From IMG/VR virus record IMGVR_UViG_3300030328_004798, positions 1,466 to 65,465 of that record: a stretch of 64,000 bases of DNA. One strand, 5' to 3'. Each line of letters begins with the position of its first letter. Position 1 is the first letter of the stretch. The notes below the pieces were generated by a model. The model saw nothing but the letters and a program-made list of their open reading frames with translations. It ran no database searches and was not told where the DNA came from. The translations under genes were made by a program, and so were the position numbers. The stretch is from a virus. Below, one piece after another: positions 1 through 64,000 of this stretch.

Positions 1-2
1 AC

Positions 3-296
3 GGAGTTACATTTTTAAAGATTAATGAAGTAGAATATAATAGAAATAGAAAAAATTTAAAAGATTATAAAGGTAATTTAATAGTTACCTTAGGTGAAAA
101 AGGAGTAGATTTTAATGGTACTATTATTCCACCTAAAAGACAGGCAGAAGTATCTGATTTATCAGGTGCTGGTGATACTTTTTTTGCCGCATTTGTTTGT
201 GGTATATTAAAAAATAAAGGTATCAAGTCTAGTATTGATTTTGCCCAAGATTGCGCACTATCAGTAATAGAAAAAAAAGGAGTAGTAATTATTTAA
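3..296 (+). CDS. PfkB-family sugar kinase, C-terminal part (5' end outside window)
   Basis: Only the last 97 codons are present; the frame is open from base 3 and stops at 294-296. The piece contains the segment IVTLGEKG and the PfkB signature GAGDTFFAA, whose Asp is the catalytic base that activates the sugar hydroxyl for phosphorylation. It ends with a helix and a short VVII strand, as in the heptose-7-phosphate kinase domain of HldE/RfaE. HldE-like kinases make precursors of ADP-heptose for lipopolysaccharide, which would suit the sugar cassette at 31-49 kb, but ribokinase-like relatives cannot be excluded from this fragment. Family assignment is firm; the substrate is inference. Confidence 0.8.
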   Translation, partial: GVTFLKINEVEYNRNRKNLKDYKGNLIVTLGEKGVDFNGTIIPPKRQAEVSDLSGAGDTFFAAFVCGILKNKGIKSSIDFAQDCALSVIEKKGVVII

Positions 297-302
297 AAAT
301 TA

Positions 303-334
303 TTTGGTTTTTGGATTATTATTTCGTATATTAA
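303..334 (+). promoter_or_regulatory. Class A (host-like) promoter upstream of the ssDNA-binding gene
   Basis: TTTGG at 303-307 lies 19 bases (first G to C) before TTTCGTATATTAA at 322-334. The same pair with the same spacing recurs at several other places in this window, always between genes. TTTG plus TATATTAA resembles the Bacteroidota sigma-A consensus TTTG-N19-21-TANNTTTG. It sits 28 bases before the gp32-like start codon. Confidence 0.65.
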
Positions 335-361
335 TGTTATATTAAAAAATAAGTTATAATT

Positions 362-1192
362 ATGGATTTATCATTACTTAAACAGAAATTGGACACCCTC
401 CAATCAAAACCTCAGGGTGGAGGTCAAAAGACCGATTATACTAAAATTTTTTGGAGACCTAGTGTAGGAAAACAACAAATTAGAATTGTACCTTCGGCTT
501 TTGACAAAAAGAACCCATTTAAAGAATTAAAATTCTATTATGGGATTACAAATAAGGTTATGATCTCACCTTTAAATTTTGGTGAAAAAGACCCTATTCA
601 TTTATTTTCTCAAAAACTTAGAGAAGAGTACAATAAAGAAAATTACATTCTTGCAAAAAAGTTAGACGCTAAAAACCGTATTTTTGTTCCTGTAGTAGTT
701 AGAGGAGAGGAGGATAAAGGTGTTAGATTATGGCAATTTGGTAAATTAGTATATGAAGAATTATTAGCACTTGCTGTTGATGACGAAATTGGAGATTATA
801 CTGATGTAGCTAGCGGTAGAGATTTAACAGTGGAAACTGTAGGCCCAGAATCAACTGGTACACCTTATAATAAATCTTCCGTAAGAGTTAGACTTAAAAC
901 CACACCACTTAGTGAAGATTCTGCTACTGTAGAAACATGGTTAAAGGAACAACCAAATCCTGAAGAATTATTTAAGCGTTATACTTTTGATGAAATGAAA
1001 TCAGCTTTAGAAAAATGGTTAGCTCCTGAAGAAGAAACTGAAGGAGATATTATATCTGAACCGTCAAATGATTTTGATAAGGATCCTAAAGATTTACCTT
1101 GGGAAGAAAACGGAAATAAATCTAAATTTAGTTTAGATACTTCTAAATCGAAACAAAGTAAAAAGGATGAATTTGATAATCTATTTGAATAA
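362..1192 (+). CDS. 32: Single-stranded DNA-binding protein, T4 gp32-like
   Basis: A 276-residue protein that would coat ssDNA during replication and recombination and recruit partners through its acidic tail. The N-terminal basic segment and following OB-fold-like region (about residues 25-200, with FWRPSVGKQQIRIVP and LWQFGKLVYEEL) match the gp32 family of T4-like phages. The C-terminal 60 residues are rich in Asp and Glu and end DEFDNLFE, as expected for the partner-binding tail. The protein contains no cysteine, so the zinc-binding ligands of T4 gp32 are absent. It is followed by uvsX with a one-base TAATG overlap, a typical recombination and replication pairing. Start ATG at 362 follows promoter boxes at 303-334. 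Confidence 0.88.
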   Translation: MDLSLLKQKLDTLQSKPQGGGQKTDYTKIFWRPSVGKQQIRIVPSAFDKKNPFKELKFYYGITNKVMISPLNFGEKDPIHLFSQKLREEYNKENYILAKKLDAKNRIFVPVVVRGEEDKGVRLWQFGKLVYEELLALAVDDEIGDYTDVASGRDLTVETVGPESTGTPYNKSSVRVRLKTTPLSEDSATVETWLKEQPNPEELFKRYTFDEMKSALEKWLAPEEETEGDIISEPSNDFDKDPKDLPWEENGNKSKFSLDTSKSKQSKKDEFDNLFE

Positions 1193-2271
1193 TGGGTAGA
1201 AAAAATAAAAAATCATTATCAGCAGCGGTATCTGCTGAGATCAAGGCTAATTTTGATTTAGGAAAGTTTAAATCTAAAAAAGGTTTAGATAAGAATATCA
1301 AATTTAAAGACCAGGAATGGATTCCATTATCACCAGCTTTTGGTGAAGTCACATCAGTCCCAGGTATTCCTATGGGGCACATTGTTTTACTTAGAGGTCA
1401 TTCAGATACAGGTAAAACTACAGCAATGATAGAAGCAGCAGTATCCGCTCAAAATAATGGTATACTGCCTGTTTTTATTATTACTGAGATGAAATGGAAT
1501 TGGGAACATGCTATTCAAATGGGTCTTGATATTGAAGTAGAACGCCATCCAGAAACTAATGAAGTTGTAGGTTATGAAGGTAATTTCCTTTATATTGATA
1601 GAGAAACTATTAATTCAATTGAAGACGTAGCTGGGTTTATTTTAGATTTATTAGATGAACAGAAAAAAGGTAATTTACCTTATGATCTATTATTCTTATG
1701 GGATAGTATTGGTTCTGTACCTTGTGAAATGTCACTTAAATCTAATAAAAATAACAATGAATGGAATGCAGGTGCAATGTCAACTCAATTTGGTAATAAT
1801 GTAAATCAAAAAATTACATTATCAAGAAAAGAATCCTCACCTTATACTAATACTTTAGTTTGTGTTAATAAAGTTTGGACATTAAAACCAGCTTCTCCTA
1901 TGGGTCAACCTAAGTTGATGAATAAGGGAGGTTATGCTATGTGGTTTGACTCAACATTTGTTGTTACATTTGGTAATATTATGTCTGCTGGAACATCTAA
2001 AATTAAAGCAATTAAAGATGGTAAACAAGTAGAATTTGCAAAAAGATGTAATTTACAAATTGATAAAAATCATATTAATGGTGTAACTACTAGAGGAAGA
2101 ATTGTTATGACACCTCATGGTTTTATTACAGATGAACCTAATGAATTGAAAAAGTATAAAAATGATCATGCTAAAGAATGGAGTAAAATTCTAGGTGGAT
2201 TAGATTTTGATGTAGTTGAAGAAGGGGAAGAAATACAAGATATTTCTCAATTTGAGAAAGAACCAGAATAA
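1192..2271 (+). CDS. uvsX: UvsX/RecA-like recombinase
   Basis: A 359-residue RecA-fold ATPase that would form filaments on ssDNA and drive strand exchange and recombination-dependent replication. Visible features are a Walker A motif GHSDTGKTT at about residues 69-77, a Walker B-like strand LLFLWDSIGS, and a conserved block around STQFGNNVNQKI. The C-terminus is acidic (VVEEGEEIQDISQFEKEPE). It overlaps the gp32-like gene by one base (TAATG), so the two are probably translationally coupled. Length and position next to gp32 support UvsX rather than a host-type RecA. Confidence 0.9.
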   Translation: MGRKNKKSLSAAVSAEIKANFDLGKFKSKKGLDKNIKFKDQEWIPLSPAFGEVTSVPGIPMGHIVLLRGHSDTGKTTAMIEAAVSAQNNGILPVFIITEMKWNWEHAIQMGLDIEVERHPETNEVVGYEGNFLYIDRETINSIEDVAGFILDLLDEQKKGNLPYDLLFLWDSIGSVPCEMSLKSNKNNNEWNAGAMSTQFGNNVNQKITLSRKESSPYTNTLVCVNKVWTLKPASPMGQPKLMNKGGYAMWFDSTFVVTFGNIMSAGTSKIKAIKDGKQVEFAKRCNLQIDKNHINGVTTRGRIVMTPHGFITDEPNELKKYKNDHAKEWSKILGGLDFDVVEEGEEIQDISQFEKEPE

Positions 2272-2276
2272 TAATA

Positions 2277-3326
2277 ATGAAGCATAAAGAACTATTTAAT
2301 CTACTGGATTCAGTCCAGGAAGACGGGGAAGAAACTCAATTAAAAAGACACGATAAAGTTCTATTAATAGATGGGTTGAACCTATTTTTTAGAAATTTTG
2401 CGATGCTTAATATGGTAAACCCTGATGGGGTTCATATTGGGGGTCTTGGAGGTTTTTTACGTTCTTTAGGTGCTTTAATTAGGCAAGTTCAACCAACCTC
2501 TGTTTATGTAGTATTCGATGGAGTGGGTTCAACAACCAACCGCAAGAACCTACTCCCCGAATACAAAGAGGATAGAAACCTTCAACGAATTACTAATTGG
2601 GAAATATTTGAAGATGTTGATGATGAACACGATGCGAAAGTAGACCAAATAGTGCGTCTAATCCAGTATTTAAAATTATTACCTATTAAAACCATAACAA
2701 TTGATAAGGTAGAAGCTGATGATGTTATAGCAGTGTTATCTAAAAAATTTGTTGAAAAATTTAATTCAACTGTATTCATAGTTTCTAGTGATAAAGATTT
2801 TGTTCAATTGGTTACTGATAAAATTATTTTATATAGACCAATGGAAAAAGAATATTATACACCTAAAACTGTTGAAGAGAAATTTGGTTGTTTATCTGGT
2901 AATTTTATTTTATACAAAACATTATTAGGGGATAACTCAGATAAAATACCAGGAGTTAAAGGTTTAGGTATGAAAGGAATATTTAAAAAATTTCCTGAAT
3001 TAAAAGAACAAAAACTAATATTAGAGGATATTTTTGATATATCTACTAGGAAATTTAAAGAACATGTTGTATATTCAAGAATAATACATGATAGAAATAG
3101 GTTGGAAACTAGTTATAAAGTTATGGATCTATCTATTCCCATGATAGATGAAGAAGAAAAAGAACACCTTGACACAGTTATTGAATCAGAATTTCCTGAT
3201 TTACATAATAAACTTTTTATTCAATTATATAATACGGATAAATTAGGAGGTATGATTAGGAATTTAGATATATGGTTAAGAGATAATTTTTTACAATTTA
3301 AAGGTTACAAAATTGACATTAAATAA
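2277..3326 (+). CDS. 5'-3' exonuclease / flap endonuclease (T4 RNase H-like)
   Basis: A 349-residue FEN/5'-3' exonuclease-family protein expected to remove RNA primers and 5' flaps from Okazaki fragments. Acidic metal-site motifs are visible: LIDGLNLFFRN near residue 30, VYVVFDG near residue 80, KVEADDVIAVL, SSDKDFVQLV, and GDNSDKIPGVKGLG, the last being the helix-hairpin-helix entry typical of this family. The length is close to T4 RNase H (about 305) with an extra C-terminal segment. It starts 5 bases after uvsX stops and overlaps the helicase gene downstream by 14 bases, consistent with a replication operon. Confidence 0.87.
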   Translation: MKHKELFNLLDSVQEDGEETQLKRHDKVLLIDGLNLFFRNFAMLNMVNPDGVHIGGLGGFLRSLGALIRQVQPTSVYVVFDGVGSTTNRKNLLPEYKEDRNLQRITNWEIFEDVDDEHDAKVDQIVRLIQYLKLLPIKTITIDKVEADDVIAVLSKKFVEKFNSTVFIVSSDKDFVQLVTDKIILYRPMEKEYYTPKTVEEKFGCLSGNFILYKTLLGDNSDKIPGVKGLGMKGIFKKFPELKEQKLILEDIFDISTRKFKEHVVYSRIIHDRNRLETSYKVMDLSIPMIDEEEKEHLDTVIESEFPDLHNKLFIQLYNTDKLGGMIRNLDIWLRDNFLQFKGYKIDIK

Positions 3327-4680
3327 TATAAATCAATACGGAACAGAATTTCAGATAAAGGTTTTATCTTCATTACTTACTCATAAAGAGTTTTTAACTA
3401 ATATTCATGATATTGTTAGTGAAGAATATTTTGAAAATAATGCTCAAAAATGGACAATTAAAGAAATTTTAAAATATTATGATAAGTATCATACGACACC
3501 TTCATTAGAAGTACTTAAAGTTGAATTACAAAAGTTAGATAATGATGTTTTAAAAGTATCTATAAAGGAACAATTAAAACAAGCTTATGTTACATCAGAT
3601 GAAGACTTAGAATATGTACAAGAAGAGTTTACTAATTTTTGTAAAAACCAACAATTAAAAAAAGCTTTAATGACTTCTGTTGATTTATTAAAAGCAGGAG
3701 ACTTTGAAGGAATAAGACATATAGTTGATAATGCTTTAAAAGCTGGGCAAGATAAAAACGTAGGACATGAATATAATAAAAATATTGAAGATAGATATAG
3801 AAAAAATTCTAGAATTACTATACCTACGCCTTGGGATCGTATTAATGAATTATTACAAGGTGGACTGGGAAATGGAGATTTTGGTCTTATCTTTGGTAAT
3901 CCTGGAGGTGGTAAATCGTGGTCTTTAGTTGCTTTAGGTGGGTATGCAGTAAGGTTAGGTTATAATGTTATTCATTACACTTTAGAACTAGGCGAAGATT
4001 ATATTGGAAAGAGATATGACTCTTTCTTTACTAAGATACCAGTTACTAAAATTGATTCATTTAAAGATAAAGTTGAAGAAATGGTTCCTCAATTACCTGG
4101 TCAATTAGTTATTAAAGAATTCCCAACAGGTAGAGCAACTATGTCAACTATTGAGTCGCATATTAATAAATGTTCTGGTATGGGGGTTCGACCAGATTTA
4201 GTAATTATTGATTATGTAGACCTTCTCTCAGGAAAAAGAAAAACTCGTGAACGTAAAGACGAAATTGATGATATTTATAGCAGCGCAAAAGGATTAGCAA
4301 GGCAATTAAGCATACCTATTTGGTCTGTTTCACAGGTAAACAGAGCAGGTGCACAAGACAAAATTATAGAAGGAGATAAAGCAGCAGGATCATATGATAA
4401 AATGATGATTTCTGATTTCGCGATGTCCTTATCTAGAAAAAAAGAAGATAAAGTCAATGGCACCGGTCGTTTTCATATAATGAAAAATAGATATGGTATG
4501 GATGGCCTTACATTTTCTGTTAGTGCCGACACTTCAACAGGTCATTTTGAAGTATTTGATTATAAAGATAGTGAAGAAGAAACATTAGCCCCAAAAACGG
4601 CTTCAAATAAATTTGACACAGATGTTGATAACTATGATAAGCAAATGTTATGGAAAAAATTAAAAGAATTTAAAAAATAA
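3313..4680 (+). CDS. 41: Replicative DNA helicase, DnaB/T4 gp41-like
   Basis: A 455-residue RecA-type hexameric helicase that would unwind the fork 5'-3' and work with the primase. The N-terminal third is helical, followed by the ATPase core with Walker A GNPGGGKS at about residue 195, Walker B LVIIDYVDLLSG, and a conserved block QVNRAGAQDK matching the DnaB H4 region (usually SQLNR). The likely start is TTG at 3313, because no ATG occurs early in this frame and the next in-frame ATG lies well inside the conserved region. It overlaps the exonuclease gene by 14 bases. A primase gene is not present in the window. Confidence 0.88.
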   Translation: MTLNNINQYGTEFQIKVLSSLLTHKEFLTNIHDIVSEEYFENNAQKWTIKEILKYYDKYHTTPSLEVLKVELQKLDNDVLKVSIKEQLKQAYVTSDEDLEYVQEEFTNFCKNQQLKKALMTSVDLLKAGDFEGIRHIVDNALKAGQDKNVGHEYNKNIEDRYRKNSRITIPTPWDRINELLQGGLGNGDFGLIFGNPGGGKSWSLVALGGYAVRLGYNVIHYTLELGEDYIGKRYDSFFTKIPVTKIDSFKDKVEEMVPQLPGQLVIKEFPTGRATMSTIESHINKCSGMGVRPDLVIIDYVDLLSGKRKTRERKDEIDDIYSSAKGLARQLSIPIWSVSQVNRAGAQDKIIEGDKAAGSYDKMMISDFAMSLSRKKEDKVNGTGRFHIMKNRYGMDGLTFSVSADTSTGHFEVFDYKDSEEETLAPKTASNKFDTDVDNYDKQMLWKKLKEFKK

Positions 4681-4698
4681 TTTATTAATATTAATTAA

Positions 4699-5685
4699 AT
4701 GGCAAAAAAATCATTAATGCAAGAAAGAATAGTTTATAAACCTTTTGAATATCCAAAAGCTTTTGACTTTTATATGAAACAACAACAAGCACATTGGCTT
4801 TGGACTGAGGTACCTATGATGGCAGATGTAAATGATTGGAAACAAAATTTAACAGAAACAGAAAAAAATATTATTGGTTCTATTTTAAAAGGGTTTGCTC
4901 AAACAGAAACTGTAGTAAATGATTATTGGTCTACTTTGGTTACAAAATGGTTTAGAAAACCAGAGGTTATAGCTATGGCTGTTACTTTTGGTTGTTTTGA
5001 AACTATTCATGCTGAAGCTTATTCTTTATTAAATGAAGAATTAGGTTTAGATGATTTTGCTGAATTTTTAGAAGATGAAACAACAATGGCTAAAATAGAA
5101 AATTTAATGAATGTTAGAGATGATCATGAGGGTAATCCTGATTGGCATGAAAGAGCTAAATCTTTAGCTATATTTTCTGCATTTACAGAAGGTGTAAATT
5201 TATTTTCATCATTTGCTGTTTTATTGTCATTTAAATTAAGAAATTTACTTAAAGGTGTTGGGCAAATAGTAGAATGGAGTATTAGAGATGAATCATTACA
5301 CTCAGAAGCAGGTTGTTGGTTATTTAGAACTTTACTTAAAGAACATCCTGAATTAGATACACCTGAATTAAAAACTCAAGTTGAGGAAGCAGCTAGATTA
5401 TCTTTAAAGTTAGAATTAGATTTTATAGATAAAGTTTATGAAATGGGTGATTTAGAAGGATGTTCTAAATATGATTTAGTTTCATTTATAAAACATAGAG
5501 TAAATACTAAAATGGGTGATTTAGGATATGAACCTATTGTAAATGGTATTGACCAAGAAGCAGTACAAAGAATGAGTTGGTTTGATAGTTTATCAGCTGG
5601 AAAACAACACACAGATTTCTTTGCAAACAGAGTTACAAATTATTCAAAAGGAGTCCAAAATTGGGATTCATCAGCATTATTTTAA
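4699..5685 (+). CDS. nrdB: Ribonucleotide reductase class I, beta subunit
   Basis: A 328-residue NrdB that houses the diiron-tyrosyl cofactor for reducing ribonucleotides to deoxyribonucleotides. Metal ligands are visible as QTETVV, the ETIHAEAYS block (Glu and His ligands followed by the radical Tyr), TEGVNLFSSFA (Glu) and RDESLHSEAG (Glu, His). The retained Tyr in AEAYS argues for a classical tyrosyl-radical enzyme. The C-terminal peptide DSSALF is the likely docking tail to NrdA. The alpha subunit gene follows after one very small gene. It supplies dNTPs locally for the adjoining replication genes. Confidence 0.93.
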   Translation: MAKKSLMQERIVYKPFEYPKAFDFYMKQQQAHWLWTEVPMMADVNDWKQNLTETEKNIIGSILKGFAQTETVVNDYWSTLVTKWFRKPEVIAMAVTFGCFETIHAEAYSLLNEELGLDDFAEFLEDETTMAKIENLMNVRDDHEGNPDWHERAKSLAIFSAFTEGVNLFSSFAVLLSFKLRNLLKGVGQIVEWSIRDESLHSEAGCWLFRTLLKEHPELDTPELKTQVEEAARLSLKLELDFIDKVYEMGDLEGCSKYDLVSFIKHRVNTKMGDLGYEPIVNGIDQEAVQRMSWFDSLSAGKQHTDFFANRVTNYSKGVQNWDSSALF

Positions 5686-5686
5686 T

Positions 5687-5830
5687 ATGAGTGTAGTAGA
5701 AGAAGGAATATTAGTTTTAACTGTTTTAGGTACAATAATGGCCATGTTAATTGGTTCATTAGGTAATAAAGAAAAAGTAGGCTGTCAAAGCTTAAATTGT
5801 AAATGTAAATGTAAAAAAAATGGAAAATAA
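5687..5830 (+). CDS. Small membrane protein with Cys-rich tail (47 aa)
   Basis: A 47-residue protein between nrdB and nrdA. It has one hydrophobic segment (about residues 8-26) and a tail rich in cysteine and lysine (CQSLNCKCKCKK). The ATG at 5687 is preferred over an upstream in-frame ATG inside nrdB because it starts two bases after the nrdB stop and leaves a clean membrane segment. It overlaps nrdA by 11 bases. The function is not recognised. The CXCXC tail could bind metal or act as a small thiol redox partner, but this is only a guess. Confidence 0.6.
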   Translation: MSVVEEGILVLTVLGTIMAMLIGSLGNKEKVGCQSLNCKCKCKKNGK

Positions 5831-7535
5831 CGCATTACAAGTAGATTATAGTGATTGGGAAGCAGGAAAAAATTATCCTGAATGGATGGATGAGATTTCA
5901 TTAGCAACAATATCTAAGGGTTACCTTCTCCCAGGTGAAGACGTAAAAAAAGCGTATAGAAGAGTTGCTAAAGCAGCTGCATTTAGACTTAAAAAACCAG
6001 AAATGGAAGCTAAATTCTATAAAATAATATGGAATGGTTGGCTTGGATTAGCATCTCCTGTTATCTCTAATATGGGTACAGATAGAGGCTTACCTATTTC
6101 TTGTTATGGTATTGATACTCCTGATTCAATTAGGGGAATAGGATTAACAAATGCTGAATTAATGAGATTAACTTCTAAAGGTGGTGGTGTTGGGATTGGT
6201 GTATCTCGTATTAGACCTAGAGGTACAGAAATAGCAGGTAATGGTAAATCTGAAGGTGTTGTTCCTTGGTGTAAAATTTATGATTCTTCTATTATAGCAA
6301 CAAATCAAGGTAATGTGAGAAGAGGGGCTGCATCAGTCAATTTAGATATTGAACATCCAGATATAGATGAATTTTTACAAATAAGAAGACCAAAAGGGGA
6401 TCCTAATAGACAATGCTTAAATTTACATCAATGTGTAGTTGTAGGAGATAATTTTATGCGTAAATTAGAAGCTAGAGAACCAGAAACGTTAAATACTTGG
6501 GCAACTATACTTAAAGCTAGAATGGAAACAGGAGAGCCTTATGTAATGTATAAAGATAATGTTAATAAAGATAACCCAATAGCATATAGGTTAAATAATT
6601 TAGAAGTTACTATGACTAATATATGCTCTGAGATTACATTATTTACAGATGAAGAACACTCATTTATTTGTTGTTTATCTTCTTTAAATTTAGCTAAATA
6701 TGAAGAATGGAAGGATACAGACACAGTTGAATTAGCAACTTGGTTTTTAGATGGTGTAATGCAAGAATTTATAGATAAATCTAATGGTAAAGATTCATTA
6801 AGAAGAACTCATTATCATGCTAAAAAAGGTAGAGCATTAGGTTTAGGTGTAATGGGTTGGCATACATTTTTACAACAAAAAGGACTACCATTTAATTCTA
6901 TAGCTTCTACAGCACATACTCATAATATATTTTCTGATATAAGAAATAAAGCAGAAAAAGCATCAATGGAATTAGCTGTTGAGTATGGAGAACCTATGTG
7001 GTGTAGAGGAACAGGTATGAGAAATACTCATTTACTTGCTGTTGCTCCAACAGTCTCTAATTCTGTTATAACAGGTGGGATATCAGCTGGTATTGAACCC
7101 TTACCTGGGAATGTTTATACTTTTAATGGTGCTAAAGGTACTTTTATTAGAAAAAATAAAGTATTAGAAGCCTTACTGGAAGAAAAAAAGCAAAATAAAA
7201 ATAAATGGTGGGAACAAATGTTACAAGATGGTGGATCAGTACAAAATCTCCCAGATAGTGTATTAACCCCTGATGAAAAAGAATTATTTTTAACGTTTTC
7301 TGAAATAAACCAATTAGAACTTGTACGACAAGCCGCGATAAGACAAAGATATATTGACCAAACTCAATCTCTGAATTTATCATTTGACCCCAATGATTCA
7401 CCAAAATGGATAAATCAAGTACATATGGAAGCGTGGAAGCTTGGGATAAAAACACTCTATTATTTAAGAACTGACAGTGTGATAAAAGGTGATCTTGGCT
7501 CAAGAATGGCAGATTGTGTGAGTTGTGACGGGTAG
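5820..7535 (+). CDS. nrdA: Ribonucleotide reductase class I, alpha subunit (short form)
   Basis: A 571-residue catalytic subunit of ribonucleoside-diphosphate reductase. Key residues are visible: the redox Cys in PISCYGID, the N-x-C-x-E active site in TNICSEITL, the second redox Cys in CCLSSLNLA, the radical-transfer tyrosines in TLYYLR, and a C-terminal CVSC pair for regeneration by thioredoxin or glutaredoxin. It is well below the usual 750 or so residues and lacks the N-terminal ATP-cone, so overall activity control by dATP is probably missing. It starts inside the small gene upstream. A phage thioredoxin at 17287 could reduce it. Confidence 0.92.
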   Translation: MENNALQVDYSDWEAGKNYPEWMDEISLATISKGYLLPGEDVKKAYRRVAKAAAFRLKKPEMEAKFYKIIWNGWLGLASPVISNMGTDRGLPISCYGIDTPDSIRGIGLTNAELMRLTSKGGGVGIGVSRIRPRGTEIAGNGKSEGVVPWCKIYDSSIIATNQGNVRRGAASVNLDIEHPDIDEFLQIRRPKGDPNRQCLNLHQCVVVGDNFMRKLEAREPETLNTWATILKARMETGEPYVMYKDNVNKDNPIAYRLNNLEVTMTNICSEITLFTDEEHSFICCLSSLNLAKYEEWKDTDTVELATWFLDGVMQEFIDKSNGKDSLRRTHYHAKKGRALGLGVMGWHTFLQQKGLPFNSIASTAHTHNIFSDIRNKAEKASMELAVEYGEPMWCRGTGMRNTHLLAVAPTVSNSVITGGISAGIEPLPGNVYTFNGAKGTFIRKNKVLEALLEEKKQNKNKWWEQMLQDGGSVQNLPDSVLTPDEKELFLTFSEINQLELVRQAAIRQRYIDQTQSLNLSFDPNDSPKWINQVHMEAWKLGIKTLYYLRTDSVIKGDLGSRMADCVSCDG

Positions 7536-7536
7536 T

Positions 7537-7548
7537 CATATGTATAAC
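7537..7548 (+). promoter_or_regulatory. Class B (possible late) promoter box
   Basis: CATATGTATAAC fits the recurrent TATATNTATAA(C/T) motif found before several genes here. It lies directly after the nrdA stop and 53 bases before the next start codon. No TTTGG box is seen at the class A spacing. Confidence 0.4.
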
Positions 7549-7601
7549 CGTTATTCTTCATAGTTGTTAGTTACATTTTGTTTAACTAAAATCATATTTT
7601 T

Positions 7602-7832
7602 ATGGAAATTTTAACTAAAATTGGCTCTTGGGCTAATAAACTGACTGAAATCGGAATTTCAGTTGTTGGACTCGGAATAGTACTTGAAGTATTATTTGGC
7701 GGAGTAGGTATTCCTTTTTGGAATGATTTATCTATAGTAGATAATATTATGGGAATATTAGGCAGTCTTAACGCAGAAGGTTTACTTGGATTAGTAGGTG
7801 CCTTTGTATTATATTATATTATTAAGAAATAA
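7602..7832 (+). CDS. Small membrane protein (76 aa)
   Basis: A 76-residue protein with two or three hydrophobic segments (about residues 18-34 and 50-75) separated by a short polar stretch DLSIVDN. It is not recognised. It is the last gene before a strong terminator at 7859, so it closes the nrd transcript or forms its own small unit from the motif at 7537. Its size and hydrophobicity would also suit a holin or an inner-membrane accessory protein. Confidence 0.6.
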   Translation: MEILTKIGSWANKLTEIGISVVGLGIVLEVLFGGVGIPFWNDLSIVDNIMGILGSLNAEGLLGLVGAFVLYYIIKK

Positions 7833-7858
7833 GCAAAGATTGCGGAAAAATTGAAGAA

Positions 7859-7884
7859 GGGATGCACTAGCATCCCTTTTTTTT
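7859..7884 (+). terminator. Rho-independent terminator
   Basis: A perfect 7-base stem GGGATGC / GCATCCC with a four-base ACTA loop (7859-7876) is followed by eight T residues. It separates the replication/nrd block from the exported-protein cluster. Confidence 0.92.
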
Positions 7885-7897
7885 ATATTTATAAATA
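7884..7897 (+). promoter_or_regulatory. Class B (possible late) promoter box
   Basis: TATATTTATAAATA lies just after the terminator and 22 bases before the start of the T9SS-cargo gene. It contains TATAAATA, identical to the T4 late promoter core, as well as the TATATTTATAA motif found elsewhere in the window. Confidence 0.55.
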
Positions 7898-7918
7898 AAT
7901 TATTAAATAAATTTTATA

Positions 7919-10624
7919 ATGAAAAAATTATTATTATGGTTATGCTTAGCCTTACCTTTTATAGGCATATCCCAAACATATTCTGATACTCCAACTATTT
8001 TTAGAAGTAAACTTACAAATGCTATAGAATTAGGTACTATACCAGAAGATATAAGCATGTACATTATTTTTGATAAATCAACAATAACAGCAACTACTGG
8101 AAATGTTAACCCAGCTTATTCTGAAATTGCTTTAGATGATGATGATGGGAATGGTATTTGGAGACAAGAAATTTATCTAGATATAACAGATCCATCTACT
8201 GATTTATATTTTGTTTATAAAATAGTAGATTCTGATGGTACAGAATATTATGAAGACACAGCGGAGTGTTTATTTTTAGGAACTGATTATGGTTTTACTG
8301 ATGGTAGAGCAAGAAAATTAATACCTAGTGAAATCCCAGGAGATGGACAAGTTAAATTCTGTTGGGATACTTGTGAATGGCAATGTCCTCCTCTTCCTTG
8401 TGAAACAGGATTAACAAATCCATCAGCAGACCAAACATGTATAAATGGTGGTCAAGCTATTATTTATTTTTCATGGGAAACAGAATGTGAGGTACAATCA
8501 GTAATTTACTCAAATGCTGAAGGAGCAGGTCCATTTGAATACCAAGTAAACCCAGATGCAGAACTTTTTGGTGTTTATGCAGGGTATGGTCAAATGCCAC
8601 CTAATTGGAGTGTAGAACATTATTTACAAGTAAAATTTACTGATGATTCTTTATCTGAAGAAATAGTTTATACTCCTGAACCTTGTATAGAAGGATGTAC
8701 TGATCCAAATCAAGAATCTTATAATCCTTGGGCTACTATAGATGATGGTTCTTGTTCAGGGACAACTTGTGATACTGATACACAATATCAAATTACAATG
8801 GAAATTACATTTGATAATTGGCCTAATGAAATTAGTTGGATTATGAATAGTGGTGGAATTATTGGAGAAGTTCCAACTGGAGAATATGATTATAATGATA
8901 TTGGGCAAACTTATACCTACAATTTCTGTATTGACCAAGATGCAGGATTTGAACTTATTGTAAATGATACTTATGGAGATGGTCTAGCTGGATCAACTTC
9001 AGGTGGTAGTTTAGATGGAGAAATAATAATATATGATTGTAATGGTGATATAATTTGGGAAATGGAAGACCCAGATTTCGGATCTACTTTATACTCAGGT
9101 CAACAGTTTGGTATACAATGTGAAGTAACAGAAGAAATTTATGGGTGTACAGACCCAGCTTATCAAGAATATAATCCTGATGCTAATATTGATGATGGTT
9201 CATGTGAAACATTACACATTATAGGATGTATGGATGAAAATTCAATTAATTATAATCCTGATGCTACATTACAAGAAATAATACCAACATGTGATTATAA
9301 CTTAATCTTAAAAGATGCCGCAGGAGATGGATGGGGTAATTCTTTTATAGGTATTACTCAAAATGATGTATCATTAGGAACTTATACAATGGGTCCTGGT
9401 TCACCAGAACAAGTATTTCCTTTAACCTTATCTTCATCACACTCAGTAAAAGTATATTATTTCCAAGTAGGTGGTCCACAATCAACACCAGAAGAAGTAC
9501 AATTCCAAACCTGGCATAATTCATTCTTAATAGAAGGATTAGATGGAGAAATATTAATAAGTGAAGGAGAAAACCCATTTGAAAATAATGGTCAAGGTGC
9601 ACTACAAAACTTTGAATCCCCATTCTTTATAACTTATGAAGCAATGCCATATTGTGGAGATGTTTGTATTCCAATAGTTGAAGGATGTATGACTGAAGGT
9701 TCTTTAAATTATAACCCAGATGCAAATGTAGATGATGGATCTTGTATACCTATTATCTATGGTTGTATGAATGAATTTGCATTCAATTATAACCCAGAAG
9801 CAACTGTTGATGATGGTTCTTGTGAAGATGAAATAGTAGGATGTATGGATCCAGCAGCATTCAATTATAACCCAGATGCTAATACTCCTGGAGATTGTAT
9901 TCCAGTTGTTGAAGGCTGTATGAATGAATTAGCATTTAACTATAATCCTAGTGCTAATGTAGATGATGGTTCTTGTGTACCTGTTATTTATGGTTGTACT
10001 GACCCTACAGCATTTAATTATAATGTAGATGCTAACACAGATAATGGTTCTTGTGTAGAAGTTGTTTATGGTTGTACAGATCCAGATTCTGTTAATTATA
10101 ATCCACTAGCTAATACTGATAATGGAAGTTGTATAACACCAATTGTTGGTTGTACAGATCCAAATTCTTATAATTATGATCCTGACGCTAATGTATCAGA
10201 TCCAGATGCTTGTTTATATGATGCAGGTTGTATTACTGGACCTGGTGAACCGTATTGGTTAAATAATAACTGTTACGCTTGGGTAATTGATGTAGATAAT
10301 TATTGCTGTGATAATGATTGGGATCCAGTATGTCAAGAAATGTATAATTACTGTGAAAATGGGTGGCCTGATGGAATTGATATAAATGGAAGATTCAATA
10401 GATTTAGTGGTATAATTGTTTATCCAAACCCATCTGCCAATATAATTAATATAAATTCAAATGGTTTAGACATAACATACTCAGTTTTTGATGCGACAGG
10501 AAGAATCGTAATTGAAAATTCAAATAAAAACCAAATCGATCTATCAAATGTAGAATCAGGAGTTTATTTACTTACTGTTACTTATGAAGGTCAAACATTT
10601 AATAAAAAAATAATAAAACAATAA
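7919..10624 (+). CDS. Secreted Cys-rich repeat protein with T9SS C-terminal sorting domain
   Basis: A 901-residue protein with a signal peptide (MKKLLLWLCLALPFIGISQ). It has an N-terminal beta-rich region, two Asp/Gly-rich domains around residues 290-400 and 460-580, and ten copies of a 21-residue motif GCxxPxxxNYNPxANxDDGSC, seven of them in tandem at residues 589-765. The last 75 or so residues (VYPNPSANIININ to FNKKIIKQ) match the type A sorting signal of the Bacteroidota type IX secretion system. Such cargo crosses the inner membrane by Sec and the outer membrane by the T9SS, and is then released or anchored on the surface. The DDGSC motifs may bind calcium and pair cysteines. It leads a run of exported genes. 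The role (host surface change, or a virion part) is unknown. Confidence 0.85.
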   Translation: MKKLLLWLCLALPFIGISQTYSDTPTIFRSKLTNAIELGTIPEDISMYIIFDKSTITATTGNVNPAYSEIALDDDDGNGIWRQEIYLDITDPSTDLYFVYKIVDSDGTEYYEDTAECLFLGTDYGFTDGRARKLIPSEIPGDGQVKFCWDTCEWQCPPLPCETGLTNPSADQTCINGGQAIIYFSWETECEVQSVIYSNAEGAGPFEYQVNPDAELFGVYAGYGQMPPNWSVEHYLQVKFTDDSLSEEIVYTPEPCIEGCTDPNQESYNPWATIDDGSCSGTTCDTDTQYQITMEITFDNWPNEISWIMNSGGIIGEVPTGEYDYNDIGQTYTYNFCIDQDAGFELIVNDTYGDGLAGSTSGGSLDGEIIIYDCNGDIIWEMEDPDFGSTLYSGQQFGIQCEVTEEIYGCTDPAYQEYNPDANIDDGSCETLHIIGCMDENSINYNPDATLQEIIPTCDYNLILKDAAGDGWGNSFIGITQNDVSLGTYTMGPGSPEQVFPLTLSSSHSVKVYYFQVGGPQSTPEEVQFQTWHNSFLIEGLDGEILISEGENPFENNGQGALQNFESPFFITYEAMPYCGDVCIPIVEGCMTEGSLNYNPDANVDDGSCIPIIYGCMNEFAFNYNPEATVDDGSCEDEIVGCMDPAAFNYNPDANTPGDCIPVVEGCMNELAFNYNPSANVDDGSCVPVIYGCTDPTAFNYNVDANTDNGSCVEVVYGCTDPDSVNYNPLANTDNGSCITPIVGCTDPNSYNYDPDANVSDPDACLYDAGCITGPGEPYWLNNNCYAWVIDVDNYCCDNDWDPVCQEMYNYCENGWPDGIDINGRFNRFSGIIVYPNPSANIININSNGLDITYSVFDATGRIVIENSNKNQIDLSNVESGVYLLTVTYEGQTFNKKIIKQ
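9683..10213 (+). repeat. Tandem protein-coding repeats (seven of the ten 21-residue units)
   Basis: Seven consecutive units of about 63-78 bases encode GC(M/T)xxxxxNYNPxANxDDGSC. The DNA copies are similar but diverged, so this is an old array. Three further single units occur upstream, at residues 259, about 410 and about 437 of the same protein. Confidence 0.9.
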
Positions 10625-10625
10625 A

Positions 10626-11699
10626 ATGAAAAAATTATTAATATTACTTTTAGTAATACCGTTTCTAGGTTTTAGTCAAGAAAATAAAGAACCTTCTAAA
10701 TTTAAAAAAGATTTAAAAAAGACTTTTAAGTTTTCAACATTCTATGCAGCAGTAAATGGTGGTACTTCTTTATCAGATAGAAATACTTTTACAGTAAATA
10801 CTGGTGCTTTAGTATCTAATGTTATTGAAACACCTTTTGATTATTCTTTAGCATTAGGAATTAGAAAAATTGCAAGATTTGATTACGAAAATAGAGCTAA
10901 TGTATTTTATGATGGTACAGAATCTTCTTTTTCAGATCAAGCTAATGTTGGAAAAATAAAAGGATTTGAATTTTTATTTGAAGGTGATTATAGAAGAATA
11001 CAAGGAGTAAAATATTTAGATCAACACCATTTTATAAGATATGTAGCTGATGATTGGATTGCTAAGGTAGAATATTTATCTAGTGGTTTTGTTGGGATAG
11101 AATATTTTGAAGCATCACAAAGATATAAAAGGAATATAACAAAAGAATTATCAATTAATGTAGGTTCGGCACAAAGATTATCAGAACCCTATGGTTATGA
11201 TCCTTTAGAAGAATGGATGCTTGCTAATGGAAACTTACATTATACTTATTTAGCAATCCAAGAAGGATATAGTGTTAATTTTAACGGCCCAGGTAATACT
11301 GAGTATTTAGACCCTTCTGGAAATGTTGTTGCTAGTAGCACAGCAGTTTGGGAGGAAGTTATTATCCCACAAGTATTAGAAAATTATGTAGAAAAGAAAA
11401 AGAATCAAGCTGATTTAAAATTAGAATATTCTTTAATATTTGGACTAGACTATTACAAATATCAAAAAGATTTTTGGTTTCATGCTTGGGGTAATATAAT
11501 GCCTTATCATGTTAAACAAAATAATACTTTTTCTTACCATAATTATAATGGAGGACAATGGATAGATTATTCTGGAGGTGTTATTTTTGGATATAAGTTA
11601 AATAAATCACTAGGACTATTCGCAGAAGGTACTTATAACAAATACTGGAATAGAAATTGGCATAAATTTTCTATGGGTGTAAATTATATAATTTTTTAA
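10626..11699 (+). CDS. Predicted outer-membrane beta-barrel protein
   Basis: A 357-residue protein with a signal peptide (MKKLLILLLVIPFLGFSQ), many alternating hydrophobic/polar strands rich in Tyr, Phe and Trp, and a C-terminal strand ending GVNYIIF. A terminal Phe is the usual recognition feature for the BAM outer-membrane assembly machinery. It starts one base after the T9SS-cargo gene stops, so the two are likely co-translated. It could anchor or partner that cargo, or alter the outer membrane to block superinfection; neither is shown by the sequence. Some homology to host surface proteins is possible. Confidence 0.7.
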   Translation: MKKLLILLLVIPFLGFSQENKEPSKFKKDLKKTFKFSTFYAAVNGGTSLSDRNTFTVNTGALVSNVIETPFDYSLALGIRKIARFDYENRANVFYDGTESSFSDQANVGKIKGFEFLFEGDYRRIQGVKYLDQHHFIRYVADDWIAKVEYLSSGFVGIEYFEASQRYKRNITKELSINVGSAQRLSEPYGYDPLEEWMLANGNLHYTYLAIQEGYSVNFNGPGNTEYLDPSGNVVASSTAVWEEVIIPQVLENYVEKKKNQADLKLEYSLIFGLDYYKYQKDFWFHAWGNIMPYHVKQNNTFSYHNYNGGQWIDYSGGVIFGYKLNKSLGLFAEGTYNKYWNRNWHKFSMGVNYIIF

Positions 11700-11705
11700 T
11701 AAAAA

Positions 11706-11996
11706 ATGGCAAAAACAAAAGAACTAAGTGAAAATACCAGCTTTACGGTTAGCTTACAAACTTTAGGTGGCATTGCAGCTGCAATAGCAACTGTAATTGG
11801 AATGTGGTTTGCGCTTCAGGCAGATATAGCTGAAGCAAAAGAACTACCAGTTCCACCTCCACCAGATGTTACAAGAATGGAGTATGATATGAAAGATCAA
11901 TTAATCCGTCAAACAATCATGACAACACAAGAAGATGTAAAGGAGCTAAAGGAAGACATGAAACGTATTGAGGAAAAGATTGATGAATTAAGATAA
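11706..11996 (+). CDS. Membrane-anchored coiled-coil protein (96 aa)
   Basis: A 96-residue protein with a hydrophobic segment at about residues 17-38, a proline run (PVPPPPD), and a charged heptad-like helix at 65-96 (EDVKELKEDMKRIEEKIDELR). There is no cleavable signal peptide, so it is probably anchored in the inner membrane with the coiled coil outside or in the periplasm. It sits between two signal-peptide genes in the exported cluster. This layout is seen in spanin-like and other phage envelope proteins, but no specific function is recognised. Confidence 0.65.
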   Translation: MAKTKELSENTSFTVSLQTLGGIAAAIATVIGMWFALQADIAEAKELPVPPPPDVTRMEYDMKDQLIRQTIMTTQEDVKELKEDMKRIEEKIDELR

Positions 11997-12002
11997 TCAA
12001 TT

Positions 12003-12329
12003 ATGAAAAAAGCAATTTTATTATTACTTTTACTTACGAGCACCTCAATTTTTAGTCAAATAACTGTAACCCATTTTAATGCTGGATGGAATGGAGCAAA
12101 TGACGTTAATTGGGTTGAATCATTAACAGATTGTGACGTAACTAAAGTTGATATAGCAAAAGACCCTGCAATCCAAACAAAACATAATGTAGTAGTTGTT
12201 CCAACTATTATAGTTTTTCAAGATGGAGAAGAAGTAAAAAGATTCCAAGCGGATTTAAGTTTTAAAATTGCAGCAACTAAAGAAGACCTTCAAGATTATA
12301 TAGATGAACTCATAATGAGTGCATTTTAA
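12003..12329 (+). CDS. Secreted thioredoxin-fold protein without the CXXC site
   Basis: A 108-residue protein with a signal peptide (MKKAILLLLLLTSTSIFSQ). The remainder has a thioredoxin pattern: strand ITVTHFNA, the active-site region WNGANDV where WCGPC would be expected, strand CDVTKVDIAKDP, then VVVVPTIIVFQDGEEV with the characteristic cis-Pro (VPT). The redox cysteines are gone, so it is probably a binding or chaperone-like member rather than an oxidoreductase. A separate cytoplasmic thioredoxin with an intact WCGPC is encoded at 17287. Confidence 0.75.
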   Translation: MKKAILLLLLLTSTSIFSQITVTHFNAGWNGANDVNWVESLTDCDVTKVDIAKDPAIQTKHNVVVVPTIIVFQDGEEVKRFQADLSFKIAATKEDLQDYIDELIMSAF

Positions 12330-12356
12330 TTTAATATGTATAATAAAAATCAAAAT

Positions 12357-12608
12357 ATGAAAAATTTAATTACAGTTTTATTATTAATTTTTACTTTATC
12401 CCTTTCAGCTCAACAAAAACCATCTAAAGAATGTGTAAAAGTTGTAGTTGAAAGATATGACCATGCTAGAGTAAGTGTTACTACAACTAATACATGTACT
12501 AATGTTATTAAAGTACAAACTTACTTATTAGTAGAATGGAATAAAATTCAAGCTGAGAAAAAAAGAAAATTAAGAAAAAGACGAGCTAAAAGAGTTAAAA
12601 AAGTATAA
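12357..12608 (+). CDS. Small exported basic protein (83 aa)
   Basis: An 83-residue protein with a signal peptide (MKNLITVLLLIFTLSLSAQQ) followed by about 40 neutral residues with two cysteines (SKECV, NTCTN) and a very basic C-terminus (KKRKLRKRRAKRVKKV). The ATG at 12357 is chosen over the in-frame ATG at 12336 because it puts the signal peptide at the extreme N-terminus. The cationic tail could bind lipopolysaccharide, peptidoglycan or nucleic acid outside the cytoplasm. It is not recognised as a known family. Confidence 0.6.
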   Translation: MKNLITVLLLIFTLSLSAQQKPSKECVKVVVERYDHARVSVTTTNTCTNVIKVQTYLLVEWNKIQAEKKRKLRKRRAKRVKKV

Positions 12609-12633
12609 ATAAGTTTTACTAAAGAGTTATATT

Positions 12634-12888
12634 ATGTTTAATTATTTAAAAAGTAAATGGATGGGATTCAAGAACTTATTTGATGATAACAATAATATCA
12701 ATGAAAAATCCGTAGTTGGATTTATTGCTTTTGCTGTAATGGTGTTATTTGCATTTACTGACTTACTAACAGGATACATAGGTAAAGATTTAGTTATTAA
12801 TGAATTTATTTATGACTCTTTTGTTATAGTTGTACTAGGATGTTTTGGTATAGCTGAAGTTGGTAAAATATTTGGCAATAGAAAATAA
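12634..12888 (+). CDS. Two-helix membrane protein, possible holin
   Basis: An 84-residue protein with a charged N-terminus, a hydrophobic segment at about residues 28-48 (VVGFIAFAVMVLFAFTDLLTGY), a polar loop, and a second at about 60-78 (FIYDSFVIVVLGCFGIAEVG). The size, two membrane helices and a basic C-terminus (GNRK) suit a class II holin. The next gene six bases downstream looks like a cell-wall enzyme, which would make a lysis pair. The holin role rests only on topology and position. Confidence 0.55.
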   Translation: MFNYLKSKWMGFKNLFDDNNNINEKSVVGFIAFAVMVLFAFTDLLTGYIGKDLVINEFIYDSFVIVVLGCFGIAEVGKIFGNRK

Positions 12889-12894
12889 TTTATT

Positions 12895-13503
12895 ATGAGT
12901 TGTTACACAAGAGAACAAATAGAAGCCACAATGGCTAGTAAAGGTTATAAATACTTTACTGGTGGTGATTATGATGTAAATATAGTAGGAGTAAGAAACT
13001 CTGAAACTAAAGGTAGAGTTACAAATGCATTTGATGATTGTATGACTGTGTCTTACAAAGTAGATGGTGAATGGAATTTTCATTGTTTTAAATGTACCAC
13101 AGACCCAGGTTCACATTGGGTAGAAAATATTATGAGAGAAGAGGGTGTTGCTATTCTTAAACCTGGTCAATATAGAGGTTCTCATAAATTAGGTTTACAT
13201 CAAGGTAAATATTTAGCCCTAAGACAACAAAAACCAGTTAAAGTTTATAGAGATAATAACTTAGATAATAAACATGACTTATTAGAAGAGTCAGTTCAAG
13301 AAGGAATTTTTGGTATAAACATACATAGAGCTACAGGCAGATCAGGTGGAAAATCTACAAGAGTAGATAAATGGTCCGCTGGTTGTCAGGTAATTGCTCA
13401 TAATGATGATTGGCATATATTTTTAGATATTTGTCAATCTGCAAGAGAAGTTTGGGGTAATTCTTTTACATATACTCTATTAGAAAGTAAAGATATTGTA
13501 TAA
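12895..13503 (+). CDS. Phage cell-wall enzyme candidate with L,D-transpeptidase-like His/Cys signature
   Basis: A 202-residue protein. The C-terminal half has FGINIHRA followed about 25 residues later by KWSAGCQVIA. This resembles the His...SxGC catalytic arrangement of L,D-transpeptidase/YkuD-type enzymes that act on peptidoglycan cross-links. The N-terminal half contains VGVRNS and a motif VAILKPGQY that I associate with proteins of Bacteroidota phages. It has no signal peptide, so it would need a holin, and a holin-like gene lies just upstream. A lysis role is inferred; catalytic assignment needs a structure-based comparison. Confidence 0.5.
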   Translation: MSCYTREQIEATMASKGYKYFTGGDYDVNIVGVRNSETKGRVTNAFDDCMTVSYKVDGEWNFHCFKCTTDPGSHWVENIMREEGVAILKPGQYRGSHKLGLHQGKYLALRQQKPVKVYRDNNLDNKHDLLEESVQEGIFGINIHRATGRSGGKSTRVDKWSAGCQVIAHNDDWHIFLDICQSAREVWGNSFTYTLLESKDIV

Positions 13504-13530
13504 TAACTTGGCTTATTATTAACTCTTCCC

Positions 13531-13543
13531 TATATTTATAATC
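13531..13543 (+). promoter_or_regulatory. Promoter-like box abutting the next start codon
   Basis: TATATTTATAATC ends one base before the ATG at 13544. A TTGG at 13508-13511 lies at the class A spacing (21 bases from first G to the TA). If used as a promoter, transcription would start inside the annotated gene and the in-frame ATG at 13568 would be the first codon. Confidence 0.4.
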
Positions 13544-14665
13544 ATGCTTAAAAATATTAAAAAAGGAATGTTCCCATTCCTAATAGCTTTTTCAGCCCTT
13601 TCAGTATCAGGTTCAGCAGCTTTTTATTCTGTATTTGGTCTGAGTAAATTATTTGCGGGAGCAAGTACAGAAGTAATAATAATGGCGGGATCATTAGAAT
13701 TTGCTAAATTAGTTACGGCTTCACTTTTATATCAGTACTGGGGTACAATAAATAAAATTTTAAGAACTTATTTATCTATTGCTACTATTATTTTAATAAT
13801 TATAACTAGTATGGGTATCTATGGTTTTTTATCAGCAGCATATCAAGACACTTTTAATCAATTAACTTATGTAGAAAATGAAAAAAGTTTCATTCAACAA
13901 AAAGTAAATTTTTATCAACAAGATGTAACAAGATATGAAAATGAACTTAACCAAATTTCAGAAAATATTACTGCTTTATCTAATGCAAGATCCGTCACCA
14001 TTCAAGTCAAAGATACTACTGTGGCTGGAGGTCTTAGAAATACAATTTCAACAGCTGATTTGCGAGCTGCGCAAACTAGACTTGGAATTGAAGAAACTAA
14101 ACGGGAAGATGTCAATATAAAACGAGATATTGCGATAGATTCGTTACGTAAATACCAACGTCAAATACTGGAACTAGATAATAATGTAGAAGTGGCTGGA
14201 GAATTAGGTCCACTTAAGTATTTATCGGGTCTTACCGGTTATCCTATGGATAAAATTATAAATATTTTACTTTTAATTATAATTTTTGTGTTTGATCCAT
14301 TAGCTGTTTCATTAGTAGTAGCTGCTAATTTTGCTTATAATCAAGCTTACCCAAAAATAAGATACAAAAAAAACCTATACCAAGAAAAAGTCGAAGATAA
14401 ACCAAATATTTTCGATTCTTATTCAAAAATAGATGAAGATAGAATGGATATTATAGGTCAAAATGGTAATGATGGGGAGCATTATGATTCTGATGATTTA
14501 AATAAAGATGGAAAAGTAGATGAAAGTGATTTAGAAGTTTATAATAATATGAAAAGTAAATATCCTAAAGGCACAGATGAATGGAATAGAGTTAACCAAG
14601 AAATTGATAGATTAAAGAAAAGAATTAGTGGAAATAAAGATGATGATTTAACAAAAATATATTAA
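13544..14665 (+). CDS. Multi-pass membrane protein with coiled coil and EF-hand-like tail
   Basis: A 373-residue protein with about three N-terminal membrane helices (residues 9-105), a long charged coiled-coil region (about 110-225), another hydrophobic pair (about 240-268), and a cytoplasmic tail carrying DLNKDGKVDESDLE, which matches a calcium-binding EF-hand or dockerin loop (DxNxDGxxxxxD). An alternative start at ATG 13568, just after AAAGGA, would remove eight residues and leave all features intact. The function is not recognised; an envelope or lysis-control role is possible from its position after the possible lysis genes. Confidence 0.65.
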   Translation: MLKNIKKGMFPFLIAFSALSVSGSAAFYSVFGLSKLFAGASTEVIIMAGSLEFAKLVTASLLYQYWGTINKILRTYLSIATIILIIITSMGIYGFLSAAYQDTFNQLTYVENEKSFIQQKVNFYQQDVTRYENELNQISENITALSNARSVTIQVKDTTVAGGLRNTISTADLRAAQTRLGIEETKREDVNIKRDIAIDSLRKYQRQILELDNNVEVAGELGPLKYLSGLTGYPMDKIINILLLIIIFVFDPLAVSLVVAANFAYNQAYPKIRYKKNLYQEKVEDKPNIFDSYSKIDEDRMDIIGQNGNDGEHYDSDDLNKDGKVDESDLEVYNNMKSKYPKGTDEWNRVNQEIDRLKKRISGNKDDDLTKIY

Positions 14666-14667
14666 AA

Positions 14668-14698
14668 TTTGGAATAGCAAAAAAAATTTCGTATATTA
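14668..14698 (+). promoter_or_regulatory. Class A (host-like) promoter for the 7-deazaguanine cluster
   Basis: TTTGG at 14668-14672 and TTTCGTATATTA at 14687-14698 have the standard 19-base spacing. The site lies in the short gap before the gene at 14716 and would drive the queuosine-type modification operon. Confidence 0.65.
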
Positions 14699-14715
14699 CC
14701 CCAAATAAAAGTTAT

Positions 14716-15213
14716 ATGTTCAACCCTCCTTTATCTAGGAATACAGTAAAAAGACGTCTAAAGAATTATCAAAAGCTAAATTATAATCAATTTAGATGGT
14801 GGAGATGGTATGAATCAAAAAACAAACCATTACCCTACAAAGCTAGCTTTCGTGATAAAATTTTAAATGGTGATTTTGACCAATCTCCCTTTATGTTACA
14901 AGCTTATTTATGTGAACATATGATGAATGATATATTAGCTGAATGTGATGAGGATTATCAAAAATTCCTAGAAAAGTCTAAATTATTAGGAGCTAGAAGA
15001 AAAAGATTACTAGAAGATTATGAAAAAGATGAATTTAATAAACTAGATACTATTTATAATTTATTTATAAGAAATTTTGATATTACAAGAGAACAAGTAG
15101 AAAAAGAAGCTTTAGAATGCTGTGGAGAATTAATTGATCTTTATTATATTATAGAAGAAAAATATAGAAAAAAACATTATGTCTCTAAAAGGGGACGACC
15201 TAGAAAAATATGA
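14716..15213 (+). CDS. Hypothetical helical protein, first gene of the 7-deazaguanine operon
   Basis: A 165-residue, largely helical protein with a basic, aromatic N-terminus (NQFRWWRWYESKNKP) and a basic C-terminus (KKHYVSKRGRPRKI). The end resembles an AT-hook-like GRP core. It overlaps the DpdA-like gene by four bases (ATGA) and so is probably co-translated with it. Basic ends and the operon position suggest DNA binding in support of base exchange, but no family is recognised. Confidence 0.65.
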   Translation: MFNPPLSRNTVKRRLKNYQKLNYNQFRWWRWYESKNKPLPYKASFRDKILNGDFDQSPFMLQAYLCEHMMNDILAECDEDYQKFLEKSKLLGARRKRLLEDYEKDEFNKLDTIYNLFIRNFDITREQVEKEALECCGELIDLYYIIEEKYRKKHYVSKRGRPRKI

Positions 15214-16022
15214 AAATAAGTCACGAAGTACCAAAAAGTTTACTAAATGAATCTCTTAATTTTAATGATTATGACTATTGTTTACCCCATTTATTAGATG
15301 AGGATAAAGAATATAGAGAATTTTTTGAATATTCTAAAAAACAAGGACGTTATATTATTATGGATAATTCGCTTCATGAATTAGGAGAAGCATACGACCA
15401 TAAAAGATTATTACATTGGGTTAATAAATTAGAACCAAATGAATTTATTGTGCCTGATGTTTGGATGCAAGGACATATGACGGCAGCTCAAGCTAAATAT
15501 TGGAAACAATTTGAATACCCAGAAAACACAAAAATAACAGCTGTAATACAAGGTAAAGATAAAAATGATGCATATTTATGTGCTAATTTATTACATAACT
15601 TAGGTTATAATAAATTATGTGTATCATATGGAGCAACATGGTACAATGATTTCTTCCCTCACACTAACCCAGATATGGGTAAAGCATTAGGTAGAATTAG
15701 ATTTGTACAAGGATTATTAGCTTTAGACCATTTAAAAAATGTTAAATATCATTTATTAGGATGTTCTATACCTCAAGAATTTGGTTGGTATGATAATCAT
15801 CCTCAAATAGAATCAATAGATACTTCTAACCCAATAATGGCTGGAATAGATAGACATACGTATACAGAACAAGGATTAACAATTAAACCTAAGGCTAATA
15901 TGAATAATCATTTTAATAAAAAATTAAGTGATAATATAGAAATGAGTATAGCCAAAAATATAGGTAAATTTAGAAAAATAAATGGATTTAGACCCTATCC
16001 AAAACATACTGGGTCATTTTAA
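15210..16022 (+). CDS. dpdA: DpdA-like guanine transglycosylase (7-deazaguanine insertion into DNA)
   Basis: A 270-residue protein with TIM-barrel-like alternation and short motifs resembling tRNA-guanine transglycosylases and phage DpdA proteins: IIMDNSLHELGEA, FIVPDVWMQG (an Asp in the PDV block), TAVIQGKD and GYNKLCVSYGA. DpdA proteins exchange guanine in DNA for a 7-deazaguanine base. The call leans on the next genes, which encode QueC, QueD, QueE and FolE, the complete route from GTP to preQ0. It is shorter than bacterial TGT (about 380) and lacks an obvious zinc-site Cys cluster, as expected if the substrate is DNA. Subfamily cannot be fixed by eye. Confidence 0.7.
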   Translation: MKISHEVPKSLLNESLNFNDYDYCLPHLLDEDKEYREFFEYSKKQGRYIIMDNSLHELGEAYDHKRLLHWVNKLEPNEFIVPDVWMQGHMTAAQAKYWKQFEYPENTKITAVIQGKDKNDAYLCANLLHNLGYNKLCVSYGATWYNDFFPHTNPDMGKALGRIRFVQGLLALDHLKNVKYHLLGCSIPQEFGWYDNHPQIESIDTSNPIMAGIDRHTYTEQGLTIKPKANMNNHFNKKLSDNIEMSIAKNIGKFRKINGFRPYPKHTGSF

Positions 16023-16034
16023 TATTTTTTAATT

Positions 16035-16829
16035 ATGAATAAACATGCAATTGTTTCGCTAAGTGGAGGAATGGATAGTTCTACACTTTTACTTAGAGCG
16101 ATATCTGAGTATGATACAGTTACTGCAATATCATTTGACTATGGTCAAAAGCATAGAGTTGAACTTGAAAGAGCAAAATCATTAATTACTTATCTAAATA
16201 TGGAAGGTCATAAGGTAACCTATGAGCAAATTAAATTAGATGGTTTAGTGGATTTGTTAAATTCTGCTTTAGTAGAAGGGGGAGATGATGTCCCAGAAGG
16301 ACACTATGAACAAGATAATATGAAAGAAACAGTAGTACCTAACAGAAATAAAATGTTTGCGTCTATTACACAGGCGGTTGCTTTATCTAAAGCAAATGCC
16401 ACAAAAGAGCAAGTTGATATTTGTTTAGGAATACATGCTGGTGATCATGCAATTTATCCTGATTGTAGACAAGAATTTAGAGACGCTGATGATGCAGCAT
16501 TTAGAATTGGAAATTGGGATGCAGATAGAGTAGGTTATTTTACACCTTATCTTGATACTGATAAATTAGGTATTCTTCAAAATGGAGAATATTTATGTGG
16601 GGTATTAAATGTTGAATTTGACGAAGTTTATTCTAGAACTAATACTAGTTATAAGCCTTATTCTAGTGGGAACAGTGATTATAAATCTGCTTCATCTGTT
16701 GAAAGAATTGAAGCGTTTATTGCTCTGGGTCGTCCGGATCCTGTTCAATATGAAGATGAAACGGGTCCAGTAGATTGGGAAGTAGCTAGAGATTCAGTAG
16801 CTAAAGTATTAGCTGATTATTCAGCTTAA
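16035..16829 (+). CDS. queC: QueC-like 7-cyano-7-deazaguanine synthase lacking the zinc cysteines
   Basis: A 264-residue ATP-pyrophosphatase-fold protein. QueC converts 7-carboxy-7-deazaguanine with ammonia and ATP through an amide to preQ0. The PP-loop SLSGGMDSST (residues 8-17), SFDYGQKH and PNRNKMFASI are all present. The C-terminal zinc ribbon is not: in the block that normally reads SCY...CGxCxxCxxR, this protein reads TSYKPYSSG...DYKSASSVERIEAF (residues 204-228), so all four cysteines are replaced. The reading frame is intact. The enzyme might be zinc-independent or stop at the amide (ADG) product. It sits 12 bases after the DpdA-like gene. Confidence 0.88.
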   Translation: MNKHAIVSLSGGMDSSTLLLRAISEYDTVTAISFDYGQKHRVELERAKSLITYLNMEGHKVTYEQIKLDGLVDLLNSALVEGGDDVPEGHYEQDNMKETVVPNRNKMFASITQAVALSKANATKEQVDICLGIHAGDHAIYPDCRQEFRDADDAAFRIGNWDADRVGYFTPYLDTDKLGILQNGEYLCGVLNVEFDEVYSRTNTSYKPYSSGNSDYKSASSVERIEAFIALGRPDPVQYEDETGPVDWEVARDSVAKVLADYSA

Positions 16830-16835
16830 TATATT

Positions 16836-16908
16836 TGGCTCGTAGTGTAATTGGCAACACGTCTGGTTTTGGTCCAGAAGAGTCTAGGTTCGACCCCTAG
16901 CGAGCCAA
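16836..16908 (+). tRNA. tRNA-Gln (anticodon TTG)
   Basis: The cloverleaf reads: acceptor TGGCTCG / CGAGCCA (7 of 7 pairs, U1-A72), D arm GTG / CAC, anticodon stem TCTGG / CCAGA with loop TTTTGGT, T arm CTAGG / CCTAG with TTCGACC loop. The anticodon is TTG, decoding CAA, the favoured Gln codon of this AT-rich genome. CCA is not encoded (ACA follows). It lies between queC and a small gene and would be processed from the operon transcript. Confidence 0.95.
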
Positions 16909-16921
16909 CAAATAGTAATGT

Positions 16922-17119
16922 ATGAAAAAATTTTTTGAATTTTTATTAATTTGGATAAGTCAAAACCTAGCTATCCCTTTTTGGATTGTAGGTCATGTAC
17001 ATCTTTCAATTCATAATTTTCATGATTTAGTAGAAATTTTTTCATCTATTGGTATGAATATAGTTGTAGGAATAGGATTTCTTATTGACTACAAAAACAG
17101 TTTAAAAATAAAAAAATAA
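16922..17119 (+). CDS. Small membrane protein (65 aa)
   Basis: A 65-residue protein with two hydrophobic stretches (about residues 5-24 and 40-56), ending in a basic tail (KNSLKIKK). It is 14 bases after the tRNA and four bases before another small membrane protein, so the pair may work together. No family is recognised. Confidence 0.5.
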   Translation: MKKFFEFLLIWISQNLAIPFWIVGHVHLSIHNFHDLVEIFSSIGMNIVVGIGFLIDYKNSLKIKK

Positions 17120-17122
17120 ATT

Positions 17123-17284
17123 ATGTTACAAGATTTACCAGATGCGTATTGGCATCAAAAAATAAGTTTTTTAAAATCAGCTATAAGAATAGTTGGATAC
17201 GGACTTTTACTTTATTCCTTGCCTATTGCAGTAGGAGTTCTTATATTTAGTGAAGCAATTGGTATAATGGAAGAATTAGTTTAA
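17123..17284 (+). CDS. Small membrane protein (53 aa)
   Basis: A 53-residue frame with one clear hydrophobic segment (about residues 21-43, IRIVGYGLLLYSLPIAVGVLIF), opened by ATG at 17123 three bases after the preceding stop and closed two bases before the thioredoxin start. The tight packing supports it being real. It is not recognised. Confidence 0.55.
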   Translation: MLQDLPDAYWHQKISFLKSAIRIVGYGLLLYSLPIAVGVLIFSEAIGIMEELV

Positions 17285-17286
17285 TT

Positions 17287-17535
17287 ATGAATATTATTTT
17301 ATATTTTACAGCAGCATGGTGTGGTCCTTGTAAAGCACTAGCTCCAAGAATGGAAAAATTAAAAGGACAAATTAACTATAGAAAAATTGATATTGATCAA
17401 AATCAAGAAATGTCAATGAAATATGGTGTAAGAAGTGTTCCTAGTTTGGTTTTAGTTAATCAAAACGGAGAAGAGATAAGACGTATGGTTGGTCTCCAAT
17501 CAGACGATAAAATTTTAAATTTTTATAATGGGTAA
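17287..17535 (+). CDS. Thioredoxin
   Basis: An 82-residue thioredoxin-fold protein with the active site AAWCGPCKAL (residues 9-18), a following strand INYRKIDIDQN and the cis-Pro motif RSVPSLVLVNQNG. It is short, like T4-type phage thioredoxins and glutaredoxins. It probably reduces the C-terminal disulfide of the phage NrdA, which has a CVSC tail. It overlaps the QueD gene by eight bases. Confidence 0.9.
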   Translation: MNIILYFTAAWCGPCKALAPRMEKLKGQINYRKIDIDQNQEMSMKYGVRSVPSLVLVNQNGEEIRRMVGLQSDDKILNFYNG

Positions 17536-17992
17536 ATTTCAATCAAGTAAAGTATTTGACGGATTTAGTACAGTGTTTCGTCAATGGAAAGCTGAAGGTA
17601 CACACTGTAGATTTGTACACGGTTATGGAATATCTTTTAAAGTATATTTTGAAGGAGAATTAGATCATAGAAATTGGGTATGGGATTTTGGAGGAATGAA
17701 AAGAGCTAAAACTCTGATAGATGGAAAACAACCTAAAGCATGGATGGACTATATGTTTGATCATACTTTAATTGTAGCAGAAGATGATCCTGAAGTAAAA
17801 GCATTTCAACAAATGGATGCTGTAGGAGTAGCTCAAGTAAGAGTAATGGAAGCTACTGGCGCTGAAAAATTTGCTGAATATATTTATAATAAGCTTAATG
17901 AATTTGTTAAGACTGAAACTGATAATAGAGTTAGAGTTACAAAAGTAAAATTCATGGAGCATGGTAAAAACGCTGCTTATTATAGCGAATAA
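17528..17992 (+). CDS. queD: QueD-like 6-carboxy-tetrahydropterin synthase
   Basis: A 154-residue member of the 6-pyruvoyl/carboxy-tetrahydropterin synthase family, the second step from GTP to preQ0. The conserved block is visible: a zinc-ligand region with CRFVHGYGISFKVYFEG (the usual C...HGHxY...V), the strand NWVWDFGGMK (usual V-x-DFxxLK), and MFDHTLIVAEDDP (usual LDHxxLN). The first His of the canonical HGH reads HGY, so one zinc ligand appears changed. It lies between thioredoxin and QueE in the modification operon. Confidence 0.85.
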   Translation: MGKFQSSKVFDGFSTVFRQWKAEGTHCRFVHGYGISFKVYFEGELDHRNWVWDFGGMKRAKTLIDGKQPKAWMDYMFDHTLIVAEDDPEVKAFQQMDAVGVAQVRVMEATGAEKFAEYIYNKLNEFVKTETDNRVRVTKVKFMEHGKNAAYYSE

Positions 17993-18036
17993 ATAGGTTA
18001 TTAGTGAATGAAAAACCACTCTAAAAAATTAACAAT

Positions 18037-18819
18037 ATGCACAAACAATTAAAAAGGATAGAAGACTATCAAAAAACACTGGGTGTATTAGAATTATATA
18101 CAGCCGTACAATCAGAAGGTAGCAGACAAGGTTACCCAACAATCGTAGTTAGAACATCAGGATGCACACATAGATGCTACTTTGGAGAAGGTGGATGGTG
18201 TGATTCTTGGTATACAAGTATTCACCCAGAAAAAGGTACTTACTGTTTCCAAGATATTATAGACATGTATGATAATAATCCCCATATTAAAGAAATGATG
18301 TTAACTGGGGGTTCTCCAACTATGCATCCAAAATTAGTTAATGAATTAACACACTTTGCACATGAAAGAGATATATTCATTACTATCGAAACTGAAGGAT
18401 CTCATTTTTTACCTACCGATTATCCTATTAATTTACTTAGTATTAGTCCCAAGTTTAGTAATTCTGTTCCTGTTATTGGTGCCAAAACACCTCAGGGAGC
18501 TATTGTAGACGAAAGAATGGTAAAAAAACACAATTCAAAAAGACTAAACATTGAAGCAATATTACAATCAATTGAATATCATGATGATTATCACATAAAA
18601 CCAGTTTTGGATAATAAATTATCTATGGTTAGTGAAGTAGAAGAATTCTTGAAAAAATGTAATATACCAGATCATAAAGTTTGGGCTATGCCTGCTGGTG
18701 ATGATAGAGAATCTTTATTTGAAAGTTATGGTCCTGTTATGAATTTTGTAAGAGATAGAGGTTGGAGATATACAGGACGTTCCCATATTATGGCTTTTAA
18801 TACAGAACGTTGTGTCTAG
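18037..18819 (+). CDS. queE: QueE-like 7-carboxy-7-deazaguanine synthase (radical SAM)
   Basis: A 260-residue radical SAM enzyme that would contract carboxy-tetrahydropterin to 7-carboxy-7-deazaguanine. The N-terminal LYTAVQSEGSRQGYPTIVVRTSGC matches QueE. The cluster cysteines are C43, C47 and C55, a CX3CX7C spacing instead of the usual CX3CX2C, with a Gly-rich insertion before CDSWYT. MLTGGSP corresponds to the SAM-binding TGGEP motif. Late residues VWAMPAGDD match the QueE C-terminal strand. A 44-codon frame overlaps its end, followed by folE. Confidence 0.88.
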   Translation: MHKQLKRIEDYQKTLGVLELYTAVQSEGSRQGYPTIVVRTSGCTHRCYFGEGGWCDSWYTSIHPEKGTYCFQDIIDMYDNNPHIKEMMLTGGSPTMHPKLVNELTHFAHERDIFITIETEGSHFLPTDYPINLLSISPKFSNSVPVIGAKTPQGAIVDERMVKKHNSKRLNIEAILQSIEYHDDYHIKPVLDNKLSMVSEVEEFLKKCNIPDHKVWAMPAGDDRESLFESYGPVMNFVRDRGWRYTGRSHIMAFNTERCV

Positions 18820-18946
18820 AGAAGAAGCACTAGAGATATTAGAGGAAATTGAAGAAAATGTTGGGGTTTGTTGCGCTATTACAATGGAACCAGACGAAGT
18901 ATTAGTATTAATAGATAAATTAAAAAGTTATTTAGAAAATGAGTAG
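18812..18946 (+). CDS. Small acidic helical protein (44 aa) bridging queE and folE
   Basis: A 44-residue frame from GTG at 18812 to TAG at 18946 that overlaps the queE stop by eight bases and the folE start by eight bases. It would encode an acidic, helical peptide with a CC pair in the middle (NVGVCCAITM) and a Leu-rich C-terminus. Without it there would be a 119-base gap in a tightly packed operon. Function not recognised. Confidence 0.5.
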   Translation: MSREEALEILEEIEENVGVCCAITMEPDEVLVLIDKLKSYLENE

Positions 18947-19628
18947 AAAAAAACAACACACGGATTTAGAGGTAGTACAAAAAGGATTTGCAAATGGAGT
19001 TTCTCCTAACTTTCCATTAAATGATAAACAAAAGGAGAAAATGATTAAAAAAGCTACTAAAGCTTATGCTAGATTTTTAGAAGCATTAGAATGTGATTGG
19101 CAAAATGATCCTAATTCATCAGATACACCTCATAGAGTAGCTAAAGCTTATGTTAATGATTTATGGGCTGGAAGATATACACAAATGTCTCCAATTACAT
19201 CATTTCCATCAGATGGTTATGATGGTATTGTAATTGAACGAAATATTCCATTAACATCAATGTGTTCTCATCATCACCAAACAATTGGAGGTGTAGTTCA
19301 TATTGGATATGTTGTTGGTGATAATGGTAGAGTAATTGGATTATCTAAGTTAAATAGAATAGTAGAATTGTTTGGAAGGAGAGGAGCAATTCAAGAACAA
19401 CTTACATCAGCAATTCATAATGCTGTAGATAAAATTTGTGAAAATAATAAAGGTGTTATTGTTTCTATTGTAGGAACACATAATTGTGTAAGTTGTAGAG
19501 GGGTTAAACATCAAGGTGCTGCTATGGTTACAACAAAAGCGTCAGGTGTATTTAGAGATAATGATAATTTAGCAAGAAAGGAATTTTTTGATTCACTAAA
19601 AATAAATAACGGAGGACACAATATATAG
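18939..19628 (+). CDS. folE: GTP cyclohydrolase I
   Basis: A 229-residue FolE that converts GTP to dihydroneopterin triphosphate, the entry step to the preQ0 route. It shows PLTSMCSHHHQTIGG (zinc-site Cys and His pair), IGLSKLNRIVELF and a late VSCRGVKHQGAAMVTTKASG with the second zinc Cys. The N-terminal 40 residues are variable. With QueD, QueE, QueC and DpdA it completes a GTP-to-DNA-base pathway on about 5 kb. Confidence 0.93.
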   Translation: MSRKKQHTDLEVVQKGFANGVSPNFPLNDKQKEKMIKKATKAYARFLEALECDWQNDPNSSDTPHRVAKAYVNDLWAGRYTQMSPITSFPSDGYDGIVIERNIPLTSMCSHHHQTIGGVVHIGYVVGDNGRVIGLSKLNRIVELFGRRGAIQEQLTSAIHNAVDKICENNKGVIVSIVGTHNCVSCRGVKHQGAAMVTTKASGVFRDNDNLARKEFFDSLKINNGGHNI

Positions 19629-19630
19629 TT

Positions 19631-20110
19631 ATGTTAAAATTAGAAAATAAAATTTATATAAGCTGGGATGATGTAAAAAGAGATGTAGAAACACTATGTA
19701 CAAAAATCTTTATGGATTACCCAAATATAGATTCAGTAATGGGGTTACCAAGAGGAGGTTTAATCCCAGCAGTATTAGTTTCCCATGAATTAGGATTACC
19801 TTGGACGATGCAACCAGGTAGAAATACTTTAGTTATTGATGATATTAATGATACAGGACATACTTTAAATGATGCACCTGGAGTTTATCATGCTGTACTT
19901 CACCATAAACCAACTTCTAAATTTAAACCAAATTTATATGCTAGAGAAGTAGGAGAAGAATGGTTAGTTTATCCGTGGGAAAGATCAGATTCAAAAGCTC
20001 TACCAGATTATTTAAAACAGGTTGAGCATCTGAGTGATTCTCATTATATTGGTGGTCTAACAATGCCCAAAGGTGCCAAAACACCTTGGTGGAAAAAAAT
20101 GAGTAAATAA
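19631..20110 (+). CDS. Purine phosphoribosyltransferase-like protein
   Basis: A 159-residue type I phosphoribosyltransferase. The PRPP-binding motif VIDDINDTGHTL is intact, with the upstream MGLPRGGLIPAVLVSHELG loop and a late EEWLVYPWERS block seen in xanthine/guanine phosphoribosyltransferases. It likely joins a purine base to PRPP. DpdA chemistry releases free guanine, so salvage of guanine to GMP would feed FolE; this link is inference. It overlaps the next gene by one base. Confidence 0.82.
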   Translation: MLKLENKIYISWDDVKRDVETLCTKIFMDYPNIDSVMGLPRGGLIPAVLVSHELGLPWTMQPGRNTLVIDDINDTGHTLNDAPGVYHAVLHHKPTSKFKPNLYAREVGEEWLVYPWERSDSKALPDYLKQVEHLSDSHYIGGLTMPKGAKTPWWKKMSK

Positions 20111-20661
20111 TGGGAAAACAATTAGAATTTGCGTATCAATGGGAAAAATTAAAAGATGTCCCATTTGTAAATGAAGTAGAACAATTTAATGCCACATTTG
20201 GCAAACCAAATAATTATGAACCGACAATACCAGAAAAAAAGGAATGGCAATTCGTATACGACTTTGTACTTGAAGAATTGGAAGAATATAGACAGGCTTG
20301 CGAAAACGGAGACATCGTGGAAGTTTTGGATGCTTTGTGCGATATTGCTTACGTTTCCCTTGGGAACGGCACTATGTTACATGGTCTTAAAGATAAGATA
20401 TGGCCAGCCTATCAAGAAGTACAAGGAAGCAATATGTCGAAGTCTTGCAGCACTGAAGAAGAAGCCATGGAAACTGTCTCCCTCCGCTCTAAAGAACAAG
20501 CTGAGTCATGTCACTATGAGAAAGTGGGGGAGAGATTCGTAGTATATAGAACACGTGATAGAAAAGTAATGAAATCTATCAACTATTACAAACCAGATCT
20601 GTCTCAATTTTTTACAGATGATGAGTTAGAAAAATTTTACGAAGTTGAAGTGATTGACTAA
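20110..20661 (+). CDS. MazG-like nucleotide pyrophosphohydrolase
   Basis: A 183-residue all-alpha NTP pyrophosphohydrolase-type protein. The signature EELEEYRQACENGDIVEVLDALCD contains the EExxE and ExxD metal-binding pattern of MazG and phosphoribosyl-ATP pyrophosphatases. The C-terminal half (after residue 110) is an additional segment with ERFVVYRTRDRKVMKS. Phage MazG proteins are proposed to hydrolyse non-canonical or alarmone nucleotides. It lies with one-base junctions between the phosphoribosyltransferase and the DNA polymerase. Confidence 0.82.
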   Translation: MGKQLEFAYQWEKLKDVPFVNEVEQFNATFGKPNNYEPTIPEKKEWQFVYDFVLEELEEYRQACENGDIVEVLDALCDIAYVSLGNGTMLHGLKDKIWPAYQEVQGSNMSKSCSTEEEAMETVSLRSKEQAESCHYEKVGERFVVYRTRDRKVMKSINYYKPDLSQFFTDDELEKFYEVEVID

Positions 20662-22403
20662 TGTATAAAAAATGTTATCAAGGGAAAAAATTAGGAAGTA
20701 ATATTTTTGAAATGCACCTTTGGGAAGAGGAAGGTGGTCATCAAATTATTCCTTATGAAAATATAGCATATCAAGAATGTGAGGAAGAAGAACACTCTAA
20801 TATTGGATTAAATGGTGAATATTTAAAACCTACTGATAATTGGTTTTTTTCTAAAAATCCTGATTATAAGCACAAAAATACTCCTGGTCTTCATTTTCAC
20901 GATATGAAACTTCATCAAAAGTTTTTAGTTGAAAGATATGGAACCAATGATATACCTTCTACAGGTCATAGAGAAATATTTTTTGATATTGAGTGTGAAA
21001 TTGGAGGAGCCTTAACAGAAGATTATATAGAAAGTGCTCCTATGCCTATTACTTCAATTGCTTGGTGGGATAAAACACCTGATACTTGGCATATTCTAAT
21101 TTTAGATAAAAAGAATCAATTAAAACATACTAAGGCAAAAAATAAGGAAATTATACCTTGTAGAACAGAAAATGAGTTATTAGCTAAATTTATCGAAAAA
21201 ATTAGAGACATAGATCCTGACATTTTAATAGGATACAACTCAGATTATTTTGATATACCTTATTTATACTATAGAATGTGTAATACAATAGGTAAAGAAT
21301 TTGCTGATCATTTATCACCTTTAGGTAAAGTAGAGTCAAAGAAATTTTCTAAATTTTTCTATAAACGAAATCAATATGTAGATATTATAGGAGTTGAATC
21401 CCTTGATTATATTCGTTTACATAAAAAATACAGTTGGAAAGATGAACCTAGCTGGAAATTAGATGCTATTGGAGAGAAATATGTTGGAATGAAAAAGGTT
21501 GAATACGAGGGTAATTTAGATCAACTATTTGAAACTGATATCCATAAATTTATTCAATATAACTTTGTTGATGTTGAGATATTAAAAAAATTAGACGAAA
21601 AATTACAATATATTGCTTTAACTAAAAATCTATCACATAAAGGCAAACATAATTATAGTGAAGTTTATTCTAATAGTGTTACCCAAGATGGAGCAATTTC
21701 AGCTTACCTATTATCTCAAAATATAATACCCCCACCCAAAGAACCTAATCCCCAAAAGAAAGATGGTTATGCTGGAGGATATCTTTTTTGCCCTAAAGCA
21801 GGATTATACAAGTATATGTTTGATGAAGATTTAACATCATTGTATCCATCTATAATTATGTCAATTAACATAGGTAAAGAAACATTTATGGGGCGTATTA
21901 TAGATGCAGATGACCGTAATAATAGATTGGGTCTTAACGATTTAAAAGAACGTGATCCTAAAGAGGAATTATTAATAGAAAACTCAAAACGAAAACAAAC
22001 TTATGTAAATGTTGATAGGTTAATTACTATGATTGAACAAAATAATTTAGCTGTAGCAGCTAATGGCTCATTGTTTAGAACAGATAAAGAATCAGTATTA
22101 TCAACAATACTTAAAAAATGGTTTGATGAAAGAGTTGTTTATAAAAATGCTATGAAAAAAGCATTTAAATCAGGTGATAAAGAAAAAGGTGAATATAATT
22201 ATTTGATGCAATATACATTTAAAATTTTGCTTAATAGTTTATATGGTGCAACAGCATTACCTTCATTTAGATATGGAATGAATTTATCTATATTAAGTGA
22301 AGCAATTACTTTATCAGGACATAGAATAATACAAGAATCAGCTTTATGTGCTAATAGACACATGAATAAAGTTATGAAAGGTAAATTAAAATTAAATTTA
22401 TAA
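20661..22403 (+). CDS. 43A: DNA polymerase family B, N-terminal part of a split enzyme (exonuclease, palm A, fingers)
   Basis: A 580-residue fragment of a T4 gp43-like polymerase. The 3'-5' exonuclease has FFDIECEIGG (Exo I, DxE), GYNSDYFDIPYL (Exo II) and YNFVDVEIL (Exo III). Polymerase motif A is DEDLTSLYPSI and motif B is KILLNSLYGA. It stops after the helix SGHRIIQESALCANRHMNKVMKG, precisely before catalytic motif C, which is encoded separately at 22967. The two parts add up to 891 residues, close to T4 gp43 (898). The parts must associate for activity. Confidence 0.92.
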   Translation: MYKKCYQGKKLGSNIFEMHLWEEEGGHQIIPYENIAYQECEEEEHSNIGLNGEYLKPTDNWFFSKNPDYKHKNTPGLHFHDMKLHQKFLVERYGTNDIPSTGHREIFFDIECEIGGALTEDYIESAPMPITSIAWWDKTPDTWHILILDKKNQLKHTKAKNKEIIPCRTENELLAKFIEKIRDIDPDILIGYNSDYFDIPYLYYRMCNTIGKEFADHLSPLGKVESKKFSKFFYKRNQYVDIIGVESLDYIRLHKKYSWKDEPSWKLDAIGEKYVGMKKVEYEGNLDQLFETDIHKFIQYNFVDVEILKKLDEKLQYIALTKNLSHKGKHNYSEVYSNSVTQDGAISAYLLSQNIIPPPKEPNPQKKDGYAGGYLFCPKAGLYKYMFDEDLTSLYPSIIMSINIGKETFMGRIIDADDRNNRLGLNDLKERDPKEELLIENSKRKQTYVNVDRLITMIEQNNLAVAANGSLFRTDKESVLSTILKKWFDERVVYKNAMKKAFKSGDKEKGEYNYLMQYTFKILLNSLYGATALPSFRYGMNLSILSEAITLSGHRIIQESALCANRHMNKVMKGKLKLNL

Positions 22404-22406
22404 AAT

Positions 22407-22700
22407 ATGACAGATCTTTTAATAGGATTAGGTTTATTACCTATATTAATTTTAGTTAATTATGTAGTTTTAACATTATGTAAGTTTTTTCCTAAATATA
22501 TTTTAGCATTAAGTGGTGTAATGATTGGATTAGATACAATTATGACTTTAGGTTATACATTTACAGCTAATATATTTGTAACTGAAATTAAATTAATGGT
22601 TGGTGGAGTTGGTTTAGCTATATTTGCTGCGTTAGCACATAAAGTTTTAACCTTTATAAAAGAATTAGGTGCATTAAATAAACATGAAATAGGTAATTAA
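22407..22700 (+). CDS. Small membrane protein inserted between the polymerase halves
   Basis: A 97-residue protein with three hydrophobic segments (about residues 3-24, 30-50 and 58-80) and a charged C-terminus. It starts four bases after the polymerase N-part stops. No homing endonuclease motifs (LAGLIDADG, GIY-YIG, HNH) are visible. Function not recognised. Confidence 0.65.
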   Translation: MTDLLIGLGLLPILILVNYVVLTLCKFFPKYILALSGVMIGLDTIMTLGYTFTANIFVTEIKLMVGGVGLAIFAALAHKVLTFIKELGALNKHEIGN

Positions 22701-22701
22701 T

Positions 22702-22965
22702 ATGGCTTTAAAAAAACAATCTATAAGAAAAAATATGAATATTTTGGTTAATGGTGTAGAATTATCCAAAGAAGAATTAATATTAATAAGTGAAGAATGG
22801 AACGAAACACAAGAAGCATTTTTTAAAAAAATGTTAAAACAAGGAGGACATTTTAGACTTAAAGGAATTAAATATGAAGTTGAATTAATAAAAGATAGTA
22901 GGACTAGATCAGATGGGACTAAAGATGGAGGTGTAATTCAAATCCCAGGAGATACGCAATTTTAA
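22702..22965 (+). CDS. Hypothetical protein inserted between the polymerase halves (87 aa)
   Basis: An 87-residue soluble, charged protein with an N-terminal strand NILVNGVELSKEEL, a helix, and a strand pair FRLKGIKYEVELI. It is packed with one-base gaps between the membrane protein and the polymerase C-part. There are no nuclease or intein motifs. Function not recognised. Confidence 0.65.
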   Translation: MALKKQSIRKNMNILVNGVELSKEELILISEEWNETQEAFFKKMLKQGGHFRLKGIKYEVELIKDSRTRSDGTKDGGVIQIPGDTQF

Positions 22966-22966
22966 T

Positions 22967-23902
22967 ATGAAACATTTAGAAGAAACACCTTGGTTTATTT
23001 GTGATAAAGGAGATAATAATTATTGTGCCTATGTGGACACTGATTCAAACTACTTTAACGCTGAACCTATACTTTTACATTTATATCCTAATTTTGAAGA
23101 ATTATCTGATGAGGAAAAAGATAGTAAACTGGAAAAAGTTGCTTTGGCCTATCAAGATATTATATCTGAAGATTATGATAGGTTAGCTGAGGAATGTTTT
23201 AATGTTAAGTCACATAGACTTGAGATGAAGACTGAATGTGTAATTAGATCAGCTTATTTTAGAGCTACTAGAAGATATGCTCAATGGATAACTAAACAGG
23301 AGGGTATTCCTAAAGAAGTTCTAGATATTAAAGGATTGGAATTTATGAAAGCTAATTTTCCACCTATTTTAGGAGAATTCTTTAATGATATATTACAACA
23401 GGTATTGAAAGGAGAAGAAAAAGCTAGTATAATTACTCAAATTAAAGAATTTAAAAAAGAAATATTAGGGGGTAAAATTTCATTAGCTAAATTAGGTAAT
23501 CCAACAGCAGTAAAAAAATTAGAAAAATATTCCGGTACTAAAGCAAGAGCAGGAGAAATATTTACTGAAATACTTAAAGGTGCTCCTGCGCCCGTAAGAG
23601 CTGCTATTCGTTATAATGATTTATTAAAATTATGGAATTTAGATAGAAAACATAATTTAATTACAATGGCTGATAAAGTAAAATGGATTTACTTAAAAGA
23701 TAACCCATATAAAATAGAGGCATTAGCATTTTTTGATTATGATATTCCTGAAAAAGTTCAAGATTTCTTAGATACTTACGCAGATAGGCAAAAAGTATTT
23801 GATTCAATATTATTAAATAAATTAGAAGGATTTTTTAGTGATTTACAATGGTCATTAGACTTAAATCCTTATACAAATGCCTTAAGTTCCTTTGAAATCT
23901 AA
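22967..23902 (+). CDS. 43B: DNA polymerase family B, C-terminal part of a split enzyme (palm C, thumb)
   Basis: A 311-residue fragment that opens with about 20 new residues and then carries polymerase motif C, CAYVDTDSNYF (the two catalytic Asp), followed by palm and thumb sequences (RLEMKTECVIRSAYFRATRRYAQW, VLDIKGLEFMKANFP). It has its own ATG. The boundary is in the palm between motifs B and C, the same general position as the known gp43A/gp43B split in Aeromonas T4-like phages, though here no mobile nuclease lies between. The end likely includes a clamp-binding tail. Confidence 0.92.
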   Translation: MKHLEETPWFICDKGDNNYCAYVDTDSNYFNAEPILLHLYPNFEELSDEEKDSKLEKVALAYQDIISEDYDRLAEECFNVKSHRLEMKTECVIRSAYFRATRRYAQWITKQEGIPKEVLDIKGLEFMKANFPPILGEFFNDILQQVLKGEEKASIITQIKEFKKEILGGKISLAKLGNPTAVKKLEKYSGTKARAGEIFTEILKGAPAPVRAAIRYNDLLKLWNLDRKHNLITMADKVKWIYLKDNPYKIEALAFFDYDIPEKVQDFLDTYADRQKVFDSILLNKLEGFFSDLQWSLDLNPYTNALSSFEI

Positions 23903-23920
23903 GATAAAATTCGTATATTA
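23891..23920 (+). promoter_or_regulatory. Class A promoter upstream of the sliding clamp
   Basis: TTTGA at 23891-23895 and TTCGTATATTA at 23910-23920 match the class A boxes with a spacing one base shorter than usual. The site overlaps the end of the polymerase gene and lies just before the clamp start at 23926. Confidence 0.55.
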
Positions 23921-23925
23921 CAGCT

Positions 23926-24648
23926 ATGATAAATAAAAATACCCTAACATCAGTTATATCTAAATACTATTTAAATGGTTTACACAACCAGGTTAAATGG
24001 AGAATAAAAGATAAACAATTAACTATTTACGCTGGAGACAAAGGTAGGGTATGTAAAGTAGTACACAATAATTTTCCACTGGAAGATGCAGAATTAGGTG
24101 TATTTGATACCCATAAACTAAGTAAATTAATATCTATTACTAATGGAGATTTAATGATTTCATTAGAAAAAATTAAAGCGATATACACTAAAATGCATAT
24201 TGCAGATTTAAATTTTGATCTTACTTACTCATTAGCTGATATTCTTATTTTAGGTAAAAATACTTATTATGAAGATCCTGATTCATTTGAAATGGTTATT
24301 GATTTAACTAATGAGGATATTGAACATTTAATTAAGGCTAAAAATGCATTATCAGATGTAAATAATATGTTAATCACAAGTACTACAGATATGGATGGAA
24401 CAAATATTTGTGAATTTATATTTGGTGATAATACAGGATTTTCAAATAAAATTACTTACCAACTTCAAGGTAATATATCTAAAAGTGGTATTGAAATTCC
24501 ATTTGATTCTGATGTATTTAAAGATATATTAAATTCAAATAAAGACATGGATAATGGAACACTTAAATTAACAGAACAAGGTATGTTAAAATTAAATTTC
24601 CATTCAGAAGAAACAGAAAGTGAATATTTTATTGCGAGAAACGAATAA
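23926..24648 (+). CDS. 45: Sliding clamp, T4 gp45-like
   Basis: A 240-residue protein similar in length (T4: 228) and pattern to gp45, the trimeric ring that tethers the polymerase to DNA. Visible features include KNTLTSVISKYYLNGLH at the start, FDTHKLSKLISI, and repeated strand pairs with DLxFDLTYSLADI. Sequence conservation of this family is low, so the call leans on the position between polymerase and clamp-loader genes. Own promoter at 23891. Confidence 0.8.
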   Translation: MINKNTLTSVISKYYLNGLHNQVKWRIKDKQLTIYAGDKGRVCKVVHNNFPLEDAELGVFDTHKLSKLISITNGDLMISLEKIKAIYTKMHIADLNFDLTYSLADILILGKNTYYEDPDSFEMVIDLTNEDIEHLIKAKNALSDVNNMLITSTTDMDGTNICEFIFGDNTGFSNKITYQLQGNISKSGIEIPFDSDVFKDILNSNKDMDNGTLKLTEQGMLKLNFHSEETESEYFIARNE

Positions 24649-24653
24649 TTCAC

Positions 24654-24666
24654 ATATGTATAATAA
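24654..24666 (+). promoter_or_regulatory. Class B (possible late) promoter box
   Basis: ATATGTATAATAA matches the TATATNTATAA class. It lies after the clamp stop and 78 bases before the Hsp20 start. Confidence 0.4.
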
Positions 24667-24714
24667 ACAAAACATTGTAGCTAGAGCACGTGTTATGTTT
24701 AAAATAAATTAACC

Positions 24715-24732
24715 GGGAGCTTCGGCCCCATA
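24715..24732 (+). other. Small hairpin with TTCG tetraloop in the Hsp20 leader
   Basis: CGGGAGC-TTCG-GCCCC can fold into a short GC stem with one mismatch closed by a stable UUCG loop. There is no T-run afterwards, so it is not a standard terminator. It could be a leader RNA element affecting translation or stability of the chaperone mRNA. Confidence 0.4.
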
Positions 24733-24743
24733 AAATAAATGAT

Positions 24744-25163
24744 ATGAGTACATTAGAAATCTTTGAAAGGCATATAAGTCCTTTCGACATCCTTTTTAGG
24801 AATCACTTTAAATCTGACAGCACATTTCAACCTGTTGGAAATTTCAAACAACCACATCCACTTAATATTTTCTTTGACGATGACGGACTTCATTTTGAAG
24901 TTGCCTGTACTGGTCTAACTAAAAAAGACGTAGTCTTAGATATTGAAGGGGATACTTTAAAAATAAGTTATGACAAACCAGAAGATGACTTTCCTGATGG
25001 AATGATTCATAATGGTTTATCTAAAAAATCATTTGATTTAAGATATAAAATAGCACCAAAGTTTGATTTAAACAATATTGATGCTGCTTTAACAAATGGT
25101 TTATTAGAAATTTTTATACCATTAGCTGAAGAAGCTAAACCAAAAACAATCAAAATAAAATAA
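24744..25163 (+). CDS. Small heat-shock protein, Hsp20/alpha-crystallin family
   Basis: A 139-residue alpha-crystallin-domain protein. The domain covers about residues 45-139 with GLHFEVACTGLTKKDVVLDIEGDTLKISYDKP and the late strand NGLLEIFIPL (equivalent of the GVL motif). The N-terminus (FERHISPFDILFRNHF) is the variable oligomerisation arm. Small heat-shock proteins hold unfolded proteins for refolding; groES and groEL follow within 1 kb. T4-like cyanophages also carry Hsp20, but not together with groEL as far as I know. Confidence 0.92.
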   Translation: MSTLEIFERHISPFDILFRNHFKSDSTFQPVGNFKQPHPLNIFFDDDGLHFEVACTGLTKKDVVLDIEGDTLKISYDKPEDDFPDGMIHNGLSKKSFDLRYKIAPKFDLNNIDAALTNGLLEIFIPLAEEAKPKTIKIK

Positions 25164-25183
25164 ATTTTTTGCCAAAAATAGCG

Positions 25184-25213
25184 TGCTCTAGCGCAATTTT
25201 GTTCGTATATTGA
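25184..25213 (+). promoter_or_regulatory. Class A promoter (weak -33 box) upstream of the chaperonin block
   Basis: GTTCGTATATTGA at 25201-25213 matches the conserved downstream box; the upstream position holds only TG within CGTGC. It would drive the gene at 25237 and the overlapping groES and groEL genes. Confidence 0.5.
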
Positions 25214-25236
25214 TATATAAATAAAATTATAACCTT

Positions 25237-25557
25237 ATGGCAAGAAAAGCAAAAGCAATTACAGTCATTTCTGATCCTTTACTGGAGCCCTACTATATAA
25301 CTAAAGACGATCTTTGTTATACAGTTAATGAAAGAATAATACCAAATAAAGACCATTTTAGGTCAAAAGGTAAAGGAAAAGAATATGCAAAACCTCAAGG
25401 ATACTACCCTGAATTTGGTCAGGCTATTAAAAAAATATCCGATGAGTTAAGACACACTAAAAGAAAATATGATTCTTTAATTGAGTATATTGAAGAATAT
25501 AGAGTAATAGAAAATAACATAAAAGAATATACAGATGGAATTAGAAGCACTATTTGA
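25237..25557 (+). CDS. Hypothetical protein upstream of groES (106 aa)
   Basis: A 106-residue soluble protein with a recognisable N-terminal block SDPLLEPYYITKDDLCYTVNE and a helical C-terminal half with GYYPEFGQAIKKISDEL. It resembles small proteins of unknown function in other phages. It overlaps groES by 23 bases, so expression is coupled to the chaperonin genes. Confidence 0.65.
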   Translation: MARKAKAITVISDPLLEPYYITKDDLCYTVNERIIPNKDHFRSKGKGKEYAKPQGYYPEFGQAIKKISDELRHTKRKYDSLIEYIEEYRVIENNIKEYTDGIRSTI

Positions 25558-25912
25558 TGCGGTTATCGTTAAACCGTTTGAGTCTGAAGAGACTACTTAT
25601 GGAAACATTATTGTACCTGATTTAGGTAAAGAAAAAAATGAATTTGGTAAAGTTGTAGCAGTAGGACCAGGAAAACCTACTATTAATGGAATACTTATAC
25701 CAACAACAGTTAAAGTTGGAGATAAAGTTGTTTTACCAACTATGGGTTTTACAAAACTTCCTTATGATGGAGAAGAATATTACGTTGGCCCTGAAAACCA
25801 GATTTTAGCTAAAGTACATGAAAAAAGTGACTTTAATGAGGTATTAAGTGATACTTTAGAAAATATGAGTGTAGAAGAAATTAATAATATAAAAGATATA
25901 TCAAATGGGTAA
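25535..25912 (+). CDS. groES: GroES co-chaperonin
   Basis: A 125-residue Cpn10-type protein. It begins ALFDAVIVKPFESEETTYGNIIVPD, which matches the GroES start and mobile loop, and continues with GKVVAVGPGKP and VGDKVVLPTMGFTKLPYDGEEYYVG. It is longer than bacterial GroES (about 97) by a C-terminal tail of about 28 residues rich in Glu and Ile. It overlaps groEL by eight bases. It caps GroEL during folding. Confidence 0.92.
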   Translation: MELEALFDAVIVKPFESEETTYGNIIVPDLGKEKNEFGKVVAVGPGKPTINGILIPTTVKVGDKVVLPTMGFTKLPYDGEEYYVGPENQILAKVHEKSDFNEVLSDTLENMSVEEINNIKDISNG

Positions 25913-27527
25913 ACAAATAGAATTCGGCTCATCAGCCAGAGAAAATTTAGTAAGGGGGATTGATACATTAGCAGATGCTGTTGTATCAACTTTAGGACCT
26001 AATGGAAGAAATGTAGTTATTGCTAATGACCAAGGAGTACCTCAATCTACAAAAGATGGAGTTACAGTTGCTAAATCAATAACATTAAGTAATCCTGAAC
26101 AAGAATTAGGGGTACAATTAGTAAAGCAAGCTGCAATAAAAACAGCAGAAAAAGCAGGTGATGGTACAACTACATCTACTTTATTAGCTCGTGAAATGAT
26201 TAAAGCAGGTTTAACAGCATTAAATAATAATGAAAATGCAGTACAAATAAAAAGAGATATAGATTCTACCGTTAATGAGGTAGTAGATAATTTAAGAAAT
26301 AAAATATCAGAAGATATTTCAGGTGAGGAGCAATTAGAACAAATTGCTACTATTTCAGCAAATAATGATCAAGAAGTAGGTAAACTTATTGCTACTGCAA
26401 TTGATAAAGTAGGAATGGAGGGGGTTGTTCATATAGAAGAATCTAGAACTGGCGAAACATACTTAGAAACTGTTGAAGGGTTACAGTTTGAAAGAGGTTA
26501 TAAATCGCCATATTTTGTTACTAACAATAACAATATGACTGCCACATTAGATAACCCCCTCGTTCTTATTGCTGATCAAAAAATAACTCAAGTAAAAGAA
26601 TTATTACCTATATTAGAAGCTGTATCAGCACAAGCAAAATCATTGCTTATTATAGCCGAAGATATAGATAATGAAGCCTTAGCTACTCTTATTGTTAATA
26701 AAATGAGAGGTACAATGAAAGTATGTGCTGTTAAAGCACCTGATTTTGGAGATAGAAGAAAATTAGTTTTAGAAGATATTGCTATTACAACTGGAGGTCA
26801 AGTTTTTGATAAACAAAAAGGAATGAAACTTGATAAATTTAGTTGGGAATGGTTTGGTGAAGCTAGAACTATAACAGTTGAAAAAGAAAGAACAACAATT
26901 GTTGATGGTAAGGGATCAGCTGATTCAATAGAAGTACGTGTTGAAGAATTGCAAAAACAAATAGAAAAAGCAGAAACACCATTTGAAATTGAAAAATTAC
27001 AAGAAAGATTAGCTAAATTTGTAGGTGGAGTAGCAATTATTCATGTTGGTGGAAATACTGAAACCGAAATGAGAGAAAAGAAAGATAGAGTTGATGATGC
27101 TTTACATGCAACTAAAGCTGCTATTGAAGAAGGTATAGTACCAGGAGGAGGAACAGCTTTATTATATGCATCCTCAGGTTTAGAAGTTAATTCTACTGGT
27201 GCTGCTATTGTTAAACAGGCATGTGCAAAACCTTTTAATCAAATATTAGTTAATGCTGGTCATGATGAAGTTAAGGGACAAATTATAGCAGATGGTATGA
27301 TTAATTCAGGTAATGATGGTTGGTTGGGTTATGATATAAAAACAGATAATACTGTTGATATGAAAGAAGCAGGTATTATAGATCCAACTAAAGTAGCTAG
27401 AACAGCATTAGAAAATGCAGCTTCAGTTGCGGGTACAGTTTTATTAACAGAATGTACTGTGGTAAATGAACCAGAAGAAGATAATAAAAAACAACAAATA
27501 GATCCATCAATGATGGGGATGATGTAA
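25905..27527 (+). CDS. groEL: GroEL chaperonin
   Basis: A 540-residue full-length Cpn60. Equatorial ATP-site motifs are present: STLGPNGRNVVI, GDGTTTSTLLA, and EEGIVPGGGTALLYA, plus the late ENAASVAGTVLLTE. The apical domain contains FERGYKSPYFVTNN, and the C-terminus ends DPSMMGMM in place of the GGM repeats. The length matches host GroEL (about 545). Full phage-encoded GroEL/GroES pairs are rare. It may fold the capsid or other phage proteins that the host chaperonin cannot, or compensate for host shut-off. A recent host origin or a divergent phage lineage could be told apart by phylogeny. Confidence 0.97.
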   Translation: MGKQIEFGSSARENLVRGIDTLADAVVSTLGPNGRNVVIANDQGVPQSTKDGVTVAKSITLSNPEQELGVQLVKQAAIKTAEKAGDGTTTSTLLAREMIKAGLTALNNNENAVQIKRDIDSTVNEVVDNLRNKISEDISGEEQLEQIATISANNDQEVGKLIATAIDKVGMEGVVHIEESRTGETYLETVEGLQFERGYKSPYFVTNNNNMTATLDNPLVLIADQKITQVKELLPILEAVSAQAKSLLIIAEDIDNEALATLIVNKMRGTMKVCAVKAPDFGDRRKLVLEDIAITTGGQVFDKQKGMKLDKFSWEWFGEARTITVEKERTTIVDGKGSADSIEVRVEELQKQIEKAETPFEIEKLQERLAKFVGGVAIIHVGGNTETEMREKKDRVDDALHATKAAIEEGIVPGGGTALLYASSGLEVNSTGAAIVKQACAKPFNQILVNAGHDEVKGQIIADGMINSGNDGWLGYDIKTDNTVDMKEAGIIDPTKVARTALENAASVAGTVLLTECTVVNEPEEDNKKQQIDPSMMGMM

Positions 27528-27544
27528 AATAATTTCGTATATTA
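27516..27544 (+). promoter_or_regulatory. Class A promoter-like box abutting a start codon
   Basis: TTTCGTATATTA (27533-27544) is a clear downstream box, with GGG at the upstream position. It runs directly into the ATG at 27544, so either that gene is read from an upstream transcript or this promoter serves the clamp-loader genes beyond it. Confidence 0.5.
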
Positions 27545-27816
27545 TGCCAAAGACAAAAATTGAAGAAAAAAATATATTAATTGCTAGAAGAGTTCCACCT
27601 GGAGATAAATGGAGATTAGTTGCAAATGAACCAGATGGTCCTGTACATAAAACTTTAACTGATGCTTTAGAGGCATATATGGTTAAAACAGGATTTAAAG
27701 GTCATTATAGATTAGAACCTTTACAAAGTAGTTTATATGCTATTGATTCAAAAGAAACAGAAGTAAAACCTGAACCAGTTAAAAAATATTCAATATATGG
27801 TGAATACGGATCATAG
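27544..27816 (+). CDS. Hypothetical protein upstream of the clamp loader (90 aa)
   Basis: A 90-residue protein with a compact N-terminal domain (NILIARRVPPGDKWRLVANEPDG, then KTLTDALEAYMVKTGFKGHYRLEPL) and a charged tail. It overlaps the gp44-like gene by 20 bases. Its ATG touches the promoter-like box at 27533. Function not recognised. Confidence 0.6.
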   Translation: MPKTKIEEKNILIARRVPPGDKWRLVANEPDGPVHKTLTDALEAYMVKTGFKGHYRLEPLQSSLYAIDSKETEVKPEPVKKYSIYGEYGS

Positions 27817-28711
27817 TTTATTAGTAGAAAAATACAGACCAACAAAACTAGATTATTTTGTTGGAAATGCTAGTATTAAAAATAGTATATCTAAATACAT
27901 TGGACAAAATGATATACAAAATTTAATATTCTATGGGCCTGCGGGTACAGGTAAAACAACATTGGCCAAACTGATAATAAAAAATTTAGATTGTGACCAT
28001 TTATATATTAATGCTTCTGATGAACGTGGTATCGAAACTATTAGGGATAAAGTCTCTGGTTTTGCATCTGTTGCATCATTTAAACCGCTCAAGGTTGTTA
28101 TATTAGATGAGGCAGATTTTCTTACAATACAAGCACAGGCATCACTTAGAAATATAATTGAAACTTTTTCACGTACTACCAGATTTATTATGACTTGTAA
28201 TTTTGTAGAACGTATCATTGATCCTTTACAATCTAGATGTCAAGTATTAAAAATCGTACCTCCAACTAAAAAAGATGTTGCTAAACATTTAAATTGGATT
28301 TTAGAAGAAGAGGAAATAGTATATGAAGTAAATGATTTAGGTTCAATAGTAAATCAATATTATCCTGATTTAAGGAAATGTATAAATACAATCCAAATGA
28401 ATTCAAAGGATAATAAATTAACATTAGATAAATCAGTATTAGTTTCATCTAATTATATAGATGAAGTTATTAATGAATTAAAAAAAGATAAAGATAGTTT
28501 TAAAAAAATACGTCAAATTATAGCCGATGCTAATGTAGATGATTTTGATGAACTATTTAGAGCTTTATATGAAAGATCATCTGAATACCTTCCAGGTAGA
28601 GAAGGTACAGTAGCTATAATAGTTAATGAACAGCAATATAGAGCAAATTTTCGTATTGATAAAGAAATCAATGCAATGAGTTTAATTTCACAAATAATAA
28701 ATAATAAATAA
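27797..28711 (+). CDS. 44: Clamp loader large subunit, T4 gp44-like
   Basis: A 304-residue AAA+ ATPase. It has VEKYRPTKLDYFVGN at the start, Walker A GPAGTGKTT at about residues 53-61, Walker B VVILDEADFL, an SRC arginine-finger motif (DPLQSRCQ) and a C-terminal helical domain. It loads the gp45-like clamp onto primer ends using ATP. The small subunit follows after one short gene. Confidence 0.93.
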   Translation: MVNTDHSLLVEKYRPTKLDYFVGNASIKNSISKYIGQNDIQNLIFYGPAGTGKTTLAKLIIKNLDCDHLYINASDERGIETIRDKVSGFASVASFKPLKVVILDEADFLTIQAQASLRNIIETFSRTTRFIMTCNFVERIIDPLQSRCQVLKIVPPTKKDVAKHLNWILEEEEIVYEVNDLGSIVNQYYPDLRKCINTIQMNSKDNKLTLDKSVLVSSNYIDEVINELKKDKDSFKKIRQIIADANVDDFDELFRALYERSSEYLPGREGTVAIIVNEQQYRANFRIDKEINAMSLISQIINNK

Positions 28712-28713
28712 TT

Positions 28714-28965
28714 ATGCAACAAGCACAACAACCACAAGGACCTCCTATTGATTTAAAAAACACATCTGAAGTAAAAAACTTTGATGGTGGGAGTATTTTT
28801 CAACAAGGAGTTATTTTAAGAACAGTATCTAAATTTGTAATGGGATCAGAAGAAGATGCTTTATTACCAATCCCAGTATTTTATGATCCATCAACTAAAA
28901 AGATCCATAAGGCATCCGTACCTGCAGATCTTAGAGAAGAATTAGCTGATGAACTTATTGACTAA
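28714..28965 (+). CDS. Hypothetical protein between clamp loader genes (83 aa)
   Basis: An 83-residue soluble protein with a Gln/Pro-rich start (QQAQQPQGPP) and an acidic C-terminus (REELADELID). It is packed between gp44- and gp62-like genes with gaps of 2-3 bases. Function not recognised. Confidence 0.65.
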   Translation: MQQAQQPQGPPIDLKNTSEVKNFDGGSIFQQGVILRTVSKFVMGSEEDALLPIPVFYDPSTKKIHKASVPADLREELADELID

Positions 28966-28968
28966 AAA

Positions 28969-29379
28969 TTGAAAAATATATTTGATTGGCTTAAGGAAAT
29001 AAACTATAAGAAATCCCCTTCTGATTCTTTTACAGAAAAAGACTGGGAAGTATGGAATTCTTATATGATCCATAGGTTTATATCTATGAATAGAGAATTT
29101 TTAGAGATTGTTAATTATGTACAAGATTATCCACCTCATGAAAAAAAGGCTATTTATAACATTTATAAAGAATATATTCCTAAAAATAACCAATGGAATA
29201 AATATATTAAATCAACTAAAAAAGCAGTTAATAAAGAATTAAGTCAACATTTAAAAGATCATTTTAAAGTCTCATCTAGAGAAATAAGTGATTATTTAAA
29301 AATTTTAAGTAAAGACGAAGTTAATCAAATTTTGATTAATAGAGGTTTAAATAAAAAAGAAATAAAAAAACTATTATGA
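28969..29379 (+). CDS. 62: Clamp loader small subunit, T4 gp62-like
   Basis: A 136-residue helical protein starting at TTG 28969. The pattern NIFDWLKEINYKKSPSD...YMIHRFISM near the N-terminus is typical of gp62 proteins in T4-like phages (FDxxxxI...K...W...FMINRxxS). It is shorter than T4 gp62 (187). It would form the single non-ATPase subunit of the clamp loader with four gp44. Its position supports the call. Confidence 0.75.
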   Translation: MKNIFDWLKEINYKKSPSDSFTEKDWEVWNSYMIHRFISMNREFLEIVNYVQDYPPHEKKAIYNIYKEYIPKNNQWNKYIKSTKKAVNKELSQHLKDHFKVSSREISDYLKILSKDEVNQILINRGLNKKEIKKLL

Positions 29380-29603
29380 ATACACAAGTATATAAATTCT
29401 TGAAATCCGAAGCTGAGGCGGATAAAAATAAAGCTCTAGCAAGTATAGAATTATTAACTAACCACCCTGCAGGAATTGGTGATCATTCAACTAAAGATTA
29501 TTGGGATAACTGTAATGAAGCAATTAAATTATTAGCATCAGCAGATGAAAGGTTAGAAACATTAGAAAAATACTTTAATTCTAAAGAACAAGTAAATGGG
29601 TGA
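29376..29603 (+). CDS. Hypothetical helical protein (75 aa)
   Basis: A 75-residue all-helical protein with the motif LLTNHPAGIGDHSTKDYWDN in its middle and acidic ends. It overlaps the gp62-like gene by four bases and the DUF1599-like gene by eight. It may be expressed with the clamp loader. No function recognised. Confidence 0.65.
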   Translation: MNTQVYKFLKSEAEADKNKALASIELLTNHPAGIGDHSTKDYWDNCNEAIKLLASADERLETLEKYFNSKEQVNG

Positions 29604-30045
29604 TTCTAAAAAGAAATATGAAGAAATTCAACAAGACAACTACGAACACTCCGAACATTATTGGGATGTAGATAGAAATAAGGTACCTAAAGATATTGGA
29701 GTAAAAGTTACTAAAGCAGTTGAAGCATTTGAAAATGAATATCCTGAATTGTCTAAAGAATTTAAAAAGATAGGTCAAGAAATGTATGAAATGTTTGCCG
29801 CTAAACATATGGATTATGGTTTAAATAATATCGCTTTAGGTGGTGATTTAACTAATCCCGAAGATAAAAAATTTTCACTTACAGGTTTAGCTATTAGACT
29901 TACAGATAAAATTAGTAGGTTAAAAAATTTACTAATAAACGGTAAAAACTATGTTAAGGGAGAAGGAATGGAAGATACATTTATTGATGTTGCTAATTAT
30001 GGCATAATTGGAATGTTAGTAGGACGTAATAAATGGAAAAAATAA
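29596..30045 (+). CDS. DUF1599-like nucleotide-modification-associated protein
   Basis: A 149-residue protein. From about residue 65 the sequence KHMDYGLNNIALGGD...LTGLAIRLTDKISRLKNLL...MEDTFIDVANYGIIGMLV matches the DUF1599/Nmad1 family, which is associated with phage DNA base modification. Fits the 7-deazaguanine cluster at 14.7-20 kb, although its own activity is not established. The ordered His/Asp residues suggest a metal-binding helical bundle related to MazG-type folds. Confidence 0.75.
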   Translation: MGDSKKKYEEIQQDNYEHSEHYWDVDRNKVPKDIGVKVTKAVEAFENEYPELSKEFKKIGQEMYEMFAAKHMDYGLNNIALGGDLTNPEDKKFSLTGLAIRLTDKISRLKNLLINGKNYVKGEGMEDTFIDVANYGIIGMLVGRNKWKK

Positions 30046-30048
30046 ATT

Positions 30049-30942
30049 TTGGCTAAAAAAATACCTAAAATAGTTAAGGAGATTAAAAAAAATCCCCCAC
30101 ATGAGATTGATTATTCTTATCAAAAGAATATATCATATTCTCAAATATCTATGTTTAAACAATGTCAAAGAAAATGGGCATTACATTATAAAGATAAGAT
30201 AAGTCAAAGGGATGTTTCTATCTACTTAGTTTTTGGTATTGCAATCCATGAGGTACTTCAGGAATATTTAACTGTATTTTATGAAAAATCAAAAGTGGCT
30301 GCTAATAAGTTAGATTTAGAAAATAAATTCCAAGAGGCGTTTATTAGTGCCTATCAAAAACAATATAAACAAAATAATGATATTCATTTCTCAGATGCTG
30401 TAGAAATGAGAGAATTTTTTGAAGATGGTGTAGAAATTTTAAAATTTTTTAAGAAAAAAGTGGGTGGTTATTTTTCTAAGAGAGGTACTTATTTAGTAGG
30501 AATAGAGTTACCTATAATTAATACACCTAATAAAATGTTAAATAATTTATTATTTAAGGGAATGCTAGACGTAGTATTATATCATGAACATAGTGATACT
30601 TTTACTATTATAGATATAAAAACAAGTACTAGAGGGTGGCATGATAAAATGAAGAAAAATGAGGATAAACAATTCCAACTTATATTATATAAAAAATACT
30701 TTTCAGAATTGTATAATATACCTCTAGATAAAATAGATATTAAATTTTTTATAGTTAAAAGAAAATTATATGAAAATTGTGACTGGGCACAAACAAGAAT
30801 ACAAGAATTTTCACCCCCAAGTGGTAAAATTAAATTAGGTAGGGCTACTAGATATGTAAGTGATTTTATGTCTCATGTATTTAATTCCCAAGGAAAAATA
30901 AAAGAACAACATTATCCATGTACTTGTGGATATTGTGAATAA
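30049..30942 (+). CDS. PD-(D/E)XK nuclease, RecB/Cas4-like
   Basis: A 297-residue protein starting at TTG 30049 (M-A-K-K-I). Motifs of the superfamily are in order: SYSQISMFKQCQRKWALHY (helix with QxxxFxxCxxKW), FGIAIHEVLQEYL (the His-containing helix), GMLDVVLYH (catalytic Asp), FTIIDIKTSTRG (D/ExK core) and QFQLILYKKYF (QxxxY motif). The end has C-x-C-x2-C (CTCGYC), which with the early Cys could hold an Fe-S cluster as in Cas4/AddB. It may process DNA ends during recombination-dependent replication. Confidence 0.85.
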   Translation: MAKKIPKIVKEIKKNPPHEIDYSYQKNISYSQISMFKQCQRKWALHYKDKISQRDVSIYLVFGIAIHEVLQEYLTVFYEKSKVAANKLDLENKFQEAFISAYQKQYKQNNDIHFSDAVEMREFFEDGVEILKFFKKKVGGYFSKRGTYLVGIELPIINTPNKMLNNLLFKGMLDVVLYHEHSDTFTIIDIKTSTRGWHDKMKKNEDKQFQLILYKKYFSELYNIPLDKIDIKFFIVKRKLYENCDWAQTRIQEFSPPSGKIKLGRATRYVSDFMSHVFNSQGKIKEQHYPCTCGYCE

Positions 30943-30964
30943 AGTATTGATTTTGAATAATACT

Positions 30965-30978
30965 TATATATGTATAAC
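30965..30978 (+). promoter_or_regulatory. Class B (possible late) promoter box for the sugar cassette
   Basis: TATATATGTATAAC lies in the gap before the gene at 31004, which begins the 18-kb sugar region. It matches the TATATNTATAA(C/T) motif well. Confidence 0.5.
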
Positions 30979-31003
30979 AAATGTTTTAAATTAAATTAAG
31001 ATT

Positions 31004-31204
31004 ATGAGTAATAATAAAAAAATGACACTAACTAGTGTTAAAGTAAAGAGCGATTTATTCGACAATTTCAAAATCGAGTGTGTTAGACGTAAATTTTCTT
31101 TTCAAAAACTTGCTGATCGTAGCTTGTTTTTGTATCTTACAGATGAGAATTTCCGTAAACAAATAACAAACCAAATAAATCTCGATTTACAAAATGAAGA
31201 ATAA
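31004..31204 (+). CDS. Small protein, possible ribbon-helix-helix regulator
   Basis: A 66-residue protein with strand MTLTSVKVKSDLFDNFKIECVRRKFSFQKLADRSLFLYL: a short strand followed by two helices, the order expected for an Arc/MetJ-type ribbon-helix-helix DNA-binding protein. It opens the sugar cassette and overlaps the first glycosyltransferase by 11 bases, so it could autoregulate the cassette. This is inferred from length and pattern only. Confidence 0.5.
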   Translation: MSNNKKMTLTSVKVKSDLFDNFKIECVRRKFSFQKLADRSLFLYLTDENFRKQITNQINLDLQNEE

Positions 31205-32636
31205 TAAATTTCCATACTTACCAAAAGAAAAAAGAAAGAAAATATTATTAATTTGTGACGACATCAGAGTACATTCTGGGGTAGCCACAGTAGCAAAAGA
31301 AATAGTAGTCCATACTGCCCATCATTTTAATTGGGTACAAATGGCAGGAGCGATCAAACACCCAGAAAGTGGTAAGAGATTAGATTTAACACCTGATACT
31401 AATAATTTAGCTGGAATAAATGATTCTTCTGTATTTTTATATCCTGTAGATGGGTATGGTCACCCACAACAAGTTAGACAAATAATTAACATAGAAAAGC
31501 CTGATGCTATTATGTTATTTACTGATCCAAGGTATTTTACCCATATTTTTAATATGGAACAAGAAATACGAAGAAATATTCCAATTACATACTTAAATAT
31601 TTGGGATGACTACCCAGCTCCAATGTATAATAGAGCATTTTATGAGTCATGTGATTTATTAATGGGAATTTCTAAACAAACTGTAAATATTAATAAATTA
31701 GTATTAAAAGGACATGAAGGTAATAGAATATTTAAATATCTACCTCATGGTAAAGATGAAAATATATATTATCCTATAGTTAATAAAGATAAAGAATATG
31801 AAGTATCTATTAATAATCTATTCAAAGGACAAAAACCGAAATTTGTAGCATTTTATAATTCTAGAAATATAAGAAGAAAACAAGTACCAGATACTATGTT
31901 AGCTTTTAGAGCGTTCTTAGATTCTCTACCAGAAGATGAAGCTAAAGATTGTTATTTAATTATAAAATCAGAACCAGTTACAGATCCAGGTACTGATTTA
32001 CCTAAAGTTAAAGAATATTTGTTTGATGAAAAATATCCTAATAATATTAAATTTATTTTTGGAAAAATAGAAGAAAAACATCTAAACCATTTATATAATA
32101 TAGCTGATGTTCAGATATTATTAACATCTAATGAAGGTTGGGGGTTAGCAAATACAGAGGCAATATTAGCTGGAACTCCAATTATAGCTAATGTTACTGG
32201 AGGTATGCAAGATCAAATGAGATTTGTAGATGAAAATGGAAAATGGTTTACACCTAGTGCAGATATTCCTTCTAATCATAGAGGAACTTATAAAAAACAC
32301 GGTGAATGGGCGTTCCCAGTTTATCCAACAAGTAGATCGATTCAAGGTTCACCTCCAACACCTTATATCTTTGATGACAGATGTAGATGGGAAGATGCAG
32401 CTGATAGATTAAAAGAATGTTATAAGTTAGGAAGAAAAGAATTAAAGAGAAGAGGTTTAAAAGGAAGAGAATGGGCTATTAGTAATGAAGCTGGTTTTAC
32501 TTCTGAACAACAAGGTAATAAAGTAATGGAGGTATTTAATGAATTATTTGATACTTGGAAGCCAAGAGAAAAATATGAATTAGTTAATACCAATGAATAT
32601 AAAGGTAAATTTTTAAATCATAAAATAATATATTAA
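31194..32636 (+). CDS. Glycosyltransferase, GT4-like
   Basis: A 480-residue GT-B-fold protein. The N-terminal domain begins KKILLICDDIRVHSGVATVAKEIV. The C-terminal nucleotide-sugar domain has FKFVAFYNSRNIRRKQ, IKFIFGKIEEKHLNHLYNIADVQILLTSNEGWGLANTEAILAGTPII, which is the classical GT4 ExxxGxxxxEAxxxGxPVI pattern. It transfers a sugar from a nucleotide donor, substrate unknown. One-base overlap with the next glycosyltransferase. Confidence 0.88.
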   Translation: MKNNKFPYLPKEKRKKILLICDDIRVHSGVATVAKEIVVHTAHHFNWVQMAGAIKHPESGKRLDLTPDTNNLAGINDSSVFLYPVDGYGHPQQVRQIINIEKPDAIMLFTDPRYFTHIFNMEQEIRRNIPITYLNIWDDYPAPMYNRAFYESCDLLMGISKQTVNINKLVLKGHEGNRIFKYLPHGKDENIYYPIVNKDKEYEVSINNLFKGQKPKFVAFYNSRNIRRKQVPDTMLAFRAFLDSLPEDEAKDCYLIIKSEPVTDPGTDLPKVKEYLFDEKYPNNIKFIFGKIEEKHLNHLYNIADVQILLTSNEGWGLANTEAILAGTPIIANVTGGMQDQMRFVDENGKWFTPSADIPSNHRGTYKKHGEWAFPVYPTSRSIQGSPPTPYIFDDRCRWEDAADRLKECYKLGRKELKRRGLKGREWAISNEAGFTSEQQGNKVMEVFNELFDTWKPREKYELVNTNEYKGKFLNHKIIY

Positions 32637-33931
32637 TGAGTAAACCAAGATTTGTAATATCATGCCCTTTTGATACCTACTCAGGTTATGGGGCTAGAGC
32701 AAGAGATGTAGTTAAAGCTATTATTGAATTAGATAAATATAAGGTTGAATTATTATCTCAAAGATGGGGAGAAACATCTTGGGGATTTTGTAAAGATCAT
32801 CCTGAATGGAAATTTTTGTATAAACATTTAGCAACCCATGAGTGGCAAAAAGTACAACCTGATATTTGGATGCAAATTACAATCCCAAATGAATTCCAAC
32901 CAGTAGGAAAATATAATATAGGATTAACTGCAGGGATTGAAGCTACGGCTTGTAAAGCAGAATGGATTGAAGGATTAAATAGAATGGATATGAATTGGGT
33001 ATCATCTAATTTCTCAAAAAGAACACTCGAATCTATGGTATTTGATCAAAAAGATCAACAATCCCAACAAATAATTGGACAAGTTAAACTCCAAAAACCA
33101 ATAGAAGTTTTATTTGAAGGTGTTGATATAACTAAATACAAAACAATCCCATCATCAGATATTAAAAATATAACATTAAAAAATTTAAAAGAATCATTTT
33201 GTTATTTATTTGTTGGTCATTGGATGCAAGGTGAAGTAGGTCATGATAGAAAAAATGTTGGAATATTAGTTAAAAATTTCTACGAAGCGTTTAAAGACAA
33301 ACGAGGACCAAAACCAGCATTAATATTAAAATGTTCAACTGGGGTAGCTTCATATATGAGTAGAGATGCTATATTAGATAAAATTAAACAAATTAGACAA
33401 GGACTTAAATCTTCAAATTTACCTAATATTTATTTACTTAATGGTGAATTTAATGATTCTGAGATGAATGAATTATATAATCATCCTAAAGTTAAAGCTA
33501 TGGTTAGTTTAACTAAAGGAGAAGGTTTTGGAAGGCCTTTATTAGAATTTAGTATGACTGGAAAACCAATAATAGCATCAGGTTGGTCGGGACATATTGA
33601 TTTTCTTAACCCAGAATTTGTTTCTTTACTTCCTGGTACATTAGAAAATGTTCATCCTAGTGCTGCTAATGACTGGTTAGTAAAAGAAGCTAAGTGGTTT
33701 CAAGTAAGTTATAGTCATTCTTTATCGATATTTAAAGATATGTTTAAAAATTATAAAAAATATATAGTTAAAGGTAAAAAACAAAAATATTATGCTAAAT
33801 CTAATTTTAGTTGGGAAAAGATGAAAGAATTTATTAATACAAAACTTGATGTAAATGTTCCTCAATTTGCCCAACAAGTAGAATTAAAATTACCTGAACT
33901 AAATTTACCTAATTTAAAAAAAGTTAAATAA
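32636..33931 (+). CDS. Glycosyltransferase, GT4-like
   Basis: A 431-residue GT-B-type protein. The start SCPFDTYSGYGARARDVVKAI and the donor domain CYLFVGHWMQGEVGHDRKNVGILVKNF, then NPKVKAMVSLTKGEGFGRPLLEFSMTGKPIIASGWSGH support the call. It overlaps neighbours by one base on each side (TAATG). Specificity unknown. Confidence 0.86.
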   Translation: MSKPRFVISCPFDTYSGYGARARDVVKAIIELDKYKVELLSQRWGETSWGFCKDHPEWKFLYKHLATHEWQKVQPDIWMQITIPNEFQPVGKYNIGLTAGIEATACKAEWIEGLNRMDMNWVSSNFSKRTLESMVFDQKDQQSQQIIGQVKLQKPIEVLFEGVDITKYKTIPSSDIKNITLKNLKESFCYLFVGHWMQGEVGHDRKNVGILVKNFYEAFKDKRGPKPALILKCSTGVASYMSRDAILDKIKQIRQGLKSSNLPNIYLLNGEFNDSEMNELYNHPKVKAMVSLTKGEGFGRPLLEFSMTGKPIIASGWSGHIDFLNPEFVSLLPGTLENVHPSAANDWLVKEAKWFQVSYSHSLSIFKDMFKNYKKYIVKGKKQKYYAKSNFSWEKMKEFINTKLDVNVPQFAQQVELKLPELNLPNLKKVK

Positions 33932-34374
33932 TGAAATTTGATGAATTAAGAGAATGTTCTCGTTGTGGATCTGATGCTTGTTACAGACAAGAAATAAGTA
34001 AAGATGTATCTATTGAATTATGTTATGGATGTGGTTTCCAATCTAATTCAATAATGAAAAAAGGAAGTAAGTTTTTTAATGAACAATGGGAATTATTACC
34101 TGAACTTTATAAAGTATTAATGGATGAAGAAGAAGATAATGGTAAAATTTGGATGCCATCTCACATTAATGTTAAAGAAAAAGGAATGATATTTGCTACT
34201 GGAAATGGAAGAAGTAATTGGAGATGGGGAGCTGTAAAATCAATTCCGGTATCTAAGGAAGAAAAAGAAAAATACAAAGGAGAAGAATACAAATCAGATA
34301 TGAGTACTGTAAAATATTTTATGGAAAGAGATTTTATGGAAGCTTTATCTTATATAGGAATAATACCAGAATAA
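33931..34374 (+). CDS. Zinc-ribbon hypothetical protein (147 aa)
   Basis: A 147-residue protein with an N-terminal Cys pair set (ECSRCGSDACY...LCYGCGF) of the CxxC-x16-CxxC kind, likely holding one zinc. The remainder is unrecognised, with a WMPSHINV segment and a basic lysine stretch. It lies between a glycosyltransferase and an epimerase and may be a phage accessory protein rather than a sugar enzyme. Confidence 0.65.
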   Translation: MKFDELRECSRCGSDACYRQEISKDVSIELCYGCGFQSNSIMKKGSKFFNEQWELLPELYKVLMDEEEDNGKIWMPSHINVKEKGMIFATGNGRSNWRWGAVKSIPVSKEEKEKYKGEEYKSDMSTVKYFMERDFMEALSYIGIIPE

Positions 34375-34375
34375 T

Positions 34376-35275
34376 ATGAAAATACTAGTTACAGGAGCTG
34401 CTGGGTTTATTGGCACTAATTTAATAAAAAGATTAATAAAAGAAGGACATGAAGTCCATGGTCTAGACGATTTTTCAACTGGTTATCGTGAAAATAAAGT
34501 AAAGGATGTTCCCTATATTGAACAAGATGTAAGTGATCTAAAGTATTGGGGAGAAGATGAGGGTTATAAAAAATTATATGAAGGATTAGGTAATACAAGA
34601 TTAAGTAATGATTATAATCTAATATATCATTTAGCTGGATTATCTAGAATCCAACCATCATTTAATAACCCAGATGAAACATTTAAAGTTAATACTATTG
34701 GTACTCAAAAAGTTTGTGAGTATGCTAGAATAATAGGAGCAAAAGTTGTTTATGCTGGTTCATCTTCTAAATGGCATAATCCTTATCAATCACCTTATTC
34801 TACTTGTAAGTATTTAGGAGAAGAAATTTGTAAGATGTATAAACTTACTTATGGAATGGACATTGAAATAGCTCGTTTTTATAATGTTTATGGTCCTTAT
34901 GAAGTAATAGATGGAGATTGGGCTGCTGTTATTGGTATATGGAGAAGACAGGTTAGAGATGGTGAAGAAATTACAATAGTAGGAGATGGTGAACAAAGAA
35001 GAGATTTTACTCATGTAGATGACATAGTAGATGGATTATGGAGAATTGGAATGAAAAATAAAAAACATGAAGATGCTTGGGAATTAGGAACGGGAAATAA
35101 TTATTCTATAAATGAAGTATATCAAATGTTTAAAAATAAATTTAACGTTAATTGTACTTACCTTCCTGACCAAAAAGGAAACTATAGAGTTACTTTAAGA
35201 GAAAGAGATGATGCTTTAGGTTTATTAGGATGGCAACCTAAAGATAGATTAAAAGAATATATACAAAGTTTATGA
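34376..35275 (+). CDS. NAD-dependent nucleotide-sugar epimerase/dehydratase
   Basis: A 299-residue extended SDR protein. It has the Rossmann motif VTGAAGFIGTNL at residues 5-16, an Asp ending beta-2 (GLDDFSTG), catalytic Ser (AGSSSKW) and YxxxK (PYSTCKYLG), and RFYNVYGPYE. Similar to UDP-glucose 4-epimerases. It overlaps the GT2 gene by four bases. Confidence 0.86.
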   Translation: MKILVTGAAGFIGTNLIKRLIKEGHEVHGLDDFSTGYRENKVKDVPYIEQDVSDLKYWGEDEGYKKLYEGLGNTRLSNDYNLIYHLAGLSRIQPSFNNPDETFKVNTIGTQKVCEYARIIGAKVVYAGSSSKWHNPYQSPYSTCKYLGEEICKMYKLTYGMDIEIARFYNVYGPYEVIDGDWAAVIGIWRRQVRDGEEITIVGDGEQRRDFTHVDDIVDGLWRIGMKNKKHEDAWELGTGNNYSINEVYQMFKNKFNVNCTYLPDQKGNYRVTLRERDDALGLLGWQPKDRLKEYIQSL

Positions 35276-35898
35276 AAATAAGTTATGCTATTACAGTTTG
35301 TAATGAATTTGTTGAAATACAAAAATTAGTTCTATTTTTGTTAGACCATAAAAGAATAGAAGATGAAATTGTAATTCTTTATGACCATAAAAATGGGGAT
35401 GAAGGAGTTGAGGAATTTTTAAGAAGTCATTCGGTTAATTGTGAATTTATGTGGCATAAAGGTGATTTTCATAATCACTTTGCAGATTGGAAAAATAAAT
35501 TAACTGATTTATGTTCTGGGGATTATATTTTTCAAATAGATGCAGATGAAGTCCCAAATAGATTATTAATTAAAAGTCTACCTAAAATATTAGAATCAAA
35601 CCAAGATACTAATGATGTTTATTTAGTTCCAAGAGTAAATACAGTAGAAGGATTAACTGATGAACATATAAAAAAATGGGGATGGAAAGTTAATGCAAAA
35701 AATTGGGTTAATTGGCCTGATTATCAATGGCGTATTTGGAAAAATAAGCCTGAGATTAAATGGATAAATAAAGTTCATGAAAAATTAGAGGGTCATAAAA
35801 CTTATGGAGCACTTCCTCCAATGGAAGATTTAGCATTATATCACCCTAAAACTATAGATAGACAAGAAAAACAAAATAATTATTATAATACTCTTTAA
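35272..35898 (+). CDS. Glycosyltransferase family 2-like (short)
   Basis: A 208-residue GT-A-fold protein with ISYAITVCNEFVEIQK, a nucleotide-binding VILYDHKNGD, and IFQIDADEVPN (the DxD-type metal motif). Short compared with typical GT2 enzymes (about 250-330), resembling the WaaE/KdtX type that adds a sugar to LPS core. Substrate not known. Confidence 0.8.
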   Translation: MKISYAITVCNEFVEIQKLVLFLLDHKRIEDEIVILYDHKNGDEGVEEFLRSHSVNCEFMWHKGDFHNHFADWKNKLTDLCSGDYIFQIDADEVPNRLLIKSLPKILESNQDTNDVYLVPRVNTVEGLTDEHIKKWGWKVNAKNWVNWPDYQWRIWKNKPEIKWINKVHEKLEGHKTYGALPPMEDLALYHPKTIDRQEKQNNYYNTL

Positions 35899-35899
35899 G

Positions 35900-36040
35900 A
35901 TGGCAGATAATCAAAATAATGGTAATACTCAACTTAATACTGATAGAAATAATTTAAATCAAAGAGTTAGTAAACTAGCGTATTTAGGTAAAAGTAGTAA
36001 AGTAAAATGGTCTGATAGAAGACGCTTTAGAAATATATAA
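35900..36040 (+). CDS. Small basic polar protein (46 aa)
   Basis: A 46-residue frame from ATG 35900 to TAA 36040, abutting the next gene's ATG without a gap. It is Asn/Gln-rich at the start and basic at the end (KVKWSDRRRFRNI). It fills a gap of 142 bases in a packed region. Function not recognised. Confidence 0.5.
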   Translation: MADNQNNGNTQLNTDRNNLNQRVSKLAYLGKSSKVKWSDRRRFRNI

Positions 36041-37018
36041 ATGAATATAACATTTTTAACTGAAATGGGATTTGAGGGTAAAGTACCTTCTAATCATCCT
36101 AACATGAGAACAGAATTTGCTTGGATGTATGCTTTAGGAGCTAATCATCACACTCTTTTTGATTATCAAAATGTTAAAAATCAAGATCATGTTTTTGTAA
36201 TATTCCCAAAAGGCGAAACATTCTTAAATGCTGTAGGAGTAAAACTATCAGAAAAACCAAATCCTGCTTCTAATTTATTACAATCAAATTTTATAGATAC
36301 CCTTAAAAATAATAACAAAAAAGTTCATTATATACAAGAAGGTCCGTCGTGGTTTTTTAATGATTATGAAATATTTGACCAATTTAGTTTTTATAATTTT
36401 TTATCTAAATGTGATAGCATATTTGCACACAATGAAATAGATACTAGATTTTATAAAGGTCTATTCCCAGATAAAAAAGTAAGTGTTATTAGTACTTTAC
36501 TTATTGAGGAATTAATTAAACATATAACTCCTGTTGTAGAAGATAAAGTAATTATTGGTGGAAATTTTGCAAGATGGTATGGAGGATTTCAAAGTTATGT
36601 GGTTGCTGATGTTTTTGGAGTTGAAAAATGGACTCAAGATTCTCACGCAAAAAGACCAAATGAATCAAATATACCGGATTTAAATCACCTTCAACGACTC
36701 CCATGGGCGGGTTGGATGAGTGTGTTATCTACGTTTAAATACGCTGTACATTTAATGCCTACTGTTGCTGCTGGCACCTTTAGTTTAAATTGTGCTTATT
36801 TTGGTATACCTTGTATTGGTAATATAAAAGTAGACACCCAAAGATATTGTCATCCTGAATTATCTGTTGCAGTTGATGATGTAGAAAAAGCTAGAAAGAT
36901 GGCTTATAAATTAAAAACAGATAAAGAATTTTACAATAAATGTAGTACACAATCAAAAGAATTATATAGAGAACATTATGATATAAAAGTATGGCAAGAA
37001 AAAATAAATTTAAAGTAG
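36041..37018 (+). CDS. Probable glycosyltransferase, GT-B-like
   Basis: A 325-residue protein with an N-terminal domain starting MNITFLTEMGFEGKVPSNHPNMRTEFAW and a C-terminal donor-like domain with HLMPTVAAGTFSLNCAYFGIPCIGN, which resembles the donor-side loop of GT-B enzymes. There is no strict family signature. It overlaps the large fusion glycosyltransferase by 28 bases. Confidence 0.6.
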   Translation: MNITFLTEMGFEGKVPSNHPNMRTEFAWMYALGANHHTLFDYQNVKNQDHVFVIFPKGETFLNAVGVKLSEKPNPASNLLQSNFIDTLKNNNKKVHYIQEGPSWFFNDYEIFDQFSFYNFLSKCDSIFAHNEIDTRFYKGLFPDKKVSVISTLLIEELIKHITPVVEDKVIIGGNFARWYGGFQSYVVADVFGVEKWTQDSHAKRPNESNIPDLNHLQRLPWAGWMSVLSTFKYAVHLMPTVAAGTFSLNCAYFGIPCIGNIKVDTQRYCHPELSVAVDDVEKARKMAYKLKTDKEFYNKCSTQSKELYREHYDIKVWQEKINLK

Positions 37019-39387
37019 TAATTCCTTCATATAATAATGAAAAATGGGTAGAGGCTAATGTAGCTAGTATACTTAAACAAACCTATACTAATTATGATGT
37101 TCTATACATTAATGATGCTTCTACAGATAATACACCAAATATTATTAAGAATATAGTAGATAACCATGAATTAGATAATTGGACTATATTAAATTGGAAA
37201 GATAATAAACAAAGAGGATATAACGTAAACCCAAATGAAGATCATATTATTAATTTTATTGATAATGATGAAGATATTATTTTATTTGTAGATGGTGATG
37301 ATTGGTTATATGATGAAAATGTATTCCAAAAATTGAACGATTATTATAACTCTACAGATTGTTGGATGACTTATGGTGGAATGTATTGTTATCCAACTGG
37401 TAATTATGCTCACCCACAAAATTCACCTTATAGTGAGGAAGTACATAAAAATAAATTATATAGAAAAGATATATGGAGAGCAAGTCATTTAAGAAGTTTT
37501 AAGTGGTTCTTATATAGTAAAATACAAAAAGAAGATTTAATTTGGAGTAAAACAGGAGAATATTATTATAATGCTGAAGATTTAGCTGTGTCTTTTTATT
37601 GTATGGAAATGTGTCCTAAAGAAAAAATTGGTGTTCTAAATTTCCCAACTTACGTATATAATGAAGACCCAGAAATAGTTAAAAGGGGATTAGAAAGACA
37701 AGATAAAGATATAGAGGATCCTCAAGGACAAGAAGCGGAAATTAGAGCTAAAGAGCCTTATAAAACTTTATTTTCAAAAGATCCAAAACATAAAATTCAA
37801 CCTATTTTAGCTGGTGGGTTAGGTAACATGATGTTCCAAATAGCGGCTGCAGTAGGTTTAACTCAAAAACGTAATTTTGAAGTAGTAACTGATTATTCTC
37901 ATTTAGGTACATTACATAAACCACCTATAACTTATAAAGACAATATATTTAAATACGTTAAATTTTTAGAAGAAGATTTATCAACTTCTACTAGGGTAAA
38001 CACCGAAGTAAGTGATTTTACTTATAAACCAGATGTAATTATTCCTGATGATGATGTTCAATTATTTGGTTATTATCAATCATATAAATACTTTGATAAT
38101 TGTAAAGATTGTATAAGATCATTATTTTTACATTCAACTTATAAACCAAGAATAGGGTATGTTTCTATACATGTTAGAAGAGGTGATTATATAAATTTAT
38201 CTTCATTTCATCATAATTTAACTATTGATTATTATAATAATGCAATAGATTATTTTAAAGGATATAAATTTTTAGTTTTTAGTGATGATATAGAATGGTG
38301 TAAAGAGAATTTTAAAGGTGATGAATTTGAATTTGTACAAAATGAAAATGATTGGGAAGATTTATACATGATGGTTGAATGTGAACATAATATTATAGCT
38401 AATTCAACATTTAGTTGGTGGGCAGGATATCTAAATCCTAATAAAGACAAAAAAGTAATTTACCCTGACAAATGGTTTGGGCCTGTTTATAAAGAATTTT
38501 CAACCCAAGATTTATTTCCTTTAGATTGGGTTTGCTTAACTGAGAATGTTCCTCAAATAGAAATCAATTTATTTGATAATGCTTGTAGACACCTAGTAAA
38601 ACCTAATGGAAGATATTCTTCAGTACATGACAAAATATCAAAACATATAAAATTTGTAAGAGATGTAGATGATTATAAAGGTATAACTTTATTTACTGAT
38701 GAATATTTAACTAATGGTAAGTCTAAAAAAGTAAAATCTGATAGGAAAATTGGTTGGTTAATGGAAACTAGAGAGGTTTATCCACAAAGATATGATCAAT
38801 TTGAAACTTATATGGATGATTTTGAGTTTATTCTTACACATGATAAAGACTTATTATCAAATTATCCTACTAAAACAAAATTAGTGCCTTTTGGAGGTTG
38901 TTGGATTAAAGATTCTAATTTTAGAATTACAAATAAATCTAAAAATTTATCAATGATTTACTCTGATAAGAACATATTTGAAGGGCATAGGTTAAGACAT
39001 GAAATATCAAAAAACGTTAATGAGATAGATTTATTTGGTAGGGGAACTCCAAATCCTGTTGATTATAAAGAAGAATCTTTATTAGATTATAGGTATTCTA
39101 TAGTCGTAGAAAATTCAAAAACTGATAATTATTTTACCGAAAAATTAATAGATTGTCTTGCTGTAGGTACTATTCCTATTTATTGGGGTTGTCCTAATAT
39201 AGATAATTATTTTAATTTGGATGGTATTATTACTTTTAATACATTAGAGGAGTTAAATAAAATTCTACCTACTTTAAATAAAAACTTATATGAATCTAAA
39301 TTAGATGCAATAACTAATAATTTAGAAAAAAGTAAAGAATATAATGTAACAGAAGATTGGATTTATAAAAATATAATAAATGAGTAA
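36991..39387 (+). CDS. Three-domain glycosyltransferase fusion: GT2 + GT11 + GT10 (fucosyltransferase-type)
   Basis: A 798-residue protein with three glycosyltransferase modules in one chain. Residues 1 to about 265 are GT2 (VVIPSYNNEKWVEANV, LFVDGDDWLYDE with a DxDD metal site). Residues about 270-520 are GT11, alpha-1,2-fucosyltransferase type (LAGGLGNMMFQIAAAVGL, then HVRRGDYINL at about 394). Residues about 560-798 are GT10, alpha-1,3/1,4-fucosyltransferase type (YFTEKLIDCLAVGTIPIYWG at about 714). GT11 and GT10 use GDP-fucose or related GDP-deoxysugars, which the nearby Gmd and GDP-fucose-synthase genes could make. One chain could therefore build a branched, fucose-capped glycan. Confidence 0.88.
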   Translation: MARKNKFKVVIPSYNNEKWVEANVASILKQTYTNYDVLYINDASTDNTPNIIKNIVDNHELDNWTILNWKDNKQRGYNVNPNEDHIINFIDNDEDIILFVDGDDWLYDENVFQKLNDYYNSTDCWMTYGGMYCYPTGNYAHPQNSPYSEEVHKNKLYRKDIWRASHLRSFKWFLYSKIQKEDLIWSKTGEYYYNAEDLAVSFYCMEMCPKEKIGVLNFPTYVYNEDPEIVKRGLERQDKDIEDPQGQEAEIRAKEPYKTLFSKDPKHKIQPILAGGLGNMMFQIAAAVGLTQKRNFEVVTDYSHLGTLHKPPITYKDNIFKYVKFLEEDLSTSTRVNTEVSDFTYKPDVIIPDDDVQLFGYYQSYKYFDNCKDCIRSLFLHSTYKPRIGYVSIHVRRGDYINLSSFHHNLTIDYYNNAIDYFKGYKFLVFSDDIEWCKENFKGDEFEFVQNENDWEDLYMMVECEHNIIANSTFSWWAGYLNPNKDKKVIYPDKWFGPVYKEFSTQDLFPLDWVCLTENVPQIEINLFDNACRHLVKPNGRYSSVHDKISKHIKFVRDVDDYKGITLFTDEYLTNGKSKKVKSDRKIGWLMETREVYPQRYDQFETYMDDFEFILTHDKDLLSNYPTKTKLVPFGGCWIKDSNFRITNKSKNLSMIYSDKNIFEGHRLRHEISKNVNEIDLFGRGTPNPVDYKEESLLDYRYSIVVENSKTDNYFTEKLIDCLAVGTIPIYWGCPNIDNYFNLDGIITFNTLEELNKILPTLNKNLYESKLDAITNNLEKSKEYNVTEDWIYKNIINE

Positions 39388-40936
39388 TATATTAAGTATA
39401 TACGGTTCACATGATGCATCAGTAACATTTCTTGATTCTAATAATCAATTAAAAGTGTTAGAATATGAAAGATTTGTAAGAAATAGGTATGCTATGTTTT
39501 CTGAGAGATTTGATGATAGAGCTTTGGGGTCAAATGATAAAGACAGAAGGAAATTTTTGTCTTATATAAAGTCTCAAATTAATTATGAAGTAGACAAAAT
39601 TGTTTACAACGAATTATCAGATTTAGATAAGGAATTAATAATAGAATATTTTCCAAAAGCTAAATTCGAATTATGTGGGCATCATCTAGCTCATGCAGCT
39701 AGTGGTTATTATCTTTCTGAATTTGATAAAGCTTTAATATTATCTATTGATGGTGGGGGACAAGATTACAATGATGTCTTTTTTACTAGAATATATAAAG
39801 GAAATGAATCAGTAATAATTCCTTTAGATTCACCTGATGTCAATTTAGGTGGGGCATATGGTAAGATAGGAAGTCCCATATCAGAAATTAAACCTGGACC
39901 AGATTCAAATATAGACTCATTAGTATATGCAGGTAAAGTAATGGGTTTATGTGCTTATGGTAATATTAGAACTGAATGGATAGAAGCTATGGTTAACTAT
40001 TATGATAGTAAAGCTCAATCATTAACAACTTTAGGTAAAGCTATTGGTTTAAACTTAACATATAATTCATTAAAGGGACAACAAAGTTATGATTTAGCTG
40101 CTACATCTCAATTTGTCTTTGAAAACTTTGTATTAGAAATTTTAAAACCCTATATCGATTCATATGATAATTTTATTTTAGTAGGAGGATGTGCTTTAAA
40201 TGTTTTATTCAATCAAAAGTTAAAAGAAATACTAAATAAGAAAAATAAAAATTTATATGTACCTCCAAATCCAAATGATTGTGGTTTATCTTTAGGTCAA
40301 TATTTAATGCATAATCAAAAAACTGATGTTGATGTTTATAGTGGATTTGATATATTAGATAGAGAAAAATTTGAGAATTATAAAGAAAAATATAATACTC
40401 GTAAAATAGATACACAAGAAATAGTAGATATTTTAAAAGAAGGAAAAATAATTGGATTAGTAGAGGGTTGTTCTGAAATAGGTCCTAGAGCGTTAGGTAA
40501 TAGAAGTATTATTTGTGATCCCTCTTTTCCTAATATGAAAGACACTTTAAATGCTAAAGTAAAATTTAGAGAATGGTTCAGACCATTTGCCCCAGTTTGT
40601 AGATTAGAAGATAAAGATAAATACTTTAATAAAGCTTATGAATCAGAATTTATGAGTTATGCTCCTGATGTCAAAGAAGATTACAATGTAGAATTAAAAA
40701 CTATAACACATGAAGATGGAACAGCAAGACTACAAACAGTAACTAAAAAACAACATAGTACTTTTTATAATATTTTAAGTGAACTAGATAAATCAAATGA
40801 AATCCCAGTTATATTAAATACATCTTTCAATATTAAGGGTAGACCTATTTTAACAACTATAGAAGATGCTATTTATGTTTTAGAAAATACTGAACTAGAT
40901 TATTTAATAGTAGAAAATTATTTATTTACAAAATGA
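39380..40936 (+). CDS. Carbamoyltransferase, NodU/CmcH family
   Basis: A 518-residue protein with the N-terminal Kae1-like domain (SIYGSHDASVTF, HHLAHAASGYY, LSIDGGGQDYN) and the C-terminal YrdC-like domain of this family (EIGPRALGNRSI, FREWFRPFAPVC, VILNTSFNIKGRPI). Relatives add a carbamoyl group from carbamoyl phosphate and ATP to a sugar or antibiotic hydroxyl. Here it probably decorates the sugar made by the adjoining genes. It overlaps the large fusion gene by eight bases. Confidence 0.9.
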   Translation: MSNILSIYGSHDASVTFLDSNNQLKVLEYERFVRNRYAMFSERFDDRALGSNDKDRRKFLSYIKSQINYEVDKIVYNELSDLDKELIIEYFPKAKFELCGHHLAHAASGYYLSEFDKALILSIDGGGQDYNDVFFTRIYKGNESVIIPLDSPDVNLGGAYGKIGSPISEIKPGPDSNIDSLVYAGKVMGLCAYGNIRTEWIEAMVNYYDSKAQSLTTLGKAIGLNLTYNSLKGQQSYDLAATSQFVFENFVLEILKPYIDSYDNFILVGGCALNVLFNQKLKEILNKKNKNLYVPPNPNDCGLSLGQYLMHNQKTDVDVYSGFDILDREKFENYKEKYNTRKIDTQEIVDILKEGKIIGLVEGCSEIGPRALGNRSIICDPSFPNMKDTLNAKVKFREWFRPFAPVCRLEDKDKYFNKAYESEFMSYAPDVKEDYNVELKTITHEDGTARLQTVTKKQHSTFYNILSELDKSNEIPVILNTSFNIKGRPILTTIEDAIYVLENTELDYLIVENYLFTK

Positions 40937-41820
40937 GAATTGTAGTAACAGGAGGAAGTGGATTAGTAGGTAAGCATTTACAGGAAATATTACCTGATGC
41001 TTTTTATTTAAGTAGTAAAGATTGTGATCTAACAGACATAAAAAAGGTTAGGTGGATGATTTCTTCTTATACACCTGATGTTGTAATTCATTTAGCAGCT
41101 AAAGTTGGAGGAATACAAGACAATTTAAAATACCCAGCTGATTATTTTGATGATAATATCCTAATCAATACTAATATTGTTAAAGTATGTAAGGAATATA
41201 ATGTAAAAAGATTTATTGGTATATTAAGTACTTGTATTTATCCTAGTGTTGTTGATAATTACCCTATGACTGAGGAAGATTTATTTATAGGTCCTCCTCC
41301 ACCATCTAATTTTAGTTACGGTTATGCTAAACGTTGTTTAGCTGTTCAAATTGATGCTTATAATAAACAATTTAATACAGAATATAATTATCTAATACCT
41401 TGTAATTTATATGGTGATTATGATAACTTACATAATGAAAATAAAATGCACTTTATTACAGCCTTGTTAAATAAAATTAGGAAAAGCAAAGATAATTTAT
41501 TACATTTATTAGGAACAGGTAAACCACTAAGACAATTTATGTATGCAGGTGATTTAGCTAAAATAATAAAAAAGGTTGTTGAAGATAACATTACAGAAAG
41601 TTTTAATGTTGCTCCTGATTTTAATTATTCTATAGATGAAATGGCTAAGATTGCTTTAGAAGTTACAGAAAAAAACTACGAAATAGTTTATGATAGACCA
41701 GATTTAGATGGTCAATTTAGAAAAGATGTTAGTAATAAAAAATTATTAAAAATATTCCCCGATTTTAAATTTACAAGTTTAAAAGAAGGATTAAAACAAG
41801 TTTATGATAAAATTAGTTAG
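40933..41820 (+). CDS. GDP-L-fucose synthase / GDP-colitose synthase-like epimerase-reductase
   Basis: A 295-residue extended SDR enzyme with VTGGSGLVGKHL at the start, HLAAKVGG, STCIYPS (catalytic Ser region), and the YGYAKR motif (Tyr and Lys). This matches Fcl/WcaG and ColC, which epimerise C3/C5 or C5 and reduce C4 of a GDP-4-keto-6-deoxymannose. Gmd at 42951 would give its substrate; the ColD-like gene at 41804 opens the alternative 3,6-dideoxy branch. The two options cannot be separated by eye. Confidence 0.88.
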   Translation: MRIVVTGGSGLVGKHLQEILPDAFYLSSKDCDLTDIKKVRWMISSYTPDVVIHLAAKVGGIQDNLKYPADYFDDNILINTNIVKVCKEYNVKRFIGILSTCIYPSVVDNYPMTEEDLFIGPPPPSNFSYGYAKRCLAVQIDAYNKQFNTEYNYLIPCNLYGDYDNLHNENKMHFITALLNKIRKSKDNLLHLLGTGKPLRQFMYAGDLAKIIKKVVEDNITESFNVAPDFNYSIDEMAKIALEVTEKNYEIVYDRPDLDGQFRKDVSNKKLLKIFPDFKFTSLKEGLKQVYDKIS

Positions 41821-42958
41821 TGATACAATAGATAAAAAAGATATAAACTCTTTAGTAGAATGGTTATCTCAAGATGAAATACCTAGATTAACTAAAGGTG
41901 AATTAACTTGGGAACTAGAAAAAAAGTGGGCTAAAAAAATAGGTACTAAATATTCTGTTTTTGTTAACTCGGGTTCATCAGCTATATTACTTACTTTGGC
42001 TGCTTTAAAATATTCTAATAAATTAAAAAATCAAAAAATTATAGTACCTTCTCTTAGTTGGGCGACTGATGTTAGTTCACCTATGCTTTTGGGTTATGAA
42101 ACTTTTATGTGTGATTGTAATTTAGAAGATTTGTCTTGTGATTTAGATTATTTAGAAAATTTATTTAAAGTACATGATCCTTCTGTTTTTATTTTAGTAT
42201 CACCACTTGGATTAATTCCAAATATGAAAAAAATAATAAAATTATGTAAAAAATATAATGTATTATTACTTGAGGATGTATGTGAAAGTATGGGTTCTAA
42301 ATATCAAAATAAATACCTAGGTAGTTTTGGATTAGCTTCATTTTTCTCATTGTATTTTGGTCATCATTTATCTACTATAGAAGGAGGATTTATAAACACA
42401 GATGATGATAATTTATATCATTTACTTTTAATGATGAGAAGTCATGGATGGGATAGAGATCTACCTAAAGAAATTCAAAAACAATTAAGAAAAGATTATA
42501 AATGTTCTGATTTTGATGCATTATATAATTTCTATGTTCCTGGATTAAATGTACGTTCTACTGATTTGCAAGCGTTTATAGGAATAAGAGCTATAGATAA
42601 ATTAGATAATTATTCTAAAAAACGTAGAAAAAATTTCAAAAAATATATTAGTAAAATTAAAACAAATAACCTTAAATTAAGTGAAAATAAAGATGATTTC
42701 GTTTCTAATTTTGCCCTTCCAGTTGTTAATAGACATAGAAATAAAATAACTCAGGAACTTCAGGATAATAATATCGAAGTTAGGCCTTTAATTGCAGGTA
42801 ACATGGCTACTAAACCTATGTGGTATAATGAAAATTTAATACCTAAATTACCTAATTGTGAATATGTTAATGAGTTTGGATTCTATATTCCTAACCACCA
42901 AGACTTAACAGATAAAGAAATAAATTTAATAACAACAATAATTAATAAGTATGAGTAA
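41804..42958 (+). CDS. ColD-like PLP-dependent sugar 3-dehydratase (His in place of catalytic Lys)
   Basis: A 384-residue DegT/DnrJ/EryC1-fold protein. It has FVNSGSSAILL (PLP phosphate site), LLEDVCESMGSKY and FFSLYFGHHLSTIEGG. In ordinary aminotransferases of this family the position before TxEGG holds a Lys that binds PLP; here it is His (GHHLSTIEGG), exactly the change seen in GDP-4-keto-6-deoxymannose 3-dehydratase (ColD) and CDP-sugar 3-dehydrase (E1). It would thus remove the C3 hydroxyl to make a 3,6-dideoxysugar rather than aminate it. It sits between the fucose/colitose synthase gene and Gmd. Confidence 0.82.
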   Translation: MIKLVSDTIDKKDINSLVEWLSQDEIPRLTKGELTWELEKKWAKKIGTKYSVFVNSGSSAILLTLAALKYSNKLKNQKIIVPSLSWATDVSSPMLLGYETFMCDCNLEDLSCDLDYLENLFKVHDPSVFILVSPLGLIPNMKKIIKLCKKYNVLLLEDVCESMGSKYQNKYLGSFGLASFFSLYFGHHLSTIEGGFINTDDDNLYHLLLMMRSHGWDRDLPKEIQKQLRKDYKCSDFDALYNFYVPGLNVRSTDLQAFIGIRAIDKLDNYSKKRRKNFKKYISKIKTNNLKLSENKDDFVSNFALPVVNRHRNKITQELQDNNIEVRPLIAGNMATKPMWYNENLIPKLPNCEYVNEFGFYIPNHQDLTDKEINLITTIINKYE

Positions 42959-43925
42959 AGTAGCATTAATTACAGGTATAAATGGACAAGATGGTTCTTA
43001 TTTAGCTGAATTTTTAGATAAGAAAGGTTATGAGATTTGGGGTACAGTAAAAAGAAATTCTGTAGCAGAAAACCAAACGGCTAGATTAAATGATAATTTA
43101 TTTAGTAAACTTAATTTAGAATATGCCGATTTAAATGATTTATCTTCACTTATTAGAATAATACAATTATCTCAACCTGATGAGATCTATAATTTAGCTG
43201 CTCAATCTCATGTTAGAATTAGTTTTGACCAACCAATTTATACATCACAAACCACAGGAATTGGAACACTTAAATTATTAGAAGCGGTTAAATTAACTAA
43301 ACCTGATGCTAAAGTTTATCAAGCGTCATCATCCGAAATGTTTGGTAACTCTTTAGATGATGATGGATATCAAAGAGAAACTACTCCTTTACATCCTGTA
43401 TCCCCTTATGGTTGTGCTAAAGTATTCTCATATAATATATGTAGAAATTATAGAAATTCTTATGGTATGTTTGTATCAAATGGTATTTTGTTTAACCATG
43501 AATCTCCAAGGAGAGGAACTAATTTTGTAACTAATAAAGTGGTTAAAGCAGCAGTACAAATTAAATATGGATTAAAAAATGAATTAGCATTAGGTAACTT
43601 GGATGCCACTAGAGATTGGGGACATGCAGAAGATTTTGTTGAAGCTATGTGGTTAATGTTACAACAAGAAAAACCAGGTGATTATGTTTGTGCTACTGGG
43701 GTTTCTCATAGCGTAAGAGATTTATGTGAATATGTTTTTACTAAATTAGGATTAAATTATAAAGATTATGTTAAAGTAGATCCTAAATATTTTAGAGCAG
43801 AAGAATTACATGATCTAAAAGGTGATTCATCTAAATTGAGAAAATTAGGTTGGAAACCTAAACATGATTTTGTATCATTATTAGATGATATGATTAACTA
43901 TTGGTCAGTTAAATATATAAAATAA
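42951..43925 (+). CDS. gmd: GDP-mannose 4,6-dehydratase
   Basis: A 324-residue SDR enzyme with ALITGINGQDGSYLAEFL, an Arg-rich cofactor loop (GTVKRNS), IYNLAAQSHVRISFDQP, the catalytic region QASSSEMFG and PYGCAKVFSYN (YxxxK), and NHESPRRGTNFVTNKV, diagnostic of Gmd. It gives GDP-4-keto-6-deoxymannose from GDP-mannose, the branch point to GDP-fucose and GDP-colitose. It overlaps the ColD-like gene by eight bases. Confidence 0.93.
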   Translation: MSKVALITGINGQDGSYLAEFLDKKGYEIWGTVKRNSVAENQTARLNDNLFSKLNLEYADLNDLSSLIRIIQLSQPDEIYNLAAQSHVRISFDQPIYTSQTTGIGTLKLLEAVKLTKPDAKVYQASSSEMFGNSLDDDGYQRETTPLHPVSPYGCAKVFSYNICRNYRNSYGMFVSNGILFNHESPRRGTNFVTNKVVKAAVQIKYGLKNELALGNLDATRDWGHAEDFVEAMWLMLQQEKPGDYVCATGVSHSVRDLCEYVFTKLGLNYKDYVKVDPKYFRAEELHDLKGDSSKLRKLGWKPKHDFVSLLDDMINYWSVKYIK

Positions 43926-43927
43926 AT

Positions 43928-45076
43928 ATGAAAAAAGTATGGTACGCACCTAATAAGCATGAAGCTTATGGGGAAGAAGAAATAAAAGCAGTTGAACAAT
44001 GTCTTAAAGATGGTTGGTTAGCTGGCTTTGGTCCTCGTTCTATTGAATTTGAGGAAAAAATAGCTAAACAATTTGGAAAGAAATTTGGAGTATTTGTAAA
44101 CTCAGGTTCGTCTGCTTGCCTATTAGCTTTAGCTGCATTAGATCTACCTAAAGGCAGTAAAGTATTAACTCCAGCATTAACGTTCTCAACTACATTAGCA
44201 CCTATTATTCAATTAGGTTATAAACCAATTTTCATTGATTCTAATTTAACGTCTTACGTACCTAATGTTGATGATATATTAAAAGCAGTATTAGACAACC
44301 CAGATATTAAAGCCATTATGATACCAAATTTAATTGGTAACAAACCAGATTGGGAAAAATTAAAAGAAGAATTATTTGATTTAGGTAGATTTGATATTTA
44401 TCTAATTGAGGACTCAGCAGATACTGTTACATATACCGAAGAATCAGATGTTTCTACTACTAGTTTTTATGCTTCACATGTAATTACAGCTGGTGGTATG
44501 GGTGGAATGGTAATGTTTAACGATGAAAAACATGTTAAACGTGCATTAATGTATAGAGATTGGGGTCGTATTGGAGATAACAGTGAAAACATGGATGAAC
44601 GTTTTGCTCATAATGTTGATGGTTTACCATATGATTATAAATTTTTATATGGTGTTTTAGGTTATAATATGAAATGTAGTGAAATGAGTGCTGCTTTTGG
44701 TTTAGTTCAATTAGAACGTTTTCAAACATTTAAAGATAAAAGACGAGCAAATATAGAAAGATACTTAGAAAATCTTAAAGATGTTAAAGAATTAATACTA
44801 CCAGATGATAGTATTAAACCAAATTGGTTAGCTATCCCATTACAAACAGATCGTAGATTAGAATTACTTAACTATTTAGAAAATAATAATATACAAACTA
44901 GAGTAACATTTGCTGGTAACGTTACTAGACACCCAGTTTATAGAGAATATCTACAAGAATTTGAAAATGCTGATATAGTAATGAAAAATGGGTTCTTATT
45001 AGGTGCTCATCATGGGATGGATTTAGATGATGTTGATTACGTTTGTGATAAAATAAAAGAATTTTTTGCCCAATGA
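43928..45076 (+). CDS. Second PLP-dependent DegT-type enzyme, His variant (RfbH/SpsC-like region)
   Basis: A 382-residue DegT-fold protein with LAGFGPRSIEFEEKIAKQFG, VNSGSSACLLAL, LIEDSADTV and STTSFYASHVITAGGMGGMV. The catalytic Lys position again carries His (SFYASHVIT), as in CDP-4-keto-6-deoxyglucose 3-dehydratase (RfbH), but the GEGG glycine-rich loop reads GGMGG and the E1-type Fe-S cysteines are not apparent. It could be a 3-dehydratase acting on the product of the RmlB-like enzyme encoded next, or a non-aminating relative. Overlaps the RmlB-like gene by four bases. Confidence 0.75.
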   Translation: MKKVWYAPNKHEAYGEEEIKAVEQCLKDGWLAGFGPRSIEFEEKIAKQFGKKFGVFVNSGSSACLLALAALDLPKGSKVLTPALTFSTTLAPIIQLGYKPIFIDSNLTSYVPNVDDILKAVLDNPDIKAIMIPNLIGNKPDWEKLKEELFDLGRFDIYLIEDSADTVTYTEESDVSTTSFYASHVITAGGMGGMVMFNDEKHVKRALMYRDWGRIGDNSENMDERFAHNVDGLPYDYKFLYGVLGYNMKCSEMSAAFGLVQLERFQTFKDKRRANIERYLENLKDVKELILPDDSIKPNWLAIPLQTDRRLELLNYLENNNIQTRVTFAGNVTRHPVYREYLQEFENADIVMKNGFLLGAHHGMDLDDVDYVCDKIKEFFAQ

Positions 45077-46065
45077 AAGTAGTATACGTTACAGGTTGTT
45101 TAGGTTTTATAGGTTCATATGTTACTAGAACTTGTCTAGAAAAAGGATGGTATGTTAGAGGCATAGATAAAATGACTTACGCATCTAATCCTGGTTTATT
45201 AGATGAATTTAATAAATATGATAATTTTATTTATGAAAATAAAGATATTAATGACATTGAATTTCTTTATGAGTGTGATTATATTATTAATACTGCAGCT
45301 GAAACACATGTAGGTAATTCAATAGTTAAAAGTGAAGATTTTTTACATTCTAATGTTAATGGGGTACACAACATACTTGAATTAATTAGAAATTATAGGG
45401 CAGAAACAGATAAATTACCTATTTTACTCCATTTTAGTACAGATGAAGTTTATGGTGATATTACAGATGGAGAACATATAGAAACAGATATACTAAACCC
45501 ATCTAATCCCTACTCAGCAACAAAAGCCGCTGCAGATCAATTAATTTTAGCCTGGGCTAGAACGTATAAATTACCTTATGTTATTTTAAGACCAACAAAT
45601 AATTATGGTATAGGCCAATATACTGAAAAATTAATACCTAAATCAATTAAATATCTTGGTTTAGATAAACCTATTCCTTTACATAATGAGGGTACTCCAA
45701 TAAGAAATTGGCTGCACGCACAAGATACTGCTAATGCAGTAATTACTATTATAGAAAGGCCTTATCATGTTCGAGATGAAATTTATAATATTTGTGGTGG
45801 ATTTGAACAATCAAATATGACTACAGTAGAAAAAATAATTAATTTATATCATCCTGAGGATGAAGCATTAAAAAAACAATTTCCTCATTATCCTCAAAGA
45901 CGAATTTTTGAATACCTAGATTTAGATTATTCTAGACAGGGTCAAGATATAAGATATGCTTTAAATGATGATAAATTAAGAAAATTAGGTTGGGAACCTA
46001 AAAAAATATTTGATGATGAATTACCTAATATAGTTGAATATTATAAAAATAATTTTATATGGTAA
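45073..46065 (+). CDS. dTDP/CDP-glucose 4,6-dehydratase-like enzyme
   Basis: A 330-residue SDR protein with VTGCLGFIGSYVTRTCLEKGWYV, IDKMTYASNPGLL, NTAAETHVGNSI, HFSTDEVYGDI (catalytic Asp-Glu replacing part of the Ser site), PYSATKAAADQLI (YxxxK) and RPTNNYGIGQYTEKLIP. These match RmlB closely. It removes water from a nucleoside-diphosphate glucose to give the 4-keto-6-deoxy intermediate. The nucleotide (dTDP or CDP) cannot be told by eye. Confidence 0.9.
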   Translation: MKVVYVTGCLGFIGSYVTRTCLEKGWYVRGIDKMTYASNPGLLDEFNKYDNFIYENKDINDIEFLYECDYIINTAAETHVGNSIVKSEDFLHSNVNGVHNILELIRNYRAETDKLPILLHFSTDEVYGDITDGEHIETDILNPSNPYSATKAAADQLILAWARTYKLPYVILRPTNNYGIGQYTEKLIPKSIKYLGLDKPIPLHNEGTPIRNWLHAQDTANAVITIIERPYHVRDEIYNICGGFEQSNMTTVEKIINLYHPEDEALKKQFPHYPQRRIFEYLDLDYSRQGQDIRYALNDDKLRKLGWEPKKIFDDELPNIVEYYKNNFIW

Positions 46066-46673
46066 TGAATAAATTAAAAAAACGTATACTAGAAATTGCT
46101 TATAAACATAAATTATCACATTTAGGTTCTTATTTATCTGCAGTAGATATAGTAGACGAAATTTACAAAACAAAAAACCCAGAAGATATTTTTATATTAT
46201 CTTCGGGTCATGCGGCTTTAGCATTATATGTTATATTAGAAAAGTATGAAGGTAAAAACGCAGAAGAATTATTTGTTAAATATGGAGGTCATCCTCATTT
46301 AGCAGAAGAAGATGGTATTTATTGCTCAACTGGAAGTTTGGGGACAGGTATTACTATTGGAGTTGGAAGAGCATTAGCTAATAAGAATAGAAAAGTATAT
46401 ATTTTAATTAGTGATGGTGAATGTGCTGAAGGAAGTATTTGGGAATCGTTACGCTTTATTAAAGAACATAATATGAATAACATTGAAATATATGTTAACA
46501 TAAATGGTTATGCAGCTTATGATAAAGTAGATACACAATATCTTTCTGATAGGTTAAAGGTGTTTTTACCCACAATAGAACTAAGATATACATCAGTTAA
46601 TCAGACTCCATTTTTAAAAGGAATTAATGCTCATTATCATATTATGAGTGAAGAAGATTATAAATCATTATGA
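46065..46673 (+). CDS. Transketolase-like protein, N-terminal (TPP-binding) half
   Basis: A 202-residue protein that covers the PP (diphosphate-binding) domain of transketolase: a GHAALALY loop, YGGHPH, STGSLGTGITIGVGRALA, and the metal/TPP motif SDGECAEGSIWESLRF...NINGYAAYD (GDGEx...N). It starts at ATG 46065 with a one-base TAATG overlap (an ATG six bases upstream is also in frame). The partner domain is encoded by the next gene. It probably transfers a two-carbon unit onto a sugar. Confidence 0.85.
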   Translation: MNKLKKRILEIAYKHKLSHLGSYLSAVDIVDEIYKTKNPEDIFILSSGHAALALYVILEKYEGKNAEELFVKYGGHPHLAEEDGIYCSTGSLGTGITIGVGRALANKNRKVYILISDGECAEGSIWESLRFIKEHNMNNIEIYVNINGYAAYDKVDTQYLSDRLKVFLPTIELRYTSVNQTPFLKGINAHYHIMSEEDYKSL

Positions 46674-47140
46674 GAAAACAATTTGCAGAATTTTTACATG
46701 ACGAAATGTCTTTAAATGAGGACATTCATGTTTTAACTGGTGATTTAGGTTATGGTCTTTGGGATAAAATTAAATTAGATTACCCTGATAGATTTATTAA
46801 CTTTTTATCGTCTGAACAATTAATGTTAGGAGCTGCCTGTGGGATGGCTTTAGAAGGTAAAGTACCTGTTGTTTATTCTATCACACCCTTTTTATTATAC
46901 AGACCATTTGAATGGATTAGAAATTATTTAAATAATGAAAAAATACCAGTTAAATTAGTTGGAGGTGGTAGAGATAAAGATTATGGATATCTAGGTTTTT
47001 CTCATTGGGCCGAAGAAGATGTTAAAATATTATCTGAATTTGATAATATTAAGTTATACAAACCATCAACCCCAGAAATTAAAATATTCAAAAGAATGTT
47101 ATATAATAATGAACCTTCTTACTTAAATTTAAAAAGATGA
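46670..47140 (+). CDS. Transketolase-like protein, pyrimidine-binding half
   Basis: A 156-residue protein equal to the PYR domain: VLTGDLGYGLWDKI, RFINFLSSEQLMLGAACGMALEGKVPVVYSITPFLLYRPFEW (with the catalytic Glu in SEQ), and GYLGFSHWAEEDV. The third (C-terminal) domain of full transketolase is missing, as in minimal two-subunit relatives. It overlaps the first half by four bases, so a 1:1 complex is likely. A branched-sugar role is inference from the location. Confidence 0.83.
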   Translation: MRKQFAEFLHDEMSLNEDIHVLTGDLGYGLWDKIKLDYPDRFINFLSSEQLMLGAACGMALEGKVPVVYSITPFLLYRPFEWIRNYLNNEKIPVKLVGGGRDKDYGYLGFSHWAEEDVKILSEFDNIKLYKPSTPEIKIFKRMLYNNEPSYLNLKR

Positions 47141-47913
47141 AAATATTAGTAACTGGTAAAAATGGGTATGTTGGGAGTAGTATAATTAATAAATTACAAT
47201 ATTCTGATCAGGTACCTTATGATATAATTGGAGTTGGTAGAGATGATTTTGATCTAACTAATAGAATAGAAACTAAGGAATTTTTTAGAGGCAAAAAATT
47301 TGATTGTGTTATTCACACAGCTAATGTAGGTGGTAGCCGTTTATCTAAAGATAGTAGTGATGTTTTATTTAAAAACATTTCTATGTTTAATAACTTATGT
47401 AGTCAATTTGTATGTTATGACCATTTAATAAGTTTTGGTTCGGGTGTGGAAAGAATGTATCCCACTGATCCTTATGGTTTAAGTAAAAGTATTATTAATT
47501 CTATTATAAAATCAGAAAAAAAGTATACTAATATAAGAATTTTTGGTGTATTTGATGAAAATGAATGGGATACTAGATTTATAAAATCTAATATTAAAAG
47601 ATATATTAATAAAGAACCTCTAATAATACATCAAAATAAATTTATGGATTTTATCTATATGGATGATTTAATTAAATTAATTAACTATTCTGTTACACAT
47701 CCCCACCATAAATTATTAGAAGCTAATTATGTTCAACCCTATACCCTACTTGATATAGCTTTATTTATAAATGAATTATCAAGTCATAGATGTGAAATAA
47801 AATTTCAAGAAGAAGGTATAGCTGATCCTTACACTGGTGGTCTAAACCAATTAAAATTACCATATATTGGTATGGAAAGAGCCTTAAAACGAGTTTATGA
47901 AGCAATTAATTAG
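47137..47913 (+). CDS. NAD(P)-dependent sugar epimerase/reductase-like SDR protein
   Basis: A 258-residue SDR-family protein with VTGKNGYVGSSII, CVIHTANVGGSRL and the YxxxK motif in DPYGLSKSII. It is shorter than the other SDR enzymes here and resembles RmlD-type or GDP-fucose-synthase-type reductases. Probably acts late in making the nucleotide sugar. It overlaps the preceding gene by four bases and the GT2 gene by 17. Confidence 0.8.
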   Translation: MKILVTGKNGYVGSSIINKLQYSDQVPYDIIGVGRDDFDLTNRIETKEFFRGKKFDCVIHTANVGGSRLSKDSSDVLFKNISMFNNLCSQFVCYDHLISFGSGVERMYPTDPYGLSKSIINSIIKSEKKYTNIRIFGVFDENEWDTRFIKSNIKRYINKEPLIIHQNKFMDFIYMDDLIKLINYSVTHPHHKLLEANYVQPYTLLDIALFINELSSHRCEIKFQEEGIADPYTGGLNQLKLPYIGMERALKRVYEAIN

Positions 47914-49168
47914 TTTTTGTATTAATACAGCTGTTAATGAATTAGATTATATTAAATTATTATTTAAATCATTAGAAGATAATCTATCTACATTAGAACA
48001 TGAAATAATTGTTTTTATAGACTCAGATAATCAAGGTACTTCAGAATGGTTAATTGAACAAAAATCAATATTTCCAAATTTAAAAATATTAAATAATCCT
48101 CTTCCTGTGTGCTATGGGTATGCTCGAAATATTAATGAGATGTTTAAATTTGCATCTAACGACATTGTATCATATCTTCAATCAGATATGGTAATTAGTA
48201 AAGACTATGATGTATACATAAGTAAACACATAAAAGATAATATGATATTATCTAGTACTAGAATAGAACCACCATTACATGGGCCTGGGTTAGAAAAACA
48301 TACTATGGATTTTGGTTTAACCCCTAAAGACTTTCAATATGAAATGTTTTTAGATTGGTGTGAACATAATAGAGAAGATAAACAAACTGAGTATTTCTTC
48401 GCTCCTTTTACTTTATATAAAAAAGTCTGGAATGAAATAGGGGGTCATGATACTTGTTTTAGACGTTCTAGAGAAGATTCTGATGTATTAAATAGATTAG
48501 TTCTGAATGGAAATAAAATCATCCAGACTTGGGATGTTTTAGTTTATCATTTTACTTGTGTATCTAGTAGAGGACAAGATTGGCATAATAAACAAAATCA
48601 AAAAGCACAAGCAAGAGCTGTATTACAACAACATGCTGATATGATTGAAATGTCTCGAATTAATAGAAAATGGGGTGGATTTAGTCATGGTAAACCTAAT
48701 AATTATTATTACAATATAAATTCAGAAATTAATATAGATAGTAATAACTTTAATACATTTAAAATGATTTCTACATTTTTTAATGTAAATTATATAAATG
48801 ATATTTCATTTTATAATGAATTTATCAATCAAAATGAACACACTTATGCTAATCAATTATTAAATTTTACAGATAAACATTGGGAGGAATATTCTTATAT
48901 GTATAATACTGAAGATTTAGAAGATTATGTAAGTTTATTGGATTCTAAGGGTGATATAGTGGTTAAATTTAATTTATCTAATATTAATCAAAATAATTTC
49001 AATAGCGTTATTTACAATCTACAACATATAATTCATCAATATGATGAAGGAACATATGAATATGATGGATTTACTATAATTATTAATAAAAAAAATAACG
49101 TAATTAAAGAAAAAATTAAAATTTCCAATCCTTCTATAAGAAAATCGCATAAATATTTGGTTTCCTAA
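47897..49168 (+). CDS. Glycosyltransferase family 2 with extra C-terminal domain
   Basis: A 423-residue protein. The first 270 residues form a GT-A fold: ISFCINTAVNELDYIKLLFKSLEDN, IVFIDSDNQGTSEW, VSYLQSDMVISKDY (Asp in the metal site) and RSREDSDVLNRLV (ED motif). The last 150 residues, rich in Asn, Tyr and Ile, are not recognised. It ends the sugar cassette, 47 bases before the next gene. Confidence 0.8.
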   Translation: MKQLISFCINTAVNELDYIKLLFKSLEDNLSTLEHEIIVFIDSDNQGTSEWLIEQKSIFPNLKILNNPLPVCYGYARNINEMFKFASNDIVSYLQSDMVISKDYDVYISKHIKDNMILSSTRIEPPLHGPGLEKHTMDFGLTPKDFQYEMFLDWCEHNREDKQTEYFFAPFTLYKKVWNEIGGHDTCFRRSREDSDVLNRLVLNGNKIIQTWDVLVYHFTCVSSRGQDWHNKQNQKAQARAVLQQHADMIEMSRINRKWGGFSHGKPNNYYYNINSEINIDSNNFNTFKMISTFFNVNYINDISFYNEFINQNEHTYANQLLNFTDKHWEEYSYMYNTEDLEDYVSLLDSKGDIVVKFNLSNINQNNFNSVIYNLQHIIHQYDEGTYEYDGFTIIINKKNNVIKEKIKISNPSIRKSHKYLVS

Positions 49169-49187
49169 TATATCTTTCGTATATTTA
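49156..49187 (+). promoter_or_regulatory. Class A promoter downstream of the sugar cassette
   Basis: TTTGG at 49156-49160 with TTTCGTATATTTA at 49175-49187, exactly 19 bases from first G to C. TATATTTA is a near-exact match to the Bacteroidota TANNTTTG -7 element. It lies 28 bases before the gene at 49215. Confidence 0.68.
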
Positions 49188-49214
49188 CCCAGAATTTCAA
49201 AAGGTTATATATTT

Positions 49215-49487
49215 ATGCAACAGACTATTAAAACTTCATTAAAAATGAAAAAGATCCCTTGTTCACAATGTGGTTCTCCAATGCCTGAATTAAGATTAAC
49301 ACAATATGGATATGATTTTTGTGTAAACTGTTCAACTGTGGGAGCTAAAAAAGGAGTACCCATAATGAGAGGAGTTGGAGACCATACATGGACTGAAACT
49401 GTTATTATGGAAGAAGAAGATTATGTCAAATTCCAAGAATTAGAAGCTGAAGAGAATAAAGCTATAACAAATCCTAAAACTAAATAA
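49215..49487 (+). CDS. Zinc-finger protein, DksA/TraR-like
   Basis: A 90-residue protein with a four-Cys zinc site (IPCSQCGSPMPELRLTQYGYDFCVNCS, CxxC-x16-CxxC), resembling small TraR/DksA C4 zinc proteins that bind RNA polymerase. The N-terminal coiled coil of DksA is absent. The first 11 residues are polar; a start at ATG 49248 (MKKIPCSQCG) is also possible. Own class A promoter upstream. A regulatory role is plausible but unproven. Confidence 0.65.
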   Translation: MQQTIKTSLKMKKIPCSQCGSPMPELRLTQYGYDFCVNCSTVGAKKGVPIMRGVGDHTWTETVIMEEEDYVKFQELEAEENKAITNPKTK

Positions 49488-49488
49488 T

Positions 49489-50100
49489 ATGCCCAAGCCA
49501 AAGCCACTATCAAAAGAAATGATAGTAGCAGCTCAAGCAAATACTAAGTCTAATTTAGCTGCTTCAAGATATTTACATGTTTCTTACCAACATTATAAGA
49601 GATATGCTAAAATGTATAATTTATTCGAATCACATAAAAACCAAAGTGGTAAAGGAATACCTAAATTTTTAAAAGGTAGTGGTAAAGAACCCGCTCTTTT
49701 AGATATAATTGAGGGTAGAATATCATCAGCCCATTTCTCTCCTGCTAAAATTAAGTATAGACTTATAGAAGAAGGATATTTATCAGAAGAATGTTCAATG
49801 TGTGGTTTTAAAGAACGTAGGGTATTAGATTATAAAATGCCATTACTGTTACACTTCAAAGATAATAATAAATCAAACTACAGTCGCGATAATATAGAGT
49901 TACTCTGTTATAATCATTATTTTTTAACGGTAGGTGATATATTCACTGAAAAAGACGTTAAACAAATTGAATCCCATCAGGAACATTTTGGGACATCAGA
50001 TAAAGTAGAATGGGAAGTAGATGATTATCATTTACAAAGATTAAAAGAACTTGGATTAGAAGATGAAGATGAAGTAAACCAATATATTTCTAGAATATGA
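49489..50100 (+). CDS. HNH-endonuclease-like protein with N-terminal HTH
   Basis: A 203-residue protein. The N-terminal 50 residues look like a helix-turn-helix (KEMIVAAQANTKSNLAASRYLHVSYQHYKRYAKMYNL), as in phage HNH proteins and sigma-like proteins. The middle carries CSMCGF and LLLHFKDNNKSNYSRDNIELLCYNHYF, an HNH/beta-beta-alpha-metal pattern where the usual HH is HF. It may be a homing-type nuclease or a catalytically changed DNA-binding relative. Overlaps the next small gene by four bases. Confidence 0.65.
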   Translation: MPKPKPLSKEMIVAAQANTKSNLAASRYLHVSYQHYKRYAKMYNLFESHKNQSGKGIPKFLKGSGKEPALLDIIEGRISSAHFSPAKIKYRLIEEGYLSEECSMCGFKERRVLDYKMPLLLHFKDNNKSNYSRDNIELLCYNHYFLTVGDIFTEKDVKQIESHQEHFGTSDKVEWEVDDYHLQRLKELGLEDEDEVNQYISRI

Positions 50101-50252
50101 TAAATAAAAAACATAAAAAAATAGTTGATAACTATTCAAAACAAAAATCTAAACATTTAGATAAATTAGCTACTAAAACATTAGCTAATGATGAAAAACT
50201 TCAAAAATTAAAATCAAAACAAATAAAAGGTGATTTTCTTAAAAATTTTTAA
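50097..50252 (+). CDS. Small lysine-rich protein (51 aa)
   Basis: A 51-residue frame (MINKKHKKIVDNYSKQ...) overlapping the HNH-like gene through ATGA and ending one base before the lysin start. Very basic (17 Lys) and helical. Possibly nucleic-acid binding; not recognised. Confidence 0.5.
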   Translation: MINKKHKKIVDNYSKQKSKHLDKLATKTLANDEKLQKLKSKQIKGDFLKNF

Positions 50253-50253
50253 T

Positions 50254-50835
50254 ATGAAAAAAGTACTTACATTATTATTATTTTTATCAATATTTTCATT
50301 ATTATCTGCTTTAACGTATAAAACTATAAGAGTATTTACTCCTGCTGTAGTAGAAATAACCCCAGAACCTATTACAGTTATTAAGGTAGATCCTATAGTA
50401 GTAAAAATAAAAAAAGTTAAAGGTTATGACGATTTTTTAAATGCTTTAGGCCATCAAGAATCAGGTAATAGATATGATGTAGTAAATAGATATGGTTATA
50501 TGGGAAAATATCAATTTGGTAAATCAACTCTAAAAACATTAAAAATAAAGGTTACTAAAGAAGCATTTTTAAATAGTCCTGATTTACAAGAATATGCTAT
50601 GAAACAACTTCTTTTATATAATAAAAAAAGATTACAAAATTATATAATTGATTATGAAGGTAAAGTAGTTCATGGTGTTTTAGTTACAGAATCTGGGTTA
50701 TTAGCTGCGGCTCATTTAGGAGGTCAAGGTAGTGTTAAAAAATGGTTTAGAACCGGTAAAGTAAGACAAGATGGAAATGGAGTAAAAATAACTAATTACA
50801 TGAAACGATTTTCAGGGTATAAGCTATATTTATAA
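50254..50835 (+). CDS. Exported lytic transglycosylase-like protein
   Basis: A 193-residue protein with an N-terminal signal or anchor helix (KKVLTLLLFLSIFSLLSALTY), a proline/valine spacer, and a domain with the motif NALGHQESGNRYDVVNRYGYMGKYQFGKSTL, where the Glu (ESG) fits the lytic transglycosylase/SLT catalytic acid and GYMGKYQF resembles the GxMQ block. It would cut peptidoglycan from the periplasm, for entry or lysis. ATG 50254 is chosen because it puts the signal peptide at the N-terminus. Confidence 0.75.
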   Translation: MKKVLTLLLFLSIFSLLSALTYKTIRVFTPAVVEITPEPITVIKVDPIVVKIKKVKGYDDFLNALGHQESGNRYDVVNRYGYMGKYQFGKSTLKTLKIKVTKEAFLNSPDLQEYAMKQLLLYNKKRLQNYIIDYEGKVVHGVLVTESGLLAAAHLGGQGSVKKWFRTGKVRQDGNGVKITNYMKRFSGYKLYL

Positions 50836-50845
50836 CAAAAATTAA

Positions 50846-50980
50846 ATGGCTAATATCCTTGTATCTAATTATAAATCTAATAAAAGAACAAAACGACCTG
50901 GAATACATGCAAAGAGCAAATCCAGTAAATTAAAAAATAGTAAAAACTATGTTAAAACCTATAGAGGACAAGGAAGATAA
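50846..50980 (+). CDS. Small basic protein (44 aa)
   Basis: A 44-residue basic protein (MANILVSNYKSNKRTKRPG..., ending YRGQGR) with a PGIHAKSKSSKLKNSKNY segment. Similar short basic proteins occur in many T4-like phages. It starts ten bases after the lysin stop. Not recognised. Confidence 0.5.
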   Translation: MANILVSNYKSNKRTKRPGIHAKSKSSKLKNSKNYVKTYRGQGR

Positions 50981-50981
50981 A

Positions 50982-51128
50982 ATGACACTAACAACAGAAA
51001 CATTTTTTAGACATATGTCAGATGATGATTTTATAGCTGTTATACAAGCAGGACAAATAGAAAATTTATGTAATGCTTTAACTATAGACTTACAAGCGGT
51101 AAATAAAATCAAAAAATATGAAGCCTAA
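50982..51128 (+). CDS. Small acidic protein (48 aa)
   Basis: A 48-residue frame starting one base after the preceding stop (MTLTTETFFRHMSDDDFIAVI...). Acidic N-terminal half and Lys-rich end. It overlaps the next small gene by 11 bases. Not recognised. Confidence 0.45.
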   Translation: MTLTTETFFRHMSDDDFIAVIQAGQIENLCNALTIDLQAVNKIKKYEA

Positions 51129-51249
51129 ATTACAAAAAACAATATTAACTAGAGAAGAATGGTTTAATGCCTTAAAAGTTCCCTCACCCCACAAAAATAA
51201 AAAGACTTACTCTAGAAAAGAAAAATTCAAAAATAGGGTGGAGTATTAA
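51118..51249 (+). CDS. Small basic protein (43 aa)
   Basis: A 43-residue frame (MKPKLQKTILTREEWFNALKV...), basic, ending with KNRVEY. The segment ILTREEWFNALKVPSPHKNKKTYSRKEK occurs just before a degenerate promoter-like site. Not recognised. Confidence 0.45.
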   Translation: MKPKLQKTILTREEWFNALKVPSPHKNKKTYSRKEKFKNRVEY

Positions 51250-51274
51250 GATACTTTTCGTATCATATACGTCA
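51236..51274 (+). promoter_or_regulatory. Degenerate class A promoter and leader hairpin region
   Basis: GGGTGG at 51236-51241, then TTTTCGTATCATATACG at 51255-51271, a class A downstream box with extra bases. About 40 bases further, GCGGT and ACCGC (51308-51325) form a short hairpin in the leader of the beta-barrel gene at 51365. The leader is over 90 bases, unusually long for this genome. Confidence 0.4.
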
Positions 51275-51364
51275 CCTGTTCTTTTAAATACAACTGAAGA
51301 AAAAAATGCGGTTATTCCGGACCGCTGTTATCAATTAAAATGAATATTAACCAAAACAATTATT

Positions 51365-51769
51365 ATGAGAAAATTGATTATTTTACTGGCTATTGCGTTT
51401 ACGTTTACGGCTAATGCACAGGAAAAGGGTGACTGGTATGTAGGTACTGGTGACGTTGCAAACGTTTCATGGACTGAATGGGCTATTAGCCCAAGTCTCG
51501 GCTACGCATTTACAGATGACCTAGTAGTAGGTTTTAATGTATCGCAAGTAGTTGATGAGGACATGGAATTTGATGTACACGCAAGATACTTCTTTGTTGA
51601 AGATTATTTTGCATATGTTGGAGTTGAAGACTTTGACTTTGACATGGTTCAAGTTGGTGTTGGAAAAATGTTTGAAATAAGAAAGAACATTTTTATCGAT
51701 CCAAAAGTAGTGTACGATGTTAATGCATCAACCACAAATCTTACATTAGGGTTTGGTCTTAAATTTTAA
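51365..51769 (+). CDS. Small outer-membrane beta-barrel protein (134 aa)
   Basis: A 134-residue protein with a signal peptide (MRKLIILLAIAFTFTANAQ) followed by eight short amphipathic strands (for example ISPSLGYAFTDDLVVGFNVSQV) and a C-terminal strand ending TLGFGLKF with terminal Phe. This is the layout of an eight-stranded OmpA/OmpX-type barrel. Host-like codons (GGT, GCG, TTTACG) at the start and an own terminator suggest a separately expressed unit. A role in superinfection immunity or adsorption control is possible. Confidence 0.75.
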   Translation: MRKLIILLAIAFTFTANAQEKGDWYVGTGDVANVSWTEWAISPSLGYAFTDDLVVGFNVSQVVDEDMEFDVHARYFFVEDYFAYVGVEDFDFDMVQVGVGKMFEIRKNIFIDPKVVYDVNASTTNLTLGFGLKF

Positions 51770-51798
51770 TATATTTAGAATTTAAGCTATAAGAAATG

Positions 51799-51827
51799 GC
51801 GCGTTTTTTATTAAACGCGCTTTTTTT
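51799..51827 (+). terminator. Rho-independent terminator
   Basis: The 8-base stem GCGCGTTT / AAACGCGC (51799-51806 and 51813-51820) with a six-base loop is followed by seven T residues. Confidence 0.92.
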
Positions 51828-51855
51828 ATAAATGGATTTAATAATAAAAACTTTT

Positions 51856-51869
51856 TATATATTTATAAT
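51856..51869 (+). promoter_or_regulatory. Class B (possible late) promoter box
   Basis: TATATATTTATAAT lies 25 bases before the structural-type gene at 51894 and directly after a terminator, a good position for a promoter. Confidence 0.55.
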
Positions 51870-51893
51870 AAAATATAATTTAACAATAATAAA

Positions 51894-52922
51894 ATGGGTA
51901 TAGTTTATACAACACCAGATCCAGGAGATTGGTACTCTTGGATAAAAAAGGATAGAAATAAAGATATTCCTTTAAAAGAAGCAAGAAGAAAATTCTTACA
52001 AGAGCAATTAGATTTTCAAGACCAAATGTCTTACCATCAGAACTATGTAAATAGATTAAATGCATTAGCTAGTGATGGGTCACAAGGTGCTCAACACGGT
52101 ATAGCTAATTCAATAAAATCAATTCACTTCCAAAATACACCATTAATTGTTGGTCCTAATTCTGGTACTTTCTTAGCAGTAACGGCTTCATTTGAGGATG
52201 CTGTTAGAGTAATAGGTGGAAATGTATTAGTTCAAGCTGCTAGTAACCAAGCTGGTGGTGGTGATCTAACCGACTCAGAAAGAATTACACCATTTACATT
52301 AGCTACATTTGATGGTGTTGGTCAGGGTGGATTAGAGTTATACTTTAGTTCACATGATATCCCAGGTGTTCCAACTTATGATACTAATAATGAATATTTA
52401 GCTGCTACACTATTAAGTGGTAGTGCTGATTTTGCAAATTCTGACAGTGGTTCAGCTACAGGCCTTACAGATACATCTAATGCAAATGGATTAATATTAT
52501 TATCATACTCAGCTTCTTATGGTGGTGGAGCTACTTCAACAGGTGTTAATATATCTGCTTCTGGTTTAAGAAATGGTGGTAATACCGATTATGTAAATAT
52601 GATAGTAGCAACAGAACAATCATCATCAGTTGTTTACGCAGCAGGAGATGTATTTAGCTTAGATACTAGTGGACAAGGAATTGGTGGTACTGGTTTCTTA
52701 TATTGGACAGTTGGCCCTGAAGATTTAACAGGAGATACACTTTCATTTGGTACTGGTTCATTATCATTACAATTACAAACTGGCGCAGCAATTGAAAATG
52801 CAGATGGTGAAGGTATACCAAGTTTAACTTATAATGAGGCTCAAGCTACTGATGATCCTAACTCAAGCACTGGTGGTTTAAAAACAATCACTGCTTTAGC
52901 GGCTTCAGCGAGTACTTATTAA
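51894..52922 (+). CDS. Predicted virion or fibre protein (342 aa)
   Basis: A 342-residue protein with a polar helical N-terminus (about 65 residues) and a long Gly/Ser/Thr/Ala-rich region with alternating short strands, such as GGGDLTDSERITPFTLATFDGVGQGGLELYF and SATGLTDTSNANGLILL. The composition suits a tail-fibre, fibritin or head-decoration protein. It resembles in style the 117-residue protein at 63512. It has its own class B box and ends in a hairpin before the next promoter. Exact role not known. Confidence 0.65.
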   Translation: MGIVYTTPDPGDWYSWIKKDRNKDIPLKEARRKFLQEQLDFQDQMSYHQNYVNRLNALASDGSQGAQHGIANSIKSIHFQNTPLIVGPNSGTFLAVTASFEDAVRVIGGNVLVQAASNQAGGGDLTDSERITPFTLATFDGVGQGGLELYFSSHDIPGVPTYDTNNEYLAATLLSGSADFANSDSGSATGLTDTSNANGLILLSYSASYGGGATSTGVNISASGLRNGGNTDYVNMIVATEQSSSVVYAAGDVFSLDTSGQGIGGTGFLYWTVGPEDLTGDTLSFGTGSLSLQLQTGAAIENADGEGIPSLTYNEAQATDDPNSSTGGLKTITALAASASTY

Positions 52923-52946
52923 TAAGCTATATTAAGATAAATGCGA

Positions 52947-52973
52947 GGAGATTTGGTTACCCGAATCTCCTTT
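52947..52973 (+). terminator. Hairpin after the virion gene, overlapping the next promoter
   Basis: GGAGATT / AATCTCC (52947-52953 and 52964-52970) with a ten-base loop is followed by TTT. The TTTGG box of the next promoter lies partly in its stem and loop. The T run is only three, so termination may be weak. Confidence 0.5.
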
Positions 52974-52983
52974 CGTATATTTA
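52952..52983 (+). promoter_or_regulatory. Class A promoter for the ligase operon
   Basis: TTTGG at 52952-52956 and TTTCGTATATTTA at 52971-52983 with the standard 19-base spacing. It lies 23 bases before the SWIM-protein gene. Confidence 0.68.
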
Positions 52984-53005
52984 CGGGTAAATAAAAATAA
53001 AGGTT

Positions 53006-53443
53006 ATGGCACTTTGGGAATTTTCAAGTTTAAATAAGCATGGTAATTACAGAAAAAGAATAATACACACTAAAGGTGCATTAGGCATACCAGGTAGTGG
53101 ATTTGGTCCATCTGTATTTGCTCGTAGATTTAAATACAAATACGAACATCCAGTTTTATCACCTGGTTTAACTATGCTAAATGGTAAAAAATATTTAATG
53201 CCATTATGGAAAGAGGTAGACCCAAATACTACTATGGATGATATTGAATGGATTAAACCTAAAATGAAAAGAACAGATCCAATAGTAGAAATAAATGTAA
53301 GTGGCAGTAACCCAGATATAAAATATAAAACAACATATTACCCAGATACAGAAAATTATTATTGTAACTGCCCAGGTAGATGGAGAGCATTTAATGGCAA
53401 ATGTAAACATATAAAATCACTAGAAGAAAAAATAAATAAATAA
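53006..53443 (+). CDS. SWIM-type zinc-finger protein
   Basis: A 145-residue protein whose C-terminus carries the SWIM motif YYCNCPGRWRAFNGKCKHIKSL (CxC...CxH), a small zinc site for protein or DNA contacts. The N-terminal part has ALWEFSSLNKHGNYRKRIIH and is unrecognised. It precedes the DNA ligase by one base, so a DNA-repair or ligation accessory role is likely. Similar SWIM proteins accompany ligases in other phages, to my knowledge. Confidence 0.75.
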   Translation: MALWEFSSLNKHGNYRKRIIHTKGALGIPGSGFGPSVFARRFKYKYEHPVLSPGLTMLNGKKYLMPLWKEVDPNTTMDDIEWIKPKMKRTDPIVEINVSGSNPDIKYKTTYYPDTENYYCNCPGRWRAFNGKCKHIKSLEEKINK

Positions 53444-53444
53444 T

Positions 53445-54722
53445 ATGACAAAATTAAACCAATTTATAGAAGATATGCGTGCCACAAGTAGTGGTAAGGA
53501 AAAAGTAGAAATAATAAAAAATGCGGGCCCATTTGTCCACAAAATATTAGAATATACTTATAACCCATTTAAACAATATTATGTTACTAGTAAAACATGT
53601 AAAAAAAGAAGTGGATTATTTAATCCTAGGTTTAGCTCGGGATATAAAGATGTTTTTCATTTATTAGATGATCTAACTAATAGAGTAGTTACAGGACATG
53701 ATGCTATATCACTTGTAAATGGTTGTGCTAATGCACATGATGATAATGAATTAATATATAAAATTATTGATAAAAATTTAGATATTAGAGCAGGAGATAA
53801 AGTAATTAATAAAGCAGTACCTGGATTAATACCAACATTTTCAGTAGCATTAGCTCAAGAGTATAAAGGTAAATGTGATTGGGAAAACGAAGATTGGTAT
53901 GCTTCAAGAAAATTAGATGGAGTTAGATGTTTAGCAGTTGTAGACGAAAATGGTAAATGTACACTTTATTCAAGGATGGGTAAAGAATTAACTACATTAA
54001 ATAAAGTAAAAGAAGCTATTGAAGCAACAAATGTTATTAATCAGGTATTTGATGGTGAAATTTGTTTAATGGATGAAAATGGTAATGAAGATTTTCAAGG
54101 TGTGATGAAACAATTAAGACGTAAAGATCACCAAATTGAAAATCCTATATTCATGATATTTGATATGATTCATAAACCTGAATTTGATAATCAAAAAGGT
54201 ACTGAGATATTATCTGAAAGATTAGCTAAATTAAGAGCATGGCAAGGTGGAAGACGTACAGATGCTAAAATATTACGTTATACAGAACAATTTGTTATTA
54301 CAGATGGTAGACATTTTGATAAGTGGGGACAAATATCAGCCGATAAAGGTTGGGAAGGATTTATGTTACGTAATGATGTTGGTTATGAAGGTAAGCGTAG
54401 TAAAAATTTAGTTAAAGTAAAAAAATTCCATGATGCTGAGTATGTTGTTGTTGGTTATGAAAATGATAAACATGAAGTAGTTAGAGATGGTAGATCAGAA
54501 ACAATTGAAATGTTAGCCCAAGTATGGATTGAACATAAGGGTTATAATGTTAAAGTTGGTAGTGGTTGGACTCAAGAGCAAAGATTACAATACATGGATG
54601 GATCTATTGTTGGTAAAGTAATCACTGTTCAATATTTTGAGGAAACAAAAAATGATAAGGGTAGGCTTAGTTTACGATTTCCAACTGTGAAAGTAGTTCA
54701 TGGAGATAAAAGAGAAGTATAA
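53445..54722 (+). CDS. ATP-dependent DNA ligase
   Basis: A 425-residue ligase. The adenylation motif is YASRKLDGVRCLAVV (Lys in SRKLDG, the K-x-DG motif), with YSRMGKEL, FDGEICLM, FMIFDMI, GWEGFMLRN and LVKVKKFHDAEYVVVG (motifs III-V), followed by an OB-fold domain with KVGSGWTQEQR. It seals Okazaki nicks for the phage fork. The N-terminal 140 residues look like the T4/eukaryotic DNA-binding domain. Confidence 0.92.
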   Translation: MTKLNQFIEDMRATSSGKEKVEIIKNAGPFVHKILEYTYNPFKQYYVTSKTCKKRSGLFNPRFSSGYKDVFHLLDDLTNRVVTGHDAISLVNGCANAHDDNELIYKIIDKNLDIRAGDKVINKAVPGLIPTFSVALAQEYKGKCDWENEDWYASRKLDGVRCLAVVDENGKCTLYSRMGKELTTLNKVKEAIEATNVINQVFDGEICLMDENGNEDFQGVMKQLRRKDHQIENPIFMIFDMIHKPEFDNQKGTEILSERLAKLRAWQGGRRTDAKILRYTEQFVITDGRHFDKWGQISADKGWEGFMLRNDVGYEGKRSKNLVKVKKFHDAEYVVVGYENDKHEVVRDGRSETIEMLAQVWIEHKGYNVKVGSGWTQEQRLQYMDGSIVGKVITVQYFEETKNDKGRLSLRFPTVKVVHGDKREV

Positions 54723-54723
54723 T

Positions 54724-54873
54724 ATGCCAAGAATTAAATGTATAATATGTGAAGCTCCAATTAAAAATTGGGGTCATAATCCAGATCCAATATCTAAAAC
54801 AGGTAGGTGTTGTGATAATTGTAATAATTTAGTTATAGTAAAAAGAATAAAAGAATTATATTATGGAAAATAG
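54724..54873 (+). CDS. Small four-Cys zinc-ribbon protein (49 aa)
   Basis: A 49-residue frame, MPRIKCIICEAPIKNWGHNP...GRCCDNCNNL, with CxxC and CCxxC knuckles about 20 residues apart. Such tiny zinc-ribbon proteins are common in T4-like phages. It starts one base after the ligase stop and overlaps the next gene by 11 bases. Function unknown. Confidence 0.6.
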   Translation: MPRIKCIICEAPIKNWGHNPDPISKTGRCCDNCNNLVIVKRIKELYYGK

Positions 54874-55243
54874 AGGTAGACCAAGTGAACAAGTTGAAAA
54901 ATTAGATAAATGGATATTAAATACTGAAAATTCTATTTGGAAGTATGATAAATCAAAAAATCCAAACGGTTGCTACTCAGTAGAACAAAAATTCATTACG
55001 GGTGAAAAACAAACAAAACCAGAAATTGATCAAAGGCGTTATGGTAAAACACCTGTTATAATGGTGTTTAAAACATCTAATCGTTCAAATGCTAGAACAA
55101 AAATGAAAGTATTTAATAAAAATATTGATTATATTATAACAGCTAAAAAACTACCTGGTGTACCTGAAAATGCAATTATCCTAGAATTAGGAGTTGGTAA
55201 TTCATTTATTAGTAAATATAAACAAAAATATAATTTAGTATAA
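54863..55243 (+). CDS. Hypothetical protein (126 aa)
   Basis: A 126-residue basic protein with a GRPSEQVEKLDKWI start and central YGKTPVIMVFKTSNRSNARTKMKVFNKNIDY, alternating strands and helices. Its last gene position before a class B box suggests the end of the ligase operon. Not recognised. Confidence 0.65.
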   Translation: MENRGRPSEQVEKLDKWILNTENSIWKYDKSKNPNGCYSVEQKFITGEKQTKPEIDQRRYGKTPVIMVFKTSNRSNARTKMKVFNKNIDYIITAKKLPGVPENAIILELGVGNSFISKYKQKYNLV

Positions 55244-55247
55244 GTTT

Positions 55248-55261
55248 TATATATTTATAAC
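55248..55261 (+). promoter_or_regulatory. Class B (possible late) promoter box
   Basis: TATATATTTATAAC, 27 bases before the start at 55288. One of the best matches to the class. Confidence 0.55.
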
Positions 55262-55287
55262 AAAATATTAATCAAAAATAATTTATT

Positions 55288-55584
55288 ATGTTAAATACAA
55301 TTTTAGTTATTATCGGAGTTATAGCAATATTAGCAGTTGTGTATTATATTATCTGGAAAAGAGGTAAAATCAATGACAGAGATGGTGATATGATCCCAGA
55401 TGAAATTGAAGATGCTGCAGGTAAAGTGAAAAAAGTTGCTAAAGAAGTTAAACGTAGAGGTAAAAACGTAAAAAAAGAATTAAAAGACGTTGTCAAAGCT
55501 GCTAAGGAAGTAGGTAACCAAATGGGAGACGTAAGTGCTGCTGTTAAAGGTAAGAAAAGACAAGGTCGTAGAAAGAAAAAATAA
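55288..55584 (+). CDS. Membrane-anchored lysine-rich protein (98 aa)
   Basis: A 98-residue protein with an N-terminal membrane helix (TILVIIGVIAILAVVYYII), a DRDGDMIPDEIEDAAGKVKK segment resembling a calcium loop, and a long basic helix ending RQGRRKKK. Possibly a membrane-to-DNA or membrane-to-virion tether. Single base between its stop and the next ATG. Confidence 0.6.
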   Translation: MLNTILVIIGVIAILAVVYYIIWKRGKINDRDGDMIPDEIEDAAGKVKKVAKEVKRRGKNVKKELKDVVKAAKEVGNQMGDVSAAVKGKKRQGRRKKK

Positions 55585-55585
55585 T

Positions 55586-56740
55586 ATGAGCAAATATAAT
55601 CTTACAGATATCCTTAACGAATACGTTGGTGGAAGTCGAATTGGTACTTTAAATATTTCATTTAAAGAATTATCTGATAAAATGGAAGACATTGATATGG
55701 GTGGTGATTACATCGTTAGACGATCAGGCACTTCAGGTGATGGTAAAGTAAATAGAGAATTTGAAGTAGTAGCTAGAGAAGATGCAATAGGAGGTGGTAA
55801 TAAACAAGAAAAAGGATTTACTGTTTATGATTATAAATTTGGTTTTGACCCAGGTGATGAGGACAATTATATGGAAGAATATGATTTCAGTGTTGGTGGT
55901 TCTAATTTAGAATTAGCAATGGAATTATTTGATGGAGTTAAACCTTTTGGAATTCGTTTAGAAGGTGAATTTGATGAAGCTAGACAAGCAGCAATTGAAT
56001 CATCTCAAGAAGAAGCTGGTATTAAAGAAGAATATGATGATGATAGGATTATCTCCGCAGCCGAAGCCAATATGATTAATAGACTAAGATATCAGGTAAT
56101 GATGCTTGACAAAGGTCATATTGATAAAGATGATTTCATTAATGCCGTAGAAGAGATAGCATTTGGTAGGAATAAAGGACCAATGAATGAAAATACAGAT
56201 TCTGTTGCTGCAGCAGCAGGAGCTGGTACAAGTGTTGCTAAACTTAGCAATTATATTGGTGATAAAAAGTTATCTGATTTACCAGAAATGGGAACAGCAG
56301 ATATGAATTTATGGCATGTTGTTAAATTAGTAGATGCTAATATTATTAAAGATAGTGATATATTAAAAGCATTAAAAGCTTTAGATCCTAATAGAAAATT
56401 AGATGAAGTAATGAATATAGACAGAAAAGGTAATAAAAAACCAGAATATAAAAGTAATCTTACTAATATAGATGAAGCAGTAGCTGAAGAGGAATCAGTA
56501 GCTAATTATCTTATGGATTACTATAGAAACCCAAACAAACCAGAGGAAACTATGGTTGATGAAAAAATAGTAGGTGAGTATTTTAATACACATGAAGATT
56601 GGGATATGATTTGGGGTAAATCCTATAAAGATGGATTAAGAGATTTTGAGGAATTCTTTGATGCTAATTATGGTTATATGTTCCCTAGTGCTGGTGATTT
56701 GGACGAAGACTTAAGAGAACATTTCAAAAGATTTATGTAA
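55586..56740 (+). CDS. Hypothetical acidic protein, possible virion component (384 aa)
   Basis: A 384-residue acidic protein. The start at ATG 55586 is chosen because a longer frame would extend back into the preceding gene. The N-terminal 120 residues have strand-rich pattern (GDYIVRRSGTSGDGKVNREFEVVAREDA), the middle has EYDDDRIISAAEANMINRLRYQVMMLDKGHIDKDDFINAVEEIAF and the C-terminus HEDWDMIWGKSYKDGLRDFEEFFDANYG. It follows a class B box and ends at a terminator, so it may be a late gene. Not recognised. Confidence 0.65.
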   Translation: MSKYNLTDILNEYVGGSRIGTLNISFKELSDKMEDIDMGGDYIVRRSGTSGDGKVNREFEVVAREDAIGGGNKQEKGFTVYDYKFGFDPGDEDNYMEEYDFSVGGSNLELAMELFDGVKPFGIRLEGEFDEARQAAIESSQEEAGIKEEYDDDRIISAAEANMINRLRYQVMMLDKGHIDKDDFINAVEEIAFGRNKGPMNENTDSVAAAAGAGTSVAKLSNYIGDKKLSDLPEMGTADMNLWHVVKLVDANIIKDSDILKALKALDPNRKLDEVMNIDRKGNKKPEYKSNLTNIDEAVAEEESVANYLMDYYRNPNKPEETMVDEKIVGEYFNTHEDWDMIWGKSYKDGLRDFEEFFDANYGYMFPSAGDLDEDLREHFKRFM

Positions 56741-56765
56741 GCAGGTACACATTTTAAAATAAATT

Positions 56766-56789
56766 AGAGCGCATTAGCGCTCTTTTTTT
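56766..56789 (+). terminator. Rho-independent terminator
   Basis: AGAGCGC / GCGCTCT with loop ATTA (56766-56783) followed by T residues to 56789. Confidence 0.92.
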
Positions 56790-56794
56790 ATCTG

Positions 56795-56808
56795 TATATA
56801 TTTATAGA
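56795..56808 (+). promoter_or_regulatory. Class B (possible late) promoter box
   Basis: TATATATTTATAGA right after a terminator and 18 bases before the acetyltransferase gene; same class as at 51856 and 55248. Confidence 0.5.
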
Positions 56809-56825
56809 TATAATTCCCCGATTTC

Positions 56826-57170
56826 ATGGATATTAATATAATTGGTTTTAGGTTGCCAACGGCTACACCTGATCCCGCAAGACATTCTTCTTGTGGTTGG
56901 GTAGCGATCTGTGATAAAAAGGAAGTTGGTTGGTGTAATATGTCTTTTTTACCAAATAATGTAATCAAATTTGAAGATGCATTCGTTAAACCAGAATACA
57001 GGGGTAAGGGAATTTATAAAATGTTATGGGAATTTAGATTTAATTACGTAAGTGAGCACTTCAATAATTATAAATTAATGGCTTACTGTAAGCCTTCTAC
57101 ATTAAAACATTATAAAAAACAAGGTTTTATTGAAAAAGAAATCATAACTCTTGTTGAGAAACCCGCGTAA
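56826..57170 (+). CDS. GNAT-family N-acetyltransferase
   Basis: A 114-residue GNAT protein. The acetyl-CoA motif is AFVKPEYRGKGIYKMLWEFRFNYV (RGxGIGK-type with R-G-K-G), preceded by strand GWVAICDKKEVGWCNM and followed by YCKPSTLKHYKKQGF. It transfers an acetyl group to an amine, substrate unknown. Standalone transcription unit between a class B box and a class A promoter. Confidence 0.82.
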   Translation: MDINIIGFRLPTATPDPARHSSCGWVAICDKKEVGWCNMSFLPNNVIKFEDAFVKPEYRGKGIYKMLWEFRFNYVSEHFNNYKLMAYCKPSTLKHYKKQGFIEKEIITLVEKPA

Positions 57171-57173
57171 AAA

Positions 57174-57205
57174 TTTGGCTACCTGAGATAAAGTTCGTAT
57201 ATTTA
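57174..57205 (+). promoter_or_regulatory. Class A promoter for the small-gene run
   Basis: TTTGG at 57174-57178 and GTTCGTATATTTA at 57193-57205 with 19-base spacing. A CGTTGA / TCAACG hairpin (57209-57228) lies just downstream, in the leader. Confidence 0.68.
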
Positions 57206-57243
57206 CCACGTTGATAATTAAGTCAACGCATTAAATAAGGGTT

Positions 57244-57417
57244 ATGAGAACAGAATTAATAAAATGGTTGCTAGAGCAAAAGAAGCAAGGTAAAGAAATG
57301 AATGTATTTCAAGGAGTACATGAATTAGGTCTTCAAAAAGATTTACCTAGGAAAGGTCCTCAAGGTGAAATGTTTCATGGAGTTGAGATGTGGAAAAAAT
57401 TAAATAATATAAAATAA
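57244..57417 (+). CDS. Small hypothetical protein (57 aa)
   Basis: A 57-residue frame MRTELIKWLLEQKKQGKEMNV... It has an amphipathic helix followed by a KDLPRKGPQGEMFHGV segment. First gene behind the class A promoter and leader hairpin. Not recognised. Confidence 0.55.
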   Translation: MRTELIKWLLEQKKQGKEMNVFQGVHELGLQKDLPRKGPQGEMFHGVEMWKKLNNIK

Positions 57418-57422
57418 AGGTT

Positions 57423-57590
57423 ATGAGTCATCATGGAAATACACAAATATTAGAATATTGGTTTGATATCGGAATGCAAAAAGGTTTCGACACAGATAAA
57501 GCAGTTAAATTTGCTGAGTATATGTTAGAAGCTGAAAGTCATAGTGAACCAGATTTTGATTGGATTAACGAAGTTAAAAACACAAGATAA
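57423..57590 (+). CDS. Small acidic hypothetical protein (55 aa)
   Basis: A 55-residue frame MSHHGNTQILEYWFDIGMQKG... helical, acidic, with a SEPDFDW end. Five-base gap to the previous stop. Not recognised. Confidence 0.55.
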   Translation: MSHHGNTQILEYWFDIGMQKGFDTDKAVKFAEYMLEAESHSEPDFDWINEVKNTR

Positions 57591-57591
57591 T

Positions 57592-57882
57592 ATGGCAGAG
57601 TTTAAAAATTTATATTTCAAAGAACACAGTAATTCAAAAAAATGTATATCAGCTAATTTAACTTTAGATAATGGTAAAATATTATCTGTAGTAGCAGGAC
57701 CAGGAATGTATAGTAATCCTGGAGGTGCTTCCATAGCTGATTTTAAAGATAATCCTCATCCTAGTCAATTTTCATCTTTTGAAGTAGCTATTATAGATGA
57801 ATCACAAGGGATTGATCAAATGGATGTCATTGGATGGCAATCAAGAGAAGATATTAATCAAATAATTAAAAATAATGGATAA
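57592..57882 (+). CDS. Hypothetical protein (96 aa)
   Basis: A 96-residue soluble protein with NLTLDNGKILSVVAGPGMYSNPGGA and SSFEVAIIDESQGIDQMDVIGWQS segments. Start ATG 57592 is one base after the previous stop; a longer frame would overlap that gene. Alternating strands suggest a compact alpha/beta fold. Overlaps the next gene by eight bases. Not recognised. Confidence 0.6.
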   Translation: MAEFKNLYFKEHSNSKKCISANLTLDNGKILSVVAGPGMYSNPGGASIADFKDNPHPSQFSSFEVAIIDESQGIDQMDVIGWQSREDINQIIKNNG

Positions 57883-58006
57883 AGAGTTATTATATAGAAA
57901 ATTAAATGATATTTTAGACACTCTAGAAAGCGGGCAATTTTCAGCTTCCAAGGCACAGTTAGTTAATTTATTAAATGAAATAAAATACGGAATTTACGAT
58001 AAATAA
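57875..58006 (+). CDS. Small helical protein (43 aa)
   Basis: A 43-residue frame MDKELLYRKLNDILDTLESG...; two short amphipathic helices. It overlaps the previous gene by eight bases and ends one base before the next ATG. Not recognised. Confidence 0.5.
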   Translation: MDKELLYRKLNDILDTLESGQFSASKAQLVNLLNEIKYGIYDK

Positions 58007-58007
58007 T

Positions 58008-58235
58008 ATGAGACCAGAAAAACAAATTTTACACCATTGCTTGGATAAGGCAAAAGAATTTATTAAATTGAACGAGCCTAATAAGGCAAGAGATTATTGT
58101 GATATGGGGATAGCCTATGTTGCGGGTAAAAAATTAAATGGTATGTCTGGAGACGATTTAGTTGAAGATGTTAGAATTAATCTTTGGCTGGAACGTTTTT
58201 GGATGTTTTTAGAAAATAAAAATTTAATGTTATAA
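58008..58235 (+). CDS. Hypothetical helical protein (75 aa)
   Basis: A 75-residue helical protein with LHHCLDKAKEFIKLNEPNKARDYCDMGIAYV, similar to a single tetratricopeptide-type helix pair. Four-base gap to the next gene. Function unknown. Confidence 0.6.
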   Translation: MRPEKQILHHCLDKAKEFIKLNEPNKARDYCDMGIAYVAGKKLNGMSGDDLVEDVRINLWLERFWMFLENKNLML

Positions 58236-58239
58236 TTAA

Positions 58240-58773
58240 ATGATTGATAAGTTTTATTATAAAATAGGTCCTATAGAGACAACAACACTCTGGATGTCAC
58301 CTGTTCCAATTAGTAAAGTAAATAGTTGGTGGGAAGATTTTAAACAATTAGACTTAGAGGATTATAATGTGTATTTAGGAGGTAAATATGTAATAGATCC
58401 TAAAAATACAACTGATATAGATATTTGTCTTACAGGGCCAATATATGATTATATGAAACTTTATAATTTACTTAAAACAGGAATGGATTTAGGTTTAAAT
58501 AAACATAATATACTTATCGATATCAAACATTATGATAATATAAATTTCTTCAAATATCCTAGAAATAAAGATTTTCATAGATATCATATTGCTACAGAAT
58601 TAGCAGGGGAAATAGTTAAAAAAATTAATGGTAAATTAAAAACAAAAAGGGAAATAAAAACATATATTCCATATTCTAAAGTTCCAAAACAATTAGCGGT
58701 AAATTTAGTAGAATTTCCATTAGATAAACAAATAGAAGATGGTAGAATATATGATCCAATTAAATTAAATTAA
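58240..58773 (+). CDS. Nucleotidyltransferase-fold protein (putative)
   Basis: A 177-residue protein with the pattern VYLGGKYVIDPKNTTDIDICL: GG followed by two closely spaced Asp (DID), as in the DNA-polymerase-beta nucleotidyltransferase superfamily (G[GS]...DxD). A third Asp may be in ILIDIKHYD. It could transfer an NMP to a small molecule or protein, as in toxin-antitoxin MenA/HEPN-MNT proteins, but no partner gene is apparent. Not assigned to a family. Confidence 0.55.
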   Translation: MIDKFYYKIGPIETTTLWMSPVPISKVNSWWEDFKQLDLEDYNVYLGGKYVIDPKNTTDIDICLTGPIYDYMKLYNLLKTGMDLGLNKHNILIDIKHYDNINFFKYPRNKDFHRYHIATELAGEIVKKINGKLKTKREIKTYIPYSKVPKQLAVNLVEFPLDKQIEDGRIYDPIKLN

Positions 58774-58777
58774 TAAA

Positions 58778-58942
58778 ATGGTAGAAGTTATAAAACATAC
58801 TTTAGGTCTTTGCGGTGAACATTGGCATCCAAATATTTGGACAGCAGCTGCATCATCACCTTTAATAATAGGAACTGTTCATTACATAAAATGTAAATGT
58901 GGAGGATGGTTTAAACACACTAAAAATTGTAAACATGAGTAA
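58778..58942 (+). CDS. Small Cys/His-rich protein (54 aa)
   Basis: A 54-residue frame MVEVIKHTLGLCGEHWHPN...KCKCGGWFKHTKNCKHE with several Cys and His that could hold a zinc. It overlaps the PC4-like gene by eight bases. Not recognised. Confidence 0.5.
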   Translation: MVEVIKHTLGLCGEHWHPNIWTAAASSPLIIGTVHYIKCKCGGWFKHTKNCKHE

Positions 58943-59147
58943 AATAATAGAAATTAAGAAAAATAAAACGAATTACGTTCAGATTGAATTACGTGAATAT
59001 GAAGGTCATCCTTATGTTGATGTAAGAGAATTTTATGATGCGGAAGATGGTAAACGATTACCTACTAAAAAAGGTATTACATTTACACCTAAAGTATTAA
59101 ATGAAGTAATCGATGGTTTAGTTCAATTACAAAATAATTTAAAATAA
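58935..59147 (+). CDS. PC4-like transcriptional coactivator / ssDNA-binding protein
   Basis: A 70-residue protein matching the PC4 fold: EIKKNKTNYVQIELREYEGHPYVDVREFYDAEDGKRLPTKKGITFTPKVLNEV, four strands and a C-terminal helix. PC4 proteins (including phage T5 p5.4-like relatives) bind ssDNA as dimers and affect transcription or replication. Start ATG 58935 is chosen to give the typical short N-terminus. Overlaps neighbours by eight bases and one base. Confidence 0.85.
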   Translation: MSKIIEIKKNKTNYVQIELREYEGHPYVDVREFYDAEDGKRLPTKKGITFTPKVLNEVIDGLVQLQNNLK

Positions 59148-59281
59148 TGGATTTTAAAATAATAGGATTAGCACACGGACCTCTTATTGGGTTCCAGTAT
59201 ATGGATAAAATGGAAGAAGAAGATTGGAATGAATTTAATATTTATTTATTTCTTATTTGTTTAAGTTGGAGATGGTATTAA
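59147..59281 (+). CDS. Small hydrophobic protein (44 aa)
   Basis: A 44-residue frame MDFKIIGLAHGPLIGFQYM... with a hydrophobic end (NIYLFLICLSWRWY). One-base overlap with the PC4-like stop (TAATG). Possible membrane peptide. Not recognised. Confidence 0.5.
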   Translation: MDFKIIGLAHGPLIGFQYMDKMEEEDWNEFNIYLFLICLSWRWY

Positions 59282-59282
59282 T

Positions 59283-59636
59283 ATGAAATTTGATTCTTTA
59301 TTTTTAGGTGTATTTTGGTTTATTTTAGGTCATGCTTGTGTTTTTTTTCAACTTAATGGTCAATTTAAATGGGAATGGTTTGCTAAAAATGATATTATTC
59401 TAGCACTATTTGGGGTAGTAATATCATTATTTTATATTTGGGGTACTAGACATACAGTAGCTGGTTTTGAAGGATTATTATGGCCCGCGAGATTTATAGG
59501 ATTTAGTGTTGGTATATCTATTTATGCTTTAGGAGTTAGTTATTTATTTAAACAAGGAATTACAGCTAAAACATTAGTTAGTTTATGTTTGGCTTTTATA
59601 TTAGTTTGTATACAAGTATTATGGAAAACAAAATAG
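59283..59636 (+). CDS. Membrane protein with four helices (117 aa)
   Basis: A 117-residue hydrophobic protein with four predicted membrane segments (about residues 4-20, 36-52, 64-84, 93-113). It overlaps the methyltransferase start by 16 bases. Not recognised; no catalytic residues visible. Confidence 0.6.
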   Translation: MKFDSLFLGVFWFILGHACVFFQLNGQFKWEWFAKNDIILALFGVVISLFYIWGTRHTVAGFEGLLWPARFIGFSVGISIYALGVSYLFKQGITAKTLVSLCLAFILVCIQVLWKTK

Positions 59637-60307
59637 AAATGGATTTTGAAAAATTTGATTGGGGTATAATGGGTAAAAAGATGCAATTAATTGTATCACA
59701 AGAAATGTCTGAAAAACATTATGAGAGAGTATTTCAAGTAAAAGAAGGAGATATAGTAGTAGACATAGGAGCAAGTGTTGGTCCATTTACATATTCTATT
59801 TTATGTAAAAATCCTAAACATGTTTTTTGTTTAGAGCCTTCAAGAGGTAATTTTCCATATTTAGTTAAAAATACTATTGGTTATCCTGTAACTCAAATTA
59901 ACAAAGCTATAACTAATGGTAATGGAATAACAGATCTAGAATTAGATCCCCAGTATGGTAATGAAAAGAATTTCTATGAAACTACTACATTTAATAGTTT
60001 TATTAAACTGTTTAATATTGATAGAATAGATTTTTTAAAGATGGATATTGAAGGAGATGAATATCATATATTCACAGATGAAAATATTGACTATTTATTA
60101 AATAATGTAGGTTGTATAGTAGGTGAATGGCATCTTAAATTACCAAAAGAAAAAACATTATTTAAAGAATTTAGAGATTTATATTTATCTAGATTTAATA
60201 CCGTTAAAGCATATTCAGTTGATGGTATTGATATTACTTGGGATTTATATAATGAACATTTTTTAGAATATTATAATGAAGTAATAATACATATAAGTAA
60301 TAAATAA
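59621..60307 (+). CDS. FkbM-family methyltransferase
   Basis: A 228-residue SAM methyltransferase. SAM motif I is DIVVDIGASVGPFTYSIL, with HVFCLEPSRGNFPYLVKN (acidic loop), and the FkbM-specific RIDFLKMDIEGDEYHIF and GCIVGEWHL. These enzymes O-methylate sugars or carboxyl groups of small molecules and glycans, so it may modify products of the sugar cassette. ATG 59621 is preferred; ATG 59639 would also suit. Confidence 0.88.
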   Translation: MENKIEMDFEKFDWGIMGKKMQLIVSQEMSEKHYERVFQVKEGDIVVDIGASVGPFTYSILCKNPKHVFCLEPSRGNFPYLVKNTIGYPVTQINKAITNGNGITDLELDPQYGNEKNFYETTTFNSFIKLFNIDRIDFLKMDIEGDEYHIFTDENIDYLLNNVGCIVGEWHLKLPKEKTLFKEFRDLYLSRFNTVKAYSVDGIDITWDLYNEHFLEYYNEVIIHISNK

Positions 60308-60313
60308 AATTTT

Positions 60314-60445
60314 ATGACAGAAGAAGATATTAAATATAGACAAGGAAGAAGAAAACAGCAAGTAGAAGGACATGCAATTATGGCTTTAGTCAGCATAGCA
60401 GGTATAATTATTCTACTAGGATTGTTAAGTTTTTTTACATCATAA
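60314..60445 (+). CDS. Small membrane protein (43 aa)
   Basis: A 43-residue frame MTEEDIKYRQGRRKQQVEG... with one C-terminal membrane helix (IMALVSIAGIIILLGLLSFF). Tight spacing on both sides. Not recognised. Confidence 0.5.
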   Translation: MTEEDIKYRQGRRKQQVEGHAIMALVSIAGIIILLGLLSFFTS

Positions 60446-60446
60446 T

Positions 60447-60626
60447 ATGAATAGATTAAAACAATATTTGTATAATAAAGCAATGCAATCATCAATTCGT
60501 AAATGGGCTTTATCATTAACAGGATGGAAATGGTGGGTTTGGCAATTAGTAGTTGGTGGTATATTCTTTATTATAGTGGAATACTTACTTAATCAGATTG
60601 GAATGACAATAATACCTTGGAAATAA
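60447..60626 (+). CDS. Small membrane protein (59 aa)
   Basis: A 59-residue frame with a Trp-rich segment GWKWWVWQLVVGGIFFIIVEYLL forming a single membrane helix. One-base gap on either side. Not recognised. Confidence 0.5.
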   Translation: MNRLKQYLYNKAMQSSIRKWALSLTGWKWWVWQLVVGGIFFIIVEYLLNQIGMTIIPWK

Positions 60627-60627
60627 A

Positions 60628-60906
60628 ATGAAAAAATTAAAAGCAAAATGGATGCCTATATTAAGAGCAATGGTTAGAGATAGAAAATTAAACCCTATTG
60701 AACGTTTAGGTACTAGAATAGGTTATATGGGAGCAGGATTTTTAATGGCAGGACAATGGACAGTTGAACCTATCCTATTTATAATCGGGTTTATTTGTGT
60801 ATTAATTCAGGTTTCAATTCGTAGACAATGGAATCTAGTAGTACTACAATTAAATGGGTTAGTAGCATGGACAATACATTTTATAAACTCATTAAACACA
60901 TATTAA
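60628..60906 (+). CDS. Membrane protein (92 aa)
   Basis: A 92-residue protein with a basic N-terminus and two or three hydrophobic segments (about residues 32-48, 48-62 and 70-88). One of a run of small membrane proteins at 59-61 kb. Similar two-helix proteins serve as small envelope or holin-type proteins in phages. Not recognised. Confidence 0.55.
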   Translation: MKKLKAKWMPILRAMVRDRKLNPIERLGTRIGYMGAGFLMAGQWTVEPILFIIGFICVLIQVSIRRQWNLVVLQLNGLVAWTIHFINSLNTY

Positions 60907-60907
60907 T

Positions 60908-61105
60908 ATGAATCACTTTATGAATAACGCCCTTGAATGGTTAAAGGGTAAAAAACAAAAAACAATGACCAAAGATGAAAAATTAGAAAAAATAGCATCA
61001 ATATCAAACATGATATTAGAATTAAAAACTAGTATTGGTGTTGAAAATTCTAAGCAAACAATTCAAAAATTACAACAGGAAATAGACGAATTAAGTAAGT
61101 CATGA
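60908..61105 (+). CDS. Small coiled-coil protein (65 aa)
   Basis: A 65-residue protein with a charged helix from residue 22 to the end (DEKLEKIASISNMILELKTSI...KLQQEIDELSKS). Dimerises by coiled coil on the pattern. Overlaps the next gene by four bases. Not recognised. Confidence 0.55.
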   Translation: MNHFMNNALEWLKGKKQKTMTKDEKLEKIASISNMILELKTSIGVENSKQTIQKLQQEIDELSKS

Positions 61106-61311
61106 ATGTAAGTAAGGTAATATTTAATGAAGGAATAAACTTTGAAATACTAAGTGAAATTAAAGCCACTCAATTTTTAAATAGCAATGGAACAGTTAAT
61201 AGAAGAGTATTAGGTTTATATGTACATGAATGTGGTGGAAATAAAGTCTTACAAAGAGATAATAATTTTTTGATATGCAAAGAAATAGAAGACGCAATTA
61301 TAATAGAATAA
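61102..61311 (+). CDS. Hypothetical protein (69 aa)
   Basis: A 69-residue protein with a VIFNEGINFEILSEIKATQFLNSNG start and GLYVHECGGNKVLQRDNNFLICKEIED; mixed strands and helices. Overlap with the coiled-coil gene suggests coupling. Not recognised. Confidence 0.5.
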   Translation: MNVSKVIFNEGINFEILSEIKATQFLNSNGTVNRRVLGLYVHECGGNKVLQRDNNFLICKEIEDAIIIE

Positions 61312-61363
61312 CAAAACAAAGCTCTCGACAACATAATCTAATAATTTAATACGTATATACAAA

Positions 61364-61558
61364 ATGAGTGTAACAACAGAAGCAATAGTGGTATTAGGGG
61401 TATTCGCCTTATTTTGGGGGTGGATAATTTATGAAATGCATATAGCACCAGAGGTAGACGATAAGGGAAATGTAGTTAAACCTAAATCAGAATTTGATAT
61501 AACGGAGGAAGACATTAATGGAGACTTAAAATGCATGTATGGCCAAGAAGAAGATTAA
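61364..61558 (+). CDS. Small membrane protein (64 aa)
   Basis: A 64-residue protein with an N-terminal membrane helix (IVVLGVFALFWGWIIYEM) and an acidic tail (PKSEFDITEEDINGD). It overlaps the zinc-ribbon gene by 20 bases. Not recognised. Confidence 0.55.
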   Translation: MSVTTEAIVVLGVFALFWGWIIYEMHIAPEVDDKGNVVKPKSEFDITEEDINGDLKCMYGQEED

Positions 61559-61874
61559 ACATTGTGCTTGGTGTGGGAAGCCTACTAGTAGACCTAGTCA
61601 AGCTGTTACAGACACTCCAATATTGGATTTCATGGAGGAGAAGATAGACATGTTTGGTAGGAATAAGATATGGGGGGATAATGGTGATTGGAGTAGGGCT
61701 AATTTGGATCCAGAATTCGAAGCTGAATTATTAGTATACGATAATTTACTTTGTAGTGTATCTAAGAAGATAGTATGCGATGATTGTATAGAAGAGGATA
61801 ATAAATTATTCAAAAAATATTATAGCGGAGATGAGGATACTGATAGTGAAATAGTATTCGACGCTGATTTTTAA
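61539..61874 (+). CDS. Zinc-ribbon-type hypothetical protein (111 aa)
   Basis: A 111-residue acidic protein with an N-terminal CAWCGKP knuckle and a later CDDCIEED knuckle that could form a split zinc site. Between them is SRANLDPEFEAELLVYDNLL. G-rich DNA in this stretch differs from neighbours. Not recognised. Confidence 0.55.
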   Translation: MAKKKIKHCAWCGKPTSRPSQAVTDTPILDFMEEKIDMFGRNKIWGDNGDWSRANLDPEFEAELLVYDNLLCSVSKKIVCDDCIEEDNKLFKKYYSGDEDTDSEIVFDADF

Positions 61875-61895
61875 ATTTAATAAATAATAAAAGTT

Positions 61896-62021
61896 ATGAG
61901 TAACAATAGTCACAAAGCGTTATACGAGCAATTGATGCAATGGCTTCCTACGTTGGGTATTCAACGTAAGAAACGTGTTAAAACGCAAGCTAAAGCGCGT
62001 GTTAGAAAGCCAAATAGATAA
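61896..62021 (+). CDS. Small basic protein (41 aa)
   Basis: A 41-residue frame MSNNSHKALYEQLMQWLPTLG... with a very basic end (RKKRVKTQAKARVRKPNR). Its GC content is higher than neighbours. It borders the large non-coding region. Probably nucleic-acid binding; not recognised. Confidence 0.5.
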   Translation: MSNNSHKALYEQLMQWLPTLGIQRKKRVKTQAKARVRKPNR

Positions 62022-62314
62022 AATCACAACGTGTATCTAACTATATATAAAGTGTGACCTACAAATATGTTTAGCTACTGATATTGGTAGTTTAGTATAT
62101 AGTAGGTGACCAAAAATATATGTGGTATGTGGAATGAGAGCGGAGCTGTACTAACCTTTATGCGGCGCAAGCCAACCAATTTCGACTCGACGAGTATATA
62201 CTTGTGAACAACGCAATGAACACACGTGAACATTCAGATAACATTGAGGATAACGCAATAATACATTAAATACGTTGTGAATACAACAATATTAATGCAA
62301 TAATTGCTAATACA

Positions 62315-62346
62315 TTTGGCTACATAGGCTAATATTCGTATATTTA
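62315..62346 (+). promoter_or_regulatory. Class A promoter inside the gene-free region
   Basis: TTTGG at 62315-62319 and ATTCGTATATTTA at 62334-62346 with 19-base spacing. Transcription would run through the inverted repeats at 62384-62458 to the terminator at 62757, giving a leader or non-coding RNA of about 280 bases before the next small gene. Confidence 0.6.
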
Positions 62347-62383
62347 AGTGACGCAATAGGCGGTATGGGTAGGAGACTACGAC

Positions 62384-62458
62384 GGTAGTAATTACTCAGT
62401 TGATGATGGGTACCGCTATACTTATTACTTATACTTTCCCGCCGCGGTACTTACTACC
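62384..62458 (+). repeat. Nested inverted repeat
   Basis: The outer arms GGTAGTA (62384-62390) and TACTACC (62452-62458) enclose the inner arms GTACCGC (62410-62416) and GCGGTAC (62444-62450). The 5' side has a 19-base bulge between arms and the 3' side only one base. The loop contains repeated TATACTTATTACTTATACTT-like sequence. Confidence 0.6.
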
Positions 62459-62584
62459 TTATCATTACATACTGGATTATATATTATAGTTATGGCCATG
62501 CCATATACCGTACGCGTACATACCCCCATAATACCACGCGCGTTGGTGTCCATATAGCGTGTATATATGAGGGAAAAGGTGTAG

Positions 62585-62597
62585 ATATATTTATAAC
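62585..62597 (+). promoter_or_regulatory. Class B (possible late) promoter box
   Basis: ATATATTTATAAC, 44 bases before the small gene at 62641 and at the end of the gene-free region. Confidence 0.45.
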
Positions 62598-62640
62598 TCG
62601 AACACGATCTTACACCACCGATTGTATATACTTATATTTT

Positions 62641-62751
62641 ATGAAACAGATTATTAGAATACTTAAATTAATAGACAAGTGGTTGATGGATGAATTATAT
62701 AAACTTTATCCTAGTCTTATCGCTCATATGAAAAAAGATGAAGACCATTAA
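62641..62751 (+). CDS. Small helical protein (36 aa)
   Basis: A 36-residue frame MKQIIRILKLIDKWLMDELYKLYPS... one amphipathic helix and a polar end (KKDEDH). It ends just before a strong terminator and follows both promoter types. Could equally be a spurious frame at the end of a non-coding RNA. Confidence 0.4.
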   Translation: MKQIIRILKLIDKWLMDELYKLYPSLIAHMKKDEDH

Positions 62752-62756
62752 GATTA

Positions 62757-62779
62757 GGCCCCCAAAAGGGGGCCTTTTT
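62757..62779 (+). terminator. Rho-independent terminator
   Basis: GGCCCCC / GGGGGCC with AAAA loop (62757-62774), followed by five T residues. A strong GC stem in an AT-rich genome. Confidence 0.92.
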
Positions 62780-62868
62780 CCATTTTGGCCCAAATGATAG
62801 AAAATCATAAAATGGCAACTGCTTTCTTTCGAAAACTTCTTGGACCCGAGGAAAATATATACTTATAT

Positions 62869-63276
62869 TTAATATCTATTTAGAAAATTGGGATCTTGAA
62901 CCAATGATTTAAATTGACTTTTTATAGTTTGTATCTCCGAAAAGGCTTTGTTAAAATTCTTCTCCGTCGCACTAACATCATTATTTAGAGTTTTCTGAAT
63001 ACTTATAATATCATCACCCATAACACCTATCCTCTTCTTAATTTTGGTTAAATTTTCATAAGAATCCTTTTTCATAATCTCTTTCACCGAATGCATATGC
63101 CCTGTCATATCTTCCAGCTTCTCTTGCATTTCAGCATATCTTATAGAAGAGATATTTGTGGAATGTTGATTCGACTCCAGTAACGACGTATGTGAAGACT
63201 TTACATGACGTAATAATATTACCCCATAAACAACACCTACTGTTAAAATACCACTAATAAAATAAATTAATTCCAT
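62869..63276 (-). CDS. Membrane-anchored coiled-coil protein on the minus strand (135 aa)
   Basis: A 135-residue protein with an N-terminal membrane helix (LIYFISGILTVGVVYGVILL) and a long helical region with heptad pattern (QEKLEDMTGHMHSVKEIMKKD... to FKSLVQDPNFLNRY). It is the only convincing minus-strand gene in the window and lies 14 bases behind the initiator-type tRNA in the same orientation, so both are probably one transcript from the promoter at 63368-63400. Similar in layout to the protein at 11706. Function unknown. Confidence 0.7.
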   Translation of the reverse strand: MELIYFISGILTVGVVYGVILLRHVKSSHTSLLESNQHSTNISSIRYAEMQEKLEDMTGHMHSVKEIMKKDSYENLTKIKKRIGVMGDDIISIQKTLNNDVSATEKNFNKAFSEIQTIKSQFKSLVQDPNFLNRY

Positions 63277-63290
63277 ATATCAATATTTAG

Positions 63291-63363
63291 TTGCGGGAGA
63301 AGGATTCGAACCTCCGACCTTTGGGTTATGAGCCCAACGAGATAACCACTTCTCCACCCCGCT
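63291..63363 (-). tRNA. tRNA-Met, initiator type (anticodon CAT)
   Basis: On the minus strand: acceptor AGCGGGG / TCCCGCA with an A1-A72 mismatch, D stem GAGA / TCTC (A11-T24), anticodon stem TTGGG / CCCAA with CTCATAA loop, T stem GGAGG / CCTTC with TTCGAAT loop. An unpaired 1-72, A11-U24 and three consecutive G-C pairs at 29-31/39-41 are the classical marks of bacterial initiator tRNA-fMet. Elongator Met and lysidine-type Ile tRNAs lack these. CCA is not encoded. Confidence 0.92.
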
Positions 63364-63367
63364 AACC

Positions 63368-63400
63368 ACAATATACGAAAATATATCGTTTATTCCACGT
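63368..63400 (-). promoter_or_regulatory. Class A promoter on the minus strand for tRNA-fMet
   Basis: On the minus strand, CGTGG then TTTCGTATATTGT with 19-base spacing from first G to C, ending five bases before the tRNA start. This is the same box and spacing seen on the plus strand elsewhere. Confidence 0.65.
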
Positions 63401-63488
63401 AATTTTTTAAAACATCTTATATTAGTTAATATATACGTATTTATAGATGTGGAATTGTAGAGGAGAAAGAGTCGTTTTGAAATTCTTT

Positions 63489-63500
63489 TATATGTATAAT
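63489..63500 (+). promoter_or_regulatory. Class B (possible late) promoter box
   Basis: TATATGTATAAT lies 12 bases before the virion-type gene at 63512. A related TACGTATTTATAGA occurs at about 63434. Confidence 0.5.
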
Positions 63501-63511
63501 AAACAGCAATT

Positions 63512-63865
63512 ATGGCAACTTATACATCGGATCAATTATATGGAGCAGGAGTAGCAACAGAAGAAATTTCTGGAGCAACAACATTTCTTTTTGGGAACTC
63601 TTCAACTGGTTCTGTTTACTTTACAATGGAACAAGTTAAAAATGTAAATGGTAATTATTCGGGAAGTACAACTACAAATGCAATAGGTACTTTTAGTGCA
63701 TTTAGTGGAATTGATGATGCAACTTTAGTCACTTCTTCTTATATGTGGTCAGTTGTTTTACAACCTAATACAATAGCAACTCTCCAATTCGCCCCTTCAT
63801 CTACAATAGCAGCAGGTTCTTCTATGTTAAGAGGTACGGGTGATTTAGAATTAACTATATCTTAA
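63512..63865 (+). CDS. Predicted virion protein (117 aa)
   Basis: A 117-residue Ser/Thr/Gly-rich, strand-rich protein (SGATTFLFGNSSTGSVYFTMEQV, TSSYMWSVVLQPNTIATLQFAPSS) ending with GDLELTIS. Its composition resembles the protein at 51894 and phage decoration or fibre proteins. It lies behind a class B box at the start of what may be the structural region. Role inferred. Confidence 0.6.
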   Translation: MATYTSDQLYGAGVATEEISGATTFLFGNSSTGSVYFTMEQVKNVNGNYSGSTTTNAIGTFSAFSGIDDATLVTSSYMWSVVLQPNTIATLQFAPSSTIAAGSSMLRGTGDLELTIS

Positions 63866-63869
63866 TATA

Positions 63870-64000
63870 ATGCCTAAGAAAAGAAAATTAAATAGTACAA
63901 ATCCAAAATATTGGTCAGAAGATAAAAAAATTGAGCCTGAAGTTTTAGAAAGACGAGTTATATCTAAAAAAAATTCTAAGGTTTCGGTATATGCTGTATT
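63870..64000 (+). CDS. Hypothetical protein, N-terminal part (runs off the window)
   Basis: The first 43 codons from ATG 63870 (MPKKRKLNSTNPKYWSEDKK...) are basic and polar. The frame is open at the window end. The function cannot be judged. Confidence 0.55.
   Translation, partial: MPKKRKLNSTNPKYWSEDKKIEPEVLERRVISKKNSKVSVYAV

Follow-up and report, generated by a model that had tools for sequence, protein, structure and literature searches.

Does a phage employ the secretion system of its host to rewrite the host surface and, if it does, why at that point of the infection? The question is raised by a gene run in a 64,000-nucleotide stretch of viral DNA (IMGVR_UViG_3300030328_004798, positions 1,466 to 65,465), hereafter the window. 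A sequence-only reading had described five consecutive genes behind a terminator, four of them encoding signal peptides and one a membrane-anchored protein. All five ORFs are indeed present on the plus strand with a spacing of 1 to 6 nt, namely T9 (901 aa, 7919-10624), BB (357 aa, 10626-11699), TMcc (96 aa, 11706-11996), Trx (108 aa, 12003-12329) and a cationic exported peptide (90 aa, 12336-12608), and a plus-strand terminator-like hairpin of 13 pairs with a loop of 4 and a T run lies upstream at 7853-7882. Leaders were called by pattern, as a hydrophobic stretch, then a small residue, then Gln, which marks substrates of signal peptidase I in Bacteroidota and agrees with the Bacteroidetes Q-rule (PMC5837995). 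Four proteins presented this pattern, in T9 with the Gln at the predicted +1, while the 96-aa TMcc has a single hydrophobic segment without leader and Gln. Among relatives, the strict pattern was found in 34 of 34 distinct T9, 49 of 52 BB and 40 of 50 Trx proteins, and in 0 of 45 TMcc proteins, which served as the control; a leader is thus predicted in three of the four conserved proteins. Several glycosyltransferases are also encoded in the window, which is consistent with surface change.

The first protein, T9, was said to carry a type IX secretion system (T9SS) type A sorting domain, and profile searches placed one at its very C-terminal end (residues 834-901 of 901; 10418-10621, plus strand), above the curated cut-offs of both TIGR04183 (56.2 bits, cut-off 23) and PF18962 (53.4 bits, cut-off 27). 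The domain also matched by profile 8glk_D (E 2.9e-7), a solved T9SS-bound cargo from a NucA-bound complex, and Foldseek aligned the two structures (E 3.3e-4, TMt 0.80, rmsd 2.2, 74 columns, 32% identity). In the T9 fold search 8glk_D ranked 35th, after chains that were for the most part fibronectin-, receptor- or Ig-like and gave long alignments with low TM-scores. Across 50 records, TIGR04183 was matched in 39, including that of the window (one match each, two in one record), and not in the other 11; many of the records are fragments. Taken together, sorting domain, leader and domain fold support T9 as a predicted T9SS type A cargo, so that use of the host machinery, as first proposed, holds as a sequence signal. 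The rest of the protein is Cys-rich and repetitive. Its main tract (9683-10213, plus strand) contains seven of nine GC[MT]-x-NYNP-x-DDGSC repeats by pattern count, and the repeat number differs among aligned relatives. We dropped the naming of domains outside the sorting domain because the T9 model is too weak (pTM 0.33). Leaderless phage proteins with T9-type repeats also exist (L043, L055, L066).

A beta-barrel had been announced in the set, and the AlphaFold model of BB is one (pLDDT 73.7, pTM 0.69), the closest solved folds being barrels of the outer membrane, NanC, OmpG and CymA among them. We considered BB as a PorP/SprF partner and rejected it: a search of Pfam and NCBIfam at E <= 1 gave no such match for the protein, 39 BB members gave none in Pfam at E <= 0.1 (HMMER filters can lose weak matches), and the fold search returned outer-membrane barrels in general. 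Chain F of 6h3i, which we take to be PorV, ranked 37th with a Z of 8.9, below other barrels at Z 10 to 11.6, and one TOC-TIC chain was among the top rows; a likeness of the modelled BB to PorV appears to be present but is not special. A lipobox-like leader was observed in 15 of 52 BB relatives, so their export route may differ, whereas the BB of the window has no lipobox. BB was found on 66 viral contigs. In addition, nine matches occurred in the genome_contigs set. Four of these loci (L099, L100, L101, L102) have several phage-module genes each and L105 has TMcc with BB, which disfavors a non-phage origin; the other four have BB and at most one further match to the phage proteins used. The assignment of contigs to Maricaulis or Woesearchaeota bins is probably an error.

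The two smaller conserved proteins are found beside BB. TMcc, present in at least 591 viral stretches, has one transmembrane segment, a Pro-rich linker and a coiled-coil-like tail, a topology read from the alignment. Trx fits the redox-dead secreted thioredoxin fold that had been suspected: it scores above the cut-off of Thioredoxin PF00085 (24.8 bits, cut-off 23.5), has a leader and reads WNxxN where WCxxC is expected, with NxxN at about 12090-12101. Matches to PDB profiles support the fold, with a query profile that contained two active thioredoxins. NxxN is present in 105 of 109 distinct Trx copies from the module and CxxC in none of the 109; most copies end in Phe.

The first four genes recur together in dozens of viral contigs. 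Of 39 TMcc loci flanked by 6 kb on either side, all 39 have Trx, 38 have BB and 33 have the sorting domain; in the remaining six there is a comparable repeat protein whose tail is shorter. The dN/dS ratio, attempted for 13 pairs, stayed below 1 in every pair that yielded both rates, indicating purifying selection. Since the four genes recur in the same company and are under such selection, the module is not a chance assembly; it recurs across a large phage group and is not a single oddity. The fifth gene did not follow. The 90-aa peptide is cationic (19 K/R against 5 D/E in the mature form) and has a leader, as described, and it matches phrog_26162 at 22.7 bits, mostly over that leader. However, its gene was found in only one of 66 BB loci, L003, whose module proteins are identical to those of the window. 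Its membership is therefore unsupported and we dropped it, leaving a module of four genes where five had been claimed.

The carrier phages are T4-like and their hosts are probably Bacteroidota. A caution on the host is that for one of two large relatives, G028, the closest deposited head proteins come from a phage recorded from Microcystis (52%) and then from Flavobacterium phage vB_FspM_immuto_2-6A (MW353175; 51%), hereafter immuto. No deposited phage was matched by tblastn with BB, T9, TMcc or the sorting domain as query (E limits of 0.01, 0.001, 0.01 and 1), and two divergent BB proteins gave only partial matches with E 0.1 or worse. Among nine chosen deposited phage records, picked partly by relatedness, PF18962 was found in one, immuto. 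This isolate, also T4-like, carries an analogous exported block (genes 13-19) at the corresponding place, two nuclease genes after the RNR genes. Leaders with Gln directly after them are present in six of its seven proteins; a T9SS sorting domain was identified in one protein of the block (46.5 bits), and one protein has a lone hydrophobic segment. Its cargo differs, being a cohesin-domain protein with a C-type lectin neighbor. In the first 100 kb of the immuto genome, the T9 profile matched gene 15 (E 9.7e-4), the TMcc profile only gene 16 (E 0.14) and the BB profile nothing, and the Trx profile clearly matched only an ordinary thioredoxin. As a flavophage isolate carries such a block, the idea of surface export is testable.

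Part of this picture is already in print. The sequence-only reading knew of no such surface-remodelling or superinfection-exclusion system in described phages, whereas the 76 kb Cryophage of Bacteroidetes, like the window phage, encodes proteins with T9SS type A sorting domains, and its authors suggested that the host system is hijacked and that superinfection might thereby be excluded (PMC7468147). In Cryophage, the cargo proteins, which vary between strains, comprise an endoglucanase, a GH39 hydrolase and a PA14 protein, and the available part of that report describes no barrel, coiled-coil or dead thioredoxin partner (PMC7468147). Gut phages of the BACON cluster also have T9SS sorting-domain proteins, but these lie near head genes and no such module is described in the accessible text (PMC6949934). 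What stands of the claimed novelty is the four-part module itself, which we did not find in the literature on phage T9SS cargo, judged mostly by title and the start of the abstract, and nothing like it was among the papers listed for superinfection exclusion and outer-membrane proteins. Other phages encode proteins of the outer membrane that prevent superinfection or shield progeny, such as the prophage porin Lc of PA-2 and Llp of T5. Unlike the module, these are single proteins of Enterobacteria phages and do not involve T9SS.

As for timing, the T4 late promoter TATAAATA was tested first and rejected. Sites within 90 nt upstream of a gene numbered 2 of 7 in the window, 1 of 11 in the other large relative, G004, and 10 of 23 in G028, against 6 of 17, 17 of 31 and 20 of 39, respectively, for the reverse complement. 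A late-promoter-like motif of the ATATTTATAA type came out of this control and was thus chosen after looking. It lies at 7883-7902 on the plus strand, starts 36 nt before T9, is a consensus match only and scores 12.0 against a 99% null of 10.5, T9 being one of three window genes above the threshold. The ATATTTATAA motif is common to head and tail genes of the relatives and also precedes T9 of G004, in favor of late timing; it is absent before T9 of G028 (score 2.9). In other loci, only 6 of 30 T9 upstream regions had it at p <= 0.01, and both of these results count against late timing.

Our tentative preference, held at somewhat less than even confidence, is that of a phage-encoded envelope module, probably late, most likely masking or remodelling the surface of the infected cell. 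T9 would exit by the Sec pathway and then by the host type IX system, to be displayed on the cell surface or shed from it. BB would be placed in the outer membrane, TMcc would be anchored in the inner membrane and extend into the periplasm, and the catalytically dead Trx may serve in the periplasm as an adaptor for binding or folding; the four proteins, T9 included, could thus span the envelope. Late masking or remodelling would keep other phages from adsorbing and released progeny from rebinding the dying cell and debris. Nothing links T9 to receptor masking, a point counted against this reading, as is the frequent company of lysis-type genes, which fits a lysis role as well.

The main rival, which we consider somewhat unlikely, is that the module is an accessory lysis apparatus. 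TMcc would resemble an inner-membrane spanin with BB as its outer-membrane partner, both disrupting the outer membrane with a holin-like protein and a lysin, while T9 would loosen or mark the surface. In the window, the module continues with gaps of 6 to 25 nt into a small membrane protein (84 aa, 12634-12888) and a lysin-like protein (202 aa, 12895-13503), both on the plus strand, with no plus-strand terminator-like site between the module and these genes. The former is holin-like by position only (its one family match, to TssN, is weak at E 0.0038 and below the cut-off), and relatives occur within 5 kb in many TMcc loci. The latter matches phrog_3000 (122 bits) and the endolysin phrog_33083 (57 bits), and 24 deposited phage records, several of them from Bacteroides, contain relatives. 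With the unproven 84-aa protein counted, 27 of 32 well-flanked BB loci have a lysis-type gene no more than eight genes away. The kind of lysin varies (phrog_33083 type, DUF5675, amidase, M15), and the sole lysin found by profiles in G004 and G028 sits a few hundred bases after Trx. On the other hand, only 12 of 40 TMcc loci have a lysin of the modelled types within 5 kb (28 of 40 have a lysin or holin-like gene at that distance), the G028 holin-type gene is distant at 114.3 kb, and in immuto about 27 kb separate the block from the lysis genes as annotated. Lysis-gene company is hence frequent, not universal. The lipobox-like leaders of some BB relatives would suit an outer-membrane lipoprotein spanin partner, which the BB of the window, having no lipobox, does not match; TMcc resembles a spanin profile only weakly (phrog_739, E 0.14), and lysis would need neither T9SS cargo nor a thioredoxin. 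In one study, an endolysin was reportedly assisted by a piece of SprA.

It is decidedly unlikely that T9 is a surface adhesin sticking infected cells to particles or neighbors, or a jamming device that overloads the host T9SS and thereby blocks the export of gliding and surface proteins. The long Cys-rich stalk of varying repeat number, the sorting domain, and fibronectin/Ig-like and adhesin fold matches (Foldseek, low TM-score) would fit, but such matches are common, the T9 model is weak, and BB, TMcc and Trx would be left without explained roles. That the four proteins are virion or virion-assembly components is very improbable: L196 and L200 have nearby proteins resembling, by eye only, tail or lectin-type proteins, and leaderless repeat proteins occur in phages, but three of the four conserved proteins have leaders, T9 has its sorting domain, and in both G004 and G028 the module lies outside the recognized head and tail genes; in G028, the closest baseplate gene that was recognized is about 31 kb away.

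A more specific and, in our view, unlikely proposal is that BB, the dead Trx and TMcc form an envelope-spanning adaptor that, late in infection, docks T9 to the type IX machinery of the host and coats the cell. If true, a large group of uncultured T4-like Bacteroidota phages would routinely wrap the dying host in phage protein, and type IX secretion would be a standard step of infection in that group rather than the curiosity of one genome. A thioredoxin that has kept its fold while both cysteines became asparagines would thereby gain a testable role.

ORF positions confirmed the five consecutive genes that the sequence-only reading had placed at 7884-12608 of the window (bases 1466-65465 of the 69,542-base source virus record), and these genes almost abut. 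A terminator-like hairpin (7853-7882) lies 5' of the module. A membrane protein of 84 aa and a lysin-like protein of 202 aa are encoded after the five genes, ahead of the next terminator-like site at 13564 on the plus strand. The viral locus L003, whose module is protein-identical to that of the window, encodes an 82-aa thioredoxin with WCGPC downstream of the module, and an 82-aa ORF (17287-17535) occupies the corresponding place in the window. Glycosyltransferases and a Nol-like carbamoyltransferase are found at 31194-40936.

The 901-aa repeat protein (T9) has an N-terminal leader ending in GIS|Q, and the T9SS sorting domain claimed at its C-terminus passed the cut-offs of both TIGR04183 (56.2 bits, cut-off 23) and PF18962 (53.4 bits, cut-off 27). 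The top PDB sequence match of this domain was the endonuclease chain 8glk_D (E 2.9e-7), from an entry titled as a T9SS complex with the NucA substrate bound. The same chain ranked 35th in a Foldseek search with the whole T9 model (E 3.3e-4, TMt 0.80, rmsd 2.2, 74 columns, 32% identity), below mostly fibronectin-, cytokine-receptor- and Ig-like chains with long alignments and low TM-scores. The assignment as a genuine T9SS sorting domain is well supported. Confidence in the model is low outside this domain (mean pLDDT 66.4, pTM 0.33); T9 contains 41 cysteines and nine repeats of the GC-NYNP-DDGSC type by pattern count. Cys-rich repeats in common with T9 were also seen in leaderless proteins of approximately 1530 aa starting with MFRQF (L043:1429-6012, L055:297-4895, L066:363-4958), which are possibly virion proteins. 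Two loci, L150 and L152, presented two sorting-domain matches close to one module.

For the 357-aa protein BB, a Pfam search returned weak unrelated matches only. The predicted beta-barrel was borne out by an AlphaFold model (mean pLDDT 73.7, pTM 0.69, alignment of 39 sequences) with approximately 14 long strands and a helical insert. Its nearest solved folds were NanC, the best Foldseek match (E 5.1e-6), and in VIA-align OmpG and a TOC-TIC chain (both Z 11.6; OmpG with rmsd 5.1 over 186 aligned residues) and CymA (Z 11.2). The viral protein A0A516LKJ4 also matched BB (E 1.2e-26, 22% identity). The 108-aa protein Trx, described as a redox-dead thioredoxin fold, fits that description: the fold is kept, a proline is invariant at the cis-proline place, and CxxC occurred in none of 109 distinct high-scoring copies, which carried NxxN (105), NxxA (two) or NxxK (one), the pattern having landed on a different place in one copy. 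All seven low-scoring hits had CxxC and were taken as ordinary thioredoxins.

By a strict pattern, 34/34 T9, 49/52 BB and 40/50 Trx proteins have a leader with a small residue and then Gln after it, corresponding to the Bacteroidetes Q-rule (PMC5837995). Among the misses shown, Gln was correctly placed in two of the three BB proteins and in six of the eight Trx proteins, where the strict pattern alone failed. This pattern occurred in 0/45 copies of the 96-aa membrane-anchored coiled-coil-like protein TMcc. Because 15 of the 52 distinct BB proteins have a lipobox-like leader (e.g., in L041, L046, L055 and L206), a lipoprotein route is possible for these, and some BB relatives may be lipidated barrels.

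The search for the same gene order in other phages showed that this gene company recurs. The BB scan yielded 66 viral contigs, 32 of them well flanked (at least four genes left and six right), with TMcc within three genes in 28/32, Trx within four in 31/32 and T9 within four in 30/32. TIGR04183 was present in 39 of 50 records searched, namely the window's own and those of 49 of the 66 BB loci. With TMcc as the query, at least 591 stretches were confirmed among the 600 matches listed, from which 80 loci were retained; Trx followed within 1.2 kb downstream in 78/80, BB was present in 72/80 and the sorting domain in 59/80. Among these retained loci, those flanked by 6 kb on either side had Trx in 39/39, BB in 38/39 and the domain in 33/39. 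Because the BB and TMcc scans share loci, some of them nearly identical to one another, these counts represent non-independent events. In most loci, TMcc resembled its counterpart in the window more closely than BB did. The six loci lacking the domain encode a protein with similar repeats and a short tail (e.g., ITDLLGRP...YDDG...KKFIK). A short conserved tail (D-LGRP...Y-DGT-EKK) replaces the full domain on T9-like proteins of L148, L182, L196, L200, L206, L208, L046 and L055, and is possibly a compact sorting signal. dN/dS was below 1 for all four module genes in pairs with both rates estimable (13 pairs tried). Very different dS values between neighboring module genes (L007 vs L011, L013 vs L018) suggest recombination inside the module. 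From their gene company, the four proteins likely form one envelope-spanning set.

A ATATTTATAA-type motif precedes many head and tail genes in the large related virus records G004 and G028. When scored with a matrix built from 12 sites of G004 that lie outside the module, T9 exceeded the 99% null in the window (12.0 vs 10.5; one of three genes above null) and in G004 (13.4 vs 10.2; one of sixteen). Because of these matches, late expression of the module is likely in the window's own clade. Elsewhere, just 6 of 30 T9 genes matched at p 0.01 (L003, L006, L007, L008, L015, L027), L008 being G004 and L003 repeating the window; matrix scoring gave no match upstream of G028 T9, and many other T9 genes are closely preceded by another gene. 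A second motif in G028 (TTGGATAAGTC, spacer, TATATTTATATA), upstream of several genes (e.g., before 57050, 57454, 65001 and 67456), may be an early promoter of these phages.

We ranked masking of the cell surface late in infection first among the possible roles. An accessory role in lysis came second. A lysis-type gene lay within eight genes of BB in 27/32 well-flanked loci, counting the putative-holin 84-aa protein, and the lysin type varied (phrog_33083 type, DUF5675, amidase, M15). Among the listed TMcc loci flanked by 5 kb on either side, 12/40 had a lysin of the modeled types within 5 kb, 27/40 a holin-like gene and 28/40 either. Third came a role as an adhesin or in blocking the host T9SS by jamming it, and membership of the virion ranked last: the module of G028 (43.8-49.9 kb) is approximately 31 kb from a baseplate gene at 81.2 kb, and that of G004 (37.7-43.6 kb) approximately 20 kb from a sheath relative.

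In the 138-kb G028, the genes for the major head protein, portal, terminase, tail sheath and baseplate are of T4 type; the 119-kb G004 has relatives of the G028 head-protein and sheath genes and shares genes with the window, most 60-90% identical. The nearest deposited head proteins to that of G028 were from Microcystis phage Mel-JY01 (52.1%) and the cultured Flavobacterium phage vB_FspM_immuto_2-6A (immuto; 51.1%). Since the recorded host of Mel-JY01 is cyanobacterial, the reading of a Bacteroidota host draws on the Q-rule and the T9SS domain together with immuto and gene order, and not on the head protein alone.

T9SS cargo in a phage is already known from Cryophage, whose authors called it a unique occurrence and proposed superinfection exclusion among several roles (PMC7468147), and T9SS domains are mentioned in a gut-phage study (PMC6949934). 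No description of the four-part module was found among the open-licence papers listed, most of them screened by listing.

Behind the same SSB-RecA-exonuclease-DnaB-RNR backbone and two nuclease genes, annotation and translations of immuto revealed seven exported-block genes (L121:10527-16409, MW353175). Six of the seven proteins have a leader then Gln, and the remaining one is short with a hydrophobic segment. Gene 15 encodes a cohesin-domain protein with a T9SS domain (46.5 bits; PF18962, 37.8 bits) and gene 13 a C-type lectin domain. Against the first 100 kb of immuto, the T9 profile matched gene 15 (E 9.7e-4) and the TMcc profile weakly gene 16 (E 0.14); the BB profile found nothing (best E 0.62), and the sole clear Trx match was an ordinary thioredoxin. 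Immuto also has a glycosyltransferase cluster. With an exported block at the corresponding site that includes T9SS cargo and differs in its proteins, the site and logic therefore recur with other parts.
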